A stretch of DNA of 64,000 nucleotides from a virus, in the IMG/VR virus record IMGVR_UViG_3300007963_000006, positions 1-64,000 of that record; one strand, 5' to 3'. Within the stretch, counting starts at the first letter, position 1, and each line of letters starts with the position of its first letter. This document shows, piece by piece, positions 1 to 64,000 of the stretch. Both the position numbers and the translations under genes were made by a program. Below the pieces are notes generated by a model. That model made no database searches. It had not been told where the DNA came from and saw only the letters and a list, made by a program, of their open reading frames with translations.

Positions 1-1
1 C

Positions 2-1921
2 AAAACCACACCGCATTCAGATGTGACAGCACCATTCTTCACTGAAGAAAACGCTGAAGCACTTGCTGAAGTCGTGCAAGAAGTCGTGGAGATTGAGGAG
101 GAGGCCAACAAGCCAAAGCGCACACGCAAGAAGATTGCACATCGTATTGACGATCTAATCGACGCGGTGTTGGCTTGCGAGGCCACATACAACGAAGGCT
201 ACGGTGTCAGGCAATTAGCACCGCTGAATTCACTTGAGGACGCAATCGGTGTATCCACCAAGACTCTCAAGCGTGTTGTGAATGCAATCCCTGAATGTGC
301 ATACGAGGCGTTGCACTTGAAGAACAGAACGGAATCGCACATCGAAGTGGAATTCAAGGACGGTTCAATTCAACGGCTACAAGAATTGGGGATTCACTAC
401 ACCGATGATGAGGGGGATGAAACATATTTCCATCACAGTGACGAATTCTTTACAGTGAGTCAGGCGGAACAGATGAGGGACACATGGCATTCAATCACGT
501 TCTCAACCATCGACACCGAAAACAACCGAGGCACATTCATTATCCAATGCAAGCGTGGATCGACAATGAAGCAACGCGACATTCAGGCTTCCTTCGTATT
601 CGATGTGGACGAGGACGCAGTGACCGAGGAATCGCCAGTGGTTGATGACGAATCATCCAGTGATGATGAAGAAGCAAGAGTCGGTGCGCTTGTCACGCCA
701 CCCTATTCATCACCAAATGCAGACGAGATGAACGAGCAATACGAAATCTATGACCCAAGCCATCCAGTGAGCATCGATCAGAAGGCTACCAATCACATTA
801 TCCAAGTGCTACACGATACATACCACGCATCAGGAGGCAAGGAGGGCGTTGCTATGCCCTTCCACATCACGAAAGAGGAAGTCGATGCCCTGTTCGATAC
901 TCACGGAATGGTGCAAGCAGCGAAGCACCCTGCACAGTCCAAATTGGATGTTGAGCGCACGATGGAGGAGGCACACGCTGAATCAAGTGACATCATCAAC
1001 AAGATTGAGGATTCAGTCGAGGAGATACTTGACGATCCAGTCGTCGGTGTCACCACGAAAGGTGTGCGCCTCACGCTGTCAGATTTCGACAACATCGACT
1101 ACTTCGGGGTGAATGTGGGCAACCAACCACACGGTGCAATTCACAATCAGAAAATGCACCATCTCATCCCAGTGAAAGTCGATGATATTCACACGTATTC
1201 AGAAGCGCGAAATGTTCCACCACTATGCGGTGCGAAGCAGGGTCACACATACTTCGTCAGCAAGATAACATCGTCATCAGGTATTGACCCGACAGGTGCA
1301 TTTGCCGATTACACAGCAGAACAAATGCGTGAACGCGCAATCAAGCGATTGATGACCGCCAAACACGATGACAAGGGGCAAGACACGTTGCCACTGATTT
1401 GCTCACGATGCTTGGCTCGTTTGCCTGTGCGTGTGCCTGAAGCATACGCGCCAGTGGTTGATGACGAAACGCAGACCGGACCTGACATTTACGAGCGAGC
1501 GGAGGAGGACTTCGACAACGCTTTGGTTGAGGATTCAGTCGAGGAGTCATTCTATTGCCTGACCTGCTCATGCAATCTTGGGTTGAAAAACAAGTGCGAA
1601 TGGGATGATTGCGAGGTCGTCACTGACCGCGAGGCATTCCCCCAAGACTACGAGGATTCAGTCGAGGAGGCACCAGTCGATCTCTTCCTCCGAACGCCAA
1701 CACCAGTGGCCGAGAAGTGGCTTGTGCAAGCGTGGGACACTGTGGAAGGTGGATGGTGTGATTACGGCGGGCCGCAGAACAGTCGCAACGAGGCTGCTCT
1801 CCACATGGTGTCGTTGCTGACAATGCCTCACAATCCCAATGACCAGTGGACTGCAATTGAGGCAGGGATGCGTATTGTGCGCGTCCCTGCTTCAGCACCA
1901 ACAACAGAAGAAGAAGAGTAA
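2..1921 (+). CDS. Large acidic protein of unknown function with Cys pairs, 5' end probably outside the window
   Basis: The frame is open from base 2 and no ribosome-binding site precedes the first possible start (GTG at 23), so the gene probably begins upstream and is partial here. About 640 residues are visible. The N-terminal 100 residues are basic then helical. Long acidic, Asp/Glu/Ser-rich linkers separate the other segments. Two Cys clusters, CSRC and a later CLTCSC with further Cys, could bind zinc. The linkers carry DNA-level repeats: GAGGATTCAGTCGAGGAG three times (1007, 1529, 1652) and a 20-base PVVDDE-coding repeat twice (633, 1449). I do not recognise a family. It is followed by a long hairpin and a promoter-like element, so it probably closes a transcription unit. 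Confidence 0.75.
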   Translation, partial: KTTPHSDVTAPFFTEENAEALAEVVQEVVEIEEEANKPKRTRKKIAHRIDDLIDAVLACEATYNEGYGVRQLAPLNSLEDAIGVSTKTLKRVVNAIPECAYEALHLKNRTESHIEVEFKDGSIQRLQELGIHYTDDEGDETYFHHSDEFFTVSQAEQMRDTWHSITFSTIDTENNRGTFIIQCKRGSTMKQRDIQASFVFDVDEDAVTEESPVVDDESSSDDEEARVGALVTPPYSSPNADEMNEQYEIYDPSHPVSIDQKATNHIIQVLHDTYHASGGKEGVAMPFHITKEEVDALFDTHGMVQAAKHPAQSKLDVERTMEEAHAESSDIINKIEDSVEEILDDPVVGVTTKGVRLTLSDFDNIDYFGVNVGNQPHGAIHNQKMHHLIPVKVDDIHTYSEARNVPPLCGAKQGHTYFVSKITSSSGIDPTGAFADYTAEQMRERAIKRLMTAKHDDKGQDTLPLICSRCLARLPVRVPEAYAPVVDDETQTGPDIYERAEEDFDNALVEDSVEESFYCLTCSCNLGLKNKCEWDDCEVVTDREAFPQDYEDSVEEAPVDLFLRTPTPVAEKWLVQAWDTVEGGWCDYGGPQNSRNEAALHMVSLLTMPHNPNDQWTAIEAGMRIVRVPASAPTTEEEE

Positions 1922-1931
1922 TACTCACGGC

Positions 1932-2000
1932 GGCAGATGAGAGGCAAGGATCGGGGTTTCGGGCAGGTTGCCCCGTCCATGCACTTGCCTCTCATCTGCC
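1932..2000. terminator. 17-bp perfect inverted repeat with nested inner hairpin
   Basis: Bases 1932-1948 (ggcagatgagaggcaag) are exactly complementary to 1984-2000. The 35-base loop holds a second stem: CGGGG at 1952-1956 can pair with CCCCG at 1971-1975, and GGGCA at 1961 can pair with TGCCC at 1969 as an alternative. The structure starts 11 bases after the stop of the first gene and is followed by ATGTTTTG. It may be a transcript end, an RNA-processing structure or a protein-binding site. The sequence shows the structure, not the role. Confidence 0.5.
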
Positions 2001-2028
2001 CCATGTTTTGTGACGAATCACACAGCAA

Positions 2029-2054
2029 GATTATATGCCCCCCGCCCATCGGGG
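2029..2054 (+). promoter_or_regulatory. Promoter-like element 1 (AT box plus C-run)
   Basis: GATTATATGCCCCCC begins here. The AT-rich box followed by a C-run recurs in other short + strand gaps (7830, 9303, 11438, 13575, 19526; box only at 30965). Taking the box as an archaeal TATA element, transcription would start near 2060, giving a leader of about 100 bases before the ATG at 2164. This is the longest leader of the set. Confidence 0.5.
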
Positions 2055-2072
2055 TATGGAAGGGGACCGACT

Positions 2073-2118
2073 GCGGGGTTGCCGAATCGTCAGGTTCATA
2101 AGGACAACCCGCTTCGGC
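2073..2118 (+). ncRNA. Possible H-type pseudoknot in the 5' leader of the DUF932-like gene
   Basis: Segment A (gcggggttg, 2073-2081) is complementary, with one bulge, to A' (caacccgc, 2105-2112). Segment B (gccgaa, 2081-2086) is complementary to B' (ttcggc, 2113-2118). The order A-B-A'-B' is that of a pseudoknot. B' also forms part of an alternative small GC-TTCG-GC hairpin at 2111-2118. It lies about 50 bases before the start codon and could control translation. Only complementarity is seen, and no ligand or protein is known. Confidence 0.3.
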
Positions 2119-2163
2119 AGAAGCACAGGGCACTGACCCAACAAAAAAAAGGAGATGAAGAAA

Positions 2164-3975
2164 ATGAGCAAGCAAGAAATTGAAAATGATGCACCATGCG
2201 CCGACCAACACATCGTTGTGGTCGGTTCATTGAACCACATGACAGACACGAAGGTTGTGATTGACTACGCGGGCACAAGTGGCCCTGATACAATCGCAAT
2301 CACACGCACGGACTTTGACCCCAACAGTGGGTCAATCGGCGTTGCTTTGAGCGACGGCCTCCGTGCATACGCATTCACACGCTGTATCTGCCCCACCTGC
2401 AACAACAGCACCATTCCGAACGACGGCGCACCACGATTCACAAACATTGAGATTACCAACGAGGACGGCACAGTCAAGACGCAGAAGGTGGTTTGTTCCA
2501 CCTGCGACGGCAAGGGCACACTGAAGGCGTTGCCCAATACCCCTCTCATCGACGATCCAAACCACATTGACACTGTGGACTCACTACAACAGGGCACATT
2601 CGGTGCTGACATTCCAATGCCCTCTATGTCCCGCAAGGGAGGCTTGGGCGCAGTCCTTGACGATTGGAACGCTCACATCACCCATCAGAAGGCATCATTC
2701 GTGAACACCCTCGGAGAGATGGTCGAATGTGGTGACGTGGTTCAGCACTTCAACACCGCTTACGCCGCGCCTGAAAATGACTACTTGGGCGTCTTGGTTG
2801 GCCGCACGAAGGGCAGCACATACACTACAATGCAGCACGGGCCTATGATGCAGCCATTCTATGACGCAGCGCAAGCCTCCGGCCTTCCACACACCATCTA
2901 TGGTGCAAATCGTGGCCGTGATGCTATCCTTGACATTGGAATCGGTGACAGCCGAAATCCACAGACCATTTCAAACAACATCAACGCCTTGATGGGTGCT
3001 GTGTATGAGCGCACACCTGACGCACAAGGCAATTTCCCAAACAATCCAATGCAGGACATCGCAGACAGCATGAACGCCCCTATCCATCGTGGAAGTGTCG
3101 TCAATTTCGGATTGCAGGTCAAGCATTCATTCGACGGCGCATTCACTGTGAACATCGTCATGGAACGCCTCGTATGCACCAACGGCATGGTCGCCACCAG
3201 TGCCCGATCTATGGTCAGCATCAGTCACAAGGGCAACACGATCAGTCGCCTCAACATTCCGAAACTCGCACAGGCGGTCATGGCTATGTTCAGCGATACA
3301 TGGGCTGAAATGCAGATGGTGGACGCCATGAACGACATCCCAATCGTGGGTGCTGACGTGGACCGTGCGCTTGCACTTCTATGCAACGAGAAGATTGCAG
3401 GATTCCGATACCCCGGCCTCTCTAACATCAAGCAGCGTGACGGTGCCCAGTGGCAGATGAGCGGCGGCAAGAAATACCGCAATTTCCTTGACGGCATGGC
3501 GAACCCAAGCAATCATTGGGTCAATGTGGGTGGCGCATCAGACAACGACAAGCGCGACACCCTCAACCACCTTCTCAACGTCCTCACAGGGCTTGAAACG
3601 CACAACGTCCCTGCCCGCGACGGCATGGGTGGCCTCATCATGGGCAGCACACCCAAACCAACCACACACGCGAGCAAGCAGGAATCACTTCAGACCATCC
3701 ACCGCATTTGTCGAGCCATTCAGGACAGCGCGATTGAGGACTACAACAATTCAGGCAGTGACCTATCACTTCACGATTACGTCTTGAACAACGGCATCCC
3801 AATGCTCAACGAAGTGGATCGAACCCAAGCAACCACAATCACAGGCGGCAAGACCCACCAATTCACATGGGCCGAGGGCGACATTCTCCCAACCGTCGAA
3901 GTGGTGTCAGCAGACCTGAACAAAGACGTGCTTCGCAGCCGCGTTCTCACGACGCAATATGTGGCGGTGGCTTGA
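2164..3975 (+). CDS. DUF932-like protein with zinc-knuckle insertion
   Basis: The 603-residue product has the hallmark of DUF932 phage/plasmid proteins: a central segment with VNIVMERLVCTNGM (around residues 330-345) followed by a basic stretch. The molecular role of that family is not established. Near residues 75-115 it carries two Cys pairs, CPTC and CSTCDGKGT; the second resembles a DnaJ-type CxxCxGxG knuckle, so zinc binding is likely. The start at 2164 is preferred because GGAG (2151-2154) lies nine bases upstream, whereas it abuts the ATG at 2155. The gene opens an operon behind promoter-like element 1 and a possibly structured leader, so it may be an abundant early protein. Confidence 0.7.
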   Translation: MSKQEIENDAPCADQHIVVVGSLNHMTDTKVVIDYAGTSGPDTIAITRTDFDPNSGSIGVALSDGLRAYAFTRCICPTCNNSTIPNDGAPRFTNIEITNEDGTVKTQKVVCSTCDGKGTLKALPNTPLIDDPNHIDTVDSLQQGTFGADIPMPSMSRKGGLGAVLDDWNAHITHQKASFVNTLGEMVECGDVVQHFNTAYAAPENDYLGVLVGRTKGSTYTTMQHGPMMQPFYDAAQASGLPHTIYGANRGRDAILDIGIGDSRNPQTISNNINALMGAVYERTPDAQGNFPNNPMQDIADSMNAPIHRGSVVNFGLQVKHSFDGAFTVNIVMERLVCTNGMVATSARSMVSISHKGNTISRLNIPKLAQAVMAMFSDTWAEMQMVDAMNDIPIVGADVDRALALLCNEKIAGFRYPGLSNIKQRDGAQWQMSGGKKYRNFLDGMANPSNHWVNVGGASDNDKRDTLNHLLNVLTGLETHNVPARDGMGGLIMGSTPKPTTHASKQESLQTIHRICRAIQDSAIEDYNNSGSDLSLHDYVLNNGIPMLNEVDRTQATTITGGKTHQFTWAEGDILPTVEVVSADLNKDVLRSRVLTTQYVAVA

Positions 3976-4521
3976 GTGTCCGGCTCAAGCCCCGTCGCAC
4001 CGCGACAGCCACTTCATGTGGTCTTTCGTGCTGAACCACCAGTAACCGGCGTGTCCGGTTCCATGTTCGGCAATCACGGCAGCACCAGTCACTTTGGCTT
4101 CAGTGTGGACGACTTCGCATCAACCGAGGTCACAGCGATCCTGCCCTATATGCCCCTTGACCCTGCCGAGGCGAAAGCCGAGCAGAACGGGGGTTGGGTG
4201 GCCGCTGTGGGTCATGTGAACACCAAGCCCGCCGCCCTCAAGGTGCAATACTCACAGCACATCAAGGACACTGTGCCCGCCACTGATGAGCAATCAGCCC
4301 CTCTCAAGGCAGACATAGAGCGTCTGTTCCCTCAATTCGACGTTATCGTCATTGACGCCCGCAACATCAGCCATACGCGCCGCACAGCCATTCAGGTGGA
4401 CTTGCGCGACTTCACCCACCTTGCTGAAGGCATCAGCGTGGTTGAGGACATTCAGATTGATTGCGACATCATCGCTCAAACCGATGATGAGGCTTCAGCA
4501 TTTCAGGAGGAATGGGCATGA
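3976..4521 (+). CDS. Hypothetical protein, GTG start
   Basis: This 181-residue product is not recognised. The GTG start follows the upstream stop codon directly, with no gap, which points to translational coupling. The C-terminal half has alternating hydrophobic segments (VIVIDARNI, IQVDLRDF) typical of a small alpha/beta or beta-rich domain and an acidic end. There are no zinc motifs or membrane segments. An internal ATG at 4063 is an alternative start, but the upstream frame is intact and fits the tight operon. Confidence 0.6.
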   Translation: MSGSSPVAPRQPLHVVFRAEPPVTGVSGSMFGNHGSTSHFGFSVDDFASTEVTAILPYMPLDPAEAKAEQNGGWVAAVGHVNTKPAALKVQYSQHIKDTVPATDEQSAPLKADIERLFPQFDVIVIDARNISHTRRTAIQVDLRDFTHLAEGISVVEDIQIDCDIIAQTDDEASAFQEEWA

Positions 4522-4766
4522 GCATGGCAGACAAGGCATACAAGCGCACAGACGCACAGAATCAGGCACTTCACATGGTGTTGCTACAATACACCACCAT
4601 CGAGGGCTACGGTGCTGAAAAATGGCTTGATTGGGCTACAAACGGTGAACGTGGCTGTTCTGTTCCGGCATGGCATCAACCCGTGATCTGCACAGTGGAT
4701 GATATTCAAGACGCCATGCAATACATGGTCGAGAATTATTGGACTCATCAGAAGGTGGTTGCATGA
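4518..4766 (+). CDS. Hypothetical small protein
   Basis: This 82-residue product is not recognised. The start at 4518 overlaps the previous stop as ATGA and has AGGAGG at 4505-4510, seven bases upstream; the in-frame ATG at 4512 would sit on top of that site. It looks helical (TDAQNQALHMVLLQY, DDIQDAMQYMV) with several Trp and Tyr residues. It belongs to the coupled operon running from 2164 to 7773. Confidence 0.6.
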   Translation: MSMADKAYKRTDAQNQALHMVLLQYTTIEGYGAEKWLDWATNGERGCSVPAWHQPVICTVDDIQDAMQYMVENYWTHQKVVA

Positions 4767-4858
4767 TGTTCAGATTCAATTTGTGTTCAAAATGCGACTG
4801 TTTGACGGTTGAGAATTTCTGTGTTGTTTGTCATTACGAACAGGAAGTGGTTGCATGA
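4763..4858 (+). CDS. 31-residue zinc-ribbon microprotein
   Basis: A very short gene overlaps its neighbours as ATGA at both ends (4763-4766 and 4855-4858), the arrangement used throughout this operon. The product carries CSKCDC and CVVC, an arrangement able to hold one zinc ion. The overlap at both ends and the Cys spacing argue that it is real. It could act as a small nucleic-acid or protein adaptor; no function can be assigned. Confidence 0.5.
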   Translation: MMFRFNLCSKCDCLTVENFCVVCHYEQEVVA

Positions 4859-5403
4859 GTCTTTCATCACAAATCGCTGACATTGAGGATGAGAACAAGC
4901 GATTGAAAGAGATCTTGGGTCAGGTTCACGCACTTGTCCTTGAGGCCACCCACCCTGATTACAGGGGTTCAAGCGGTGATGCCTTGAGTAAGATTCGACA
5001 AACCTTCAGGAACGCTGCTCACGCCGAGCCAGTCGAGCCAGTCGAGCCTGAATCAAAGAGAGCAGTAGTCAAGTGGATTCGACGTGTGCCTCCTCCCCCC
5101 TCCAAGATGGAGGATTCGCCTATGCGCCCCGATCTAACTGATGAGCAGTGGCGCAAGGCACAGGGTGGTCATTGGTCCGGTTGGATGCGTGACTACATTT
5201 ACGACCACCAGTGCCCCAAGTGCGGTCAAGGTGCCCTCAATTGGTGTTCATCAGCGACATACCCGTATGAGCAAACAAACAGCCCTCATGTGGCTCGTAT
5301 CAAAATGGCTGTGCCTGAAATCCGCAAGCATCTTCACGATGAATGGTTGGCTCTCCCTGAACAGGCCCACCTTTTGTCACAAATCACGGAGGAGAGCGTA
5401 TGA
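4855..5403 (+). CDS. Coiled-coil protein with phage-type zinc-binding motif
   Basis: The 182-residue product starts at the ATGA overlap at 4855; a TTG at 4828 is in frame but lacks support. Residues 1-30 form a predicted coiled coil (IADIEDENKRLKEIL). A Pro/Glu linker follows, with a tandem EPVEPVEP repeat. The C-terminal half has CPKCGQGALNWC and then HVARI, similar to the CPxCG...C...HxxR zinc-binding modules common in small phage proteins. The function is unknown; a DNA- or protein-binding role is plausible. Confidence 0.6.
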   Translation: MSLSSQIADIEDENKRLKEILGQVHALVLEATHPDYRGSSGDALSKIRQTFRNAAHAEPVEPVEPESKRAVVKWIRRVPPPPSKMEDSPMRPDLTDEQWRKAQGGHWSGWMRDYIYDHQCPKCGQGALNWCSSATYPYEQTNSPHVARIKMAVPEIRKHLHDEWLALPEQAHLLSQITEESV

Positions 5404-5831
5404 GCGAATCAATCGATCCAGTCTATGTCTGCCCTGAAGGTAATGTGTATCGTGACGGCGACGTGGCACCAGTCATCAAGACTGAAACCGGCTTCAAATA
5501 CAACGTGCCTATCAGACGCTATGATTGTCCGGGGTTTGCGGGCTTGGTGCAGATTGCTATGCCGCAGCCACGTCAGCACTGCTGTTCATGTGGGAATTGC
5601 CCCGATGTAATCGTTCGTAAGGTCGTGACAGAATACACACCTGAATTGGATGAGGATATGATAATCGAATGGGTTGTCGAACCATACCGTGATGAGGACG
5701 AGAACGGCGATGTGCCGTTCTTTGTCGGTCCTGCATCGGATGGGTGGCGATACGATTACGCACGCAGCCAGTATTGCGCTGCACGCGCAAAGCAGATTCA
5801 CGAACAGACCATGATGGGAGGCGGTGCTTGA
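5400..5831 (+). CDS. Hypothetical Cys-rich protein
   Basis: This 143-residue product is ATGA-coupled to the gene before it. Cys residues are spread along it (YVCPEG, YDCPGF, HCCSCGNCPD, YCAARA); the central CCSCGNC cluster could bind zinc. The middle is acidic (EYTPELDEDM, DEDENGD). No family is recognised. It continues the run of small Cys-rich products in this operon. Confidence 0.6.
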   Translation: MSESIDPVYVCPEGNVYRDGDVAPVIKTETGFKYNVPIRRYDCPGFAGLVQIAMPQPRQHCCSCGNCPDVIVRKVVTEYTPELDEDMIIEWVVEPYRDEDENGDVPFFVGPASDGWRYDYARSQYCAARAKQIHEQTMMGGGA

Positions 5832-5936
5832 ATGTCGAGCGCACATTGTTCATGCCGAACCTGTGGGGTTTTCATCCACTTTCAATTGGAACCATATTCG
5901 TCAATGCAGATATGTAAAGAATGCTGTCAAAAGTGA
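5832..5936 (+). CDS. 34-residue zinc-binding microprotein
   Basis: The start codon follows the upstream TGA (5829-5831) with no gap. The product has CSCRTC near the N-terminus and CKECC near the C-terminus, about 20 residues apart, which is enough for one zinc knuckle. It fits the size and Cys pattern of the microprotein at 4763. It is short, so a chance open frame cannot be excluded, but the tight packing favours a gene. Confidence 0.45.
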   Translation: MSSAHCSCRTCGVFIHFQLEPYSSMQICKECCQK

Positions 5937-5949
5937 AGGGTGATTCGTG

Positions 5950-6225
5950 ATGAAAGACCGAGCAGGAGAATTCCCATTACAATGTCCTCGGCCATCCTGT
6001 GCCGGTATCATCGGTTTAGATCGTGATGGCTATGCCTGTCTGCCCTGCGAGGTATGCGGGCACAACATCACAGCGTGTCAGAAGTGCGCTCGCACGATAA
6101 ATCGCCACAAGAGGGGAGAGCCAGTCGTTGTGGACGGTTTGAGATACTGTAACGAGCAGTGTGCAACCAATGGCACAGGCTCATTCATAGACAGATGGGA
6201 GAAGCAACAAGGCGGTGATGAATGA
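5950..6225 (+). CDS. Multi-zinc-ribbon protein
   Basis: The 91-residue product carries five Cys pairs (CPRPSC, CLPC, CEVC, CQKC, CNEQC), suggesting two or more zinc ribbons or a treble-clef fold. ATG at 5950 is preferred over GTG at 5947 because of its spacing from AAGGGTGA (5935-5942). The end overlaps the next gene as ATGA. A nucleic-acid-binding role is possible but not shown. Confidence 0.55.
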   Translation: MKDRAGEFPLQCPRPSCAGIIGLDRDGYACLPCEVCGHNITACQKCARTINRHKRGEPVVVDGLRYCNEQCATNGTGSFIDRWEKQQGGDE

Positions 6226-6365
6226 TGGTGGGGTGGAAAAGGACATCGTGGATCAATCTCGGTGACGGGAGAATATCGCGTGAATTTGGTTCTCCGGGTG
6301 TGCATGGAAAGAACGCTTCTCTCTTTTGGTGGGTATTGCACATTCCGCTATGGAAGGAGGTCTGA
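6222..6365 (+). CDS. 47-residue hypothetical microprotein
   Basis: A short gene is coupled to the gene before it by an ATGA overlap (6222-6225). The product is basic and Trp-rich, ending in a hydrophobic segment (SLFWWVLHIPLW) that could be a short amphipathic or membrane-associated helix. GGAGGT, the ribosome-binding site of the next gene, overlaps its last codons. No Cys motif and no family is recognised. Confidence 0.4.
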   Translation: MMVGWKRTSWINLGDGRISREFGSPGVHGKNASLFWWVLHIPLWKEV

Positions 6366-6368
6366 AGA

Positions 6369-6596
6369 ATGGGCATAATTGAGAAGGTATTCGGCGGTTC
6401 CGCGAAGGAGAAGCCACCAATGACGATTCAGTCATTGGAGGCTTTGCTCACGAAACGCAGGGGAAAGATGGGTCACATTACACTACTGATCGAGGGGGAA
6501 TCATACCGTTTGGTGCCTCTTGATGACTACGAGCGCATCATGCGTTCTGTGAGGGCTGTGGAGGCCATGCACGGGGTGATGAAGGATGACGCCTGA
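6369..6596 (+). CDS. Hypothetical small protein
   Basis: The 75-residue product starts at ATG 6369 with GGAGGT at 6355-6360 upstream. It is basic in the middle (LLTKRRGKMGH) and has a segment ITLLIEGESYRLVPLDDYERIM that resembles the beta-helix core of small Phd/AbrB-like transcription regulators, but too weakly for an assignment. It has no Cys. The end overlaps the next gene by 11 bases. Confidence 0.5.
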   Translation: MGIIEKVFGGSAKEKPPMTIQSLEALLTKRRGKMGHITLLIEGESYRLVPLDDYERIMRSVRAVEAMHGVMKDDA

Positions 6597-6933
6597 TGAT
6601 ATGGATCAATGGAATGAACGGCTCAAAGACCCTGCATTTCTAATCAAGAATTTCAGGGAATTTCCTTCCATCGAAAAATACCGAGAAGAATACAATGACG
6701 AGGGGGAATTGCTCTCCCGTTGCCCTTGCTGTTGGGAATTGAAAGGGACACACGTTGTCGAGTATTGGAATGGTCGGTGGGGTCGCGGTCCAAAAGAGCC
6801 GCATTGGGTTCAGGCCGATATGTGCTATTGGTGCTTCTGCACCCTCGCAGAAGTCGAACCGAAAACCCCACGCAAGGATTACTTCGCACTTGAACGATCC
6901 ATGTTAGAATCCCCATTGAAGGAGGCGGCATGA
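6586..6933 (+). CDS. Zinc-binding hypothetical protein
   Basis: The 115-residue product has a helical N-terminal half and then two Cys clusters, CPCC and CYWCFC, about 40 residues apart, a spacing that suits a zinc ribbon. Many Trp residues lie between them. Its start lies inside the preceding gene, and its stop directly precedes the next ATG. No family is recognised. Confidence 0.55.
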   Translation: MTPDDMDQWNERLKDPAFLIKNFREFPSIEKYREEYNDEGELLSRCPCCWELKGTHVVEYWNGRWGRGPKEPHWVQADMCYWCFCTLAEVEPKTPRKDYFALERSMLESPLKEAA

Positions 6934-7170
6934 ATGACAGAAGAACGCACTATCAGGATACGTTCAACGGGGTGTTTTGTGCAGAAAGCAGATAGCAACA
7001 GGCACGCAAAGTGTGACAAATGCAATTCATGTTATTCAGTCAAACAAGAGGGCTATGACCGCACGCGGCTTAGGGAAAGAGATGGAAAATTCGTGTCGGA
7101 ATTTGTCGTGTTGAGGTCGTTCGCCCAGTGCAATTGTTCCACGCTCAAAGGAAAGGAGGAGAGAGCATGA
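6934..7170 (+). CDS. Zinc-binding hypothetical protein
   Basis: The 78-residue product begins directly after the upstream TGA, with GGAGG at 6921-6925. Cys residues occur as GCF, CDKCNSC and CNC. The N-terminus is basic. It ends in an ATGA overlap with the following gene. It probably binds one zinc ion; the role is unknown. Confidence 0.55.
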   Translation: MTEERTIRIRSTGCFVQKADSNRHAKCDKCNSCYSVKQEGYDRTRLRERDGKFVSEFVVLRSFAQCNCSTLKGKEERA

Positions 7171-7505
7171 GCGGCTTCCATGAGTCCACATACACAGCCA
7201 TGCCGTATGGACGGCGTGGGAAGCGCACACGCGACCTGTGGATCGAGATTAGGCGCGTAACAGGCTCTCCACCCACCCTGATTCACTATCAGCCCGCTCG
7301 TCGTAATTACACGGACGCTGACGGCAACCAGTATTTCCTTGATGCTGCACGGTGGACTATTCATCACGAATCAGGTATCTTTCAATTACATGGTTCGTCT
7401 GACGCGGTAATCGCTGAAATCGGCTCGGTTGGGCTGAAGGAGCCGGTATTTTCAATAGGAAACACACAGGGAGATGGGGTCGATGGAGATAGTCGAAACG
7501 GATAG
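7167..7505 (+). CDS. Hypothetical protein
   Basis: The 112-residue product starts at the ATGA overlap at 7167, with GGAGGAG upstream inside the previous gene. It has a basic N-terminal third followed by beta-like segments (YFLDAARWTIHHESGIFQL) and lacks Cys. It is not recognised. A longer start at 7128 is in frame but would read through the upstream gene without a ribosome-binding site. Confidence 0.5.
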   Translation: MSGFHESTYTAMPYGRRGKRTRDLWIEIRRVTGSPPTLIHYQPARRNYTDADGNQYFLDAARWTIHHESGIFQLHGSSDAVIAEIGSVGLKEPVFSIGNTQGDGVDGDSRNG

Positions 7506-7773
7506 AGGCGCGTGCTTCACGAAGAACAGATTCAAGACGCTGTGCGGTCATCGGATCGAGAGCGAGAAGTCGCACACATTTAGTCGCATTATTGCTTCTA
7601 TCGGGCGTCATCCGACACACAGTATATGGTGTGCCGTTTGTCACGAAAGATGGGTTGAAATTGAGAATCGTGTGGATCGACACGCGATAACCATTATTTC
7701 GCCTGATGACGGACCAAAAAACACAGGTTGGGCATGGTCGATTAGTCACGAAGAATCCTGTCAAAATGACTGA
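7483..7773 (+). CDS. Cys/His-rich hypothetical protein
   Basis: The 96-residue product starts at ATG 7483, nine bases after AGGGAG; ATG 7474 abuts that site and is less likely. It has a C...CGH motif near residue 20 and CAVCHERW near residue 50, a Cys/His pattern that can bind zinc. It is the last gene of the operon that begins at 2164; promoter-like element 2 lies downstream. Confidence 0.5.
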   Translation: MEIVETDRGACFTKNRFKTLCGHRIESEKSHTFSRIIASIGRHPTHSIWCAVCHERWVEIENRVDRHAITIISPDDGPKNTGWAWSISHEESCQND

Positions 7774-7829
7774 CATTCCATATAACATCACCGGACAAAA
7801 CCGTGCTACTGCGAGCCATTGGTGACGAA

Positions 7830-7855
7830 ACACTTAAGTGTGCAGCCCCCGTCGT
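7830..7855 (+). promoter_or_regulatory. Promoter-like element 2 (palindromic AT box plus C-run)
   Basis: A 12-base palindrome, ACACTTAAGTGT (7830-7841), is followed by GCAGCCCCCGTCG. It lies in the 106-base gap before the gene at 7880. Read as a TATA-type box centred near 7835, transcription would start near 7861, just ahead of the ribosome-binding site GGAGAGGT (7868-7875). Confidence 0.5.
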
Positions 7856-7879
7856 CAGTAATACCCGGAGAGGTATGAT

Positions 7880-8101
7880 ATGGCAAAGAGAGCAGCAAGT
7901 GTAGCACACGCGGAATATGAAATTCTGCGTGAATTGATGAGAAACATCGATCTGGAAGATTTGATGGATGAAATGGTGGTTGGACGCAACGCCGACGAGA
8001 TTCGACACGCACAGAAGAGATGGGACGATGCTTCCACCAACCTTCTGAAGTGGATGAAGAAGCGGGCTGACGTTCGCGCAAAGGCGGTGCCTAAGAGATG
8101 A
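7880..8101 (+). CDS. Small helical hypothetical protein
   Basis: The 73-residue product is all-helical in appearance with alternating acidic and basic stretches (EILRELMRNIDLEDLMDEM, WMKKRADVRAK) and no Cys, unlike most of its neighbours. The start at 7880 follows GGAGAGGT. It is the first gene behind promoter-like element 2 and ends in an ATGA overlap. It could be a DNA-binding or dimerising regulator, but nothing specific is seen. Confidence 0.55.
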   Translation: MAKRAASVAHAEYEILRELMRNIDLEDLMDEMVVGRNADEIRHAQKRWDDASTNLLKWMKKRADVRAKAVPKR

Positions 8102-8511
8102 AGCACTACACCACAGAACAATTGGAAAAGGCAACAAGATGCCCTAACTGCGGCGTGGGCGCGAAGCGTCATGTTCACGGCGGTTTGGATATTATCTATG
8201 CTGAATGCACTGGTGTTGCACAATACTACAAAGTGGTTCCCTGTTCATCAGGATACGGCGATATGGTGGTGCCGATCCGTCCACCCATTGTCAAGGTTGA
8301 GTCGTGTGGTTGGTCACAGGGCACAGACGACATTCAAAGAATCCCCGGTGGCTACGTCAGTGATGTAGCACGGTATGAATCCACTACGCTCACGCAGGAA
8401 TCATCCACAACATACGAGCCGACCAAGAATCACTTGGGCAAGCCGCGTGGTTCAGGTGTGTTCCTGATTGACTACTTGGCTGAAGTCACAATCGAGGAGG
8501 CGATTGCATGA
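8098..8511 (+). CDS. Zinc-knuckle hypothetical protein
   Basis: The 137-residue product begins with a short helix and CPNCGVGAKRHVHGG, followed by further single Cys residues (AEC, PCS, SCG). The C-terminal half is Ser/Thr-rich. It is ATGA-coupled to both neighbours. It probably binds zinc; no family is recognised. Confidence 0.55.
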   Translation: MKHYTTEQLEKATRCPNCGVGAKRHVHGGLDIIYAECTGVAQYYKVVPCSSGYGDMVVPIRPPIVKVESCGWSQGTDDIQRIPGGYVSDVARYESTTLTQESSTTYEPTKNHLGKPRGSGVFLIDYLAEVTIEEAIA

Positions 8512-9308
8512 GTCGCGTAATCAAAGTGGCTATGTTCAATCAATTGCCGCGACAGATCGAATTCCCATTCACGCTCTTACACACGATGGTTCGTGAAGGT
8601 CGCCTCCCGACCTGCTGTTATCAATTGAGCGAGGCACTGGTTCGTGTGCTACGTCAGCGAGGATACCCTGAAGCACGCACAGTGTTGGCTGACGTGTTCC
8701 TGTGGAACGATGATTACCGCCGCGTCCAAAGCGATTCCACGCTTCGTGATGAATGGCTGAATGGATTGCGAAAGAAGGAATCTCACGACAAGAGCAAGAC
8801 ATACAACAAGCGCACATCATTCAAGAAGCGTGCCCGCTTGTCAAAGAAGAAGAAGGTCAAGCCATATCTTGCATCAGTCAGTCACAATCAGAATGGCCCC
8901 GATGGTGGCTATGATGGTCACGTTATGGTCGAAGTGGACGGTAACATCATCTGTCCGACATTCACACAATTCTCACGCAAGCAGCACGGCATCAAAGCAC
9001 CACCATATTCAATCATCCCTGTCGAGGAATTCACACTGGATGACAAGTCCGAAGAATTGATCGAGAAGTTATGTCACGCATTCATGGATGCCTCTTACAA
9101 TGGCGACGAGGAAGTGGCGAAGGACGTAGCGATGGCGGCTATGTCGCAGGGCTATGTAGCCATCAAAGGCCATCCCGAAAGAGGATGGTTTGCGATCTGC
9201 CTTCGTCCTGATGTGGAACCAAATTACATGAATACAACCGACACAGCCGAGGATAACGTGGCTTGGTTGGTGAAAGATTTACTACAATTGATAGATGGCG
9301 GGGATTAA
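8508..9308 (+). CDS. Possible transglutaminase/papain-like fold protein with altered active site
   Basis: The 266-residue product has a pattern seen in transglutaminase-like cysteine enzymes: a helix starting with Cys (CCYQLSEALVRVLRQRG), then a strand pair with GHVMVEVDG, then NIICPTFTQF where the usual catalytic Asp-Pro-Thr is Cys-Pro-Thr. A Lys-rich insertion (residues about 85-125) lies between the Cys and His parts. If the fold assignment holds, the Asp of the triad is lost or moved. Its terminal GAT-TAA also forms the AT box of promoter-like element 3. A peptidase or acyl-transfer role is speculative. Confidence 0.45.
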   Translation: MSRVIKVAMFNQLPRQIEFPFTLLHTMVREGRLPTCCYQLSEALVRVLRQRGYPEARTVLADVFLWNDDYRRVQSDSTLRDEWLNGLRKKESHDKSKTYNKRTSFKKRARLSKKKKVKPYLASVSHNQNGPDGGYDGHVMVEVDGNIICPTFTQFSRKQHGIKAPPYSIIPVEEFTLDDKSEELIEKLCHAFMDASYNGDEEVAKDVAMAAMSQGYVAIKGHPERGWFAICLRPDVEPNYMNTTDTAEDNVAWLVKDLLQLIDGGD

Positions 9309-9326
9309 ATACACACCCCCCTTCGG
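9303..9326 (+). promoter_or_regulatory. Promoter-like element 3
   Basis: GATTAAATACACACCCCCC starts here and overlaps the stop codon of the preceding gene. A TATA-type start would fall near 9333, directly ahead of AGGTGA (9335-9340) and the ATG at 9345. The layout matches elements 2, 5 and 6. Confidence 0.5.
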
Positions 9327-9344
9327 ACATTCGCAGGTGACAGC

Positions 9345-10859
9345 ATGATAACACTATACAATTGGCAAGAAGAAGCACTGGAAATCGGCATCAAGCACGT
9401 TGAGGCGGAGGAGAACAGCACCTTCGCCGCCGTGACTGGATCGGGCAAGACACTACTGGCGACACGGATTGCAGAACACGTCTTGGCATTGGGATGGCAC
9501 GTCACTATCATTGTGCCGCGCAAGGCATTGATGACACAATGGCGTGAGGACTTGCCGATGGATGCAGGGCGCATTGGTGGCGGCTCAATCAAGGGGTGGC
9601 CTCAAGACGGGACTCAAAATGTCACCATCGCTACAATCAATTCTATGCGCGACGGCAAGGGCCGTGCGCTTGGTGGTGAAAGACACCTTGTCATTGTGGA
9701 TGAATGCCACAATCTCCGAGGCGCAAAGAATCGCAACGCATTGTCACAGGAGAATTGCCCGCACACCTGCGTTGTCGGTCTGTCGGCCACGCCACACCCC
9801 ACCGAGAAGGACAAGGAGGTTGTCGAGTCATTGTGTGGCCCGATCCGCTACACATACCGCTACGGTCAAGCACTGGCTGACGGTGTGATTCCACCATTCG
9901 TTCTGCACGCAATTCAAATCCCAATGGACGCCGAGGAACAGCGCGAGCATCTAATCATTAGTGACAAAATCAAGGGCGTGATGAAGGAGGCAAACCGAGA
10001 ATGGGGCGCAGAACGCAACCGCCTGATGCAGATTGCCAAGATGATGGGGCTAAAGCGCAAGCGATTGCTCAATGCCTGTCGCTCACGCTTCCACATCGCG
10101 CTACGCATCCTCAATCATCATGGCAAGGACGCACCAACACTACTCTTCCACGACACTATCGAAGGCGTGGAGCGTATGTCACAAATGACTGGGCACCTGA
10201 ACCCTGCTGTCTATCACTGCAAGACCAAGAAGGGCAGTGAGCAGATCGAGCGGTTCACTTCCGCTGAAACCAACCATCTCTATTCATGCCTCGCGCTCAC
10301 AGAAGGATTCAATGTTCCGCGTGTGCAGAAGGCCATTATGATGAGCGGCCCCAACGCGCCGTTGCGTCGTATCCAAACGCTTGGTCGATGCCTCCGAGGA
10401 AAGGCCGAGGAACCCAATGAGATCTTCTTCTTCTATGTCAAGGGCACGAAGGACGAGATGGGACTACACAATCTCCTCACGACTGCTGACATTCCTGAAT
10501 CAATCAAGGTCAATGGTGACACCATCAAGGTGGTGCATCACTGGTGCGTGGATAAACGCGGCTCTCCTGTCGCACAGGAGGGAACGAGAGCCGCTGAATT
10601 GGGCATCCACCCCGTCGAACCCCCCATTCATCACGCATTCGTGGCGAAACAGTGGAGCAGTAGCGGCCCTCAACACTGTGAGAAGTGTGGACGTGACTTT
10701 CGCAGCGAGGTTGGATTGAACAACCACCACTGCGTGAAGTCGAGCGGTCGCGTCGATAAGGACGGCAACCGGATCGTGCGTTCTTGGGAGGACATCTTCG
10801 GTCCCACGCCTGAAACATTTGATGAATTCATGGAAGGATTTGAGGACGGTGATGCCTGA
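9345..10859 (+). CDS. Superfamily 2 DNA helicase with C-terminal zinc finger
   Basis: The 504-residue product has the main helicase motifs: Q-type WQEEAL near residue 5, Walker A TGSGKT (about 31-36), DECH box in IVDECHN (about 120-126), SATP (about 148-151) and QTLGRCLRG (motif VI, about 345-353). It resembles XPB/RecG-like and restriction-type DEAD/H helicases. Around residues 444-462 a CEKCGRDF...LNNHH segment resembles a C2H2 zinc finger and may add DNA binding. It probably unwinds or remodels DNA during replication, recombination or late gene activation. It is translationally coupled to the next gene (TGATG) and stands behind promoter-like element 3. Confidence 0.9.
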   Translation: MITLYNWQEEALEIGIKHVEAEENSTFAAVTGSGKTLLATRIAEHVLALGWHVTIIVPRKALMTQWREDLPMDAGRIGGGSIKGWPQDGTQNVTIATINSMRDGKGRALGGERHLVIVDECHNLRGAKNRNALSQENCPHTCVVGLSATPHPTEKDKEVVESLCGPIRYTYRYGQALADGVIPPFVLHAIQIPMDAEEQREHLIISDKIKGVMKEANREWGAERNRLMQIAKMMGLKRKRLLNACRSRFHIALRILNHHGKDAPTLLFHDTIEGVERMSQMTGHLNPAVYHCKTKKGSEQIERFTSAETNHLYSCLALTEGFNVPRVQKAIMMSGPNAPLRRIQTLGRCLRGKAEEPNEIFFFYVKGTKDEMGLHNLLTTADIPESIKVNGDTIKVVHHWCVDKRGSPVAQEGTRAAELGIHPVEPPIHHAFVAKQWSSSGPQHCEKCGRDFRSEVGLNNHHCVKSSGRVDKDGNRIVRSWEDIFGPTPETFDEFMEGFEDGDA

Positions 10860-11443
10860 TGCCTGAATTCGGTGTAGTCAGACGCCCCTCCTGCTCTCTA
10901 TGCGATTCATTCGTCGTGTTCTGCGTGGATGAATACATGGGCCAATGGCACTGCCTCAATTGTGATTCAAATTTGCTCAAGCCGAGAAAGACTTCAGCGA
11001 AATACAAGAGCATTCACACACTGGAAGAACGACAGCAAACGGCGACAGAATTCAATGAAATGATGTTGGCTATGAAACACATCAACGGTGAAATCGTGAT
11101 GAAAAACGTGCATGAAAAAACCGTGTATGCACCCGCGATCCAAATTGGAACGCGAGAAGTGCAATTGGCTCGCGCTCTTGAGAATTGGATGGATGACATC
11201 GGACTGGGCAGTATCGAAGAGATGGCTACACGCCTCTCATTCTTGGAACACTACTACGAACACACACAGCACATGGGCCTGAAAGATGTCATGGGTCGTT
11301 CACCACAAGAGGCTGAAGATTTTGCGAATTCTATGCCCGTGAACGGGATGCCGTGGATCGCTAATCGAGAGGAACGACCATACGGGGCATCATTGGAGCG
11401 TCAGAAGCAAATCAATTCAGAAGAAAACGAGAGCGTTGATTAA
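10859..11443 (+). CDS. Zinc-ribbon protein with helical C-terminal domain
   Basis: The 194-residue product begins with CSLC...CLNC (residues about 12-35), a compact zinc ribbon like those at the start of transcription or primase-associated factors. About 150 mostly helical residues follow. It is coupled to the helicase by TGATG and may work with it; no family is recognised. Its last residues (Asp plus TAA) form the AT box of promoter-like element 4. Confidence 0.6.
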   Translation: MPEFGVVRRPSCSLCDSFVVFCVDEYMGQWHCLNCDSNLLKPRKTSAKYKSIHTLEERQQTATEFNEMMLAMKHINGEIVMKNVHEKTVYAPAIQIGTREVQLARALENWMDDIGLGSIEEMATRLSFLEHYYEHTQHMGLKDVMGRSPQEAEDFANSMPVNGMPWIANREERPYGASLERQKQINSEENESVD

Positions 11444-11464
11444 AAGGGCACATCCCTCTCCGCC
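11438..11464 (+). promoter_or_regulatory. Promoter-like element 4, probable leaderless start
   Basis: GATTAAAAGGGCACATCCCT overlaps the upstream stop. The box centre is about 29 bases from the ATG at 11470, so an archaeal start site would coincide with the start codon. No ribosome-binding site is visible before that ATG, which fits leaderless translation. This agreement supports reading the motif as a TATA element. Confidence 0.5.
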
Positions 11465-11469
11465 ACATC

Positions 11470-12000
11470 ATGGCAGGAAAGAAACGCGCTAAGATTGACC
11501 ATGAGCAGATTCGCTCATTATTGACCACGAACAATGGGGACCAAAAGGCCACCCTGAAAGCATATCGCGGAAAGCGCGGTGTGCGACGGCCCAAAGAACA
11601 GTCCCTCAAGAATGCAATCAAGCGTATGGCTGAACGCATGGCGGAGGAACGCCGTCAAACTGCGCGGCGACGTGCAAACAAATACGATCCGCGCTCGCAT
11701 ACACCGAGCAAGTGGGATGGGCCACAGCAGCATCACCCTCAAGGATTCGCAAACAGCCCATTCCTCAAGTCTGCCGGTCTTAGTGAAATGCACAAGAGAG
11801 TTACTATGCCTCAAGCACGAAGCCTCCTCCTGAAGTATCAGGACGAATTGCCGCAGACGGAGAAGGAAATTTCAGCGTTGAAGGCCGCTCTTGGGGCACT
11901 GGAAGCGCGTCAGAAATTGTTGCGTGAGCGAACAGCGAGTCTTGAGGACTGGCTGAATGAACCAACGACACTGGAAATCTGTGACTGGTTGGATGAGTAA
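11470..12000 (+). CDS. Basic protein with C-terminal coiled coil
   Basis: The 176-residue product has a strongly basic, helical N-terminal half (EQIRSLLTTNNGD, then Arg/Lys-rich KRMAERMAEERRQTARRR) that could hold a helix-turn-helix. A Pro/His/Gln linker follows, then a coiled coil (residues about 120-160). Such a layout suggests a dimeric DNA-binding protein, but no family is recognised. The start codon appears leaderless. The end overlaps the next ATG as TAATG. Confidence 0.6.
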   Translation: MAGKKRAKIDHEQIRSLLTTNNGDQKATLKAYRGKRGVRRPKEQSLKNAIKRMAERMAEERRQTARRRANKYDPRSHTPSKWDGPQQHHPQGFANSPFLKSAGLSEMHKRVTMPQARSLLLKYQDELPQTEKEISALKAALGALEARQKLLRERTASLEDWLNEPTTLEICDWLDE

Positions 12001-12356
12001 TGTCATTTGTTACACGAACCCGTGCGTATCTTGCTCGCTATGAGCAACGTGTCACGGAGGCTGAACGTCGCGCTCGCAAACAGCGTGAGGATTGGGAAGA
12101 TGTCGTGCGTGAATTACACATAGATCGAGGAACACTTCTTGGGTCCGAGGAATGGACTTCCATGAATGGTGTCGAACGAACCAATGCTTTGTTGGCAATC
12201 GATCAGAAGATTGGTGCGGCGCGTGATATGATGGTTGAATTGATGGGGCGTGTGGAATCAGAATTCCCACCCCGTGCAGGTTACAAGCACCGATGCAGAC
12301 GCATTCGCAACCGTGTTCGTGCGTTATCAGACGATGATTTGGGGGCGAAAATGTGA
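12000..12356 (+). CDS. Basic coiled-coil hypothetical protein
   Basis: The 118-residue product is mostly helical, with heptad-like, highly charged repeats (RVTEAERRARKQREDWEDVVREL) and a basic C-terminal end. It is coupled to its neighbours by TAATG and GTGA overlaps. It may pair with the preceding coiled-coil protein. It is not recognised. Confidence 0.55.
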   Translation: MSFVTRTRAYLARYEQRVTEAERRARKQREDWEDVVRELHIDRGTLLGSEEWTSMNGVERTNALLAIDQKIGAARDMMVELMGRVESEFPPRAGYKHRCRRIRNRVRALSDDDLGAKM

Positions 12357-12652
12357 CTGGTTGGGGCATTCAATGGTCCGATCCGGACACCAATTCTGCA
12401 TTCATGTTGTCGTTGGAAGGGCCAAGCAAGAGCGGTTGGTATTCAGCGTTGATTGAGATTGAGAGCGGAGAGCCGCAGGACATTCTGAAAACGGCACAAG
12501 GAATCTTAGAGGAACGAGGATTCTATCGACCGCACGATAACTGGTTGGATTGGGAAGAAATCAACACCACTTACATGAGGAAGCAAGCCACATATCATCA
12601 AATCAAAGTGAGGAAATCACAGGGGGCGAAAACAAATGACGAAGAAGAATGA
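12353..12652 (+). CDS. Hypothetical protein, GTG start
   Basis: The 99-residue product starts at GTG 12353, overlapping the previous TGA; the ATG at 12351 is out of frame. It has beta-like N-terminal segments (SGWYSALIEIESG) and a helical, basic C-terminus. It has no Cys. It overlaps the following gene by 17 bases. No family is recognised. Confidence 0.5.
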   Translation: MTGWGIQWSDPDTNSAFMLSLEGPSKSGWYSALIEIESGEPQDILKTAQGILEERGFYRPHDNWLDWEEINTTYMRKQATYHQIKVRKSQGAKTNDEEE

Positions 12653-12842
12653 GGATGACGAATACAAATGCCCTGATTGTAATGCAATCATGGACGTAGT
12701 GAATGATAACAACGCCCCTGATGAATGGGGAGATTCACCACAGCGAATGAAGTGTCGTCAATGCCGCCGTTGGTTGTGGGTTACGACTTTCCCTCCCGAA
12801 TCCCTGAAACATCACCAATCAGGAGGCTTGTCAGATGACTGA
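12636..12842 (+). CDS. Zinc-ribbon protein
   Basis: The 68-residue product consists almost wholly of one zinc ribbon: CPDC near residue 12 and CRQC near residue 40, with RRWLWV after the second knuckle. It belongs to the large set of small zinc proteins in this virus. It overlaps the next gene by eight bases. Confidence 0.6.
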   Translation: MTKKNEDDEYKCPDCNAIMDVVNDNNAPDEWGDSPQRMKCRQCRRWLWVTTFPPESLKHHQSGGLSDD

Positions 12843-13566
12843 TATTGGCCCCCTCCCTCCTCCTCAAAACCACGACGCGGAATGGGCGTGGCGTCTGTGG
12901 AATTCGTTGCAGATCGCTTCTCCTGACGGCACGATAACAGGTGGCGTATGGGATATGCCGGGTGTTGGTCGATACCGACGCACTGGCCCTATGCACCTGA
13001 CTCTCACTGAAATTCATTCATCAATGGAACCTGACAGACTCGGTGTCACTGTGTGGAATAAGCATGATTGGGTGTGTCTGCTCGCTGAAGCAATTGGATG
13101 GGAAATCATTAGTGATCGAGTGCAGAAAGCAGATACAGCGGAGCCGTATGACCCTGAAGAACCTGAATTGGAACACATCGGGAAGGTGTTCGCGTGTCCC
13201 TGTGGCCTCGTATATTCGCTACATGGGCCGGATACAGGCTTCACACGCTTTTCTGTGGGGTCCGAAGGCCACTGTCTTAACACCACTTGTGATATTGTCC
13301 TCCCACATCCACACGCAGGGCGTTTGAATGTGGTGGATGACACCGCACTACTGGCGAAGATGGAGGCGCAAGAGCAGATTTCAATTGCTGTGGACGAGGA
13401 CGAATACCCCGCGCCGCCTGACGATCCAATCATTATCACTGACCCACCTTACACTGAAGAAGAGGCCGAATGGGAGGGCATGACCGAAGAGGAGAAAATC
13501 GCCCATTTGGAATTATACCGGGATGGAATAGAGGCATTAAAGCCCCCATCTGAAGAAGAGGAATGA
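12835..13566 (+). CDS. Hypothetical protein with Cys cluster and acidic tail
   Basis: The 243-residue product has an N-terminal Trp-rich domain, a central CPCG...CLNTTC zinc-type cluster (residues about 120-155) and a very acidic C-terminus ending in EEEE. The acidic tail could mimic DNA or contact a basic partner. No family is recognised. It is the last gene of the operon behind promoter-like element 4. Confidence 0.55.
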   Translation: MTDIGPLPPPQNHDAEWAWRLWNSLQIASPDGTITGGVWDMPGVGRYRRTGPMHLTLTEIHSSMEPDRLGVTVWNKHDWVCLLAEAIGWEIISDRVQKADTAEPYDPEEPELEHIGKVFACPCGLVYSLHGPDTGFTRFSVGSEGHCLNTTCDIVLPHPHAGRLNVVDDTALLAKMEAQEQISIAVDEDEYPAPPDDPIIITDPPYTEEEAEWEGMTEEEKIAHLELYRDGIEALKPPSEEEE

Positions 13567-13574
13567 ATACGCAC

Positions 13575-13599
13575 ATTGATAAGGGCCACCCCCTCTCGC
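13575..13599 (+). promoter_or_regulatory. Promoter-like element 5
   Basis: ATTGATAAGGGCCACCCCC matches the other elements (AT box, then C-run). It lies in a 57-base gap. A start near 13605 would leave a short leader containing AGAAGTGAT before the ATG at 13624. Confidence 0.45.
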
Positions 13600-13623
13600 T
13601 GTAATTACACAACGAGAAGTGAT

Positions 13624-14370
13624 ATGATGGCTGAAGCGAATTTCAAAGAATACTTTGCGAACATGGATGATGAAACACTACTGAAACTGACTGGTTTTGG
13701 TGCGGTGTTGTCGAAACTGGGTTCTGCTGCTGACAAAGAATGGCAAAGCAGATTCGGCGTGTGCATGGATAAGGCAGGTCGAGCAGCGAATGACCGACGC
13801 CCGAATGCAATTGCCGATCCGGTGATTGATATTCAAGTGCCGAACGTGCTTGAAATCATGCTGCGACCCGATGGCGGGGCCAACAACAAGGCACGCGGTC
13901 ACGGCTACGCAAACGATGTCGGTATGACCGACAAGAGCGCGATGTGCAACATTCCACCCACACTGGTGATCGAATTGTTCCTTGAGAAGATTGTCAAGAT
14001 GCTTGATGGTCGCCTCGCGCAAAGCATTCTCAACGATGTTGAAGCGGCTCTCAATACTGGACTGACTGAAAACGAGGACGGTTCATTCGTCTTTGACAAG
14101 AAGGCGGTTGAAGCAGAACATCCAATCACCAACGCTGTTGAGGTTGCCGAATGGACGCACCAATTGAAGCGTGCGGGCAAGCCTCGCAAGCAATCGGGCG
14201 CATCCCATGTGAGCATGGAGATTGTGCCTATTCCCACCGATCCGAATCCCGCGAACGAGGAGGTCGCCACCGTCGAGAATCCCATCCCCGACACATCAAC
14301 CCCTGCTCACAGCGGGTCAGACCCCGAGGGCGATACGGGCACCAATTTCATTGACAATTGGGGTGCTTGA
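13624..14370 (+). CDS. Hypothetical protein with possible C-terminal PIP-like peptide
   Basis: The 248-residue product is not recognised. It has a mixed alpha/beta N-terminal domain, a helical middle (LVIELFLEKIVKMLDGRLAQ) and a Pro/Ala/acidic linker of about 50 residues. It ends in NFIDNWGA, where I-x2-W resembles the hydrophobic part of a PCNA-interacting peptide. ATG 13624 is chosen because of the promoter-like element and AGAAGTGAT upstream; the TTG at 13576 lies inside the element. It opens the operon that holds the PC4-like, TFB-like, ligase-like and methyltransferase genes. Confidence 0.55.
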   Translation: MMAEANFKEYFANMDDETLLKLTGFGAVLSKLGSAADKEWQSRFGVCMDKAGRAANDRRPNAIADPVIDIQVPNVLEIMLRPDGGANNKARGHGYANDVGMTDKSAMCNIPPTLVIELFLEKIVKMLDGRLAQSILNDVEAALNTGLTENEDGSFVFDKKAVEAEHPITNAVEVAEWTHQLKRAGKPRKQSGASHVSMEIVPIPTDPNPANEEVATVENPIPDTSTPAHSGSDPEGDTGTNFIDNWGA

Positions 14371-14691
14371 ATGTCTGAAGGTCGCTACAACCAAGTGAAG
14401 CACGGTGCGATTGACACTTCATTCTCCGAGGGCGAAGAAGTCCACGTTTTGTCACAAGACGCACGCGGGGAACGGATGCTGAACATCCGTGTCTGTCGTG
14501 TGGCCCCATCCAAGACTGGGCACGTTGGCTACACCAAGCGTGGCTTCTATCTTACTGAAGAGGAGGCACTGGCCTTCTATGATTTGTTGGGCGATCTGCT
14601 TGACGACGATACACGCGCAGACATATTCCATCCTGCGGGCGATACACAAACGCCCGTGAGCGATACACTGTCAGGGGTTGGTGACGAATGA
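14371..14691 (+). CDS. PC4-like single-stranded DNA-binding protein (tentative)
   Basis: The 106-residue product shows the order of elements found in PC4/Sub1 proteins: strand EEVHVLSQD, strand MLNIRVCRV, strand then GYTKRGFYLTEEEALAFYDLLGDLL, which matches the KKGI-L-T...L helix of the family. PC4 proteins bind single-stranded DNA as dimers and act in transcription and replication. The C-terminal 25 residues are a Thr/Asp-rich tail. The start follows the preceding stop directly. The match is by pattern only. Confidence 0.45.
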   Translation: MSEGRYNQVKHGAIDTSFSEGEEVHVLSQDARGERMLNIRVCRVAPSKTGHVGYTKRGFYLTEEEALAFYDLLGDLLDDDTRADIFHPAGDTQTPVSDTLSGVGDE

Positions 14692-15173
14692 CTGGTCCCT
14701 GTTTGTGTGGTGACGACTTCTGCCCCTCATGTGGGGGTATGTGCCCCCATTGTAACTACGATGGCGACGAAATCATCCCTTGTGCGAAGTGCGGTATGAC
14801 AGATGAGGAAATGGAAGAATACCTGAAAGAATCTATGCCTGACCCCAAAGAGGAGGCGGCATATCAAAAAATTTCTGAACGAGTGGCGCGATTGATGGAA
14901 GATGTTCCCCGTGCCGTAAATGGGAACATACGCCATCGGCATACTGATTGCGAGCGTTGCGGCAGATTTCCCGCCAAGAATTTGGTCACAACATACGTCA
15001 CCAAAGGGCTGAAGATGTGCGGTCATTGTCGTCGCAGCACCATTAGTTACTATCGGCAAGAACACGGGGGCTATGGCTACAATCCCGTTGTCATCGTTGA
15101 GGCAGACTATGACATTGAGAACGATGATGAAGCACTGGCTTGGGTTCAACCACTGAAGGAGGAGAAGGCATGA
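14688..15173 (+). CDS. Multi-zinc-ribbon protein
   Basis: The 161-residue product has four Cys clusters in its first 40 residues (CLC, CPSC, CPHC, CAKC) and a second ribbon around residues 87-110 (CERC...CGHC). A helical acidic stretch separates them. At least three zinc sites are likely. It lies between the PC4-like and TFB-like genes, coupled to both by ATGA overlaps, which suggests a role with the transcription machinery. This is inference from context. Confidence 0.6.
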   Translation: MTGPCLCGDDFCPSCGGMCPHCNYDGDEIIPCAKCGMTDEEMEEYLKESMPDPKEEAAYQKISERVARLMEDVPRAVNGNIRHRHTDCERCGRFPAKNLVTTYVTKGLKMCGHCRRSTISYYRQEHGGYGYNPVVIVEADYDIENDDEALAWVQPLKEEKA

Positions 15174-15592
15174 GAGCATACACACAAGAATGGTTTGACC
15201 ACTACGGACAGGAAATAGAGAATTTGCTCTATCACATGGCCGATTTAGGCTCATGGCGAATTCTCGATCCACTGATTATCACCGAGATTCACGCGAAGTC
15301 GTATGCCCTGTGGGGATTGTCTGTGCGAGGCGCAGGTCGTCACCCACGCAATCTGATGCTTGACTGCATTTACATCTGCGCCAAATTGTCAGGCAATCGT
15401 GCATCTTATTCCGCCATCAAGCGTTCAGCAAAGATGCTGTGGAAGAAGAACATGGATATTCTCACACTGGACCGACGCCGTGACACGCGCCGTTGGTTTT
15501 GGGATTACGAGGCGGAGATTCGATCCATGTTCCCTGATGAATATGCGTGGAATGATTTCGTGAGCGAATTTGCGATTGCCGAAGAGGAATAA
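15170..15592 (+). CDS. TFB/TFIIB cyclin-fold-like protein (tentative)
   Basis: The 140-residue product has a helical pattern close to the first cyclin repeat of archaeal TFB: ENLLYHMADLG, then IITEIHAKSYALWGLSVRGAGR, LMLDCIYICAKLSG and SYSAIKRSAKML. These correspond to the family pattern of Ala...Tyr helix, GR turn, an A-x2-IY-x-ACR helix and a recognition helix. There is no N-terminal zinc ribbon and room for only one cyclin repeat. A viral TFB-like factor could redirect host RNA polymerase to viral promoters. Start at the ATGA overlap. No search was possible. Confidence 0.4.
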   Translation: MRAYTQEWFDHYGQEIENLLYHMADLGSWRILDPLIITEIHAKSYALWGLSVRGAGRHPRNLMLDCIYICAKLSGNRASYSAIKRSAKMLWKKNMDILTLDRRRDTRRWFWDYEAEIRSMFPDEYAWNDFVSEFAIAEEE

Positions 15593-15594
15593 GC

Positions 15595-17082
15595 ATGGCC
15601 TCACCGAATTTCTCACACATCGCCGCCTGTTGCAGACAGGCATACAATGGCGTGAGAAGGCCACACATCGTGTTGGAGAGCGCATTCGCGCTGTCACCGA
15701 AGGAAATACCCTCCCTAATCGAATTCTTCTATGAGGACGGTTCCATAGGCGAGCGTCTGTCCGATGAGGACTTGCGCGAAATCTTTTACAATCTCACCGA
15801 TCTATATCCTGAAGAGGTTGAGAGCGAGCCTGACTTGATTCAGATTCTCTCCAATCTCTCCGAGGAGATTGAAACGACAGTGAACTTCAAATTTGTTCAC
15901 GCAAACATGAAACAAATGTTTAGCGAATCCACAATTTTCACGACCCACACTTCTCAAGAAGTGGATAACAAGGTGCGCTCACTGCTCATGCGAACCCTGC
16001 TGAAGCGTGTGACGGCGCGAGATGCCTATTGGCTCATCCTCCGCCTCACGCGCAAAGCAAATCCATTCAAGCACCGCGACGTAGTGAATGCACTGGCGAT
16101 TCATCACAAAACACTGAAGGCGCGTGTGAGGAAAGAGGCACTGTTCACGCCGCTTTCTCAATTGGCACGGAAAATGCCCGAAGAATTGGTGGGTGTTCCT
16201 ACCATCGGTGCGCCACTGCTCATTCCACTACCCGCTCGCACATACGCGCCCCACTTCTTCATCGACAATTACCTTGAGATCATTCGTGGTGAACGACTGG
16301 TGATGCACAAGGGCGAGGATTTCATTTCATTTCACGATCCAAATGGGGTCGAAGTGGAAGTCGAACCCCATTTAATCGTGGGTGACTTTTTCGACGGCAA
16401 CCCCTTGCCTCACGGCATCTATCTTATCGAGCGGGTGCCGAAGGCCGAATATCCACTGAAAATTGTGGACGTGTTATATTCTCACGATTCCATCCAAGAT
16501 AAGCCGCTTCAAGATAGACGACTATGGTTGGAGGAAAATTTACCTGATATGTTCATCAAGCCAATGGAATGGGTGCAAAACGTCGCACAATTGAAGGCGA
16601 AAGCACCCAAGAATGGCTTGTGCTTCATCCACAATGCACGCGCCCCCGTGTCATACACCAACAGCCGCGAAGAGGTCGTCCGATTCAGCACGAAAGCCAC
16701 AGGGGATATATTCAGACTGATTGGCGGCGTATGGCGTCACGATGCAGGACGCGGGCTGACGCTCAATTCATGGCGTGTAGCCGCCCGTGATGGAATCGAC
16801 GGCTACTATGAAGTGGGCGACATTCCATGCGGGAACACCGATAGATCGTCCGATTTGGAAAAGACACTGGCGAAAATGACTGTCAAGGGACAGGCTGTTG
16901 AGGGCGAATTGCTCTTGATGGAGAACCCGACATTCGTTGATGTGCAGGTTCACTTCGCAGAATACGGCGAACGAGGAATTATCATTCAAGGTTCGATTGA
17001 AGGCATTGTCAATAACGCGGGCATATCCGATGTTGTGCCTGTTGAGGAAGTCGAATGGCTGATGGGTGGTGAGGAGGAATGA
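15595..17082 (+). CDS. ATP-dependent DNA ligase homologue lacking the catalytic lysine
   Basis: The 495-residue product follows the archaeal DNA ligase layout: a helical N-terminal DNA-binding domain (about 1-205), a GAPLLIPLPA segment matching the GxPvxPMLA that precedes motif I, then IIRGERLVMHK where active ligases have KxDGxRxQxHK. Later KIVDVLYSHDSI, PLQDRRLWLEE and EGELLLM match motifs IIIa, the pL-x-RR element and IV/V. The nucleophilic Lys is Ile and the Asp is Arg, while Gly-Glu-Arg remain. By knowledge of the family it should not form the enzyme-AMP intermediate. It may bind nicks or recruit partners. Coupled by ATGA to a methyltransferase. Confidence 0.6.
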   Translation: MASPNFSHIAACCRQAYNGVRRPHIVLESAFALSPKEIPSLIEFFYEDGSIGERLSDEDLREIFYNLTDLYPEEVESEPDLIQILSNLSEEIETTVNFKFVHANMKQMFSESTIFTTHTSQEVDNKVRSLLMRTLLKRVTARDAYWLILRLTRKANPFKHRDVVNALAIHHKTLKARVRKEALFTPLSQLARKMPEELVGVPTIGAPLLIPLPARTYAPHFFIDNYLEIIRGERLVMHKGEDFISFHDPNGVEVEVEPHLIVGDFFDGNPLPHGIYLIERVPKAEYPLKIVDVLYSHDSIQDKPLQDRRLWLEENLPDMFIKPMEWVQNVAQLKAKAPKNGLCFIHNARAPVSYTNSREEVVRFSTKATGDIFRLIGGVWRHDAGRGLTLNSWRVAARDGIDGYYEVGDIPCGNTDRSSDLEKTLAKMTVKGQAVEGELLLMENPTFVDVQVHFAEYGERGIIIQGSIEGIVNNAGISDVVPVEEVEWLMGGEEE

Positions 17083-18173
17083 CTGGTCTTTCTGTTGATG
17101 GTGTCACTTTACATCTCGGTGATTGTTTAGAGAAGTTACGCGAAATGGAGGACGAAATAATTGATTCTTGCATCACTTCACCGCCATACTACGGCCTCCG
17201 AAATTATGAAAATGAAGGTCGTTGGTGGGGTGGTGATATTGATTGCGAGCATGAAAAAGGTGCAATTATCACACATCAACGCCGATCTAATGACGGAGGT
17301 TCAGCAGGGAGAAAACAGACCACAAACAAGGGGGCAGGAAAACGCGATATGCCTTCCGAGCATTGTTATTGTGTGAAGTGTGAGGCATGGTTCGGGCAAT
17401 TGGGCTTAGAACCTTCTCCTGAAATGTTTGTTGCTAATCTTGTTGAGATATTCAGGGAAGTAAAACGGGTATTGAAGCCAACAGGCACCTTTTGGTTGAA
17501 TATCGGTGATACTTACTGGGGCGGCAAAGGAAAGAGCGGCCATAACAATGCTGATTATCAAAGCAAAAGAAATGATAAGCACTTGCAGAAATCGCACCAT
17601 AATGCAATAGGTGGAAAGGGACTTACTCGCCCACAGGACGGCAAACACGCTACGATCAAACCGAAAGATTTGATGATGTTACCACACCGATTAGCGATAG
17701 CCCTTCAGGATGATGGATGGTGGGTAAGAAATGACATCGTTTGGGCGAAGCCCAACCCTATGCCTGAATCCGTGAAGGACAGATGCGGAAGGGCACATGA
17801 ATACATCTTCCTTCTCACCAAGTCGAAGAAGTATTTTTTTGACCACGAAGCCATCAAAGAGCCGACCACAGATGGCAAAGGGAAACGCACAAGACGTGAT
17901 GTTTGGACCGTTCCTGTGAAGCCATACAAAGGGGCGCATTTTGCTACGTTCCCCCCTGAATTGATTGAGCCTTGCATTCTTGCAGGTTGTCCTGAAGGGG
18001 GTGTCATTCTCGATCCATTTGCGGGAAGTGGGACCGCAGCACTTGTCGCCTTGAAATTTGGTCGGCGTGCTATACTGTGCGAATTGAATTCTGAATACGT
18101 TCCATTGATAGAAAAAAGGCTCACGGGCGTTACACAGCGAAGTAAGTCACTGGAACAAATTACGGATTGGTGA
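17079..18173 (+). CDS. DNA methyltransferase, beta class, SPPY type, with PIP-like C-terminus
   Basis: The 364-residue product transfers a methyl group from S-adenosylmethionine to a base. Motif IV SPPYYGLRNY lies near residue 35, and motif I DPFAGSGTAALVALKFGRR near residue 310, which is the beta-class order. SPPY is common in N4-cytosine enzymes, but N6-adenine cannot be excluded. A Cys/His insertion (CEH...CYCVKC, about 60-110) before FGQLGLEP is typical of phage-encoded members. The last residues, LEQITDW, resemble the M-T-D-F core of p21-type PCNA-interacting peptides but lack Gln. Neighbours are the ligase homologue and small zinc proteins. Confidence 0.9.
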   Translation: MTGLSVDGVTLHLGDCLEKLREMEDEIIDSCITSPPYYGLRNYENEGRWWGGDIDCEHEKGAIITHQRRSNDGGSAGRKQTTNKGAGKRDMPSEHCYCVKCEAWFGQLGLEPSPEMFVANLVEIFREVKRVLKPTGTFWLNIGDTYWGGKGKSGHNNADYQSKRNDKHLQKSHHNAIGGKGLTRPQDGKHATIKPKDLMMLPHRLAIALQDDGWWVRNDIVWAKPNPMPESVKDRCGRAHEYIFLLTKSKKYFFDHEAIKEPTTDGKGKRTRRDVWTVPVKPYKGAHFATFPPELIEPCILAGCPEGGVILDPFAGSGTAALVALKFGRRAILCELNSEYVPLIEKRLTGVTQRSKSLEQITDW

Positions 18174-18177
18174 TTAA

Positions 18178-18432
18178 ATGACTGATGAAGAACGCATTCC
18201 GCCGTGGGACCATCCCCTCGCCTTTGGTGTCAAACGAACCAAAGAATTCAATGGGCGCAATTGCGTTGGTTGTGGCCGCTTCCGCCGAGGCATTCGTCCG
18301 TCAGGAACGATGTGCGACAATTGCCGCAAGGTGCGCTACTGGCCTTCGTGGAGGCCACGCGAAGAAGGAAAGGCAAGTGGTTGGTATGGATACGACCACA
18401 ACGGGTTTTGGATATGGGAGGCACCGGAATGA
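18178..18432 (+). CDS. Zinc-ribbon protein
   Basis: The 84-residue product has CVGC and CDNC knuckles about 17 residues apart with many Arg residues between and after them, and a Trp/Gly/Tyr-rich C-terminal end. It probably binds one zinc ion and nucleic acid. It is coupled to the next gene by ATGA. Confidence 0.6.
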   Translation: MTDEERIPPWDHPLAFGVKRTKEFNGRNCVGCGRFRRGIRPSGTMCDNCRKVRYWPSWRPREEGKASGWYGYDHNGFWIWEAPE

Positions 18433-18581
18433 AGTGCCCCGAATGCAAACAAGAGGGATTCAAGATGATTGATTACCGCCCTATGGAACGCCCTATGGTG
18501 TCCGTCCGTGCCTCCAAGAAGGAGGTCGGAAAATTCCGCTGTTCCAATCCTGATTGCCGACACGAAGAGGTGATCGGCTAA
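18429..18581 (+). CDS. 50-residue zinc-ribbon protein
   Basis: The product starts with MKCPECKQEGF and ends with CSNPDCRHEEVIG, a C-x2-C...C-x4-C ribbon with 30 basic residues between the halves. The pattern recalls small zinc ribbons of RNA-polymerase-associated and toxin-antitoxin (MqsA-type N-domain) proteins, but is too short to assign. Overlaps are ATGA upstream and TAATG downstream. Confidence 0.55.
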   Translation: MKCPECKQEGFKMIDYRPMERPMVSVRASKKEVGKFRCSNPDCRHEEVIG

Positions 18582-18946
18582 TGGAGAAGGACGACTTGAC
18601 ACTACTACTCATCGCGCAGAACACGCGCATGAGGATTGCCTGTCGCTTGACGAGCAAGAATCAGACTGGGTATCAAATCCGTGCTGAATGCGATCTATTT
18701 GGCCGCAAAGCAATTCCCAATGACGTTCGACAATTCCTCACGAAACATGGACTGCCCACGCAGAACCGATATACGAAGCCGGAACACCTAACGCGGTTGT
18801 TGAGATTGCTCACACCGTATGCAGAATTCACAAAAGAGCCTCAAGGATTAAGGGCTGTGTCCTCCCTCGTCGGACGCCTTGTGACGCTACGAAAGCATGA
18901 GGACGTAATTTCAATTTTGGAGGTATTGGATAATGGCACTGTTTGA
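18581..18946 (+). CDS. Hypothetical protein
   Basis: The 121-residue product is helical and basic (TKPEHLTRLLRLLTPYAEF, SLVGRLVTLRKHEDV). The start at 18581 shares its first base with the preceding TAA. It has no zinc motif and no recognised family. It overlaps the following gene by 14 bases. Confidence 0.5.
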   Translation: MEKDDLTLLLIAQNTRMRIACRLTSKNQTGYQIRAECDLFGRKAIPNDVRQFLTKHGLPTQNRYTKPEHLTRLLRLLTPYAEFTKEPQGLRAVSSLVGRLVTLRKHEDVISILEVLDNGTV

Positions 18947-19517
18947 GGATGAAGAAGAGGCAGAAATGCCCGATCCGTTCTTGGTGTGCCCCAATGCTGA
19001 CGGGACGCCCCCCGGCATAGAGGATGAAAAACAACGAATCTTCAATGTGATGTTAATGCACACGCGAGAATGGGACCGGCTGCGGGTGGCGAGGGCACTG
19101 CATAAATCAGATACGAATAGAAGATATTTGGTGACTGTCATGCAATTGACATACCCCGGAAATAACGTCATTGATTTCGCAATCCGTGAGTTAATCCAAA
19201 AGGTGCCTGATGATTTGCTTTGCAGCATTCTTGCATTCGCTCACAATGGATCGGGCGGGCGTGTCGAAATCAAATTCCCTGAAAAGCGACAGGGTAACTT
19301 ACCCCGCACTTTGCTCCGTGCATTTGGATTGCGAGGAAGTGAGGGCGCATGGGCACACCGCCTATTGGAGAATGAATCCTTCATGCGGCGGGTCGCAAGT
19401 CGCATTCACAAGAAAGATTTCAAATGGCTCATCCATGATAAAGCAACGCTATACAATAAACATTCTAAAGAGGACACCGAGAGCCTATTGGCTATGGAAC
19501 AGGGGGCGAATGTATGA
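18933..19517 (+). CDS. Hypothetical protein
   Basis: The 194-residue product has an acidic start, then mixed helices and basic stretches (LPRTLLRAFGLRGSEGAWAHRLL, SRIHKKDFKWLIHDKATLY). It is not recognised. It is the last gene of the long operon behind promoter-like element 5; promoter-like element 6 follows within 10 bases of its stop. Confidence 0.55.
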   Translation: MALFEDEEEAEMPDPFLVCPNADGTPPGIEDEKQRIFNVMLMHTREWDRLRVARALHKSDTNRRYLVTVMQLTYPGNNVIDFAIRELIQKVPDDLLCSILAFAHNGSGGRVEIKFPEKRQGNLPRTLLRAFGLRGSEGAWAHRLLENESFMRRVASRIHKKDFKWLIHDKATLYNKHSKEDTESLLAMEQGANV

Positions 19518-19525
19518 CACCACCA

Positions 19526-19552
19526 GTCTTATACACCACCCCCTGTTCCGCC
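19526..19552 (+). promoter_or_regulatory. Promoter-like element 6, in front of the replisome operon
   Basis: GTCTTATACACCACCCCCTG lies in the 57-base gap before the RFC gene. A TATA-type start would fall near 19558, just before GAGGAGG (19560-19566) and the ATG at 19575. It probably drives the operon running to 29863. Confidence 0.5.
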
Positions 19553-19574
19553 ACAATCCGAGGAGGCAAATAAT

Positions 19575-20561
19575 ATGAAAGTCCAAATTCCTGATGAACC
19601 CGAAGAACAGCCTGTTCAATTGTGGCTCAAGTATCGTCCTGATACACTACAACACATGGTCGGGCTTGACAATCTAAAGAAAGATGCTTCAGGGTGGTTC
19701 GTGGCGGGCACACTTCGCATAAGCGGCATCGTCATATATGGGCCATCCGGCACAGGCAAGAGTAGTGGCGCACGCGCTCTTGCGAGGGATGCTCTCGGAG
19801 ATCGATTCACCGAAAACTACCATGAATTCAATGGTTCGGATGATAGAGGAATTCAATTTGTGCGTGAACGATTGAAGCCATTGGCCGAGCAAAAGGCCGT
19901 TGGTTCTAAATTCAAGATTATTTTTGTGGATGAGGCAGATGGTTTCACCCGCGATACGCAGGACGCACTGCGCTCAATCATCGAAAAAACAGGCACACAC
20001 ACAATGTGGATACTGGCCTGTAACTCAATTGGAAAGATTCGACCTGCGCTGCGTTCACGTTTGCCCGCATATTCCTTCCCTGCTCTTACTGTTGATGAGG
20101 CCGACGCATTCCTGTCTGTGGTCATCCATGAAGAGGGATTCCCAAGTGAATGGATTGCTTCTGTTCCAAATCTAATTCGTAAGCATCGCGGTGACTTGAG
20201 GGCTTGCCTCAAGACCTTGCAGTTATGTGATCCAACAGATGATTTGGCGTTGGATGAAGTGATGCACGATGATTTGATGGCGATTGACGATCTATACTGT
20301 GCGGTCCTCAAAAATCGGTGGGATGAAACAATGGGACTCGCCGCGAAGGTCGAAAGACTGGGTGTGAGCCGCGAGGAAATCATTGACGCATTCCACCGTG
20401 CTATTACTGACGCATACGAAAACAATGAGTCAGATGCTAAACATACCCTAACCCACCTGTGCGTCCTCGGACTATGGGCCGCACGTTCCCCTGACTGGAC
20501 CGCAGGGACTCTCCTATTCCTCCATGCACTTATTGGAGATTACAGAAAAAGAGGAATGTAA
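19575..20561 (+). CDS. rfcS: Replication factor C small subunit (clamp loader ATPase)
   Basis: The 328-residue product loads the sliding clamp on primer-template DNA. Motifs in order: LWLKYRPDTL (RFC box), Walker A GPSGTGKS (residues 56-63), Walker B IIFVDEADG (about 115-123), sensor 1 LACNS (about 151), and SRL where RFC subunits have the SRC arginine finger. The length matches archaeal RFC-S. No RFC large subunit is seen in the window, so it may act as a homo-oligomer or with host RFC-L. First gene of the replisome operon behind promoter-like element 6. Confidence 0.92.
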   Translation: MKVQIPDEPEEQPVQLWLKYRPDTLQHMVGLDNLKKDASGWFVAGTLRISGIVIYGPSGTGKSSGARALARDALGDRFTENYHEFNGSDDRGIQFVRERLKPLAEQKAVGSKFKIIFVDEADGFTRDTQDALRSIIEKTGTHTMWILACNSIGKIRPALRSRLPAYSFPALTVDEADAFLSVVIHEEGFPSEWIASVPNLIRKHRGDLRACLKTLQLCDPTDDLALDEVMHDDLMAIDDLYCAVLKNRWDETMGLAAKVERLGVSREEIIDAFHRAITDAYENNESDAKHTLTHLCVLGLWAARSPDWTAGTLLFLHALIGDYRKRGM

Positions 20562-20562
20562 A

Positions 20563-21900
20563 ATGAATGAAGCAAGAATGATAGGAAACGAATGTTTGGA
20601 TGAAGCAGCGAAGATACTCGGCATTGGCCGAGAAGAGGCAGAAGCCTCCTTCGGTGCATGGATGGCCGAAATCTTCCCCGAAATGTGGGATGATGCCGGA
20701 CAAAAGGCAGACGGTTTGATTGATGATGACTACAACCACTACGCAGACCAATTCGTGTCAGCGAGCGCACCACGCGGTGGTGGCGGTGGCGGTGGATCGG
20801 GCGAAGAATGGGTCGGTATGGTTGTCGGCTTCACCAAGCGTCTTGATTTGATGACCCGAAAGCGTGAGATGGCTATTGATGTCGCTACGGCTGACATTGG
20901 AACAGCAATCAAGAATGGCTTCACTTACAACGGCAAGCACACTGGGATTGGTCGGGCGCACACGCAGAATGATGTGTGGCGCGTTGAGCATTCCGATGGG
21001 CTGTATGTGTCGAACGAGGCAGCAGACACTTCTCCAAATTGGGTTATCCCAATCAATGAGAAATTGTCGATTGCTATGCTGAAGCCTGACAAGACGCCTC
21101 AAATGGCATACTCTCTCAAGTCCATGTGGATTTTTCACGGCAACCTGAAGGACAAATTGTTGGACGAAGGCCCAATGACTATCCTGCTTGAAGGTGCGTG
21201 GGATGCAGCCGAAATGAATTGGAAGATGTTCACACCAATTACCCTGAAGGGCAAATTTGACCCTGATGGTTGGAACGACAGTGGCCCAACCCTGACTGTG
21301 GGCAACACCAACGTAACCTATGGTTTGGATTGGGTGTCTGATAATCACAAGGAGGCTGTTGAGAAATTCTTCGATCCAACCCAATACTTGACTACGATGG
21401 CTATGTGCCCGTTGTCAGATTTACTCTCCCATCACTTCGATGGTCGCAAAGAATCCTATACGGACAGAAACGGCAATCAACGCTATGACGGCCCAATCAC
21501 CTGTGTTGTCGGCAACGTGCAGAATATCAATCACGAAGGCCGTGAGAAGCAGTGGGATCCAACGGGACGTGACTACTGGTTGTCTATCAGCAATCAATCA
21601 CTACGCCGTGAGAATCCAAACGCTGCTATCGGCATTGGTGTTAGCGGTCCTTTACACGATGACCACAACGGCATGAATGTTCTGCTACGCGGAGAATGGC
21701 TTCCATTCACCAACGGCTCTCGCATCTATGTCGTGGGTCGCACTGATTCATACACCAACCAAGAAGGTGATGACATCGTGAAGATTGAGGCTCAAGGTAT
21801 CTATGCGGTGCCGAAGAAGTCTATTCCTGCAAAGCGTCCGAGCGAGGAAAGCAACGATCTCGGTAACTTGAGCGGATTCGGTATGGATGGTGACAATTGA
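20563..21900 (+). CDS. RPA-like single-stranded DNA-binding protein (tentative)
   Basis: The 445-residue product starts at ATG 20563 (two bases after the RFC stop, with AGAAAAAGAGG before it). It has a helical N-terminus with a seven-Gly linker (about 66-75), at least one segment that looks like an OB fold (EWVGMVVGFTKRLDLMTRK), and a C-terminal segment TCVVGNVQNI...GRDYWLSI of similar type. It ends in an acidic tail (FGMDGDN), a feature of single-stranded DNA-binding proteins that recruit partners. Its position between RFC-S and a Sak4-like ATPase supports the role. No zinc finger is seen. Confidence 0.5.
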   Translation: MNEARMIGNECLDEAAKILGIGREEAEASFGAWMAEIFPEMWDDAGQKADGLIDDDYNHYADQFVSASAPRGGGGGGGSGEEWVGMVVGFTKRLDLMTRKREMAIDVATADIGTAIKNGFTYNGKHTGIGRAHTQNDVWRVEHSDGLYVSNEAADTSPNWVIPINEKLSIAMLKPDKTPQMAYSLKSMWIFHGNLKDKLLDEGPMTILLEGAWDAAEMNWKMFTPITLKGKFDPDGWNDSGPTLTVGNTNVTYGLDWVSDNHKEAVEKFFDPTQYLTTMAMCPLSDLLSHHFDGRKESYTDRNGNQRYDGPITCVVGNVQNINHEGREKQWDPTGRDYWLSISNQSLRRENPNAAIGIGVSGPLHDDHNGMNVLLRGEWLPFTNGSRIYVVGRTDSYTNQEGDDIVKIEAQGIYAVPKKSIPAKRPSEESNDLGNLSGFGMDGDN

Positions 21901-23159
21901 TGGCAGGAACAGGCTTCCTTGACTCTTTCACGCCCAAGAAGGGCAATTACGAGCCTTCTAAGCCAACGAAGGTGGCTGCAAAGCCTTCCAAGAAGGCGAA
22001 GGAGGAAAAGAAGCCTGTCAAGGCGAAGAAGGCCGAGAAGGTCGTCAAGAAGCCGGAACAGCCGGTGTTGAAGGTATCTTCCCCTCCTCCTCGACCAATC
22101 GAGGTTTTGAATGAAGGCGAGGAGAAGGCATTCCCTGACAGTCGCACGGTCATTGTATCCGATGATGCCCCACCACGAATGGTGCCTGAACCTGAATTCA
22201 ATGATGCAGTCATGGCGTTTAATCCATCGATCCAACGAATGCTGCAATCAGCGAGAAATGCACCTGTGATTGATCAAGAATACATTCTTTGCGGCATATA
22301 CGGCCCTCCAAAGTCCGGTAAGACTGGAATTTGTATGGATAGTCTATCCGAGGAGGACATTGAAAATGGTGCTGAAGTCATTCACGTTGATTTCGATATG
22401 GGCGGTGCGTCCACACGCGCTGCTCACCATGCAGATAAGGCCCATCACATCTTGGTTCTCAATCCGTGGATCGTTCAATATGGGGAGAGTCGTGAAACAT
22501 ACGACTTCCCTGCTACATTCCAACAGACCATTGACATTCTCAAAGGGGCTGTGGCTCAAGCCGAATTCCAAGTCGAATACCGACAGAAGAACGGCACTAT
22601 GCCTCCAACCTATCTCAAAACCGTTATCTTTGACGGCTGCGACCAATGGCAACATATCTGTGAAACCCTGATGAAGATTGAGGATTTGGAATTGGGTCAC
22701 GATGGGATCGATGCAGCGGCATTCCTTCGTCAGCGCGAAAAGGGCGGCGAGAAGAAGAAGTCCGTAAGTCGCTTCAATTGGAACCTGCGAAAGATTCGCT
22801 ATCAATTAGCCTTCCATCTTCTCCGTGAATTGTGCCGACTGGGTGTGCATTGTTATCCAATCACGCACACAAAGTCTGACTACGATTCAAGCGGTAACGA
22901 GATTCGCGGTAGTGCTTCACCTGCATGGCTCAAGGATACCGAGGGCCAATTGCAGCAATTGATTTGCACTGAAATTGAAGATGAGCGCGATGACAGCGGG
23001 GAATTGACAGGCATTTCGCGTGCCTATGGTCGCCTCCTATGGCGTCGAACGAGTCTGAACACGCCGGAGCGTTGGGTCATCTTTGAGCGCAACCCTGACG
23101 GTGGCGAATGGTTCGGGACACCGGGCATGGCTCAAGGCACCTTTGGGGTGATTGAATGA
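21900..23159 (+). CDS. Sak4/RecA-like recombination ATPase with H1-like basic tail
   Basis: The 419-residue product has a P-loop core of the phage Sak4 (AAA_24) type: Walker A GPPKSGKT (about 135-142), VIHVDFDMGGAS, and Walker B-like KTVIFDGCD (about 240-248). Sak4 proteins assist strand annealing and exchange with single-stranded DNA-binding proteins. Residues 20-60 form a Lys/Pro/Ala tail (SKPTKVAAKPSKKAK) like linker histone H1, which would bind DNA. The extreme N-terminus, TGFLDSFTPKK, resembles N-terminal PCNA-interacting peptides. The start shares its A with the preceding stop. Followed directly by the clamp gene. Confidence 0.75.
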   Translation: MAGTGFLDSFTPKKGNYEPSKPTKVAAKPSKKAKEEKKPVKAKKAEKVVKKPEQPVLKVSSPPPRPIEVLNEGEEKAFPDSRTVIVSDDAPPRMVPEPEFNDAVMAFNPSIQRMLQSARNAPVIDQEYILCGIYGPPKSGKTGICMDSLSEEDIENGAEVIHVDFDMGGASTRAAHHADKAHHILVLNPWIVQYGESRETYDFPATFQQTIDILKGAVAQAEFQVEYRQKNGTMPPTYLKTVIFDGCDQWQHICETLMKIEDLELGHDGIDAAAFLRQREKGGEKKKSVSRFNWNLRKIRYQLAFHLLRELCRLGVHCYPITHTKSDYDSSGNEIRGSASPAWLKDTEGQLQQLICTEIEDERDDSGELTGISRAYGRLLWRRTSLNTPERWVIFERNPDGGEWFGTPGMAQGTFGVIE

Positions 23160-23950
23160 CCGGCTGTCGCATTTCATACGGTCGATTGCGCCATTTCCTC
23201 AAGGGATTCAATATGGACGATCTAATCCTCAACATCACTGAAGAGGGCATAGAGGCCGCAGGGACCGAGCAGAAGATGTTTTACATCCACAAGTGGACTC
23301 GCTATCAAGCAAATGAGGGTGAATGTATCGAAGCAGGTGACATTCCAATCGGTCAATTGGCTACATTCATTTCATTGATTGGTGAATGTGGGCAGGGAGG
23401 CGACGAAATCGAATTGTCCTATACGGACGATGTTATCACCGTGTCCGGCCCCCAATCCACCTTCAGCATTCCTTCTGTGACCAACCCTGCATCCCAAGCA
23501 GGTGTTGAAGTCATCAGCGGCTTCATTGAAGCGGCTGAAGCAGACGACTGGAAAACCTTCGGTCAAGGTGGTGTGTTCGATTATCACTTGGAATTCGACG
23601 CTGAAGCATTTCAGCAATTACGCAATACAGGAAAAGCCATTCAATCCGGCTCTCTCTATTGCGTGGAGGTTGGTGACGAAACACTGACCCTTAGTGTGAA
23701 GCGCGACAGTGTGCGCGTGGATCGTTCGATAGAACACAACAGCACATTCGATTCAGACGAACCCGTGATTAACTGGTTCGGTCAATGGTTAATGGACGCT
23801 CTCAAGGCTATGCCGGGTGTGGGAGAAGTCCATGTTCATGGAGGGAATCACGCACCCTTCCTCATTCGCCAAGAAGCGACTGGGACGGACACTGGATATG
23901 GTCAAACATTGGTCGTATCACCCCGGCAAGAGTCGGGGGCGAATAAGTGA
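23156..23950 (+). CDS. pcn: PCNA-like sliding clamp (divergent)
   Basis: The 264-residue product has the length of an archaeal PCNA. The start FLKGFNMDDLILNITEEGIEAAGTEQ fits the family pattern of first helix, strand and E-x-GI-x-A-x2-MD loop. IELSYTDDVITVSG and TLTLSVKRDSVRVD fit the paired strands of each clamp domain. It lies between the Sak4-like ATPase and PolB, and a clamp loader is encoded in the same operon. Divergence is high, so the call rests partly on context. Overlaps are ATGA upstream and GTGA downstream. Confidence 0.65.
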   Translation: MTGCRISYGRLRHFLKGFNMDDLILNITEEGIEAAGTEQKMFYIHKWTRYQANEGECIEAGDIPIGQLATFISLIGECGQGGDEIELSYTDDVITVSGPQSTFSIPSVTNPASQAGVEVISGFIEAAEADDWKTFGQGGVFDYHLEFDAEAFQQLRNTGKAIQSGSLYCVEVGDETLTLSVKRDSVRVDRSIEHNSTFDSDEPVINWFGQWLMDALKAMPGVGEVHVHGGNHAPFLIRQEATGTDTGYGQTLVVSPRQESGANK

Positions 23951-26340
23951 TTATTGACGCATTCGATCCGGCTGACGGAGAAGGAAAGCACATCTATGTG
24001 CGATACAGGAATGATGACGGCGAAGTGATGGAACGCATCGTTGATGACTTCCGACCTTACTTCTTCGTTGAGAATCTGAATACTGAACGCCTGTCGGCGT
24101 TGTATGATGATAATTTCGATGGTTGGGGCACTGGCGGTCTTGCCGAGGCCAAAGATGGTCGAGAATTGCTACAAATCTATGCCCCTATGCCTGAAGATGT
24201 CAAGCGCATGAGGAATATGGCGGAGGAAACATGGGAGGCCGATATGCACTTCCCCGATAGATTCGCCATTGACACCTTCACAGAACCGAGCGGCGAACAG
24301 CCAATGCCTGATTGGTTCTCCAACACCGTTCGTGCCGGTGGCTTCGATATGGAATGGAATGAGGATGGCGCAATCACCGCTATGGGTTACACCACAGACG
24401 GTGAGCAGGTTCACCAATGGTCTTGGCATCCAAATGCTTGGAATGAACTCATTACAATGGATGCAAAAGGAATTGAGTCGAATATGTATTCATCCTATTT
24501 CACCAATGAAAAGGAGATGCTTGAGGATTTTGCGAACGCATTCAACCTTCTTGATCCGGACGTTATCACCACATGGTCCGGCAATCGTGCTGACTGGCCG
24601 AAATTGTATGAACGATTCAAGCATCACGATTTGAGCATGGATTGGATTTCCCCCATCGCATCCGTCAGCCATTCACCACCAATGAAGCACCTTCCGCGCA
24701 GTGGCTACTACGAGGACGGAACACAGGTCATACTGGGCCGGATGACCATTGACTTGGCTGATCGAAATCATGGCTTTGAGCGTGTGTGGAAAGATAGCGG
24801 CAAAGGGCAATTGGGTGATCGGCGTCTTGGTTCTGTGCTGAAAGAGGCATTCCCGAACAACCCTGAATGGCATAAGATTGATTTTGAGAATGACCCTGAA
24901 TTGCTTGACGAGGAGGGGAATTGCATTGTGGACGGCCACCATGACCTGTGGCTCAATCACTTTGACAAATTCATTGACTATCACAGGCAGGACATAATCG
25001 GCACGGATCGACTGGACCGAGAGTATCACGTCACCCGCTTCTTCATGGCGTTGCAGCAGGTCTGCGGCGTGTCCTTCTCATCTGTATTCACCGTGAGCCG
25101 CTTCGCAAGAGGATTGTTGCGACGGCGGGCATGGTGGAAAGCACCCACAGGCAACAAGAAGCAGAAGCACGAATCATACGGAGGGGGCTACATTCCCAAT
25201 GCGGTGGGTGGTCGTCACGATATGGTGGCTGTATTCGACTTCAGGGCGCACTATGCCGCCATCCAAGAGGGGCACAACATCAGTCCTGAAACGCTACGCG
25301 GGAAGGACGGGGAATGTTGGGTGCCGATGACAGACAATATCTTGGCGTTGGAGAACGGCACCTTTTGGGAACAGTCCGAAATCGGTGTTCTCCCTGAACT
25401 GCAAATTGATTTGGCTGACGCAAGGAACGCAGCGAAGCAGGAAATGAAAAAACACGACCCCAAGAGCAGTGAATACGCCGGATTTAACACCCTTCAATTG
25501 GCCTTCAAGCGGGCGGCTGCGTCAGTGTATGGCCTCATGGGACACACAGGGCACGGCGAGAGCGATCTAACTGTTGCCTCCACTATCACCTATGTTGGCC
25601 GTGAATTGCTGAAACGCTTGATGGAAATATGTGAGGAGATGGGCTACACCCCATTGGCCGCTCACACCGACAGCGCATACATCGCCATTGGTGACGCTGA
25701 TGGTCACGAAATTGCCGAGCGTTTAACACAAACCATACAGGATGAATGGAACACCGATAAATTCATTGTCGAATTTGAAAAACTCATGCTGCATTGGGTG
25801 GCCCACGATGAGGTCAAGAATCGAAACTTCGGGTGGGTCATTTGGCCCAAAGAAGGCTTGCACTGCACCGGCTTTGAATTGAAGAAGTCCAATGCCGCTG
25901 AAATCACGAAGCGCATTCAGGAAACGGCATTCATCAGTATGTGCAAGGAGGGTGCAAGTGAGGACGACATACGCGAATTGGTGAATTCGTGGATCGCATC
26001 TGTGCGAACCACAGTCAAACGCGAAGCATTGGTGATGCGTTCACGCTTGGGCAAAAAGCCGGAGGCATACGGGAACAAGGGAGGATTTCAAGGTGCAGCG
26101 AAACGCTACAATGACACCAACCCCCGTGAACCGTTTGTGATAAGAGATGGGGTGCCTCACGTCTATTCGACAAAGGGCATCGAAGCATTCAGAACGTCCG
26201 AGGAATTAGAGAAAATAAACTTGGACTACACAACGATAATACAGAAGCAGATTATCGCACCAGTTAGCCTCATCTTTGAGGCGATGGGATGGAAAGAACC
26301 CAACGCTGATGGTGCGGTGCCGCAGGACTGGTGGAATTGA
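23947..26340 (+). CDS. polB: Family B DNA polymerase with 3'-5' exonuclease
   Basis: The 797-residue replicative polymerase starts at GTG 23947 (GTGA overlap). Exonuclease motifs: FDMEW (Exo I, about 134), NRADWP (Exo II, about 214) and YHRQD (Exo III, about 344-348), so proofreading should be active. Polymerase motifs: A in FDFRAHYAAIQ (about 430), B KRAAASVYG (about 520; the usual NS-x-YG Asn is Ala) and C HTDS (about 573; the usual first Asp of DTDS is His, the metal-binding second Asp is kept). Length suits an archaeal B-type enzyme. Confidence 0.95.
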   Translation: MIIDAFDPADGEGKHIYVRYRNDDGEVMERIVDDFRPYFFVENLNTERLSALYDDNFDGWGTGGLAEAKDGRELLQIYAPMPEDVKRMRNMAEETWEADMHFPDRFAIDTFTEPSGEQPMPDWFSNTVRAGGFDMEWNEDGAITAMGYTTDGEQVHQWSWHPNAWNELITMDAKGIESNMYSSYFTNEKEMLEDFANAFNLLDPDVITTWSGNRADWPKLYERFKHHDLSMDWISPIASVSHSPPMKHLPRSGYYEDGTQVILGRMTIDLADRNHGFERVWKDSGKGQLGDRRLGSVLKEAFPNNPEWHKIDFENDPELLDEEGNCIVDGHHDLWLNHFDKFIDYHRQDIIGTDRLDREYHVTRFFMALQQVCGVSFSSVFTVSRFARGLLRRRAWWKAPTGNKKQKHESYGGGYIPNAVGGRHDMVAVFDFRAHYAAIQEGHNISPETLRGKDGECWVPMTDNILALENGTFWEQSEIGVLPELQIDLADARNAAKQEMKKHDPKSSEYAGFNTLQLAFKRAAASVYGLMGHTGHGESDLTVASTITYVGRELLKRLMEICEEMGYTPLAAHTDSAYIAIGDADGHEIAERLTQTIQDEWNTDKFIVEFEKLMLHWVAHDEVKNRNFGWVIWPKEGLHCTGFELKKSNAAEITKRIQETAFISMCKEGASEDDIRELVNSWIASVRTTVKREALVMRSRLGKKPEAYGNKGGFQGAAKRYNDTNPREPFVIRDGVPHVYSTKGIEAFRTSEELEKINLDYTTIIQKQIIAPVSLIFEAMGWKEPNADGAVPQDWWN

Positions 26341-27299
26341 TGATTACACATCGGGCACCACGTCCAATCCCAGTGAAGGGGCACGACGATTTATTCTCCT
26401 GCTATCACTGGCACCCCGAAATGCCGGATAATGTCATTCTCCGTATGAGTAAATCGTCGCTGCTGTCTGACTTCGGGTTTTGCCAACAGCAGGGCTTCAT
26501 CAAGCGCATTGTGGGTATGAAGGAACCACAGAACGACAATATGCTTCGGGGAACCAATGTTCACGATTCAGTGGAATTATTCTATGACCGCGTGGATATT
26601 GAAGAAGCGAAGGCAGCAGAAGATATGCTCAAACTTGACAGGTATTTCCAACGCTGTTTTCCCAAACCACCTGAAATCCGTTCCGCTCAAGACTCATTCT
26701 ATTTGGATGAAGATTTGCACCTTGACAGGTGGCGAAAGGTGGAAGTGGAGAGATTCTTAGGTTCCGATCCAGAAAACTTCCTCCCGACTGGAAATGAATT
26801 GGTGGTTGATCATATCATGGATATTGAAGTCGATGGTGTGTCACAACCAGTGCATTTCACGGGCATTATTGACCGTATATTCACCAACCCTGACGGCTCA
26901 CTACACGTTCACGAATTGAAAACCGGACTGTGGAAGGACACCAAATACAAGTATGAATCCATGCGAAAGGAAATGGCCTTCTATGTATGGATGCTACGCA
27001 AGATGGATGCTTCAACACCAGTCACACACTGGGGTTGGGACCACACGAAAGGGGTCAAGGGCACCGATAGCGAGGATGCCCAAGTATTCCGTTACGTTGA
27101 ACCAGTGCGCGTCAAGGAAATTGGCCTGATGTTGGCTGATGTGCATAATCTCATTCGCAATTATCGTCGCTACAAGGGCGACGGTGACGGGTCCATGTTC
27201 CCTTTGATTTCTGCCTCTATGCAATCACGCCTTTGCGATCCGTGGTGTGCCCTCAAGGAATTCTGCCCGCGCTACGCCAACGTCTTGGAGGACTACTGA
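26340..27299 (+). CDS. Cas4/RecB-like PD-(D/E)XK nuclease with iron-sulfur cysteines
   Basis: The 319-residue product has the nuclease motif as IDRIF...HVHELKTG (Asp near 178, ELK near 190). A Cys near residue 48 together with C-x3-C-x5-C near the end (CDPWCALKEFC, about 299-309) matches the four-Cys iron-sulfur arrangement of Cas4 and AddB. Such enzymes trim DNA ends for recombination or repair. Start ATG 26340 shares a base with the PolB stop; GTG 26331 is an alternative. It ends in VLEDY, weakly like the methyltransferase C-termini. Confidence 0.8.
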   Translation: MITHRAPRPIPVKGHDDLFSCYHWHPEMPDNVILRMSKSSLLSDFGFCQQQGFIKRIVGMKEPQNDNMLRGTNVHDSVELFYDRVDIEEAKAAEDMLKLDRYFQRCFPKPPEIRSAQDSFYLDEDLHLDRWRKVEVERFLGSDPENFLPTGNELVVDHIMDIEVDGVSQPVHFTGIIDRIFTNPDGSLHVHELKTGLWKDTKYKYESMRKEMAFYVWMLRKMDASTPVTHWGWDHTKGVKGTDSEDAQVFRYVEPVRVKEIGLMLADVHNLIRNYRRYKGDGDGSMFPLISASMQSRLCDPWCALKEFCPRYANVLEDY

Positions 27300-28795
27300 T
27301 GAGTTACGAATTGGTTCAGGGCGATTGCCTCAAGGTCATGGAGAGGGTGGAGGACGACAGCGTGGATTCTATCGTCACCGACCCCCCGTATGGATTGACC
27401 CAAAACAAGCGGGGTGGCAGTGGGGCAGCAAGCGCAAGTAATGAAACGCCATACGGCAGGGCAAGAATTGGAACGGGGAATGGGGCAGGTGGCTTCATGG
27501 GTATGAAATGGGATTCCGGCGTCCCTCCTGTTGAGATATGGGAAGAGGCATACCGAGTCTTGAAGCCGGGGGGTTATCTGCTTGCTTTTGGTGGTTCACG
27601 GACCTATCACCGAATGGTGGTGAACATTGAGGATGCGGGCTTTGAAATCCGTGACCAAATCATGTGGCTGTATGGGTCGGGCTTTCCAAAATCACATTCC
27701 GTCAGTAAGGCCATCGACAAACTCGGTGGCGATTCTGCCGTCCTTGTTGAAATGGCGCAAGCACTGGAACAGGCTCGCCTTCAAAGAGGCATGACAATCA
27801 AGGAATGTGATGACAAATTCTGCAACGGTTCAACAAATTGGAATTGGATTGAAGGGAAGCGAGATAGAATCACGCAGCCATCCGAGGAACAAATGAAATT
27901 GATTGCTGAAGAATGGTCTGAAATGGAACCAATCTTTGACGCCTTCAATGTCAAGGGTAACGTGGTGGGTTCAATTACACATTCCAGATCGGGCGGGAAG
28001 GATTTCGCAAAACAAGTCGGCTCTCAAGCCGAGAAGCGTGCGGAAATTGTTTTTGATCACGGCACTGACCCCGCTAAACAATGGGAAGGTTGGGGAACGG
28101 CCCTCAAGCCCGCCCATGAGCCTATCGTAGTGGCTCGCAAGCCCTTCAAGGGCACAGTGGCCGAGAACGTGCTTGAACACGGCACAGGGGCCATGAACAT
28201 TGATGGGTGCCGTATTCCATCCGATGAAGAAGTGAAAACTTCAATAGGGGCAGGTTTTGGAGGAACAAGTCTGTTTGAGGGAGGAACAAAAGAAAGAAAA
28301 GAGAGTGAAGTGCGACAAGAGCGTTGGCCCGCTAACGTCATTCTTGACGAAGAGGCCGGTGCTATGCTTGGCGAAGAATCACGCTTCTTCTATTGTCCGA
28401 AGGCGAGCAAGTCCGAGCGCAACAAGGGTTGTGAGGAATTGGAACCACAAAAAATGGGTCGTAATCAATCATCACTTGATGGTGGGAAAATACTCACGGG
28501 TTCAGGGAATGAGAGAAGTAACGAGAAACAAAACCACCACCCCACCGTCAAGCCGGTGGATTTGATGAAATATCTATGCCGTCTTGTGACACCACCCGGC
28601 GGTGTCGTTCTCGATCCATTCATGGGAAGTGGAACAACGGGCATAGCCGCCTGTGTCGAGGGCTTCAATTTCATAGGCATTGAGCGTGAAGAGGACTACA
28701 TCGAAATCGCTCGCAATCGAATTGAAACATGGGTTGAGGAAAAGGAAGAACAAGTGCGTGAGGAACGGGCACAGACAAGCCTCTTTGATTGGTGA
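27299..28795 (+). CDS. DNA methyltransferase, beta class, DPPY type, with HTH insertion and C-terminal PIP box
   Basis: The 498-residue product carries motif IV DPPYGL near residue 27 and motif I DPFMGSGTTGIAA near 440. The core (GWGTALKPAHEPIVVARKP, then HGTGAMNIDGCRI) is that of bacteriophage N6-adenine methyltransferases, so exchange with phages is likely. Residues about 148-205 hold an insertion like an XRE helix-turn-helix (EQARLQRGMTIKECD...WIEGKRDRI). The last seven residues, QTSLFDW, fit a PCNA-interacting box (Q-x2-L-x2-aromatic) and resemble QATLFDF of Pyrococcus RFC-L. The start at 27299 overlaps the preceding stop. Confidence 0.9.
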   Translation: MSYELVQGDCLKVMERVEDDSVDSIVTDPPYGLTQNKRGGSGAASASNETPYGRARIGTGNGAGGFMGMKWDSGVPPVEIWEEAYRVLKPGGYLLAFGGSRTYHRMVVNIEDAGFEIRDQIMWLYGSGFPKSHSVSKAIDKLGGDSAVLVEMAQALEQARLQRGMTIKECDDKFCNGSTNWNWIEGKRDRITQPSEEQMKLIAEEWSEMEPIFDAFNVKGNVVGSITHSRSGGKDFAKQVGSQAEKRAEIVFDHGTDPAKQWEGWGTALKPAHEPIVVARKPFKGTVAENVLEHGTGAMNIDGCRIPSDEEVKTSIGAGFGGTSLFEGGTKERKESEVRQERWPANVILDEEAGAMLGEESRFFYCPKASKSERNKGCEELEPQKMGRNQSSLDGGKILTGSGNERSNEKQNHHPTVKPVDLMKYLCRLVTPPGGVVLDPFMGSGTTGIAACVEGFNFIGIEREEDYIEIARNRIETWVEEKEEQVREERAQTSLFDW

Positions 28796-28801
28796 TGAAA
28801 C

Positions 28802-29863
28802 ATGGCGCACATATTCCGACATTTCCCGCGTGAAGTGGATATGCGAAAGAGGAAAGTGGTGCATAACATGGACGAATTGCAGCATTACGTCAAGGCCACC
28901 AACGGTGCTGATGACCTGACAACCACCGTCTATGGCTTCCAACAATTGAAGCCAAAAGGCAATCGTGGTGAGTATTCCACAGCCATTGTGCCCCACTTCG
29001 TCATTGATATGGACTACGAACGGGCTAAAACACCCTCTAACACGGCGCGAGAGGCAGGGAATCGTTGTCTGCGGGAAGTATTGGCCCTGCACCATCATTT
29101 GCTCTCTAACGGGTGGAAACACGCCATGTGGTTCACAGGCGGTGGCGTCCACATTTGGGTCAATCTCGATCAGACGCACTATCCCGAGGAAAGCCTATCC
29201 GATTTATTCGTCACTGGACGGCGTATGATTGACGGTTGGGTCAAGCAGTGGGATTTATCCACGCTCGATCCAGTCGTGTCATTCCGCCCTGACCGTCACA
29301 TTCGCATTCCTAACACATACAATTTCAAGCGTGGCCTATGGGGTATGCCGCTTCAAACCAGTGACCTTGAGGGTGATTGGGAGGAAATCTTGTCACGGGC
29401 TGTCGAGCCGCACGGGGGCATGAATCTCTATGGGCAACACGGGTTACATTTGGACGTGAAGAAGCGTGACCCTGCAACCCCCTTTGAGGCCGAGAAGGTG
29501 GACGTGGATATGAAGCGCATTGGGTCTATTTCTGTGCTGCCTTGCTTGGCTGCTGCGGCCTGTGAGGAGGGTGGCAATCCTCCACATGAGGCACGCATCT
29601 ATCTCACCATGTTCCTTCAGGACCGGCTTCGGTCTTTCGCACGTCCCCCTCAATCATCACAAACGAGCAACGATGGTATCGTAGCCTCGATCTGTAACTT
29701 CATCAAGGATTTGAAATGGTCTGACTACAATGAGGAGATAACTCATCAAAATGTTAAGCACAGTGTTGGGAGTCACTACATGACCCCTTCTTGTCGCACG
29801 CTTTACGCGAAGGGATATTGCATCGGTAAATGTCCTTTCTATGACGGCACAGGGGGTGTCTGA
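28802..29863 (+). CDS. Archaeo-eukaryotic primase, PriS-PriL fusion type
   Basis: The 353-residue product makes primers for PolB. The PriS part has FVIDMDYE (metal-binding DxD, about 68-72), WFTGGGVHIWV (S/T-G-x2-H motif, about 113-120) and FRPDRHIRIPNTYNFK (about 162-176). The C-terminal 110 residues contain four Cys (LPC near 247, SC near 330, GYC and KC near 340-343) and SVGSHYMTPSC, matching the iron-sulfur domain of PriL. Such fusions are known from Nanoarchaeum and some archaeal elements. Last gene of the operon before the AT-rich repeat region. Confidence 0.8.
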   Translation: MAHIFRHFPREVDMRKRKVVHNMDELQHYVKATNGADDLTTTVYGFQQLKPKGNRGEYSTAIVPHFVIDMDYERAKTPSNTAREAGNRCLREVLALHHHLLSNGWKHAMWFTGGGVHIWVNLDQTHYPEESLSDLFVTGRRMIDGWVKQWDLSTLDPVVSFRPDRHIRIPNTYNFKRGLWGMPLQTSDLEGDWEEILSRAVEPHGGMNLYGQHGLHLDVKKRDPATPFEAEKVDVDMKRIGSISVLPCLAAAACEEGGNPPHEARIYLTMFLQDRLRSFARPPQSSQTSNDGIVASICNFIKDLKWSDYNEEITHQNVKHSVGSHYMTPSCRTLYAKGYCIGKCPFYDGTGGV

Positions 29864-29865
29864 TA

Positions 29866-29937
29866 TTCCAATTGAAAAATTGAATTTCCAATTGGAAAAT
29901 TACAAAAATAGGGTTGAAATTCTCAATTGAAAAATGG
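29866..29937. repeat. AT-rich region with three CAATTG-centred repeats (possible origin or operator)
   Basis: This 81-base gap is far richer in A and T than its surroundings. CAATTG occurs at 29869, 29889 and 29924, each followed by a run of A or GAAAA. Around the second copy is a perfect 14-base palindrome, TTTCCAATTGGAAA (29885-29898). The copies are about 20 and 35 bases apart. It sits between the primase and the next small operon. It could be a protein-binding iteron set with a DNA-unwinding tract, or the promoter and operator of the gene at 29945; TTACAAAAATA (29900-29910) could serve as TATA box. Confidence 0.5.
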
Positions 29938-29944
29938 TGATTAG

Positions 29945-30262
29945 ATGACGGATGAATTGGATGAAATACGCAAGAAGAAGATGGCTGAAATCAGCGATAA
30001 GATGAAGCAAGTCGAGAAGGATGTTGAAGAGGTAAGAGCCATGCAGAATGAATTCACATGGGCTGACTTTGGAATGGATGAACCGATGTGGGGCTTCCGC
30101 GAGAGCGAGGATATGCCCGGTGCTTTCGATGTTTGCCAACAAGGTGAAACCGTTGCTTTAACGGGCGACCCCCGATGGGCCATGCTTGTGACCGATCTGC
30201 TGAACCGAGCCAAATTGGAAGAACTGATTGTCAATTCAAAGGAGGGTGAAAAGGATGATTGA
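29945..30262 (+). CDS. Hypothetical protein with PDCD5-like N-terminal helix
   Basis: The 105-residue product begins MTDELDEIRKKKMAEI, close to the N-terminal helix of archaeal PDCD5-type DNA-binding proteins, then continues as a coiled coil to about residue 33. The rest (WADFGMDEPMWGF, PRWAMLVTDLLNRAKLEELI) does not fit PDCD5, so only the helix is comparable. GGTGATT precedes the start. It overlaps the nuclease gene by eight bases and may act with it. Confidence 0.5.
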   Translation: MTDELDEIRKKKMAEISDKMKQVEKDVEEVRAMQNEFTWADFGMDEPMWGFRESEDMPGAFDVCQQGETVALTGDPRWAMLVTDLLNRAKLEELIVNSKEGEKDD

Positions 30263-30962
30263 GAAGGTGCTTTACATCGACAACCGAGAGCGGTCAGGGC
30301 TTGAGGAGGCTGTCAAAAGACACGCCACCAAACAGAAAATCAAGTGGGCTGTCAATCAAAATCTCATCACCGACTACTGCTACGGAACACTTGGGATCGA
30401 AGCCAAATCAATGGCTGATTACATTCAATCGCTACAAAGCGGCCACCTGCAACACCAGTTAGAGAATATGGACGACAATTTCCAACGCATGGTTCTCATC
30501 ATTCATGGTCGAATCGACAAGTATGTGAGCAATATGCGGAAGCGTGGAGGGCGCACACCTTACGCACGCATAGAAGCCATGTTCATTGGTTCGTTGGCCC
30601 GCTTCGACGTTGATTTCGATATGACCATCATGCACTTTGAAACCGCGTCGGCGGCGGCACGGTGGATTGTAACACGCTGCAAGAAGGATGGGACCATCGG
30701 AACAGTGAATACCTATCGCACCTTAAGACGCACTTCCAGTGAGGACGTTCGCATTGATGGTTTGAGAGCCATTGGTTGCAGCGAGGCCATCGCCAAGCGA
30801 CTGTTGGATCGCTTCGGCTCAATCGCTGAAATTAGCAGTGCGCCTGTGAAGGAAATGATGGCTCTTGACGGCATCGGAAAAATCAGGGCAAAGCGAATTT
30901 CTGAAGCCCTCAACAGTGAAGAAGCCGTTGTGAAAGAGAAGGTCAAAATGAAATCAGCCTAA
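30255..30962 (+). CDS. XPF/ERCC4-family structure-specific endonuclease
   Basis: The 235-residue product has the ERCC4 nuclease core: YIDNRERSGLEEAV (D-x-RE, about 7-20), TDYCYGTLGIEAKSMADYIQSL (GD-like strand, then E-x-K-x3-D where the family has ERK-x3-D), and MVLIIHGR. Two helix-hairpin-helix motifs follow (GLRAIGCSEAIAKRLL, about 175-195, and LDGIGKIRAKRI, about 208-222). It should cut branched DNA at forks or recombination intermediates. No helicase domain and no C-terminal PCNA peptide are seen, unlike Hef or crenarchaeal XPF. ATG 30255 follows GGAGGG. Confidence 0.88.
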   Translation: MIEKVLYIDNRERSGLEEAVKRHATKQKIKWAVNQNLITDYCYGTLGIEAKSMADYIQSLQSGHLQHQLENMDDNFQRMVLIIHGRIDKYVSNMRKRGGRTPYARIEAMFIGSLARFDVDFDMTIMHFETASAAARWIVTRCKKDGTIGTVNTYRTLRRTSSEDVRIDGLRAIGCSEAIAKRLLDRFGSIAEISSAPVKEMMALDGIGKIRAKRISEALNSEEAVVKEKVKMKSA

Positions 30963-30964
30963 AT

Positions 30965-30990
30965 GATTATATGGCAAATGCGAGCAGCCC
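30965..30990 (+). promoter_or_regulatory. Promoter-like element 7
   Basis: GATTATATGG repeats nine bases of element 1 (GATTATATG). GCAGCCC lies at 30984-30990. A TATA-type start near 30995 would precede GGAG (31002-31005) and ATG 31014. This favours 31014 over 30963 as the start of the next gene. Confidence 0.4.
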
Positions 30991-31013
30991 AAATTCCCGC
31001 CGGAGAGAGAGAT

Positions 31014-32540
31014 ATGGAAATGATTGATGCGATACAAATTAGACAACGCCAGTGGGACGATTACATGGTCGTGACGGCTGATCACGAAGGCGCAAAATTC
31101 CTTCGTGGCTACATTGAAAGATTCAACACAGTGTCCTTTTTCAATGAATTTGCGGGCCTCCTTTCCTTCTTCTTTGTCATGGGTCAAATCTGCGCCCCGT
31201 TTATGCGAATCCCCATTCATGGCACCTTCCTTGACTGCCGCGTCCATGTGTATTGGATTCAACAGTCAAGGACCGGCAAATCAATTGCATGGGAATTTAC
31301 AGATCGGCTCTTAGCCGCTCTTGATGTCGAAAGTGAATCATTCACAGCAGGGTCAGACGCCAAATTGATTGGAACCGTAATGGAACAACCAGTCATGGAG
31401 GACGGGCGACCCACAGGAGAGGTTCAGCACATCACCGTTCCCGGCCTTCTCAACGGCTACAAGACGCTTCTATTCGATGAGGCTTCTATTCTCCTCAATG
31501 ACGCCAAAGCGCACTTCTCGGACAAGATTCTCTATCTCCAACAGGCGATGGCTCCTCTTGGGTCGAGAACCAACGTCCTTGTCAAGCACTTGGTGGGTGG
31601 TTCCGTCAGGACACCATCAGGCGTGTCCCTGTGGATGACCACATACCCTCCAAAGGACATTATGCACCACGTTCTTGAGAAGGGATTCTTTCAGCGCGTT
31701 TTCCTATTCCAAAACGACATCAATGCAGAACAGCGACAGACCGTCAGCGAACACCGCATGGGCGGGTTGTATGTCCCAGTAAGTGGGGATGTTATGGATT
31801 ATGACGTTTTGGCTGAATATCTGCAAGGCTGTGTCAATCTATTGAAAGGTCGTCTTTTCGACGCTATGGGTCTTGAGGAAAGCACAGTCGAAGTGATGAA
31901 TGAAGAACGTGAAATCGTTGAGCAAACCCTCACACGTCAAGAGGTATGGGATCGCATGGATGATGGCGATAAAGAGGACGCCACTATGCGTCACGCCCAT
32001 GACATATTTACTGTATCACCGGGTTACGCCCCTGCTATCCTTAACACATTGGATGAATACTATGGCCTCATTAACGCCATATCCAGTGAGAATGTGAGAG
32101 AAACAGCCCTCTCCTTTGAGCCGAACATTGAAAATTATACTGCGATATTCGCCAATCTAATTGCAGTGTTGTATCGTTCATCCGTCATCACCGAGGATCA
32201 TGTATTCATGGCAAGGGAAATTATTTTCGACAATATGCACAACCTGATTATTTGGCTTGAGCAAAAGCAGAACGTCAAGGACAGGAAGCGTATTGCCGCT
32301 CAACGCGCTGCATGGATGCAAGCATTCAACCAGTGTCAAAAGCACGTCAATGAGAAAGATGGCAAGGAAAGTGTGTTACAACAGGAATTGCTTGCCGTCT
32401 ATTCCTCTCAACAATCAATCGCAGGAATCACAGCAGAACGCCGATTCAAGACGTTACGCGAAGGAGGAAATGCAACCGTTGGCACCGTTGGTGGTAAATG
32501 GGGCAAGCGCAATTTCGTGTCATTCGCATGGGGGAATTAG
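31014..32540 (+). CDS. Helicase-like P-loop ATPase
   Basis: The 508-residue product has a degenerate Walker A, WIQQSRTGKS (about 78-87; the first Gly is missing), and a Walker B KTLLFDEAS (about 150-158). SLWMTTYPPKDIM (about 205) could be sensor 1. The layout recalls hexameric replicative helicases or DUF3987-type primase-associated helicases, and no other replicative helicase is seen, so it is the best candidate for fork unwinding. ATG 31014 has GGAG eight bases upstream; ATG 30963 would add 17 residues without a binding site. Followed directly by the DEDD-like gene. Confidence 0.6.
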   Translation: MEMIDAIQIRQRQWDDYMVVTADHEGAKFLRGYIERFNTVSFFNEFAGLLSFFFVMGQICAPFMRIPIHGTFLDCRVHVYWIQQSRTGKSIAWEFTDRLLAALDVESESFTAGSDAKLIGTVMEQPVMEDGRPTGEVQHITVPGLLNGYKTLLFDEASILLNDAKAHFSDKILYLQQAMAPLGSRTNVLVKHLVGGSVRTPSGVSLWMTTYPPKDIMHHVLEKGFFQRVFLFQNDINAEQRQTVSEHRMGGLYVPVSGDVMDYDVLAEYLQGCVNLLKGRLFDAMGLEESTVEVMNEEREIVEQTLTRQEVWDRMDDGDKEDATMRHAHDIFTVSPGYAPAILNTLDEYYGLINAISSENVRETALSFEPNIENYTAIFANLIAVLYRSSVITEDHVFMAREIIFDNMHNLIIWLEQKQNVKDRKRIAAQRAAWMQAFNQCQKHVNEKDGKESVLQQELLAVYSSQQSIAGITAERRFKTLREGGNATVGTVGGKWGKRNFVSFAWGN

Positions 32541-33095
32541 ATGAAAGGTATCAGTGTAGTATTCGACACTCATTTCGATGAAGGTTGGAGAAGCCGGATG
32601 GAAATTATCTTGATTGCTACATGGGATGGAAAAGAAGGGGCGCAGATTTACACGGATGAGTCCTTGACGCAAAAGATGATTGGTTGTCCGGTTCACGATC
32701 TATCGGATTTTATTTGGGAAGAACAAGCCCCGTTGGTTGGTCACAACCTACACGGTAATTTCAAAAACGAATGCTTTGACTTGTTAATTGCCGTCAAAGA
32801 GGCCAGTGGCCCTGTCCTTCAGAATGAGGGCAAGCGTTACGAGTTACACAATCTTGCACGTTGGAACCGTTGCCAAACGGTCCCTGTCGAAATGTATTCC
32901 AAATGGCGACGTGGGGCAGCATGGATACGAGGGCAACGCATCAAGGTTGCACGTTGGGCGATTGAGGATGCGATGATGTGTCACGATCTCTATGTGAAGG
33001 TCAGGAAAAAGGGACGGGTTCGATTCTTAGACACCAAAACAGGAAAGAAGGTATTTGCCGAGGTTTCGTGGGGAAAGAAGGAGGAGGAGGAATAA
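32541..33095 (+). CDS. DEDD exonuclease-like protein, possibly degenerate
   Basis: The 184-residue product shows the spacing of a DEDD 3'-5' exonuclease (ribonuclease H fold): VVFDTHFDEGW...IILIATWDG (motif I has D-T-H instead of D-x-E), APLVGHNLHGNF (motif II, GHN kept), WAIEDAMMCHDLYVKV (motif III-like, with EDA). The first acidic pair is incomplete, so activity is doubtful. The C-terminus is basic then ends in EEEE. It abuts the helicase-like gene and may act with it. Confidence 0.4.
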   Translation: MKGISVVFDTHFDEGWRSRMEIILIATWDGKEGAQIYTDESLTQKMIGCPVHDLSDFIWEEQAPLVGHNLHGNFKNECFDLLIAVKEASGPVLQNEGKRYELHNLARWNRCQTVPVEMYSKWRRGAAWIRGQRIKVARWAIEDAMMCHDLYVKVRKKGRVRFLDTKTGKKVFAEVSWGKKEEEE

Positions 33096-33241
33096 TGCCG
33101 TATCAATGGATGGGTTGCCCTTCAGGTTGCTACAAAATTTGGTCGATGGCACGACGACCACAATGTCGGATATGTTGGAAGCGGCTGAAAGCACTGTCCC
33201 CTGCCCCACCGCCCCCGGCAGGATTATCCGAAGGAGCGTGA
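33095..33241 (+). CDS. 48-residue zinc-ribbon microprotein
   Basis: The product carries CPSGC near the N-terminus and CRIC about 18 residues on, then a basic helix and a Pro/Ala-rich end. The start overlaps the preceding stop as TAATG, and its own last codons supply GGAG for the next gene. It fits the zinc microprotein set of this virus. Confidence 0.5.
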   Translation: MPYQWMGCPSGCYKIWSMARRPQCRICWKRLKALSPAPPPPAGLSEGA

Positions 33242-33247
33242 TGCGAA

Positions 33248-34516
33248 ATGAATGTGTGGGGACATAGGAAAGCGTCTGACGCCGCTTGGAACGTGATGAA
33301 ATCATTCATGTATCAAGGCAAGCAGGGTGACTTAGAGGACATTATGCCCCTCTTACAAGGCACCATGGATCGTTACGATACATGGAGCGGTAGCCCCCTA
33401 ACTGGTAATGCAAAAACGAAATTGAAGCCAGTCTATCGTGTGCCTTCAAGTGCCGGTGCAAAGAAGCCAATGAAGCAAATGGAATTGGCAGGAATGCCCG
33501 GTGCAAAATTCAGTAGCCAACAGGAAGCATTGTTGAATCGCATACCCGGATTCACCCGACCTGAAAAGGGCGGCATTCCAACATTCATTAACTGGTGGGG
33601 CGGTAAATCGGGCCTCAAGAATGTGTTCCGGCAGATGTATAAGCCGTTCCAAGATACCCACAAGCCCGCAGAAATGTTCGGCGGCAGTGGTTCAATGCTC
33701 ACTGGTTTGAATGCCGGAAAGGGCATTTACAATGAAATGAATCCTGATTTGACCAACGCCATGCGTATGGCTCAATTGGGCCTCCAAGTGCCTGATTTCG
33801 GACCCAACACGAAGGAAGTATTGGCTGACATTACACAACGACTCAACGCCCTGCGATACAAGCGCGACATCGAGCAGGAGGAAATGACGCCGGAGGAAAA
33901 TGAATTGATGGCTCAATTATTCATTTCGGCCAATAGCAGGGCATTTCAGGGGAACATGGGATACAAACAGAATGATGAATGGCACACTGGCGCAGGGCGT
34001 ATGAAGCCCGGTTTGAGGACTGTTCGACCGGATCGCGGTTCACCCGCTATTCCATTCGATTTGCGCCCGTGGGCTGATCGAATGAAAAATTGGGAAGTCC
34101 ATGAAGGAAAGATGCAAGATTTGGCAGAATTGCTCGGTCCTGAAGTATTCATGTATCTTGACCCACCTTATTGGGGTCGGACATTCGACTATACAGATAA
34201 CCCCAATGAAGCAGGTCGTGTGTTAGATGACCTACAACGTGAAACAATTGATATTGGGGCCGAGCATGAAGGCCCAGTCGCATATTCAAACTATCTTCTC
34301 GATCCAGATACGAGAGAACCATACCATGAAGCAATTGAATATCTGTTGAATCAGGGTTACGACATTACGCCGTGGGCGCGAAATATCAAAACAGGAAAAA
34401 CAGGCGGAAAGAATGTAGTGGAAATGTTGGCTACTCGCAATATGCCTGAATGGGAAGGGATGAAAGAAAAACTTCCAAAGGTCAGCGCAGCACAACAAAG
34501 CCTCTTGGAATTCTAA
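33248..34516 (+). CDS. D12-class (Dam-like) N6-adenine DNA methyltransferase with PIP-like C-terminus
   Basis: The 422-residue product has the alpha-class order: INWWGGKSGL and MFGGSGSMLTGL (motif X/I, about 115-150), then YLDPPYWGRTFDY (motif IV, about 302-315). The family methylates adenine in short sites such as GATC. About 90 residues precede the catalytic domain and are not recognised. The last residues, AQQSLLEF, fit Q-x2-L-x2-F of a PCNA-interacting box. It is the last + strand gene; its TAA overlaps the stop of the convergent gene. Confidence 0.88.
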   Translation: MNVWGHRKASDAAWNVMKSFMYQGKQGDLEDIMPLLQGTMDRYDTWSGSPLTGNAKTKLKPVYRVPSSAGAKKPMKQMELAGMPGAKFSSQQEALLNRIPGFTRPEKGGIPTFINWWGGKSGLKNVFRQMYKPFQDTHKPAEMFGGSGSMLTGLNAGKGIYNEMNPDLTNAMRMAQLGLQVPDFGPNTKEVLADITQRLNALRYKRDIEQEEMTPEENELMAQLFISANSRAFQGNMGYKQNDEWHTGAGRMKPGLRTVRPDRGSPAIPFDLRPWADRMKNWEVHEGKMQDLAELLGPEVFMYLDPPYWGRTFDYTDNPNEAGRVLDDLQRETIDIGAEHEGPVAYSNYLLDPDTREPYHEAIEYLLNQGYDITPWARNIKTGKTGGKNVVEMLATRNMPEWEGMKEKLPKVSAAQQSLLEF

Positions 34517-34716
34517 CGTGAGAGAACCCATTCAATCTGTTTGCTTTGACTGATTCGCTCATTTTCTGCGAATTCATCGGGGAATTCCAATTCAACATCC
34601 CCCAATCCTACCATCGAGCGTTCAACACCAAAGAGGAAGAAGCGAAATAAACCATAGAATACGACAGCATCTAATCCCACAATAGCCGCAAAATAGAGTA
34701 TTGTGAGGAAATCCAT
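34513..34716 (-). CDS. Small single-pass membrane protein
   Basis: The 67-residue product has one strong hydrophobic segment, FLTILYFAAIVGLDAVVFYG (about residues 3-22, continuing into LFRFFLF), then an acidic cytoplasmic-type tail. Its position as the most promoter-distal structural-strand gene suits a lysis, spanin-like or membrane-associated accessory role, but this is only inference. The start overlaps the previous stop as TAATG, with GAGGG nearby. Confidence 0.55.
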   Translation of the reverse strand: MDFLTILYFAAIVGLDAVVFYGLFRFFLFGVERSMVGLGDVELEFPDEFAENERISQSKQIEWVLSR

Positions 34717-34991
34717 TATCGATCCCTCGTTGGTCTTTTGCCGCCCGCACCCAATTGCCGCCTCATCTTTGGCCTTGCACCTGAACCGCTGCCACGAACC
34801 TTGCCTCGTTTGTAGCGATTGGCTGTGCGCTTTGATTTGTTCTTGCGGGATTTGCCCCATACCCTACGTTTAGCCTGTCGTTCAGCACGACCGCCGATGT
34901 TGTCTTTGGAATAGCCCTGAAATTTGCCCTTCACAACGGACCATCCAACATTGAAGGCACGACCTTCAACTTCGGACGCGCCTTTCGCCAT
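34716..34991 (-). CDS. Highly basic Arg/Lys/Gly-rich protein
   Basis: The 91-residue product is extremely basic, especially its C-terminal half (KSRKNKSKRTANRYKRGKV, then GSGSGARPKMRRQ). It is likely to bind DNA or RNA, for example as a packaged DNA-condensing protein, although no histone or known family is seen. It sits among late genes, overlaps its upstream neighbour by 61 bases and couples to the membrane protein by TAATG. Confidence 0.55.
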   Translation of the reverse strand: MAKGASEVEGRAFNVGWSVVKGKFQGYSKDNIGGRAERQAKRRVWGKSRKNKSKRTANRYKRGKVRGSGSGARPKMRRQLGAGGKRPTRDR

Positions 34992-35128
34992 AAGTCACCA
35001 CAGGTGGGGCATTCCCATAAATGTATTCTTTCACGACTACCTGCATAGAAGCCATTGATGCGTAATGCGAGAATGTCATCGCCGCATCCGGGGCAATTTT
35101 GAGCCACCCGATCTTTGTATGAGAACAT
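34931..35128 (-). CDS. Zinc-ribbon protein
   Basis: The 65-residue product has CPGCG and CPTCG about 30 residues apart, a complete zinc ribbon. ATG 35128 is chosen since it lies 17 bases after the preceding stop with GAAGAAG upstream; ATG 35173 would overlap the tail gene by 29 bases. It overlaps the following basic protein by 61 bases. The role is unknown. Confidence 0.5.
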   Translation of the reverse strand: MFSYKDRVAQNCPGCGDDILALRINGFYAGSRERIHLWECPTCGDLWRKARPKLKVVPSMLDGPL

Positions 35129-35144
35129 GGGTAACTTCTTCACA

Positions 35145-36290
35145 TCAATACCCCGCGTGCGTGTAAGATACATGGATAGTGCCCGGACCCAGTGGGGGTG
35201 CAATAACAGCAGCAAGATTGAGGAAAGTCAATGTTTTACCGGACAATGTGTAGTGTGGCCCTTGTGCTATGGTTTGAGTCGTTTGTGTTGCACCATCCAC
35301 CCAAAGGCAATTGATGAGATGGATATTTGGGTCCACTTCAGCCGGAAGTGGGGTGAATTGTAAGGTAACAGAACCCGGTCCACTGTAACTGACCACTTCT
35401 TTGGATTGCCTATGAACTGGTGTTAATTGATAGGAACCGCCCGACATAGCCCCAAAGCCAATATCTGCCTGATAGAACAAATGTGTTTGCCCGTTCCCGT
35501 GAATGTGGGTGGGTGTGCCCAGTGTTTCGTGTCCTAATGGATCACGCGCATACAATGTCCCCAAACCTGCTTGCGGTAATGCGCCGCCTGTCATAGTGGG
35601 TGATGTTCCATAATCATTGATTGGGTTTGTAGCCGCGCCATCTGACTTGATCATCTTCGTTAGAGGATATGGACCGCCACGAATGAATACCCGCTTATCC
35701 TCAATAGAAGCAATCACGACTGGGGAAGCATAGGTGACACGCACGGCTGCAAGCACCACTGACTGCTTGATGAGATGGGATGACGGCATTTGTGGATACA
35801 CACCTGTGCTTGTATCAACCACTGTTCCACAGACAAGGCCCACGTTGTTGGTGCCCGTCAATTCAGGATCGGCAATCACCAACACCCAACATTCATGGTT
35901 AGCACTGGCAGGAAGCACCATTCCACCTGCGTTGAAGCGAGCATTGTAGTAGCCGGATGTGTTGATGTTGAACGCTGAACCTGAACCCACTGTGTAAAAT
36001 GCACCATCAAGGCATACGACCCCTGCGTCCACGAACATGGAATTGGTGCCTGTGCCCGGATTCGGACGCACACAGCAATTTGTTAGAATTGGATTATTGC
36101 GGTCTGAACCGCCACTGTCGGCTGAATAATTGGTGAGGGTGATTGGAACGACCCCGTTCCCTATGCCCCTCTCCACGAAATTGGAGAGGGTGGCCGAGGA
36201 AAGCACGTCTGTGTCCCGTAGCCCGTCAGATTGCCATGTGGCCCCTGTGCCGGTCTTTTCGTGTCCTTCTGTAATGCCTTTTGTGCCCAT
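35145..36290 (-). CDS. Virion protein, probable tail-tip or fibre component
   Basis: The 381-residue product is Gly/Ser/Thr/Asn-rich with many short beta-type segments and almost no long helices, the composition of virion surface proteins. HETLGTPTHIHGNGQ has clustered His, a pattern seen in metal-binding trimeric fibres. It lies after the giant tail-tip gene, where receptor-binding or baseplate accessory proteins usually lie. No family is recognised. The start overlaps the previous stop as TGATG. Confidence 0.6.
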   Translation of the reverse strand: MGTKGITEGHEKTGTGATWQSDGLRDTDVLSSATLSNFVERGIGNGVVPITLTNYSADSGGSDRNNPILTNCCVRPNPGTGTNSMFVDAGVVCLDGAFYTVGSGSAFNINTSGYYNARFNAGGMVLPASANHECWVLVIADPELTGTNNVGLVCGTVVDTSTGVYPQMPSSHLIKQSVVLAAVRVTYASPVVIASIEDKRVFIRGGPYPLTKMIKSDGAATNPINDYGTSPTMTGGALPQAGLGTLYARDPLGHETLGTPTHIHGNGQTHLFYQADIGFGAMSGGSYQLTPVHRQSKEVVSYSGPGSVTLQFTPLPAEVDPNIHLINCLWVDGATQTTQTIAQGPHYTLSGKTLTFLNLAAVIAPPLGPGTIHVSYTHAGY

Positions 36291-36631
36291 CAGCGAACCT
36301 CCATAATCACATCGACTCGTATTTCGTTTGTAGCATTTTTGCTAATCGGCATGAAGGACGTGCGGAATGCGGGGTTATCAAGCGGTGTCGCGCCATGCAC
36401 GGCCACTTCTTTGATGTCGCTTGCAGTGATGAGAGAAGTGTCGAAAATGCCGGTGATTGATACGGTCCTGTCATCGATCCGTTGCACGGTGGGGGTAATG
36501 GTGTGAGCCACGTTCCCTGCCCCACCATCACGACTGGATGCAGCCCCTCCTGCGGTTCCTATACTCATCTTCGTCACCAGTGTTTCCAAGTGAGCCGCTA
36601 ATTTCGCTTTGATTCCGTCTAACACTGGCAT
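36290..36631 (-). CDS. Small virion-associated protein
   Basis: The 113-residue product has an N-terminal helix (LDGIKAKLAAHLETLVTKMSIG) and then beta-rich sequence (DRTVSITGIFDTSLIT). It is coupled to the giant tail gene by TAATG and to the next by TGATG. It is likely a tail-tip or fibre accessory protein by position. Confidence 0.55.
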   Translation of the reverse strand: MPVLDGIKAKLAAHLETLVTKMSIGTAGGAASSRDGGAGNVAHTITPTVQRIDDRTVSITGIFDTSLITASDIKEVAVHGATPLDNPAFRTSFMPISKNATNEIRVDVIMEVR

Positions 36632-39600
36632 TATCGCACCTCATAGAATACTGATTTTGAATGACCAATTGGCGGTGCCCTCGCAGATGCCACCATTAAC
36701 TCGGCGTTATCTGCTACTGCGACTGCGTTATTGGCCTTTAGGGTTATGGCCGTTGATGTGACGCTATTTACATACCCAACAAGAAGTGGCGTATGCGCCG
36801 TTGGTTCACGGACATATACCGCATCATGTTGTTTGAATCGAAGTGTGGCGTCCACAGTATCAACGGCAACGGTTGTAGTGCTTGAAGCACCAATGGCACC
36901 ATCCTTGAGAACGCCAGTCAGCCCACCTTGCACACCAATGCAACCCAAACGACTGGTGGTTGGGGAACCACGATGCCGTCCACCGATGAGGAATCGGGTT
37001 CCATTGACCATTCGTGTGGATATACGGCTCACTGCCTTGATTCTGATTGGTGCTGTCAGGGCCATTTCAATGCGCTCACTGATTCTCCCTGCATCATCAT
37101 TGGTTGTGCCGCTGCCGGACGCCATTTGAAGATCCGCCAACAGTCCTTCAATCCCCTTCTCATATTGCCCCATCACAAGATTTGTTGTCCCATTCATGTA
37201 ATCGTGGAATGCCTCAAACACCGCGAATTGGCCTCTAATGCCTTCCATGACGAAATCGACTGAAAGGATTTCACCGGGTTGAATGTCATTGGCTTGGAGC
37301 AGACCCTCCACACGGATAATTGCAGCACCTTGTTCTGTGCGATTCAATTTACTCTTCGCCAATCTAAGTGCAAGGTTTGGATCGCGCAATCCGGGGATTA
37401 TTTCAGTGACACTGCGAATAACGCTGTCATCAGTGCCTCCACCCATTTGCTTCATCTTTTCCAAATCCTTGATTACACCACGAATCTTCTCATTCATGGC
37501 GATTTCATCACCCTCCACGATTGCCTGATTCGCCATTTCCAACATAGCACTGACTTCGATCAATTGAGGGCCGCTACTGGAACCAATGCGTCTATCACGA
37601 CCGATGAACACTTCAGGGGAATAGAGCAACAGGCCGCTATCATCCATCACCATTTGGTAGCCGTCCGTTTGTGACAAATTACGCAGTATATCCAAAACGC
37701 CAATTCCGCGTATGGACCGACTAACGAAAACACCGCTATGCAGCATGGCGGAACGGAGCGATGGGTGGGCTGACACAAAGGCTGAAAGTGCCGTAGTGTC
37801 ACTTGAGCCTCTTGCGGGCGTTCCTGTGACCAATGCCTTGTATGGGCCGTCATCCTGCTTCTTTTGCTCATTGAGTGCCCTCTCACGGATTAGATCGATA
37901 CCCGGCAATTTGGTTTGTAAATCATTCATCACCATAAGGGCCACATCGCTTGTGCGTGCCCCAACAGACATCCAATGAGTCAATCTGACTAAATTACCGT
38001 CAGCAATACTCATACCTGCACCGCTCAAAGAGCCGCCAGTCAAATTGCGGAATTGTAACTCATAGTCGTATGAATCACCATTCCCTACATCAATTCGGGC
38101 ACCTGCAACACGCCATCTCATGTGGGCACCATCAAGAAGATAGGGTGGGCAATTGCTTGCAGACAGCAATTTCCCATCAACGTATATGTCTGATAAACCA
38201 CCTGTTCCGGGGTATTTTGGATAAGTGAGGACACCCGATGTTTGCCCGTCTGTAAGCAGGAATTCCTGTGGTGTCAGCATGAAGAAGTCACTTGGATTGT
38301 AATGCCCCAATCCACGATAGGAGATATTGGGGGAATACTGCGTGGTGTCATCGCTACTGGTCGCATCCCATTTGTCAGTGAGAGAGAGAGCGAGGCTCAC
38401 GGCGTTATCCACCAATGAAGGGAGGATAACCAATGAATGGGTGGTTGGGTATAGATCGGTAATCTTGGAGGCCACAGATGCGCTCGCATTCTTCCCAAAT
38501 CGGACTGTATATCCGGCCAAGTCACTGATACTGCTACACTGCCCGGTTGATGCACTAATTGTCAATTTATTCTCCGTGCGCCCGCTATACGTCAATTGCC
38601 CCGTGAGGCCAATAATAACCAATGTTCCACTTGCAGGGAAGCCTGTTGCATCATTAACCGTGATGGTTGCGCCGCTATCCAATTTAATTTCTGCTCTTGG
38701 ACCCAGTGTAGTCATAGCATATTTCGGCTGTTTTGCTACTGCCACCCCGTCCCTTTCACGTCGAGGGTAAGGGTCAATGACTACGGTTCCATCCACAGCA
38801 TATCGGGTTTCTGTTTGTGATGCGACTTCACCACCACCGGGATGTGTGCTTTGTGAATATCGAGCGTCAATCAATGGATACAATTTCCCATCTCGATCAC
38901 GTCTTGAAGCGTCCGATTTGAAATGTTGTAGCATATTTGCACTGGGTATCAAGTGCCATGTTACATCTCGATTGTTTGCATCCGGCCACTCTATCATTGG
39001 TGCTGAATCATGGGGGGATGTGATAGGGAGGGTATTTCCGGGCGTTTTGCTACTATTCAATTCAAACATTCCATATCGCTTGTCGCGTGTGAATACCTGA
39101 TGCTTACAATTGGCCTGTGTAAGTGTGCTGAATGCACCCAATAGCCACCCATCTTGATTGAGGACTGTCGATCCGTCTGCATCCATGAGGGTGCTGTATC
39201 CGAATACCTTGAGAGGACGCACCATACGGACGATGTAATCAGCCGTCTTACGGACAGGTTGGGCCACCTGTGGTTTGGCTGAAGCGTGGGCTGAAATATC
39301 CGTGCGCCGAATATCGTTGTTTTCACCCCGTTCAAGCCATGTTTTGCGGAGGATGAATACGCCGCCCCATGCGGGCAAATCACCACTGCCTCTCACTGCC
39401 CAGTGGTCTTGAACACCTGTCCCATCGAACTCTTTCGTGCTATCTGAAAGGGCCACAGCCCCCAAATTCTCATTCCGATTCAAACAGAATTGAGGCTTGG
39501 ATAAACGGTGATTTGGTGCCGCCGCACCGCCATAAGGCAGGTCAGGATTGGCTGCAACAGTAGTGATAGAGCCTATGGAACCACCATATTTCGTCCATTT

Positions 39601-42600
39601 AGTCTGCTGAACCCATGATGGCGTTACTGGGAATTGCTGTCCCACCGCCAAGTCGCTGTGGAGGGACACGGCTTTCGTGCTTGTAACGGCATAGTCGGTT
39701 CGCTTCGCGTTATTGCGTTCCGTGTTGGTTTCAGCCACTAATCCGAGTCGGGGTGACAGGTCCGATTGCACCTGCCGGTGATCAGCAATCTCCGATAGAG
39801 GAATGGGCATGGTTCCGCGTTCTCCTGATGGCGGAGAGGCTTTCAATTTCATATTGAGGGATTGACCCCATCCATGAGCGGGGAAGTGCTTTTGATCGGC
39901 TGAATTGACCCTGTAATCAATTGGGTGTGCATTGATATGCAGGTTGTTTCCTTTGTGATGATGGAACCCACCACCAGTGAATGCACTTGATTGTGTTACG
40001 GCCTCCACAGAATTTGCGGCCAATGTAGCCTCTCCACTGTGATGATTGAGGCCAATGATGGGGTCTGACCCAGTATTGACCGTTTTAGCGTGCAGGAACT
40101 TAGACGTATCATCGCTAATGTCTGTGAAATCAATTCCGTGCGAATCCATCACACCTGCGGGCATAGCCGAAGGCTTCACCATTCCAAGATCGTGATGATT
40201 CAACACACGACCCATGCCCACCTTCTTCTCTCCTTCTTCCCACGGACTATTGGATAGGCGATTGAAGCCCTCACAGCCGCAACCCTCACTGCTATGTTCG
40301 CTCAACACTACACCAATTGGAACTGCTCTTTCAGCCCCCGTATAGGTGGTCGGCCACCGCCAATCTGCGCCATCACTGACAGTCGGTAATTTCTGCATGG
40401 TGTCATGCAACCCACCGTCGAATCTCGCAGAACGCTGAATCTTTTGTTGGGTGCCAAGAATTTCTGTTGGATCGCCCGACAGCATATTCAATGCGTCACT
40501 TCCACTACGGAATCCCCATGCCCGAACAGGCAATCGTCGGCTGACATCAATAGCCACCACTGGATTCTCAACAGTCGTCACTTCGGACCAAATGTATGAA
40601 TTCACAGCATCTTTGTCGAGAACGCGCCGTGATACGGACTTCGCAGGATGCAGTGCATCCCCAATGCCTTCACCCCTGCTGTATCGGGCCTTTGCACCCG
40701 CAGCCACGAAATGTTGCCGCAATTCAATGGTCCCTTGTGGTTCCCGAAGCCCGCTATGACCCATCAATACTGCACTGGTCGCACGTTGGCCCCAATTCGC
40801 ACCGTGACCACCGGCATTCAACGCATTGTAGCCGTAATTCTGCAACCATTGGAATGCGTATATGCGCTCAAATGGTGCCGCTACACGCGGGGTTGCTGCT
40901 GTGATAGCACCCACTGAAGCATTACGCAATAATAGCCCCCGGACAGCAGGATAAGCAACAGCATTCGGCATTCCCGCCTCTCGATAACGGAACGCCATGA
41001 AATGTTCACGGCTTGTGCCGAATAAGGCAGGGTGACTGTATTCAGCCAACCATGTGCATAAGAATGCGTCCGGTGCTGCACCTGAATTGGTTTCATTTGC
41101 CTTCAACAGCCCCAAATCAGTGTGTGTGGATGATTGGGTGAAATGTCCTGCGGCAGATGGTGATTCGGTAATCGCAATTGGTGTCGCTGAAGCATTCAAC
41201 ATCTCCGGATCGTGACCGAATAGAGGAGGAACGGTCCCTAATTCCGTTCCGACACGGGGTTGGTGCCAACCTTGCGCCTTCCCAATTAAATTGTAATTGT
41301 GAGATGGATTCACCGATACAACCCAAGAAGGGTGTGGCCTTCCGCCCATCAATTGATATTGATTGAGGAAGAAGCCATTGATTGCGAACTCATCACTGGT
41401 GTTGAAGCGATTGACAGCCGTTCTTGTTTCTGTGGAAATCGCCATTGTGCCTGATTGAACAACAGAACTGTATGGTCCGATTCCGGCCCCTTTGCGGTGA
41501 GTATTTGTGACGAATTTTGCTTGTTCTCTATGCCCTTCAACCAACGTATGCTCTTGGCCGGGACCGAATAGAACGTCATGTGTTCCATGTGTTGTAGCCA
41601 CACCACTATACATCCGATGATGATTGGGCAAACCACTGTATCCAATTTCACCAAGTGGGAATCCATCAGCAGAAAACGCCCCAGTATTGAACGCCTCCGA
41701 TTTGGATTCTAACGCATCCATGTAAAACAGGGTTGCACTTGATGGGTTGGGTGAACCGCTATACGCAGATTGGAAGCCCCAATGTTTGTTCTCCGTTTCG
41801 GATTCAAACATGAGGGAATACGCCGAGCCGTGCGATCTATGCAATTGTCGGCGTAAGGATATGGGGGTTCCTCTAATGGTGCAAGGACTGATGAAATGGT
41901 GGCCCTGTCGCCCGAATCGTATTCTTTGATGAGGATGTGTATAGGTTGCCAATACCCCATTTTGTGTATCTTTGAGAACTGAACCCCGCTCAACATGATC
42001 AGAAAGCCTGTGAGCCGCGAATAGGCGCGTGCTTCCACTTGGAACAGCACCGGGCGTCGTATTTGGTGTCAAACCAAATTGAGTAGTCATTGTATCGTGC
42101 AGAATACGCACTGGATGGAAATGCAGAACACGGTCATGGGTGTCGAATTGGGTTGCTTCACCGGCTGTGCTGTCATACGGATCGGTGTTGGCTTCAATGA
42201 CACCCGGTTCATCGGGTCTTGGTGGTGAAAGACCACCCATTCCCCAAGAGAGATTTTTCCACGCTTGCACACGATCATGCCCGCTACGAACAATGATATT
42301 GCCGGGGATTTCGTTTTGAGAGGGTAATTGAATTTCCAAATTTGGCTCAATTCCGCTTCCGGGCGTTGAAGGACGGGACACTTCGGTTCCAGTAGCAGGA
42401 TTGAGGCGATTCTGTTTGAATTTGTAATCCTTAATCACGGTCCCAAATGGAGAACCACCCTGCAATATCAATTCCTGTCCTGTTTCGTCCACTACGGATA
42501 TGTTGTCCCACACCTGTTCTTCATTGGGGATAACAAGCCCTTTGACTCGTTCCGTGCTGACTGGACGCACTACACGATATGGTCGAGTTACATATCCCTG

Positions 42601-45600
42601 CGATCCTCGCGTTTGCACTGTTGATGCTGTAATTGTAGTCGCTTCGCTTTTGAGTCCATTTTTCACAACGGCTTTATTCGACACCAAATTAGAATTGGTA
42701 AGATTGCTGATTTGAGCGTGTTGATCACTGTATCCATTCTCATACTTTCCAAAGTCGGCATTCATCTTCTGTCCGTTCTCAAGAGTAACCTGCCATTTGT
42801 TTGGCTTCTCTCCTTTGTATAGCATCTGTCCGTTCTCAAGAGCAACAGCGATATTCCCTGTCAATGTGACTTGAGCGCAAGACCGATAGAAAGCCAAACC
42901 AGTGGTAATTTCTTTTGTGAATGCCGACAATGTTCCGTATGAGTAGTAATTGCTGCCCACTGTTTTGGTGCTATCAACGCCCGTTACTACATGGCCGGAA
43001 GCAAGAATCGTCGCATATTTCACACCGTTGCTATCCAATATGTGACCGGGATTGCCTTCGGCACTATTGTGATAGGTTGATAGTGACGTGCCACTTCCTG
43101 CTGCTTCATTGATATTGACCCCAATGTTACTGGTGGCTTTGAATATGACTGGGCGTGCGCCGTTCTCATCGTCAAAATCACTTTGTAGGTAATTGGTGCC
43201 GGTTGCTGTGGTGTAATTGATTGGTTCGTAGTAAATGGCGTCCCCATTGAGGACTGGTTGTTGGGTAGTGCCACTTTGGGGAATAACGATAGAAAAACCT
43301 GCACCAACTGTCCCGGGATCAACCAATCCGATGAGATTAGGCGCAAGGGTTTCACCCCAAATGATGGCCCCTTCCCGCACGTCTTGTGCGATATTGTCTG
43401 CCAGTGTTATTTGCCATTCACTGGTGGGAATTGTTTTGAATTCTTCTCTATCACCAATCGCATTCGCGATCCCCCCTCGGAGAGCAGACTTGAGAACAAT
43501 GGTATTTTCATCTTTGATGGATTCTATTTCTCCAATGAAATTTCCTGAAGTCGCCCCATATAATCGCCACCCCACTTTCAAGACGTGCTGTGCATCTGCC
43601 GATACTGGATCTCCTGCGACACCTTCCGTCAATGTAATTGTAGTCCCAATCACAGTAATTCCTGCCGTGCCTCCACTGCCACCACTGATAGTGATGCTAT
43701 CACCATGCGAATATCCCGTTCCGGCGGCGGCGATGGCGACTGTTTGAATGTTGCCACTTGATTCTGTTATAGCCACTGTTAAACCGGAACCAGTGCCACC
43801 TGTTGTGGCTACTGTCCCCGCCGAATACCCCGAACCGCCACTCACAAGACCGATAGTGTCTGCGGGGCCACCGGCCACGATGGTGCTACCTGCACCATCA
43901 GCATATACGCCCTTTCCTCCTCCTAAATCCGTTTCAGAAATTTCGCTGATGGTTCCAATATACGGCACTTTGTATAGTGAATCACCGTGTAATGCCGTAT
44001 GGCCGATATTTTCAACAAATGTAATCGTAGTGTTTGCCCCGTCATTATTGATAGATTCAACCACCCCATATTCATTGTTTGATAGATTGTAATAGAGGGT
44101 GTCACCCACGCTGATTTTGTGATCGCTTGGCTCTCCACCACCACTTGGTGATCCACCACCAATAGCGACGTTACAGGCTGCACTAACCCGTATTGTTCTT
44201 ACACTTGTTGCGTATGAACTTCCACCACCACTTGGGTGATTGACAGTAATTCCAGTGTTATGAATGTAAGTCGCACTGCTGCTGTAAGCATGAATTCTTT
44301 CACCTTTCGTGAAAAGTAAATTGGGGTCTGAAGTCATCACCCGAAGTGTTTTTTGGGTGTCAGGATGATCTGTGGCCCCGCCTGAAATCGTGGCGGCTTG
44401 ACAAACACCACCACCTGCCAACACTTTAGGCATAATGCGCGAAAAACCCATTGTGCCGATTGATTGATGGTCTGAATTGAATAATTTGACTGGGTATCCA
44501 CCATAATTGCGAGCCATGATTCCGTCCCAAGTGAATGTGTTTGCGACAGTATCGCTACCCTCCACTTTGATTACAGATAATGAATTGACTTTGTGATGTG
44601 TCAGACTTTCGGTCAAAGAGGATTTGTTGTATATTTGGGAACCATCAACGTAACTGTAAGGGTGGGCCACTTTGAGTCCTGATTTGCGGTTTTTCGGCCC
44701 GAGGACGATAAATCCGGTATCGTGCCTGTCCTTGATGGTGGAATCGGTAGTGCCTGTGGAGATTTGACCGACAGATACCCCTTCAGCAGTATAGATGTAG
44801 TCGCCTTCTTTGAAATGATCAATGAATTTTGTTGAAGGTGCCAATGCCTTGAAAGAAGCGGTGGAACCTGCGGCCAGTGTAGCATTCGTGCTGACTAAAC
44901 AGCCCGATTCATACGGCCCCATCTTATCCATTTCAGTGCCGAATTCAGGCTTTTGAATCAATAGGTCATCTTTTTGATGGGCTGTCAGCAAATTGTTCTG
45001 TCCGGTCCATTGGAATGGATCGGCTTCCGTTTCACCCATGATGACAGGGCCGTCAAACGGCATATCAGGAGGCGGCAAATCAGGCATAACACAGGAATTC
45101 AAAGCCTCCACTGAAAAGCGGCTATATCCATGTGCCGTCACATGAGAAGCGGGCACAGCACCCCGCGATTCAGCATTGACAGCAGGAAGTCCCAAATTAC
45201 CTCCATCCATCGGTTTGGCTGTCAAGTGCCACACTGGGAGATTCGTGCCCAAACCGTGAACGATAGGGCCACCATTGGCTGTGCCCCAATATCCACCACC
45301 TGTGGGGGCATCCATTTCCCATGACACCACTACGGTGTGCTGTTCTGCTGTATCATTTTGAATAGTCCATGCTTGATTTGTAGTCACATCATTGATAGCA
45401 ACGTCGCTTCGTGCAACATCTGTGATATTGAAATTGATGAAATCTGTGGCCGTTGCGTGCCCACCTTCCGATTTGATTTCCCACCCATCATACGTTAAAG
45501 TAAATCCGCCCAAGTCGTTGCCGCCAACATCCACACCACCAACGGCATTACCGACGATTGTTCCTCTCTTCGGTATGTCAGTGGGGATTCTCCGTTTCTT

Positions 45601-46443
45601 TTCGCCACCAACCAATTTGGCTGTGAATAGGCCGGTTCGGATTGTTTGATTGGTCGCCAAATCATTGGCAATTGGTTCGTGGAATGTAATTGTCCGAGTA
45701 GCGGAGTCAATTTCCAAGATTTTACCGAGATATTTACCCGCATTGAATCCAAAACCACTTCCCGGTGTCCCATCTTCAGCCGCATAAACCTTTGAATTCG
45801 GAGGCAGATTCGTCCATGAAATGGTTCCCGCTGTGGCGTTAAGCACGATGGATCGGGTGCTTCCCTTCAGATAATCGGTGCTTGATTTGTGAACACCGCC
45901 TGAATATGTGCCCGTTTTGAATGACAAAATGTTGCTGTTTTGACAGGCATAGGTCGCTTCACCGCTCATTTTCACATATCGCGCTCGCAAATAGCGATAA
46001 CGTGAATGCTTACCATTCTGTTCATGGCGACTGGAATTGATAACTGCTGCAATATAGCGACAGGCTTCTTCAGTGCCCAAATCAAAGGTTTTGGCCGGTA
46101 TATTCACAGAAGCCGAAGAATGCGTTCTTGAATTGTCATGGGCTTCCCTTGCTCGCTTCAAATCCACTATGACCTTGTTCCAACCCTGAAGGTTATATTC
46201 TCCACTTGTTGCATTCATTATGCTGCTTGTGGTATCATTCGCAAGATTGGTTCGGATTGTGACGTGCATTCCCTGTGATGCTGCTTGCCATGTAAAATCG
46301 GTGCTTGTTGCATCATCATACGCGGTATCAGGATAGGTGAAATAGAGGCTGAAATAACCACTTGCGGGCCGCGCATCATCTGAAGTCATAGTCAGAAGAG
46401 TAGCAGGATACTGCTTCTTCACGAAGGACTTGACTTCGGCCAT
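36631..46443 (-). CDS. Giant tail-tip protein with C-terminal hub-like domain
   Basis: This 3270-residue protein is the largest in the window. Start ATG 46443 lies two bases after the upstream stop (46445-46447); a start at 46488 would overlap that gene. The N-terminal third is beta-rich. Residues about 858-930 hold repeats of the type GSGYSAGTV...GTGYSHGD typical of phage fibres. A long His/Gly/Ser/Pro-rich central part follows without recognised domains. Residues about 2830-3150 (VLDILRNLSQTDGYQMVMDDSGLLLY, IQPGEILSVDFVMEGIRGQF) resemble hub proteins of the gp27/Dit-Tal type. It probably forms the tail tip and contacts the cell surface. Confidence 0.75.
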   Translation of the reverse strand: MAEVKSFVKKQYPATLLTMTSDDARPASGYFSLYFTYPDTAYDDATSTDFTWQAASQGMHVTIRTNLANDTTSSIMNATSGEYNLQGWNKVIVDLKRAREAHDNSRTHSSASVNIPAKTFDLGTEEACRYIAAVINSSRHEQNGKHSRYRYLRARYVKMSGEATYACQNSNILSFKTGTYSGGVHKSSTDYLKGSTRSIVLNATAGTISWTNLPPNSKVYAAEDGTPGSGFGFNAGKYLGKILEIDSATRTITFHEPIANDLATNQTIRTGLFTAKLVGGEKKRRIPTDIPKRGTIVGNAVGGVDVGGNDLGGFTLTYDGWEIKSEGGHATATDFINFNITDVARSDVAINDVTTNQAWTIQNDTAEQHTVVVSWEMDAPTGGGYWGTANGGPIVHGLGTNLPVWHLTAKPMDGGNLGLPAVNAESRGAVPASHVTAHGYSRFSVEALNSCVMPDLPPPDMPFDGPVIMGETEADPFQWTGQNNLLTAHQKDDLLIQKPEFGTEMDKMGPYESGCLVSTNATLAAGSTASFKALAPSTKFIDHFKEGDYIYTAEGVSVGQISTGTTDSTIKDRHDTGFIVLGPKNRKSGLKVAHPYSYVDGSQIYNKSSLTESLTHHKVNSLSVIKVEGSDTVANTFTWDGIMARNYGGYPVKLFNSDHQSIGTMGFSRIMPKVLAGGGVCQAATISGGATDHPDTQKTLRVMTSDPNLLFTKGERIHAYSSSATYIHNTGITVNHPSGGGSSYATSVRTIRVSAACNVAIGGGSPSGGGEPSDHKISVGDTLYYNLSNNEYGVVESINNDGANTTITFVENIGHTALHGDSLYKVPYIGTISEISETDLGGGKGVYADGAGSTIVAGGPADTIGLVSGGSGYSAGTVATTGGTGSGLTVAITESSGNIQTVAIAAAGTGYSHGDSITISGGSGGTAGITVIGTTITLTEGVAGDPVSADAQHVLKVGWRLYGATSGNFIGEIESIKDENTIVLKSALRGGIANAIGDREEFKTIPTSEWQITLADNIAQDVREGAIIWGETLAPNLIGLVDPGTVGAGFSIVIPQSGTTQQPVLNGDAIYYEPINYTTATGTNYLQSDFDDENGARPVIFKATSNIGVNINEAAGSGTSLSTYHNSAEGNPGHILDSNGVKYATILASGHVVTGVDSTKTVGSNYYSYGTLSAFTKEITTGLAFYRSCAQVTLTGNIAVALENGQMLYKGEKPNKWQVTLENGQKMNADFGKYENGYSDQHAQISNLTNSNLVSNKAVVKNGLKSEATTITASTVQTRGSQGYVTRPYRVVRPVSTERVKGLVIPNEEQVWDNISVVDETGQELILQGGSPFGTVIKDYKFKQNRLNPATGTEVSRPSTPGSGIEPNLEIQLPSQNEIPGNIIVRSGHDRVQAWKNLSWGMGGLSPPRPDEPGVIEANTDPYDSTAGEATQFDTHDRVLHFHPVRILHDTMTTQFGLTPNTTPGAVPSGSTRLFAAHRLSDHVERGSVLKDTQNGVLATYTHPHQRIRFGRQGHHFISPCTIRGTPISLRRQLHRSHGSAYSLMFESETENKHWGFQSAYSGSPNPSSATLFYMDALESKSEAFNTGAFSADGFPLGEIGYSGLPNHHRMYSGVATTHGTHDVLFGPGQEHTLVEGHREQAKFVTNTHRKGAGIGPYSSVVQSGTMAISTETRTAVNRFNTSDEFAINGFFLNQYQLMGGRPHPSWVVSVNPSHNYNLIGKAQGWHQPRVGTELGTVPPLFGHDPEMLNASATPIAITESPSAAGHFTQSSTHTDLGLLKANETNSGAAPDAFLCTWLAEYSHPALFGTSREHFMAFRYREAGMPNAVAYPAVRGLLLRNASVGAITAATPRVAAPFERIYAFQWLQNYGYNALNAGGHGANWGQRATSAVLMGHSGLREPQGTIELRQHFVAAGAKARYSRGEGIGDALHPAKSVSRRVLDKDAVNSYIWSEVTTVENPVVAIDVSRRLPVRAWGFRSGSDALNMLSGDPTEILGTQQKIQRSARFDGGLHDTMQKLPTVSDGADWRWPTTYTGAERAVPIGVVLSEHSSEGCGCEGFNRLSNSPWEEGEKKVGMGRVLNHHDLGMVKPSAMPAGVMDSHGIDFTDISDDTSKFLHAKTVNTGSDPIIGLNHHSGEATLAANSVEAVTQSSAFTGGGFHHHKGNNLHINAHPIDYRVNSADQKHFPAHGWGQSLNMKLKASPPSGERGTMPIPLSEIADHRQVQSDLSPRLGLVAETNTERNNAKRTDYAVTSTKAVSLHSDLAVGQQFPVTPSWVQQTKWTKYGGSIGSITTVAANPDLPYGGAAAPNHRLSKPQFCLNRNENLGAVALSDSTKEFDGTGVQDHWAVRGSGDLPAWGGVFILRKTWLERGENNDIRRTDISAHASAKPQVAQPVRKTADYIVRMVRPLKVFGYSTLMDADGSTVLNQDGWLLGAFSTLTQANCKHQVFTRDKRYGMFELNSSKTPGNTLPITSPHDSAPMIEWPDANNRDVTWHLIPSANMLQHFKSDASRRDRDGKLYPLIDARYSQSTHPGGGEVASQTETRYAVDGTVVIDPYPRRERDGVAVAKQPKYAMTTLGPRAEIKLDSGATITVNDATGFPASGTLVIIGLTGQLTYSGRTENKLTISASTGQCSSISDLAGYTVRFGKNASASVASKITDLYPTTHSLVILPSLVDNAVSLALSLTDKWDATSSDDTTQYSPNISYRGLGHYNPSDFFMLTPQEFLLTDGQTSGVLTYPKYPGTGGLSDIYVDGKLLSASNCPPYLLDGAHMRWRVAGARIDVGNGDSYDYELQFRNLTGGSLSGAGMSIADGNLVRLTHWMSVGARTSDVALMVMNDLQTKLPGIDLIRERALNEQKKQDDGPYKALVTGTPARGSSDTTALSAFVSAHPSLRSAMLHSGVFVSRSIRGIGVLDILRNLSQTDGYQMVMDDSGLLLYSPEVFIGRDRRIGSSSGPQLIEVSAMLEMANQAIVEGDEIAMNEKIRGVIKDLEKMKQMGGGTDDSVIRSVTEIIPGLRDPNLALRLAKSKLNRTEQGAAIIRVEGLLQANDIQPGEILSVDFVMEGIRGQFAVFEAFHDYMNGTTNLVMGQYEKGIEGLLADLQMASGSGTTNDDAGRISERIEMALTAPIRIKAVSRISTRMVNGTRFLIGGRHRGSPTTSRLGCIGVQGGLTGVLKDGAIGASSTTTVAVDTVDATLRFKQHDAVYVREPTAHTPLLVGYVNSVTSTAITLKANNAVAVADNAELMVASARAPPIGHSKSVFYEVR

Positions 46444-46444
46444 G

Positions 46445-49400
46445 TTAATTCCACACCGACCTCGCGTTGTAAAGCGTTGTGATTTCACTTGCCGAAAGCA
46501 CCTTATTCCACAGGGCTACTTCGCTCAATCGGCCCTTGAAATAAATTGGATTGGAATTGGTGACTGTGAGATCATACGGCTCCCCGTAGTAGTAAGACCC
46601 CGTGAGATCGTATGCCTCATGTGAACATAGACTGATACCGATAGCCGCCATATTTGCCGCACGACCATAGAGGCCAGTCGCAAGAGCAGACACCTTCTTC
46701 AAATTGTTAGTGTTCGGTGCTTCGGCCAAAATCCCTTCCTTGAATCCAATCGTTGTAGCATTGAGGGAATCAACAATGCCGAGGAATACCCCTGCATTTG
46801 TAAATACCTCATCTCCAATCGAAAAGTGAGTCAAGGCACTTGCACCACCAACGGTAATTGTGGTCCCACCCACCGCAACGGTTCCACTGACAACAACGCC
46901 GGACACTGCAAGTGTGCCCACACCGATCCCTGCGGTCAAATGGGGTTGTCCTGAATTTGAACCGGCGTTATAGCCCGCATCCCCTGTGACCACATGATCA
47001 GTGTCGGTTGATGTGTTGGTTGTTGCTTTTACTGCCCCATTGACGTAAATGAGAGGAATACCTGTGCTTCCGTCACTTGTCACAACAACGTGATACCAAG
47101 CATCTTTAGCACCTGTCAGGGACACATTGGTGGTGGTGGCGAGATTTGTTCCGGCTGCTGCACTTGCATTCGCAATAATTTTGTAATCCCAATGACTTGT
47201 TGTGGAATGTTGTTTGCTGATAATTGACACGCCCCATTGTTTGCCGTTTGCGTCTATGCCTTGAAGAACGGGTCCATTCCCATGAGCCGCACTTGACCAA
47301 GTGCCCGTATTGCCGGGATGAACAAAGAATGAAATTGACCACGGGGTAGTCACCATATTCGCAGGGATGGGAACGCGGGGAAGAACCTGATTGGTTCCGT
47401 TAATCTCAATCTTGTGTAGTGATATGGCGGTATGTGCATTCCCACTTGGTGTAGCGTGCGCTCCCTGCAATAATGCCCCGCTTGCATCACCATCAACGGT
47501 CACGGCAGAAGCAGCCACAGCCGCTAACGCCGACGACCAATTACCGAATGCCTTCAATTTCGTTCCATATAGATCTTCTGCATCAATTTCTGTTCCTGTT
47601 GTCAGGCCGTGATTTGTGGAACCCAATGATGCGTGATTCATCCTCACATAGAACAGACAATCATGCGTCATCAAATGGGCACTGGCCGCAGCCACGCCTG
47701 TTGAAGTGACCGTTTGTGCATGATGAATGCCGCGATAGGTATTCTCCTTGACAGTATCACTGTTGCGAATTTCGGTGAAATCTAACACTGCGGCTGATGT
47801 TTGGACTTCTTGCAGATTTTGGAATCCTGAATACCCAGTCGGCCCTTTGGCGTAATGGTGGGTGTAAAAATCGCTGTAATCATTGGCGGTTCCATCGCTT
47901 ACGTCGAACGTCACACCAGTGTGACCACCACCAAAGAATAGAATTCCGTGAGCGTCAATCAATGGTGAAATCACTTTGATTGGCACTTCTTTGAAATTCC
48001 CGTCACTATCATAGAACAAGTCCTTCCACTTCTTGCCCAATGAGCGATCCAATGGATACACATTCCACAGCCCCGCACAAGCACCTGTTCCCGATGCCCT
48101 GCTGATGGTGCCACCAATACCGGCTGCGTTGTGAGTAAATGTGCCTAAATGCTTGTCATCGACCAAAATAAGTCCTTCATTCCCCCATGTAGTGGCTTTT
48201 GAAATGCGTCTTAGAGCGTCCAGTGCTTTTCGCTCAACCCACAATATGGATTGGGTATCAGGGTCGTAGGGGGGTAAATCACTATTGCTTGTGTCCTTTG
48301 GATTTCGCACCGTTTTGAATTCAAATTCCTGACCAATGCCGTTGTAGGTTCGCAAATTTCCGTCCAAGTCCTCGACAGCACCATGCACGCCTCCCTGAAA
48401 TGTAGTGATAGGGACGTGTGTTTCACCATCCATCCCCAACGGAAGAGGGGCAGGGAATGACCCTGCTTGATACGATCTGCTGTTTGTCGCAACCAACCCA
48501 CCATGACCAACAGCCTGAATGGGCCGATATGGATATGGGCCGTAATTATTCAACCACACGGCAAAATTGCGTCCAGTAGCACCGGGAATAGTGCTGTGAA
48601 TGACAATTGACCTTCCTTGTTCACCATCACGACTTTCCACATCGCCTCCGAGGAAAGCACGAATATACCCCATGTGACTTCCAGTATCGTCAGAAGTTAC
48701 AGTGTAGGTTCCTTCTGCCGCTGTGAAAAGAGTCGGTGGGTCAAAGGCACTTCCGCCATTTTCATTCTTTGCCAATGGGTGCCCTGCTTGGTTAATTTGG
48801 CGGATTAACTCATCCACCGCATCATCAAATTTAGTCACTGTGCCCTTGCTACTCACTTCACCCAATTTGATACGCATTGGTCGCACATAATCCAATGTGT
48901 TATCACTACGCTTGCCCTTGAGAGCAAGATAGCCGCTTCGACATTCGATTGGAGGGACGAGGGGAATGTCGTCATTCCCATAGAGATAATTGCCGGGGTC
49001 AAAGGAGAATCCTTCCATTGTTGGTCCGTCATTGATGAGAATTGCTTCATTGTCGTCTGGATCGATGCAAATTCTTGTAGTGCCACTTCCGTGTCGAAGT
49101 CCCAAAGCCCGCTCCATCGGCAGCACAAAATTCTGTGCAAGAGTCGCGTTAGACGTTGATGCGCCCACCGTTATTCCGGTCAAATCACTGACACCCACTT
49201 GCCCTTCACCGGCTTCATCTGTTAGCCAACAGCCCATCACAACGGGGAGGCCAGTAATCATTTTTCGTTCAATTCCACCACCGCCTGTGGGTCCGGCAGC
49301 ATTGTTGTCAAAATCGTGAAATCGGTTCCAATAGAGGCGGTGTGAATCGCCGTTGATTTCCATTTTCCAAATATGCAATCGAAGCCCCCTTTCACTTAGA

Positions 49401-51661
49401 ATGCCTTCTCCGACAGTCACAACAAATCCGTTGCCATCGGGGTCATCGCCCACGGCGTCAAGAGTCCAAATTTGATTATTCGCAGGTTGGAGATGACCAT
49501 TCGTAGGGGCAGCGATGCCGTGAAGTCCACCTTCTCGGACAAAAGGCAGCACACTATCCACTTCAAAATAAGACGAAGCCGGATGAGTCCCATAGTATGC
49601 CAAATCCACACTTTCCCCATGAGCAGAATTGTATTCAGACCTGCGAATGTAAGTGGCTGCACTTTCACGCATACAACGCACCCATACGTTACCGACCACT
49701 TTTGCCTGATCGTGAACTTTCAATGCTGACACCATATTTTTCATGCCCCAATCAATGGCCCATCTGCTCTCATGCTGTTGCATTTGAGGGCGATTTGCCG
49801 CTGTCATACTACAATCGAGAATCAATTCCATTGATTGGTCATCGGGAAGAGGGGTTCGCTTGTTTTCGCTACTACTCAACCGTTTTTCAGTATCATAGAA
49901 CATGGAGGGGAATAAGGGCAATTCCACCAATGCGCGGGTTGATGCGTAGTATGTGGACGTTTGACGGTCATTTCGCACCGATGGATTACCCGCGCCAACG
50001 ATGCGGTCTTTCCAAACAGGCAGGAATGAATGTTCGGTGCGATCCGGCTTGATGTCAATTGCACCTTGACCGACACCACCCATCATCAGACTCACAGAAG
50101 GAGAACCCAAGTCACCAATCTCCTTGACTGGGTATCCTTCAGTCAAATTGAAGTCCCTTTCAGCGACTCTATCTGAAATATCCATCAATTGAGAGCGGCC
50201 TCGCACCAAAACACCACTTCCACCACTTTCAGCATCAGAATTAGGTGCGATTTCCTCCACTCGACCCCGCATAAGCATCAATTCAATAGAACATGAATGA
50301 TAATCGCTCTTGGAATTGTGTGTTGTGTAAAGGGTGCCCAATGTATTGCTTCTATGGCGATTTTTTGGGTGAATAAGCAGTAAATGACGGTCTGCCTCCA
50401 CGATATTGTCGATAATGTCGAATTGTTCCAAACAGACTGGTTGCTGACTGGAAGTGCCGCTTGTCAATGCGGTTTGCTTGCCATTTACTCTAACAGACAG
50501 GGTGTGATAAGCCGAATCGCTCTTAGACACAGGAGATCGGGTGTTTGCTTGCGCCATCGGCACCCCAATTCCTGAATTTGTTCCTTTTTCTAAGCCCGCA
50601 AGTGACCTTTGGGCGACAGTATGGGCACAATTTTCCAAATTGATGAATGGAGAATTGGTTATGCCTCCACTTGGGTTCATTTGGAGGCTGTTTGAACGCA
50701 CTTGGCCCTCTAAGTCCTTCGTTGGAATAGAAATCAGGCCACCGGGGGCATGAATTGTGAGCGGGGTCCATGTGTTATTGGCATTGGCCGTAGTGTAAGG
50801 CAATCTCAACCAATCGAATAAGGGCCGATAATTCGGAGAAGCACCGGAATTGTCAATATACACCGTATTCGCATCGGGCACTGTGCGTTTTACCACCAAC
50901 CATCCACGTTTAGCAGCATTATTGATGCCTTGTAAGTCATTTGCAGCCCATGAATGAGAGGCAATCGCAGATGCAAAGGAACTTCCTTTCCATGAAGCCA
51001 CCACTTCTCCGCTCAAATCCACAGCATCATAATAGATCAAGATTTTGGGTGGGCCACCCGATGAAATGAGATCGGCGGGTGAATCAATCACTGCGACTCT
51101 TGGTTCTTGTTCAGGGGTCAAGTGTCGAATGTAATTTTCATTCGTCGGTTTGCTCAAATCGGTGAAATCAAACAATGCGTCATGTTCGGTATCCAAATCC
51201 TTGAGAGCGAATGGTCGAATATCTTCAACAGCAATAGCCACAATGGTGTTTGCACTTGAACTGGTGACGTTGGTTGAACCATCATAGTATGACAGGCCAC
51301 CTTGTTGCACAATTGCACTGGTTTTCGCACTGCCTGATGTCGCAGTGAATGTCCCAATGGCTGATTTCGTCTGCGTTGAAAGGATTTCACCTTGATATAC
51401 AGTGCGTGTGACATTCACCTTGTCATTCATTGACACCATAGACGCAACCGAAGGATCTTCATAGCCGGATTCAAAACGATCTGCCAAGCCTTGAACGGTT
51501 CGATTGACCGTTTCGCTTTTTGGGTCAGGCATTCGCTTCAAATAGAAATGGCCCTCAACGCGATTGTAAGATGTAATGCCGCACATACCGGGAAAATCGC
51601 TTGAGATTTCACCCAATGTATTGGTTGTGGGCGAATATCCTTCTGTTGGTTCTGTCGGCAT
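46445..51661 (-). CDS. Giant tail-tip protein with C-terminal LamG-like lectin domain
   Basis: The 1739-residue protein is beta-rich throughout. Its C-terminal 250 residues form a LamG/concanavalin A-like domain: WSISFFVHPGNTGTW, AWYHVVVTSDGSTGIPLIYV and the closing GRLSEVALWNKVLSASEI. Such domains bind carbohydrates, so a receptor-binding role is likely. ATG 51661 follows GGGGTGTGATT; GTG 51667 overlapping the previous TGA is the alternative. It stands between two other large tail proteins. Confidence 0.75.
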   Translation of the reverse strand: MPTEPTEGYSPTTNTLGEISSDFPGMCGITSYNRVEGHFYLKRMPDPKSETVNRTVQGLADRFESGYEDPSVASMVSMNDKVNVTRTVYQGEILSTQTKSAIGTFTATSGSAKTSAIVQQGGLSYYDGSTNVTSSSANTIVAIAVEDIRPFALKDLDTEHDALFDFTDLSKPTNENYIRHLTPEQEPRVAVIDSPADLISSGGPPKILIYYDAVDLSGEVVASWKGSSFASAIASHSWAANDLQGINNAAKRGWLVVKRTVPDANTVYIDNSGASPNYRPLFDWLRLPYTTANANNTWTPLTIHAPGGLISIPTKDLEGQVRSNSLQMNPSGGITNSPFINLENCAHTVAQRSLAGLEKGTNSGIGVPMAQANTRSPVSKSDSAYHTLSVRVNGKQTALTSGTSSQQPVCLEQFDIIDNIVEADRHLLLIHPKNRHRSNTLGTLYTTHNSKSDYHSCSIELMLMRGRVEEIAPNSDAESGGSGVLVRGRSQLMDISDRVAERDFNLTEGYPVKEIGDLGSPSVSLMMGGVGQGAIDIKPDRTEHSFLPVWKDRIVGAGNPSVRNDRQTSTYYASTRALVELPLFPSMFYDTEKRLSSSENKRTPLPDDQSMELILDCSMTAANRPQMQQHESRWAIDWGMKNMVSALKVHDQAKVVGNVWVRCMRESAATYIRRSEYNSAHGESVDLAYYGTHPASSYFEVDSVLPFVREGGLHGIAAPTNGHLQPANNQIWTLDAVGDDPDGNGFVVTVGEGILSERGLRLHIWKMEINGDSHRLYWNRFHDFDNNAAGPTGGGGIERKMITGLPVVMGCWLTDEAGEGQVGVSDLTGITVGASTSNATLAQNFVLPMERALGLRHGSGTTRICIDPDDNEAILINDGPTMEGFSFDPGNYLYGNDDIPLVPPIECRSGYLALKGKRSDNTLDYVRPMRIKLGEVSSKGTVTKFDDAVDELIRQINQAGHPLAKNENGGSAFDPPTLFTAAEGTYTVTSDDTGSHMGYIRAFLGGDVESRDGEQGRSIVIHSTIPGATGRNFAVWLNNYGPYPYRPIQAVGHGGLVATNSRSYQAGSFPAPLPLGMDGETHVPITTFQGGVHGAVEDLDGNLRTYNGIGQEFEFKTVRNPKDTSNSDLPPYDPDTQSILWVERKALDALRRISKATTWGNEGLILVDDKHLGTFTHNAAGIGGTISRASGTGACAGLWNVYPLDRSLGKKWKDLFYDSDGNFKEVPIKVISPLIDAHGILFFGGGHTGVTFDVSDGTANDYSDFYTHHYAKGPTGYSGFQNLQEVQTSAAVLDFTEIRNSDTVKENTYRGIHHAQTVTSTGVAAASAHLMTHDCLFYVRMNHASLGSTNHGLTTGTEIDAEDLYGTKLKAFGNWSSALAAVAASAVTVDGDASGALLQGAHATPSGNAHTAISLHKIEINGTNQVLPRVPIPANMVTTPWSISFFVHPGNTGTWSSAAHGNGPVLQGIDANGKQWGVSIISKQHSTTSHWDYKIIANASAAAGTNLATTTNVSLTGAKDAWYHVVVTSDGSTGIPLIYVNGAVKATTNTSTDTDHVVTGDAGYNAGSNSGQPHLTAGIGVGTLAVSGVVVSGTVAVGGTTITVGGASALTHFSIGDEVFTNAGVFLGIVDSLNATTIGFKEGILAEAPNTNNLKKVSALATGLYGRAANMAAIGISLCSHEAYDLTGSYYYGEPYDLTVTNSNPIYFKGRLSEVALWNKVLSASEITTLYNARSVWN

Positions 51662-51663
51662 AA

Positions 51664-54303
51664 TCACACCCCGTATCGGTCCTCAAACCATTGTTGAACA
51701 TCAGAATGCTCCGCACTCGATAGGAATTTCGGATAAGCCACCACTTCATGGATAATGAATCCGGGTGGTGCGATATTGGAATAAATGTTAGCGGCTCCGG
51801 CGGCAGTTAATTTACCCAAAATTTCCAAACCACCCGTTTGAGCAGTAGCAGTGTCAAACACTACGGGATTTGTAGTGGCGTAGGCGTGGCCTCCTGCTAA
51901 TTCAGTGTTATTCGTGCCACCTTCATTCCTCCATCCCCAGTAAATTTTGCTTGCCGATTCATCTATCCTTGCGCTGACAAGGCAAGGTGTTCCTGCGGTG
52001 GGGCGATAACCACTTCCGGGGGATGTCGTAGTCCCTGCTGCGGCAAGAACTGGACTTCCGCTGCCGTTATCCAATTGCAGATCGAATCCATCATTAACCA
52101 CATTCCCAACCAGTGTAATGGCTCGACTGGCAACATAGGTGGGTGTGATTACAAAATACCATGACCAATCACCGTCCGTCATACTTGGCCCACCACCATA
52201 AAGTGTGGAAAGATGTTCTGTTCCAAATGCCCTTTGCCCTGTGGTCCCACTGACTTCAGGCTGACGAATTCCACCTTGACCGGACACCCAACCTGCACCA
52301 TCATAATACACAAGGGGATGTAATGGACTCCGAGGGACGATTTCCGATCCTGCAAGTGTAGGCATACCGACAGGAAAAACTTCTGTTGTAGTGCCACTAT
52401 GAACCAATTCAGAAGGACTGGCGACAACCAAACCCGCTCGATTATTTGCATTACCGCAATTCTGCTTCCAACGCCAACCGCCCCATCCATAGAAATGGTA
52501 ATTGTTCGGGCTGATGGGTGCTTTATTCCTCCACCAATGCACGAATTGGTCGTTGCTAACAACACTTGCACCGTTGTATGCCTTGACTGTTGTTTTGTCA
52601 TTAGCGTCAAGCCAAAGCATAACATCCGTAGCCATAGGGGGCTGATAATCTGCTGCCGAACCCATAACACCGGCAACTTGATTTTGCATATCGGCATTGT
52701 AGCGAGAATGGGTGGAAATGAAATAAGCATCATTTTGGCTTGGGCTACTATCTGAAAATCGTTGATTTTGAGTAAATCTTGCTCTCGTCATTTGACCCGT
52801 GATACGATTTCCAATGGGTGCTTCAAAACCGGGGTCAATGACCAAATCGCCATTTCCGAGGGTGAACCAAACTGGTGTGTTGTCAGGGTGGTCGAATAGA
52901 AATCCCTGTGTATATGGATTGACATTTGCAGATGAAAGAATGCTACTTTGCACGACTACACATGGGGGACGAGCAGGACTACTTGCATTCCCTTCAAAAT
53001 CAATGGCGACAATTCGCATCCGTTCAATTGGATTCACCATTGGGTCAAGATCTATGCCACCTTCCGGTGATGAATCGTGATAGCCAAATGTGGATACACT
53101 GCCACCAGTCATTGGATCGGTGCCTGAAGCATTGACAATGGCATTCAGATTTGATACCGGAATTCCGTCTGAATGGTAATTGGCCCCAGTGATTTGTGAC
53201 GAAACGTCCAAGATACCACTACCCCACCACGATTGGAGAGGCAATTCTTCCACTGGTATTGACAGCATATAGGATGCAAGCAATTCCAACGCAGTGGGCC
53301 GTTCTGTTAAGCCCGCAACCACACTATCAGGGAAGTCACGGATGCGGAAATAGCCGTAATCATAGCCCGATGCAAGAGTAAGTGGGTGGCCTGATGCGGG
53401 ACTTACGGCCCCACCGGGGGCCACATTTGTGAAATCATAACCAACACACACCATCGGTTGGGGCATAAGTCCCTCATTCTCCGATCCCACCCCATCTTTA
53501 CCTTGATGGGGATGTGCCGGATTTCGGTTGTTGAAAAAATGGAGATTGGGTATGTCATCTTCGTCCTCAAACGTCCAAAGGCCGACAGTATCAGGTAACA
53601 ATGTAAGCGGTTGCATCTTTGGCTCTATGACCCCACGACTGACACGAACACTTTCAATTACACCACGATATTCACCGCCCCGACCTCCGATAAACAAATC
53701 GGAAGATGATGATTTTATGATTCGTTCTTCGCCCCCGAAATCCATATCCGCCACTAAATCGGTATTGATGTAAATTCTCATCCGTGTGCCTGTAAATTGA
53801 GCATTGACGTATAGCAATTCACGGGAAGGTAAATCCAAATCGTGTGGCTTGCTTTCACCGCCGCTGTATGTATCCCAATTGTCACTATTCAAAGGGAAAT
53901 TGATAGCAGAACTGACTCTTTCCCCAATGACTTTACCGGCAGAATTGCGAGTATGCAATTCAAACACAGCAGGTGCCGCACTGAATGGCTCTCCAACCTT
54001 TAGGGTGTAACCCCCTTCTTTGTGCAGAATAACCCCGCCCCGATCAGGAATAACAAACGCTTCAAGTGTGAATGAACCAATCAAATTGTTGAGATTGTTG
54101 CCTTCGTTGGGATGGTGTCGTTGCCCCACCTTTGGATCGTCGCTTTCATACGACGATACCTTGTTTGTGCCGCCGGTCTTTTCAGTGTGAGCAGCATTGA
54201 ATAAATCGACACCACTTTCACGATATGCCCCAGTGGGCACAATCATACCGTCCGTGTAGCCGTTCAATCGAACTGCCTTTGAATTGAGAATATGAATCGG
54301 CAC
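51664..54303 (-). CDS. Large tail protein with N-terminal LamG-like domain
   Basis: The 879-residue product has an N-terminal lectin-type domain (SKAVRLNGYTDG, IGSFTLEAFVIPDRGGVIL, ELLYVNAQFTGTRMRIYIN, GEYRGVIESVRVSRGVI; about 8-230). A beta-rich remainder contains a second such block near the C-terminus (MATDVMLWLDANDKTTVKAY, about 580-820). GTG 54303 is chosen: it follows the upstream stop by four bases, whereas ATG 54390 would overlap by 83 bases. It is probably part of the tail tip or fibres and may bind surface sugars. Confidence 0.7.
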   Translation of the reverse strand: MPIHILNSKAVRLNGYTDGMIVPTGAYRESGVDLFNAAHTEKTGGTNKVSSYESDDPKVGQRHHPNEGNNLNNLIGSFTLEAFVIPDRGGVILHKEGGYTLKVGEPFSAAPAVFELHTRNSAGKVIGERVSSAINFPLNSDNWDTYSGGESKPHDLDLPSRELLYVNAQFTGTRMRIYINTDLVADMDFGGEERIIKSSSSDLFIGGRGGEYRGVIESVRVSRGVIEPKMQPLTLLPDTVGLWTFEDEDDIPNLHFFNNRNPAHPHQGKDGVGSENEGLMPQPMVCVGYDFTNVAPGGAVSPASGHPLTLASGYDYGYFRIRDFPDSVVAGLTERPTALELLASYMLSIPVEELPLQSWWGSGILDVSSQITGANYHSDGIPVSNLNAIVNASGTDPMTGGSVSTFGYHDSSPEGGIDLDPMVNPIERMRIVAIDFEGNASSPARPPCVVVQSSILSSANVNPYTQGFLFDHPDNTPVWFTLGNGDLVIDPGFEAPIGNRITGQMTRARFTQNQRFSDSSPSQNDAYFISTHSRYNADMQNQVAGVMGSAADYQPPMATDVMLWLDANDKTTVKAYNGASVVSNDQFVHWWRNKAPISPNNYHFYGWGGWRWKQNCGNANNRAGLVVASPSELVHSGTTTEVFPVGMPTLAGSEIVPRSPLHPLVYYDGAGWVSGQGGIRQPEVSGTTGQRAFGTEHLSTLYGGGPSMTDGDWSWYFVITPTYVASRAITLVGNVVNDGFDLQLDNGSGSPVLAAAGTTTSPGSGYRPTAGTPCLVSARIDESASKIYWGWRNEGGTNNTELAGGHAYATTNPVVFDTATAQTGGLEILGKLTAAGAANIYSNIAPPGFIIHEVVAYPKFLSSAEHSDVQQWFEDRYGV

Positions 54304-54307
54304 AATA

Positions 54308-55552
54308 TCAAATCCCAAGTAACTGTTCGCAACAGGCAAAGCCCAATGAAAACGTCCACACGGAATCTCCCGCTTCATAACTCGGTTCAAAGGTTTGAAC
54401 GACGCCCGCCAACGCTACACCTTGCCTAAAAAATGGATTCGGCCTCTCCCCCTCCTCCATTGGGTCAAATGCCTTCAAATTCTTTTCCGATGAATAATCA
54501 ACACCCGGACCTGAAGGCAATACGAATTGCCGAATCACTTCACTATCTGCACCTGAAGCCGTAATCATTGAGTCGTATGGAATGCGTAATCCGACAATGT
54601 ATTTTTTGACGGAATCAGATTCTTCAATCATCAATAATTTCGCAATATCGAAATTCGACAATGAATCAGGCATTTCAATAAGATCGCCCGTGAATGCTTG
54701 GGGTGAAAGCATACCTCCACCCGCTGAAGCATTCACAGTCATATTGATGAGATCTTGAATCTTGTCACCTTTGCTCTTTTTGCTTCCACTGACGCCCCCA
54801 GTGAAATTGGTCACATGAAATGTAGCGGCCCAATCTTGAGATGAGGATACCGCCAAATCACCCTGTGTTGTCACCACACCATTTCCGTCAGCACTGGACG
54901 TTTTGTTTGTGAGGGTGATTTTTTCGTTACTCAATGTTCCCACTGCTTGATGGGCACCACTATTGGTTTTGACACCTGCCCCCTGCGTGATGGTGTATAT
55001 GGCCGAAATCGCCGTTGTTACTGTCGCTATTTTGACTGATGCAGCCGCAAGAGCAGTATTCATCGCGGTCGCTATGTCACCCGTATGGTTGATGGTTCCT
55101 GATATATTCACAGGGATCATGCTGTTTGTCAAAACGGTGGCAGCAGGAACGCTACTGGAATAGAACCTCAATGTGATGTCCTCCCCTGCACCTGCGGCCA
55201 CTTGACCTGCCGATCTAAACGTGATTTCCTTACCGTGTAATGCGGCTACAATAGAAGCAATTGTCGTGTTGCCTTCCGCTTGTTGTTGCTTGAACCATGA
55301 ATCAAACAAACCAGTGGGGCGTGATAGGTCAAATGATGCAGCAGCAGCGGCAGAACCGCTCGTATTTTCATCATCAACAATCACCCCATTGATAGCGACA
55401 CTTAACAGGTTGTTATTCAAATCCAGTCCCATGCGAACGCCCACGATAGGGGGTGCCCATATCGCAACACCACGTTGAACTGAAAAGCCAACAGATGTAG
55501 CATTCAATTCAATAATTTCACCATCACGGCGAATCAATTGCACTTTCGGCAT
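54308..55552 (-). CDS. Distal tail / baseplate protein
   Basis: The 414-residue product follows the tape measure gene, the position of distal tail proteins in siphoviruses. Its start (MPKVQLIRRDGEIIELNATS) and end (VVQTFEPSYEAGDSVWTFSLGF) are beta-type; the middle is an Ala/Ser/Thr-rich insertion. No specific family is recognised, so the call is from position. The start lies three bases after the tape measure stop. Confidence 0.6.
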   Translation of the reverse strand: MPKVQLIRRDGEIIELNATSVGFSVQRGVAIWAPPIVGVRMGLDLNNNLLSVAINGVIVDDENTSGSAAAAASFDLSRPTGLFDSWFKQQQAEGNTTIASIVAALHGKEITFRSAGQVAAGAGEDITLRFYSSSVPAATVLTNSMIPVNISGTINHTGDIATAMNTALAAASVKIATVTTAISAIYTITQGAGVKTNSGAHQAVGTLSNEKITLTNKTSSADGNGVVTTQGDLAVSSSQDWAATFHVTNFTGGVSGSKKSKGDKIQDLINMTVNASAGGGMLSPQAFTGDLIEMPDSLSNFDIAKLLMIEESDSVKKYIVGLRIPYDSMITASGADSEVIRQFVLPSGPGVDYSSEKNLKAFDPMEEGERPNPFFRQGVALAGVVQTFEPSYEAGDSVWTFSLGFACCEQLLGI

Positions 55553-55555
55553 ACC

Positions 55556-57124
55556 TCACATCCCCCGACTGATGCCGCTACCCCGCGACCTGTTTTTGAA
55601 TACGCGCCCCACTTCCTCACCAACCATGCGAGCAATCTTCCGAGGATCGCCACTGGCCCCACTGACATTGATATTCACTGTGGTGTTACCACCACCAGTC
55701 AAACCACCCTTTATGGTCACTGGAATGGTGCGACCATCAGGAAGAGGCACAACGGCTTCCGTGCCGTGTAAAGTGGCCGGATAACCACTCTTGGGTCCAC
55801 TGGCTATGCCGCCTTTTGCTAATTTCATGCCTTCAATATCAATTGTAGGCAAATTGGGAACAAGGGGAATCTTGTTGAATGTCCTGATACCGGCGTTAAT
55901 CAATTTGAATACGGGCGAAATGAAGTCAATTATCGAATTGACAAACGACTTGAAGAAGCCCTTCACCCCATTGAACACATCTTTGAAAATGTCACCGATA
56001 CTTGAGATGTGTTCCCCCACTGCATCAAAGTCGCCCCGCAATAGGGCCATGAATGCACGGAAAATTGCCATTAGCGTTCGCACAACACCCATTACGATTG
56101 TTACGACCATACCAATTGCTGCGATAACTGCTTTGTAGTAGGGGGCGATGTATGGATATATGAAGCCAACTATTTTGATAACGAGAGAGATGATGAAAGC
56201 GGCAATAACAACGAGAGTAGCAACGACTTCCCAAACAACACCAATCAATTCAAAGACGAATGACAAAATACCTGAAGTATTCAAAAAGTCCACAAATCCA
56301 ACGACAATATCAATCAACCATTGAACGAAGTCACCAATACCTGTATCACCCAATGCCCATGAGAACAGATCGAACACCGTTTGCAGTGTGTCCCACACTA
56401 ACATGACATTATCAATGAGCATTTGCACGAATCCGGCTTCAATGAGAGTATCAACGATGAAGAAGATGGCGTCCCAAACCATAGTGTGAATTTCCATAAA
56501 CACAGTGAAAACGGTTGTCAATCCCTCAATCAATCCTTCAAAGAAGGAGCCACCGTCTATTTCGGGAAGTGTAACATTGGCTTTGATTGCTTCCCATGTT
56601 CCCAAAAACCGCTCTTTCCAAACGTCGAGATAGTCACTGATGGTTTCCATTGAAAGGCCCAAACCACCGATGGTTTCCTTCACTTTGGCGATCCCTTCTT
56701 TCAACAATGCAAATGCAGCACCAACAATGGGTAAATTTTCAACCCATTTGAGTAACGTGCCCCCGCCTTGATCGAATACGGCAGCGAATAGCAGCATGGC
56801 CCCCATGACGCCGAAAATCAACCCCATAAGCGGCATCATAGCCAGTAACATTCCTTTGAATGAAGCAACAACGGTGCCCAAAACCAATGAAAACGGCTTC
56901 CATGCCTTTTTTGTTGCTTTTGTAGTCGCTTTTCCGGTCCCTGTGATTGCACCTTTGACGCTCGACATCGCCATTTTCATTTTCATGTGAGCGGTGTATA
57001 GGGGACCAAGTGTTTTCATCAAAATACGGTGTTTATCCGGCAATATAGCGATGGCATCTTTGTATTGGTTAATCGTCGCAACCTGATCCCACAATCGTTG
57101 AGGAACGCCACCCGCTTCAGCCAT
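55556..57124 (-). CDS. Tail tape measure protein
   Basis: The 522-residue product sets tail length. It has an N-terminal helical part, then several hydrophobic segments (SFKGMLLAMMPLMGLIFGVMGAM begins one; FLNTSGILSFVFELIGVVW; VVATLVVIAAFIISLVI). The C-terminal segment GGIASGPKSGYPATLHGTEA is followed by VVPLPDGRTIPV, the signature of many phage tape measures. At 522 residues it is short, implying a tail of well under 100 nm by the usual 1.5 angstrom per residue rule. It overlaps the chaperone frame by eight bases. Confidence 0.92.
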   Translation of the reverse strand: MAEAGGVPQRLWDQVATINQYKDAIAILPDKHRILMKTLGPLYTAHMKMKMAMSSVKGAITGTGKATTKATKKAWKPFSLVLGTVVASFKGMLLAMMPLMGLIFGVMGAMLLFAAVFDQGGGTLLKWVENLPIVGAAFALLKEGIAKVKETIGGLGLSMETISDYLDVWKERFLGTWEAIKANVTLPEIDGGSFFEGLIEGLTTVFTVFMEIHTMVWDAIFFIVDTLIEAGFVQMLIDNVMLVWDTLQTVFDLFSWALGDTGIGDFVQWLIDIVVGFVDFLNTSGILSFVFELIGVVWEVVATLVVIAAFIISLVIKIVGFIYPYIAPYYKAVIAAIGMVVTIVMGVVRTLMAIFRAFMALLRGDFDAVGEHISSIGDIFKDVFNGVKGFFKSFVNSIIDFISPVFKLINAGIRTFNKIPLVPNLPTIDIEGMKLAKGGIASGPKSGYPATLHGTEAVVPLPDGRTIPVTIKGGLTGGGNTTVNINVSGASGDPRKIARMVGEEVGRVFKNRSRGSGISRGM

Positions 57125-57455
57125 CGTCTTTCAACCTCGCATTCATCCTGTCGAAAAAGTCCTTATCACTTGTGGTCCGAACAGGACGCCCTTTTGACTC
57201 TCCGATGGACTGCTCACGCTTAACCTTCTCCATTTCCTCGCCCTCAATCTCCTTGAATGCAGCCATAATGAAGTAGTCCAAATAGACTCTTTCGGGCGGT
57301 AAATGGTCCCATGAATGGGGTGGGCAATTGAAGTGCTTTCCAAGAAAATGTGTAGGGAGGGTGAAGGCCAATATCGGCAATTGATATTCACTAATGGGTA
57401 AATCTCCCTCTCCGTTCCAGTGCATAAATGCCCTGACATCATCGAGGGTTATGCC
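57117..57455 (-). CDS. Tail assembly chaperone, frameshift extension (T part)
   Basis: This frame continues the upstream chaperone after a -1 shift at 57455-57461 and adds 112 residues. An internal ATG at 57425 could allow separate translation. The segment PPHSWDHLPPERVYLDYFIMAAFKE fits the second tail chaperone of siphoviruses, which is usually made only as a G-T fusion that binds the tape measure. The C-terminal third is charged and helical. It overlaps the tape measure gene, as in lambda-like tails. Confidence 0.75.
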   Translation of the reverse strand, partial: GITLDDVRAFMHWNGEGDLPISEYQLPILAFTLPTHFLGKHFNCPPHSWDHLPPERVYLDYFIMAAFKEIEGEEMEKVKREQSIGESKGRPVRTTSDKDFFDRMNARLKDDG

Positions 57456-57817
57456 AAAGGGCCGGTCATGCCGCCTGACAGACCTTCCATCAAAGATTCA
57501 AAGGAGGGCAATAATTTCTGAATTTGCTCTCCGACTTCGGGCTTCAAATTAAGCAATTGACCCGTAGTGAGATTTGGGTCGGTCTTTGTGATACAGGTTC
57601 GGAACAAGTATTCCCAATAGCCGCCAAAGTCCACCTGTGGACTCATATTGCCGTCAGAATCAGTGCCCACTGCCACAAACTTTGTAATTGCATTTTGCCG
57701 TGCAATCCACGACAATGGTTTAATCCACACGATCAACTCACCGTGTGGTGTTTCCACCGCATGGCGTTCTGCCTCTTCTGTTACTACTAAATCACTCGCC
57801 TTCGCTCTCTCCGCCAT
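57449..57817 (-). CDS. Tail assembly chaperone (G part)
   Basis: The 122-residue product lies between the tail tube and tape measure genes and ends at the slippery site, as expected of the first tail chaperone. It has a strand-rich start (ETPHGELIVWIKPLSWIARQ) and helical end (LKPEVGEQIQKLLPSFESLMEGL), the pattern of gpG-like proteins. ATG 57817 or 57820 after GAAGGTGAAG is preferred; earlier in-frame ATGs to 57871 would overlap the upstream gene further. Confidence 0.7.
   Translation of the reverse strand: MAERAKASDLVVTEEAERHAVETPHGELIVWIKPLSWIARQNAITKFVAVGTDSDGNMSPQVDFGGYWEYLFRTCITKTDPNLTTGQLLNLKPEVGEQIQKLLPSFESLMEGLSGGMTGPLA
57455..57461 (-). promoter_or_regulatory. -1 programmed frameshift slippery site CCCTTTG
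   Basis: Read on the - strand, the zero frame is GGC CCT TTG GCA TAA. The heptamer C-CCT-TTG matches the X-XXY-YYZ rule for -1 frameshifting and stands six bases before the stop codon of the first chaperone. After slippage the frame continues without a stop into the second chaperone (next codons GGC ATA ACC). Position and frame match the G/GT frameshift of many tailed phages. Confidence 0.8.
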
Positions 57818-58151
57818 CATCTTCACCTTCGGTTGTGGTGTCGGCTTCATCGTCCTCTTGCAGTCGTGCAATCAGATCAGCCTTTGTGCCGCTGCTTGAA
57901 AGGCCACGCTGACTGCACAAGACCTGTAATTCGGTCTTGTTCATATCATCGTAACTCGTTTCCTCGCTTGGGCTTTCCGCAGGTGTCGATCTCGGTGACG
58001 GCATAGGAGGCGAAAGCAGGTGTGCATCATCGTGGACTTGAATGTCTGTTGAAGATAGTCCCGGCCCTTCCACAATTCCTGTGGAAGTCACGGTCCAACT
58101 CAACGGCATTCTTCGTCCGGCGACGGTCACATATCCTGTTAGCCTTACCAT
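57792..58151 (-). CDS. Virion-region protein with C-terminal SAP domain
   Basis: The 119-residue product has a beta-type N-terminal part (GYVTVAGRRMPLSWTVTS), a Pro/Ser linker, and a SAP motif, NKTELQVLCSQRGLSSSGTK followed by ADLIARL (about 71-98). It ends in an acidic tail. SAP domains bind AT-rich DNA or proteins and also occur in some phage structural clusters. ATG 58151 is chosen for CAGGGGTGAG upstream. It overlaps the chaperone start by 26 bases. Confidence 0.65.
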   Translation of the reverse strand: MVRLTGYVTVAGRRMPLSWTVTSTGIVEGPGLSSTDIQVHDDAHLLSPPMPSPRSTPAESPSEETSYDDMNKTELQVLCSQRGLSSSGTKADLIARLQEDDEADTTTEGEDDGGESEGE

Positions 58152-58193
58152 TGTTCTCACCCCTGTTATCTGTCCTATTTGATTATTGCGCTA

Positions 58194-60440
58194 TCAAAGC
58201 GTGAAATACGGATTGGTTTCGGTCACTTTCATGTGCCGGACCTTGAATTCGACATTGGCTGTTACTGGGCCTTTGTCATCAGGCAGTGGATGTTCTGCCT
58301 TCGATACGGTGTAATCTTCAATGGTGATTACACCATTTTGACGGGTTGCTGCCGAACCGGGCTTAGTGAGAGTCAATGTAATGTCATTCGTATTGGTGTG
58401 ATGGGTGCGCTTTCGCACTTCATCGAACCAACGACTGTCCTCCGCCAATGCACTGAATTTGAATGTATATTCGCGGGCCGCTTCAGTGATTTCCGAGGAA
58501 TACTGTGTAGCGGATTCTTGAACCTGATCAGCAGCCGCATACGCCCCATCAGTGCCCCGAATATACCACCGAGCAGTATTTCCATTGGCAATTGATAATT
58601 CGGCGTTTAGGGCACGCAATACGACAGCACCAAAGGCACTGAACATAACGTGTTGGAATAGGTATGGCTTCTCACCATTGACAGCGATCCCTGATACTCG
58701 ACGGTTCACCCGTGTGTTAGCCGTATTCTCAAACATTCGATGTGGTGTCGTGAAGAGATTTGCAGTATCGGTGAACATTCGACCTGCTTCATAGTCGCCG
58801 CTGATTTTGACCTCCCCTTCACTGTCTGCGGTGCAAGTCAAAGCATTGACTTTACAACCACTGAATACCCTCAACATTTGTTCTTCGCCGGGTGTCACAT
58901 CGGTTTGACGGTGTGATGTTTCAATGCTGAATGTGGGCAGGTATGAATATCCAAAGAAATTGTGAACCACACCATACTTCAATTCGCTTGTCGTATCAAC
59001 AATGGCAGGGCTTCCCCTTTTCCATGCGTGGCTGTTTGTGCTGTCCCATGTGTATTTCATCCTCTCAATACCCATAGAAGCGGCTGTGTGGCTGAACAGG
59101 AATGGTTCTTCAACATAGAGATAGCCCGCATCCCCTCCACTGGCTGTTCCAATGGCGATAACTCGGCGGATTTCGTGCTTGTTGAGAGTAGGCAATTCTG
59201 CATCTGCGCCGGGGATTTGAACGGTGTCCTTGTCAAAAATCTGAAGATAATCGCCAACGGAGAATTTGGCCGCAAGTGTGGCCCCAATACTGATTCGCAG
59301 ATCGCCCGCTGTGATAGAGGCGGCAGGTTGAGCGAGAAGATAAATTGGGACATTGACAATTTGCGCCCTTGCTACTGCCCCGGCATCAATATCAATGCAA
59401 CCAGTAAGTGTGGTTGATGCGCCACCACCTGCGCCATAATATCCAAGCAACACATCGTTTCCATCGGCTGAAAGCACCTTGAATAGACCCGCTGTGGGTG
59501 CTGATTCGTGGCTTACACTGGCGTTATTGGTTAAAGTCAATTCATCTCCTGAATCGGCCACAGAAAGCGCACCGACAAACACATCCAACCCGGTGTATGT
59601 GTTCGATATACCCGTAAGGCCCGCTGCACCAGTCGTTGCTGTAATGCTTGTATCTATTCCGGTTGCACCGACTTCATGCGCCGCATAAGCGGCTGTTGCC
59701 GAATCTTTGAGATTGAGGGGCAGGTCATCCAATACGGTGTCTGTGCCTGTCACATTGGTGAATTCGCCCTTACTACGAGCCGTGTGCCCTCCGAGGGCAT
59801 ACTTGAACATCCTCAATGAATGGGCCATCGTATCATACGCGCCTCCTGCAAGTGTTTCCTTGCCGCTCGTCATTACATTGACATCACGGCCCATACCGAC
59901 GACGTGCTGTGTTTTCACGTCGATTTCAGGTTCGGGTAGTGCAAATGAATTGAGCAGACCCAAGAATTGGTCGGCTTTGATGCGTTGATCGGTTGCTGTC
60001 ATCGCAGCCTCCATCGTTGGAACTCGGAGGGTATTGATGATGAAATAATCACCAGTGTGGGCAACTATGGCCCCTGTTGTAGCCAAACGCGGTTGGATCG
60101 TAAGGGTGCTGCCGCTATTGGCTGAAATGTAGTAGGTGCGCTTGGTGCTTGGGTAATCGTCAGCGGTGTAGCGATTGCTGCCTCCCGACGAATAAATGCG
60201 TAATGTTGCACCAACAAGCATTCCATCCGGCACTTCTGCCTTTTGTGGTGAACCACTGACCCAATACATCCCTGCACCAAGATTGATGGTTGATGAATTG
60301 GCTGTGGAGCCGTCAGCAGTGTTCCATCCGGCAGTCGCGCCTGTGCCCGATGTGACGTTGGTTCCCTGTCCGAAAAGTCCGGTTTCCTTTGCGAGAGATA
60401 CCTCCGACAAATCTCCTTTGTATAGCAAATTTACAGCCAT
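58194..60440 (-). CDS. Major tail tube protein (large)
   Basis: The 748-residue product lies just upstream of the SAP protein and chaperones, the position of the tail tube gene. Its C-terminal half has LPTFSIETSHRQ and GCKVNALTCTADSEGEVKISGD, matching the tube-protein pattern of a strand, a G-x-K-V-N-x-L/ strand and a following glycine-rich hairpin. It is much longer than the usual 200-400 residues, with extra Ala/Gly/Thr-rich beta domains in the first 330 residues that may decorate the tube. AGGAATAAAA precedes the start. Confidence 0.7.
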   Translation of the reverse strand: MAVNLLYKGDLSEVSLAKETGLFGQGTNVTSGTGATAGWNTADGSTANSSTINLGAGMYWVSGSPQKAEVPDGMLVGATLRIYSSGGSNRYTADDYPSTKRTYYISANSGSTLTIQPRLATTGAIVAHTGDYFIINTLRVPTMEAAMTATDQRIKADQFLGLLNSFALPEPEIDVKTQHVVGMGRDVNVMTSGKETLAGGAYDTMAHSLRMFKYALGGHTARSKGEFTNVTGTDTVLDDLPLNLKDSATAAYAAHEVGATGIDTSITATTGAAGLTGISNTYTGLDVFVGALSVADSGDELTLTNNASVSHESAPTAGLFKVLSADGNDVLLGYYGAGGGASTTLTGCIDIDAGAVARAQIVNVPIYLLAQPAASITAGDLRISIGATLAAKFSVGDYLQIFDKDTVQIPGADAELPTLNKHEIRRVIAIGTASGGDAGYLYVEEPFLFSHTAASMGIERMKYTWDSTNSHAWKRGSPAIVDTTSELKYGVVHNFFGYSYLPTFSIETSHRQTDVTPGEEQMLRVFSGCKVNALTCTADSEGEVKISGDYEAGRMFTDTANLFTTPHRMFENTANTRVNRRVSGIAVNGEKPYLFQHVMFSAFGAVVLRALNAELSIANGNTARWYIRGTDGAYAAADQVQESATQYSSEITEAAREYTFKFSALAEDSRWFDEVRKRTHHTNTNDITLTLTKPGSAATRQNGVITIEDYTVSKAEHPLPDDKGPVTANVEFKVRHMKVTETNPYFTL

Positions 60441-60449
60441 TTTTATTCC

Positions 60450-60881
60450 TCATATTGTTGGTAGTGGTTGTGCGAATGTCACTATTTCGACTTGCATTGT
60501 GTAGCGAAAGAGCCTCTTACTGCGATCTGACAGGTCGGTCCTTGTCTTGAAGATTGCCCTATCAAAGTTAATTCCATCCCCTTTTCTATACTTGTGAAGG
60601 ATGCGCCGCACTTCGTCCCTCAAGTCACCGAGTCTGCTTCTGCTTTTCATGGTTCTTACGTCGATTGTCAAATTCACATGGATATTGACGAAATCGAACA
60701 GCAATTCAGGTTGCGCTTCGTTATGCGCCGTTTCAAAAATTCGTATCACGTCATGGTCTTGTAATCGTGTTCGCTTTCCTTCCCCGCGATCAAGAGTAGC
60801 AATATCCAAAATGGAAGGTTTAGGTGACACATTCCATTCAGAATCCAATAGTGATTCAATTGTAGCGATAGCATCGGCCAT
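60450..60881 (-). CDS. Tail completion / terminator-like protein
   Basis: The 143-residue product has the size, position and pattern (N-terminal helix ATIESLLDSEW, later strands LFDFVNIHVNLTIDV and LFRYTMQVEIVTF) of tail terminator or tail completion proteins, which cap the tail tube and join it to the head. ATG 60881 overlaps the upstream TAA and follows GGAGGTGT. The assignment is by position and shape only. Confidence 0.5.
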   Translation of the reverse strand: MADAIATIESLLDSEWNVSPKPSILDIATLDRGEGKRTRLQDHDVIRIFETAHNEAQPELLFDFVNIHVNLTIDVRTMKSRSRLGDLRDEVRRILHKYRKGDGINFDRAIFKTRTDLSDRSKRLFRYTMQVEIVTFAQPLPTI

Positions 60882-61132
60882 TAGGACACCTCCTTCCATT
60901 TTGTCAAAGCAGCGTCAGCATCCAATTTGAATGGGCTTGCCGCCCTGTGTGATTCCATGATGCTTGCCAATTCTGCTTCATCTATGTCCTCTCCGTATTC
61001 ATCTTTGTGAGTAAGTCGCTCATAAATCTCCAATTTTTCCAAATGGGAAGGTTCTGTTTGCGCTCGCTTTGTCAAGGCATTCACCAATTCATCAGTGGCT
61101 TTATTGATTTTAACCCAATCCACATCAACCAC
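60881..61132 (-). CDS. Small helical neck-region protein
   Basis: The 83-residue product is entirely helical and charged (INKATDELVNALTKRAQTEP, AELASIMESHRAASPF). It starts at GTG 61132 or possibly GTG 61123, which follows GGTGGTTGAT. It lies between the adaptor and the tail completion protein, so a head-tail joining role is likely. No family is recognised. Confidence 0.5.
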   Translation of the reverse strand: MVDVDWVKINKATDELVNALTKRAQTEPSHLEKLEIYERLTHKDEYGEDIDEAELASIMESHRAASPFKLDADAALTKWKEVS

Positions 61133-62738
61133 CCATACCCGCTACAATAATAGATTCTTGGAATGGGACCAACAATTTCTGCACTTCCGCTTCCAATTTC
61201 TGATGCTTCGTATTCAAGTCCACGTTTTGTGACCCTTCAGGGAATAACACGCTGTAATCATCCGACATTAGAATATCCATAACCACCAATTTGACGCACG
61301 CCTCATGGATCGACTTCTCGACGTATCTTTCACCATAGATGTATGACATTCTCATTGAATGGTTTTCATAGAATGGATATTCATTATTGAATAGAACCAT
61401 GCCGTTCTCCTCAATAGACCACCATGACTTCTGCCGTTCTTCATCGACAATATCACATTTGAATCGAACCTGCAATACGGTGTCATCTGCTTCCACATGG
61501 TTATCAAAATTATGGAGAAGATCAGCCACAACGGTAAATGTGTTCCCACTACGGGTGCATAATGCAATTCGATTGGTGGTCCCATCAGATAAATAGACCA
61601 AACCATGCCCTGTGGTGAATGACGAACCATCATTCACTATGAATGACGTTGCCGGTGAGCCGGTGACTGAAGCGACGGTTGCACTGGCTTCAGTCATCAG
61701 CCGTGTATCCAACGTAATACCAGTATTATGCGTCACTGCAATAGTGGCGTTGGAACCACCTTCCGTGCTACGCATAGATGAAATCTCGACTACACCGTCG
61801 CCCGCATCACTGTTAGCAAGAGCCAAAAATTCGTGAGATACATTGAGAGCGGCAGCAGAACTGCTTGGTGTTTCAACCGTCAATGAACCGATCTGAATGG
61901 CGTCTTTGTTGTATTCGGGGTCTTGATTGATGAGAGAAGCAAGATTGGTGGCTGTTGATTTGTGGTCAAAATCGGCCCTCCAATTGGTGGCCGCTGCACC
62001 GACAGTCAAAGTGGCTGTCCCATTTGCACCGGGACATAGCACTACGGATTCACCGGATAGAAGCGTATGATCAGCAATTTTCAGTGCTACACGGGACGCG
62101 GCCATTTCACGGTAATAGTCACCTTGCCATGCCCCCATCTTGAGAATCTGTTGTATGGCCCCGTGCCTGACGAATACGGCCCCCACATAGTCGGTGTAGT
62201 ATCGGCGTCGGAATGGCTTGAAAGTAGTGAAATTCAGGTATTCCTCGGCCACTAATCGGGGTCGCCATGCGTGACGGGTCACTTTGTCGATGTAATCCTG
62301 TCTGTTTCGTATCAACTTCTCCACGAAGGACTTCTTCAAACCGCGCTCGTTGCTGTTGGTGATGGCTGACAACATTTGCACTTTCGCACTTTTGGCCGTT
62401 GTATATGCTTCTGAACCCACTTTGGCGGCAATCAAATAGACTTGCCCATCAGAACCAACAGAAGCCGATGAAGTGATTGTGTAGGTCTTGCCTATTGCAT
62501 CATCATCGTCATAGACAAGAATGCTGTCAGTCGCCTGAAAACCCCACCTGCGATAATCGGCACCACTGATTGGGAATTTAATGTCTGAACCAACGATGGT
62601 GCTATTGGCTGCTAACGACACTGGATCGGGCAAAGGCAATTGCAGATAGTCGGATACATCAGCCACCGTGCAATAAACTAAATCATCAGGGTATAGGGGT
62701 GCTTCGGGGCGGTGTCCGGGCGAAAATGTTCGCGGCAT
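61125..62738 (-). CDS. Head-tail adaptor protein with large beta-rich insertion
   Basis: The 537-residue product begins with DLVYCTVADVSDYLQLPLPD, the typical start of gp6-like head-tail connectors, and has helical parts near residues 130-165 (KSFVEKLIRNRQDYIDKVTRH) and the C-terminus (SIHEACVKLVVMDIL). Between them lies about 250 residues of Ala/Ser/Thr-rich beta sequence, unusual for this roughly 100-200-residue family. The insertion may be a neck decoration. The start shares a base with the previous stop (TGATG). Confidence 0.55.
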   Translation of the reverse strand: MPRTFSPGHRPEAPLYPDDLVYCTVADVSDYLQLPLPDPVSLAANSTIVGSDIKFPISGADYRRWGFQATDSILVYDDDDAIGKTYTITSSASVGSDGQVYLIAAKVGSEAYTTAKSAKVQMLSAITNSNERGLKKSFVEKLIRNRQDYIDKVTRHAWRPRLVAEEYLNFTTFKPFRRRYYTDYVGAVFVRHGAIQQILKMGAWQGDYYREMAASRVALKIADHTLLSGESVVLCPGANGTATLTVGAAATNWRADFDHKSTATNLASLINQDPEYNKDAIQIGSLTVETPSSSAAALNVSHEFLALANSDAGDGVVEISSMRSTEGGSNATIAVTHNTGITLDTRLMTEASATVASVTGSPATSFIVNDGSSFTTGHGLVYLSDGTTNRIALCTRSGNTFTVVADLLHNFDNHVEADDTVLQVRFKCDIVDEERQKSWWSIEENGMVLFNNEYPFYENHSMRMSYIYGERYVEKSIHEACVKLVVMDILMSDDYSVLFPEGSQNVDLNTKHQKLEAEVQKLLVPFQESIIVAGMGG

Positions 62739-63070
62739 CAGACGACCCTCCGCCCCACAGAATGACTGCCGAGATTAAAACTCATCGGGGCACCACAGGC
62801 ACCGCACTTCGGAACCCAACAGAAATGCAGACAACCACACGATAGACAGCGGGTGCCTGAACCGATATTCTGAATATCTTGTCGGTCCCGACGATTGAGG
62901 CCAACGCGCTTTTTGGTCGCCCCTTTCATGTTCTCATCGGAGAATGGGCTATCATCCTCACGGACGGTTGCTCGACTACGATTAGCGATTTCAGCCATAC
63001 GCACTTTGCGTCGGCTTTCAATATCCATCAATTCGGATAAATCAATTGATTCGACTTCCATTCGACCCAT
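62738..63070 (-). CDS. Zinc-ribbon protein of the virion cluster
   Basis: The 110-residue product has a charged helical N-terminal part (IESRRKVRMAEIANRSR), then CLSC...C...CGAC (about 74-92), able to bind one zinc ion. GGGGTGAC precedes ATG 63070. It lies between the capsid-side genes and the head-tail adaptor, so it may be a neck or head-completion factor. No family is recognised. Confidence 0.55.
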   Translation of the reverse strand: MGRMEVESIDLSELMDIESRRKVRMAEIANRSRATVREDDSPFSDENMKGATKKRVGLNRRDRQDIQNIGSGTRCLSCGCLHFCWVPKCGACGAPMSFNLGSHSVGRRVV

Positions 63071-63097
63071 TGGTTGTCACCCCGTAAGGCGACACCC

Positions 63098-63499
63098 TCA
63101 AGCCCGCGTCCCTGTCGCCGTGACGTAAATGATGAGGCCGTTCAAATCTGCTGCTGCGTTTGGCAATTCAACCATTGGTGCCTGATCGGTATTTGCTGCA
63201 ACGGAAGAACCTGAAGTATCAATTGCCGCATGACCGCTCTCAAACACCTTGAGGCGTTTGTTGTCACGGTCATACCAGTAGTGGTAGCCAAGACCCAGTG
63301 CTGCGGCCTTGTTGCCGCCTGAAATGTTCACTTGCTCAATGGTCTTAATTCCTGACAAAGTAGGCAGATCGAATGCGTATCCATTCGTTGCTACTGCGCC
63401 ACCCAGTGGGTATGAATTGTCTAATGTAACCTTCAGTGTCACCGAAAGACGGTTGCCTGTGACGTTCGTTCGACCTTGCTTTGCGATTGTAAGTGCCAT
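63098..63499 (-). CDS. Small beta-rich virion protein
   Basis: The 133-residue product (ATG 63499 after GGGGTTGAG) is beta-rich with Gly, Ser and Thr throughout (RLSVTLKVTLDNSYPLGGAV, YHYWYDRDNKRLKVFESG). Composition and place suggest a head decoration or minor capsid protein. No family is recognised. Confidence 0.55.
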   Translation of the reverse strand: MALTIAKQGRTNVTGNRLSVTLKVTLDNSYPLGGAVATNGYAFDLPTLSGIKTIEQVNISGGNKAAALGLGYHYWYDRDNKRLKVFESGHAAIDTSGSSVAANTDQAPMVELPNAAADLNGLIIYVTATGTRA

Positions 63500-63525
63500 G
63501 CTGCTCAACCCCTGTGGTGCTGTTG

Positions 63526-63540
63526 TTATTCATATATGCT
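63526..63540 (-). promoter_or_regulatory. Possible - strand TATA-type promoter
   Basis: Read on the - strand, AGCATATATGAATAA lies in the 46-base gap before the gene starting at 63499, about 35 bases from its ATG. TATATG is shared with elements 1 and 7. It is the only clear TATA-type box seen in the structural block. Confidence 0.3.
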
Positions 63541-63545
63541 TCGCT

Positions 63546-63992
63546 TCATTCGTAATAGATAACTACGAATAATGACCCTGTGCTTCCATCCCAAGCACCG
63601 GCTCCGCTCAATCCTAAACTGACCGATACCTTGCCGCAGACAAGACCAGTCCACGGCGTAGTATCGTCCATCACTGTGGCTGCTCCTGCGCCATTGAGGG
63701 TTTGTGGGAGGGCACCGCTGTTCTGCTTTCCGGGCCACACCACTAAATGGTTAGCATCAGCGTGGGTGCCATCGGCAGTGGCCGCACCTTCACTGGTTTG
63801 AAATTGATATGGTGCAGGGGAAGCCGCTGTGAAATCCAATGCACTGATTTGTGCATGGTATGAGTAAGGCGTGCCCGCAGCATCGACCAAATCACCATCC
63901 AACAATTGAAATGTGCCGTGTGTTTTATTCACGGTTCCTTCACATACGCATCGGGTAGCATCAACAACAATTTTGTGGATTTTACCATTCAT
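63546..63992 (-). CDS. Small beta-rich virion protein
   Basis: The 148-residue product is rich in Gly, Ala, Ser and Thr (LVCGKVSVSLGLSGAGAWDG), with a Cys pair (CVC) near the N-terminus. It has the composition of capsid-decorating proteins and resembles its downstream neighbour in size and style. The start lies eight bases from the window edge, so its upstream signals cannot be judged. The major capsid gene probably lies further on. Confidence 0.55.
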   Translation of the reverse strand: MNGKIHKIVVDATRCVCEGTVNKTHGTFQLLDGDLVDAAGTPYSYHAQISALDFTAASPAPYQFQTSEGAATADGTHADANHLVVWPGKQNSGALPQTLNGAGAATVMDDTTPWTGLVCGKVSVSLGLSGAGAWDGSTGSLFVVIYYE

Positions 63993-64000
63993 TTGAAATT

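Follow-up and report, generated by a model that had tools for sequence, protein, structure and literature searches.

Gene content of the locus

The stretch of viral DNA analyzed here (the window; 64,000 nt of an IMG/VR virus record) encodes, within a block of replication genes, a protein related to ATP-dependent DNA ligases that we refer to as the pseudo-ligase (Table 1). The family B DNA polymerase (PolB), the clamp loader (RFC) and the primase of the window fit an archaeal-type replisome, and the 264-aa protein encoded ahead of PolB is possibly PCNA-like, judged by position only. The window contains three separate DNA methyltransferase genes, one of them directly downstream of the pseudo-ligase. 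Very large late ORFs lie on the opposite strand; guessing from their size and strand, they are probably tail or fibre proteins.

The MCP of the window's record is closest to that of Druskaviridae (HVTV-1/HCTV-1; 34%). A Cpn60/TCP1 chaperonin, a protein associated with MGII viruses in earlier work (PMC5332604), was detected in six of the seven other pseudo-ligase records tested and was absent from the window's incomplete record. The proximity of the MCP to Druskaviridae, together with the chaperonin in related records, suggests that the source is likely a magrovirus-like Poseidoniales virus; the related ocean viruses are probably viruses of archaea. The longest pseudo-ligase records span 97-108 kb, and complete magroviruses have been reported as 90-110 kb (PMC12999244).

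Table 1 Features of the replication block, the pseudo-ligase and the late ligase-domain genes. Positions refer to the window unless another record is named.
Feature	Position	Strand	Remarks
Cluster 4 gene, 150 aa, conserved	15140-15592	+	25 members; immediately or almost immediately upstream where the locus extends far enough
Pseudo-ligase gene	15595-17082	+	495 aa, ATG start; DBD, NTase and OB fold
N-terminal helical domain, residues ~1-195	15595-16179	+	Ligase-DBD-like (AlphaFold2 secondary structure, hhalign)
Most conserved family stretch, residues 55-75	15757-15819		LSDEDLREIFYNLTDLYPEEV; in the N-terminal domain
Motif I region, residues 228-238 (EIIRGERLVMH)	16276-16308	+	Catalytic Lys absent
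Motif IIIa (IVDVLY)	16462-16479	+	Sole recognisable later motif; D292 invariant (39/39)
Motif IV position (GLCFIHN for EGLMAK)	16615-16635	+	Glu and Lys lost
Motif V position (VVRFSTK for WLKIK)	16675-16695	+	No aligned Lys pair
N6/N4 DNA methyltransferase	17079-18173	+	PF01555, 6e-51; inserted here only
Small basic protein, cluster 3	18554-18946	+	130 aa, pI 10.0; in nearly all pseudo-ligase loci
Cluster 13 protein	18933-19517	+	Common to active-ligase viruses too
Clamp-loader (RFC-like) AAA+ ATPase	19575-20561	+	PF00004, 1e-14
Candidate ssDNA-binding protein (weak)	20524-21900	+	27/27 loci; phrog_44 only, E 0.056
Sak4-like recombination ATPase	21897-23159	+	phrog_124, 9e-7
264-aa protein	23156-23950		Sliding-clamp place before PolB; no database match
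Family B DNA polymerase	23947-26340	+	PF00136, 1e-23
PD-(D/E)XK nuclease	26331-27299	+	PF12705, 4e-14
DNA methyltransferase	27233-28795
Archaeo-eukaryotic primase, large-subunit-like C-terminus	28802-29863	+	PF04104, 1e-5
ERCC4/XPF-type nuclease	30228-30962	+	PF02732, 6e-14
DNA methyltransferase	33248-34516
Very large late ORFs	36631-54390	-	3285, 1740 and 908 aa
Late ligase-domain gene, partial copy	68223-68519 of 68525 (window's record, beyond the window)
Late ligase-domain protein	L084: 275-3760	-
Late ligase-domain protein	L087: 2364-5687	+
Late ligase-domain protein	L335: 1696-4209	+

The pseudo-ligase is homologous to ATP-dependent DNA ligases

No ligase match to the pseudo-ligase was obtained in Pfam, PHROG or NCBIfam. 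Across the 39 family members, PF01068 and PF04679 matched none and PF04675 matched two (best E 6e-4); the best PDB sequence match was human LIG3 (E 0.02), and profile searches against the PDB returned chance matches only. Relatives were found neither in annotated phage genomes nor in GTDB genomes. HVTV-1 gene 103, considered for its similar size and place, was rejected as a relative and encodes a Walker-A (Sak4-like) protein.

Modelling with AlphaFold2 from an alignment of 39 family sequences gave a pLDDT of 88.5; an earlier model from 7 sequences (pLDDT 58) was set aside. When the model was compared with the PDB using Foldseek, the best 50 of 72 matches (E ≤ 0.001) were all DNA ligases rather than proteins of a different fold, an outcome for which the first-pass annotation had allowed, and the top match was the Pyrococcus furiosus ligase (2cfm; E 2.9e-21, 565 columns). 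TM-scores were low (~0.34) and the rmsd large, as expected if the domain arrangement differs, and the homology that we claim from the model is that of the separate domains, not of a closed ligase complex. Profile alignment with hhalign matched the family end-to-end to 65 archaeal ligases with a probability of 97-99%, and hmmsearch with the family profile directly retrieved four intact viral ligases (contigs L318-L321; E 1.6e-10 to 3.2e-8). AlphaFold2, Foldseek and hhalign all place the three-domain DBD-NTase-OB fold of ATP-dependent DNA ligases in the pseudo-ligase. The first-pass annotation was thus right to call the protein a ligase homologue, and the region that it marked (16200-17000) does fall within the ligase-like sequence; it covers the NTase/OB part, however, and the whole gene is longer (Table 1).

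The pseudo-ligase is ~50-70 residues shorter than most archaeal ligases. The family is also acidic, with a mean pI of 5.3 versus 8.3 for archaeal ligases, and net acidity is seen in both its NTase and its OB part; the virus's own PolB and RFC share an acidic character. Judged from composition, this acidity does not favour encirclement of DNA by the pseudo-ligase.

Catalytic residues are lost throughout the family

Motif I of ATP-dependent DNA ligases is KxDGxR, with a nucleophilic Lys. All 65 archaeal ligases carry E-x-K-x-D-G, whereas in the profile alignment the pseudo-ligase family lacks a single residue where the Lys stands. The family otherwise retains the Glu (36/39), the Gly (39/39) and the subsequent His (39/39) and has E, R or Q in place of the Asp. 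Among 54 distinct sequences with a readable motif I, none has a Lys three residues before the motif I Gly. The first-pass annotation, which had read 'IIRGERLVMHK' (residues 229-239) at motif I and concluded that the catalytic Lys was replaced, is confirmed on both points, and the substitution that it proposed to seek in relatives proved clade-wide and broader than it had claimed. The motif III Glu, present in 65/65 archaeal ligases, falls in a gap inside a large deletion; the Glu and Lys of motif IV (65/65) are replaced by a gap and W/R/H; and the K..K of motif V (65/65) reads L/R/V..N/S/V. The description of later ligase motifs as recognisable therefore holds for motif IIIa and fails for the catalytic residues of motifs III, IV and V. 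The R-(E/D)-D-K of motif VI was not seen in the aligned C-terminus, where the alignment is weak. In the DBD, the 'MRxG' motif (Arg in 63/65 and Gly in 65/65 archaeal ligases) has kept neither residue.

Given these losses in motifs I, III, IV and V, self-adenylation is very unlikely, and we infer from these sequences that the pseudo-ligase lacks ligase activity. It might still be an enzyme if another residue accepted AMP or if the pocket had acquired a new chemistry, and the conservation of E228, G232 and H238 near motif I, and of K322, could be read in that way. We nevertheless consider this very improbable, given the combined loss of the motif III Glu, the motif IV Glu and Lys and both motif V Lys. 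A search of the alignment for another Lys in the AMP site, the counter-case named in the first-pass annotation, pointed the same way: K239, the Lys of 'MHK', is a Lys in only 9/39 family sequences, and an active enzyme using it was dropped for that lack of conservation, while K322, the only Lys that never varies in the NTase domain, sits in the stretch separating motif IIIa from motif IV, at no known catalytic position.

The archaeal PCNA-binding loop was not seen in the alignment of either the pseudo-ligases or the intact viral ligases, which leaves a clamp-borne role without direct support. Absence of the loop was dropped as an argument, being common to the pseudo-ligases and the intact viral ligases.

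Related viruses carry an intact ligase in the same slot

Four marine viral contigs (L318-L321), identified by scanning with an archaeal ligase alignment, encode an intact ligase (KYDGxR, EGxxxK). In the two ligases examined with Pfam models, PF01068 matched with E-values of 2e-31 and 6e-38, alongside C- and N-terminal ligase domains. The gene order on these contigs is ligase, cluster 13, RFC, SSB-like and Sak4-like, followed by PolB in L318 and L319; the SSB-like gene was recognised by one of two profiles in L320 and by none in L321. The shared slot, together with the direct profile match to the L318-L321 enzymes, indicates at the sequence level that the pseudo-ligase is the positional ortholog, now dead, of a ligase of the viral replisome.

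This position is fixed across the family. In 27/27 loci compared, the pseudo-ligase occupied the same place in the replication block, upstream of the SSB-like and Sak4-like genes; in the window's subclade, cluster 13, RFC, the possible PCNA and PolB also follow. Other contigs without the pseudo-ligase apparently end on that side. The cluster 3 profile found no match in the active-ligase contigs L318-L321, and its small basic protein is a candidate partner of the pseudo-ligase.

The gene is also maintained by selection. Of the nine pairs that could be measured, eight gave dN/dS values of 0.05-0.10; the ninth, the window versus L007, gave 0.21, a value based on 23 changes. In the tree, the 39 pseudo-ligases form a single clade (support 100/100) on a long stem (1.94). 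The simplest reading of this topology is one loss event in the ancestor of the clade, although the tree was midpoint-rooted and, with so long a stem, the exact sister group is not fixed. One family member (L017, 897-1790) has an internal stop codon, a single case in which assembly error is possible. A decaying pseudogene is excluded by purifying selection (dN/dS 0.05-0.2), the single clade and the fixed place in the replication block, in line with the first-pass view of a full-length gene that is not decaying. Read together with the lack of ligase matches in Pfam, PHROG and NCBIfam, the stop in L017 might suggest such a pseudogene, or a protein with no ligase relative at all; we give this reading practically no weight in view of the dN/dS values, the position kept in every locus compared, the Foldseek E-value and the direct HMM match to intact viral ligases.

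The first-pass annotation described the pseudo-ligase as tightly coupled to a methyltransferase and named marking of viral DNA as one possible role; a further reading has the two proteins acting together to that end. The start of the methyltransferase gene does overlap the pseudo-ligase stop in the window genome (17079/17082). However, the methyltransferase lies directly downstream in only 1/27 loci, that of the window; the coupling is a feature of this one genome and does not support DNA marking, a joint role in which we regard as highly improbable.

Nick sealing and a second, degenerate ligase domain

No intact ligase was detected in the pseudo-ligase records (up to 108 kb) using PF01068, PF01653, PF09414 or the archaeal ligase profile, the last of which does recover the L318-L321 ligases. 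Any of these records may be incomplete, and an intact ligase could be encoded beyond the contig ends. The obvious candidate for sealing nicks is the host ligase, as we infer from these searches.

Weak PF01068 matches in these viruses were considered as a possible active second ligase. They were rejected, as the domain concerned, which belongs to a late gene, is itself degenerate in the clade. A late protein of ~1,110-1,185 aa (590 in one frame) with a ligase-like domain occurs in 20 pseudo-ligase records, and a partial copy lies at the end of the window's record (Table 1). Across 13 aligned copies from pseudo-ligase viruses, motif I of this domain reads KPEGKR, MPEGKR, RPEGKR or a similar sequence; motif III has lost its Glu, the motif IV Lys is Arg in 13/13, and motif V contains no Lys. 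On G029, an active-ligase contig, the late domain is intact (EKYDGMR, VLDAEVV, EGVMIKD, WVKWK; E 9e-25). Comparison of the motifs of the two genes thus indicates that both ligases look intact in G029 and that both are degenerate in pseudo-ligase viruses. The late gene of G029, like that of the window's record, directly precedes a putative prohead protease, named by its sequence. The annotated ligase gene of a group A magrovirus adjoins the prohead protease (PMC7318539), which fits a match to the late gene rather than to the replication-block gene.

The degeneration of both domains, as if sealing were unwanted, lends some support to an alternative, in line with the nick binding suggested in the first-pass annotation, in which the pseudo-ligase is a nick-binding cap, clamping nicked DNA unsealed and shielding chosen nicks or ends from host ligase and nucleases. 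Retention of the ligase fold would suit such a cap; loss of the 'MRxG' Arg and Gly from the DBD and the net acidity of the NTase and OB parts speak mildly against it, and we consider it unlikely. An extension of this idea, which strikes us as improbable, is that the lineage switched off both its replisome ligase and its late virion-module ligase and kept both bodies because nicks in its DNA are wanted, the inactive proteins binding and guarding them through replication and packaging.

Proposed role of the pseudo-ligase

We favour, with somewhat better than even confidence, a reading in which the pseudo-ligase is a structural subunit of the replisome and nicks are sealed by the host. An ATP-dependent DNA ligase ancestor would have sat in the replication gene block of the lineage, and the nucleotide-binding machinery would have been lost in the ancestor of the clade. 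The three-domain body would then have been retained under strong selection for a structural role in the viral replication complex, much as the inactive ligase domain of poxvirus A20 has a place in the polymerase holoenzyme. There it would probably contact other replication proteins and perhaps fork DNA, and Okazaki nicks would be sealed by host ligase. The structural role is drawn from genomic position and the A20 precedent only. The best-conserved part of the family (residues 55-75; consensus LSDEDLREIFYxLTDxYPEE; conservation 0.76 at residues 61-80) lies outside the old active site and is possibly a protein-binding surface.

Published descriptions present magroviruses as replicating almost self-sufficiently and as having a ligase of their own; in a large related clade, the slot is occupied by a protein whose catalytic residues are lost. 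This is a warning that the label 'DNA ligase' in archaeal-virus annotations need not mean nick sealing. The clade, set beside relatives whose enzyme is apparently intact, also offers a natural before-and-after pair for studying roles of a replisome ligase besides ligation.

Comparison with known systems

Archaeal ligases of the P. furiosus type share with the pseudo-ligase the DBD-NTase-OB order and motif IIIa, and the marine viral ligases of L318-L321 share the domain order, motif IIIa and the genomic slot. The pseudo-ligase differs from these enzymes in its missing motif I Lys, its deleted motif III and the loss of catalytic residues from motifs IV and V. For Poseidoniales magroviruses, an 'ATP-dependent DNA ligase' has been annotated within the replication set (PMC10768690, PMC12999244, PMC10160649), and these reports contain no comment on activity loss. 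Nor did the open literature covered, which did not include the founding magrovirus paper of Philosof et al. (2017), mention inactive ligases earlier.

Catalytically dead ligases can serve structurally. Mammalian Lig4 carrying K273S, a laboratory mutation, does so and helps to recruit another ligase (PMC11754673); that protein is an engineered mutant of a normal enzyme, whereas the pseudo-ligase is a natural pseudo-enzyme. Another parallel is A20, the processivity factor of vaccinia virus and MPXV, whose middle domain is an inactive ligase within the vaccinia polymerase holoenzyme (PMC11142717). Both proteins are viral, have an OB fold after an inactive ligase catalytic domain and are associated with replication, the pseudo-ligase by gene position. 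Only A20 has an N-terminal part that binds a glycosylase and a C-terminal domain that binds the polymerase; the pseudo-ligase, in contrast, has a ligase-type DBD, and all of its 495 aa align with the ligase core, leaving no extra domain. A20 resides in the polymerase holoenzyme, whereas genomic proximity alone links the pseudo-ligase to the polymerase, and the likeness is one of analogy only, without demonstrated sequence relation. On this analogy, the pseudo-ligase viruses may be a second viral line, after the poxviruses, in which a dead ligase has joined the replication machinery.
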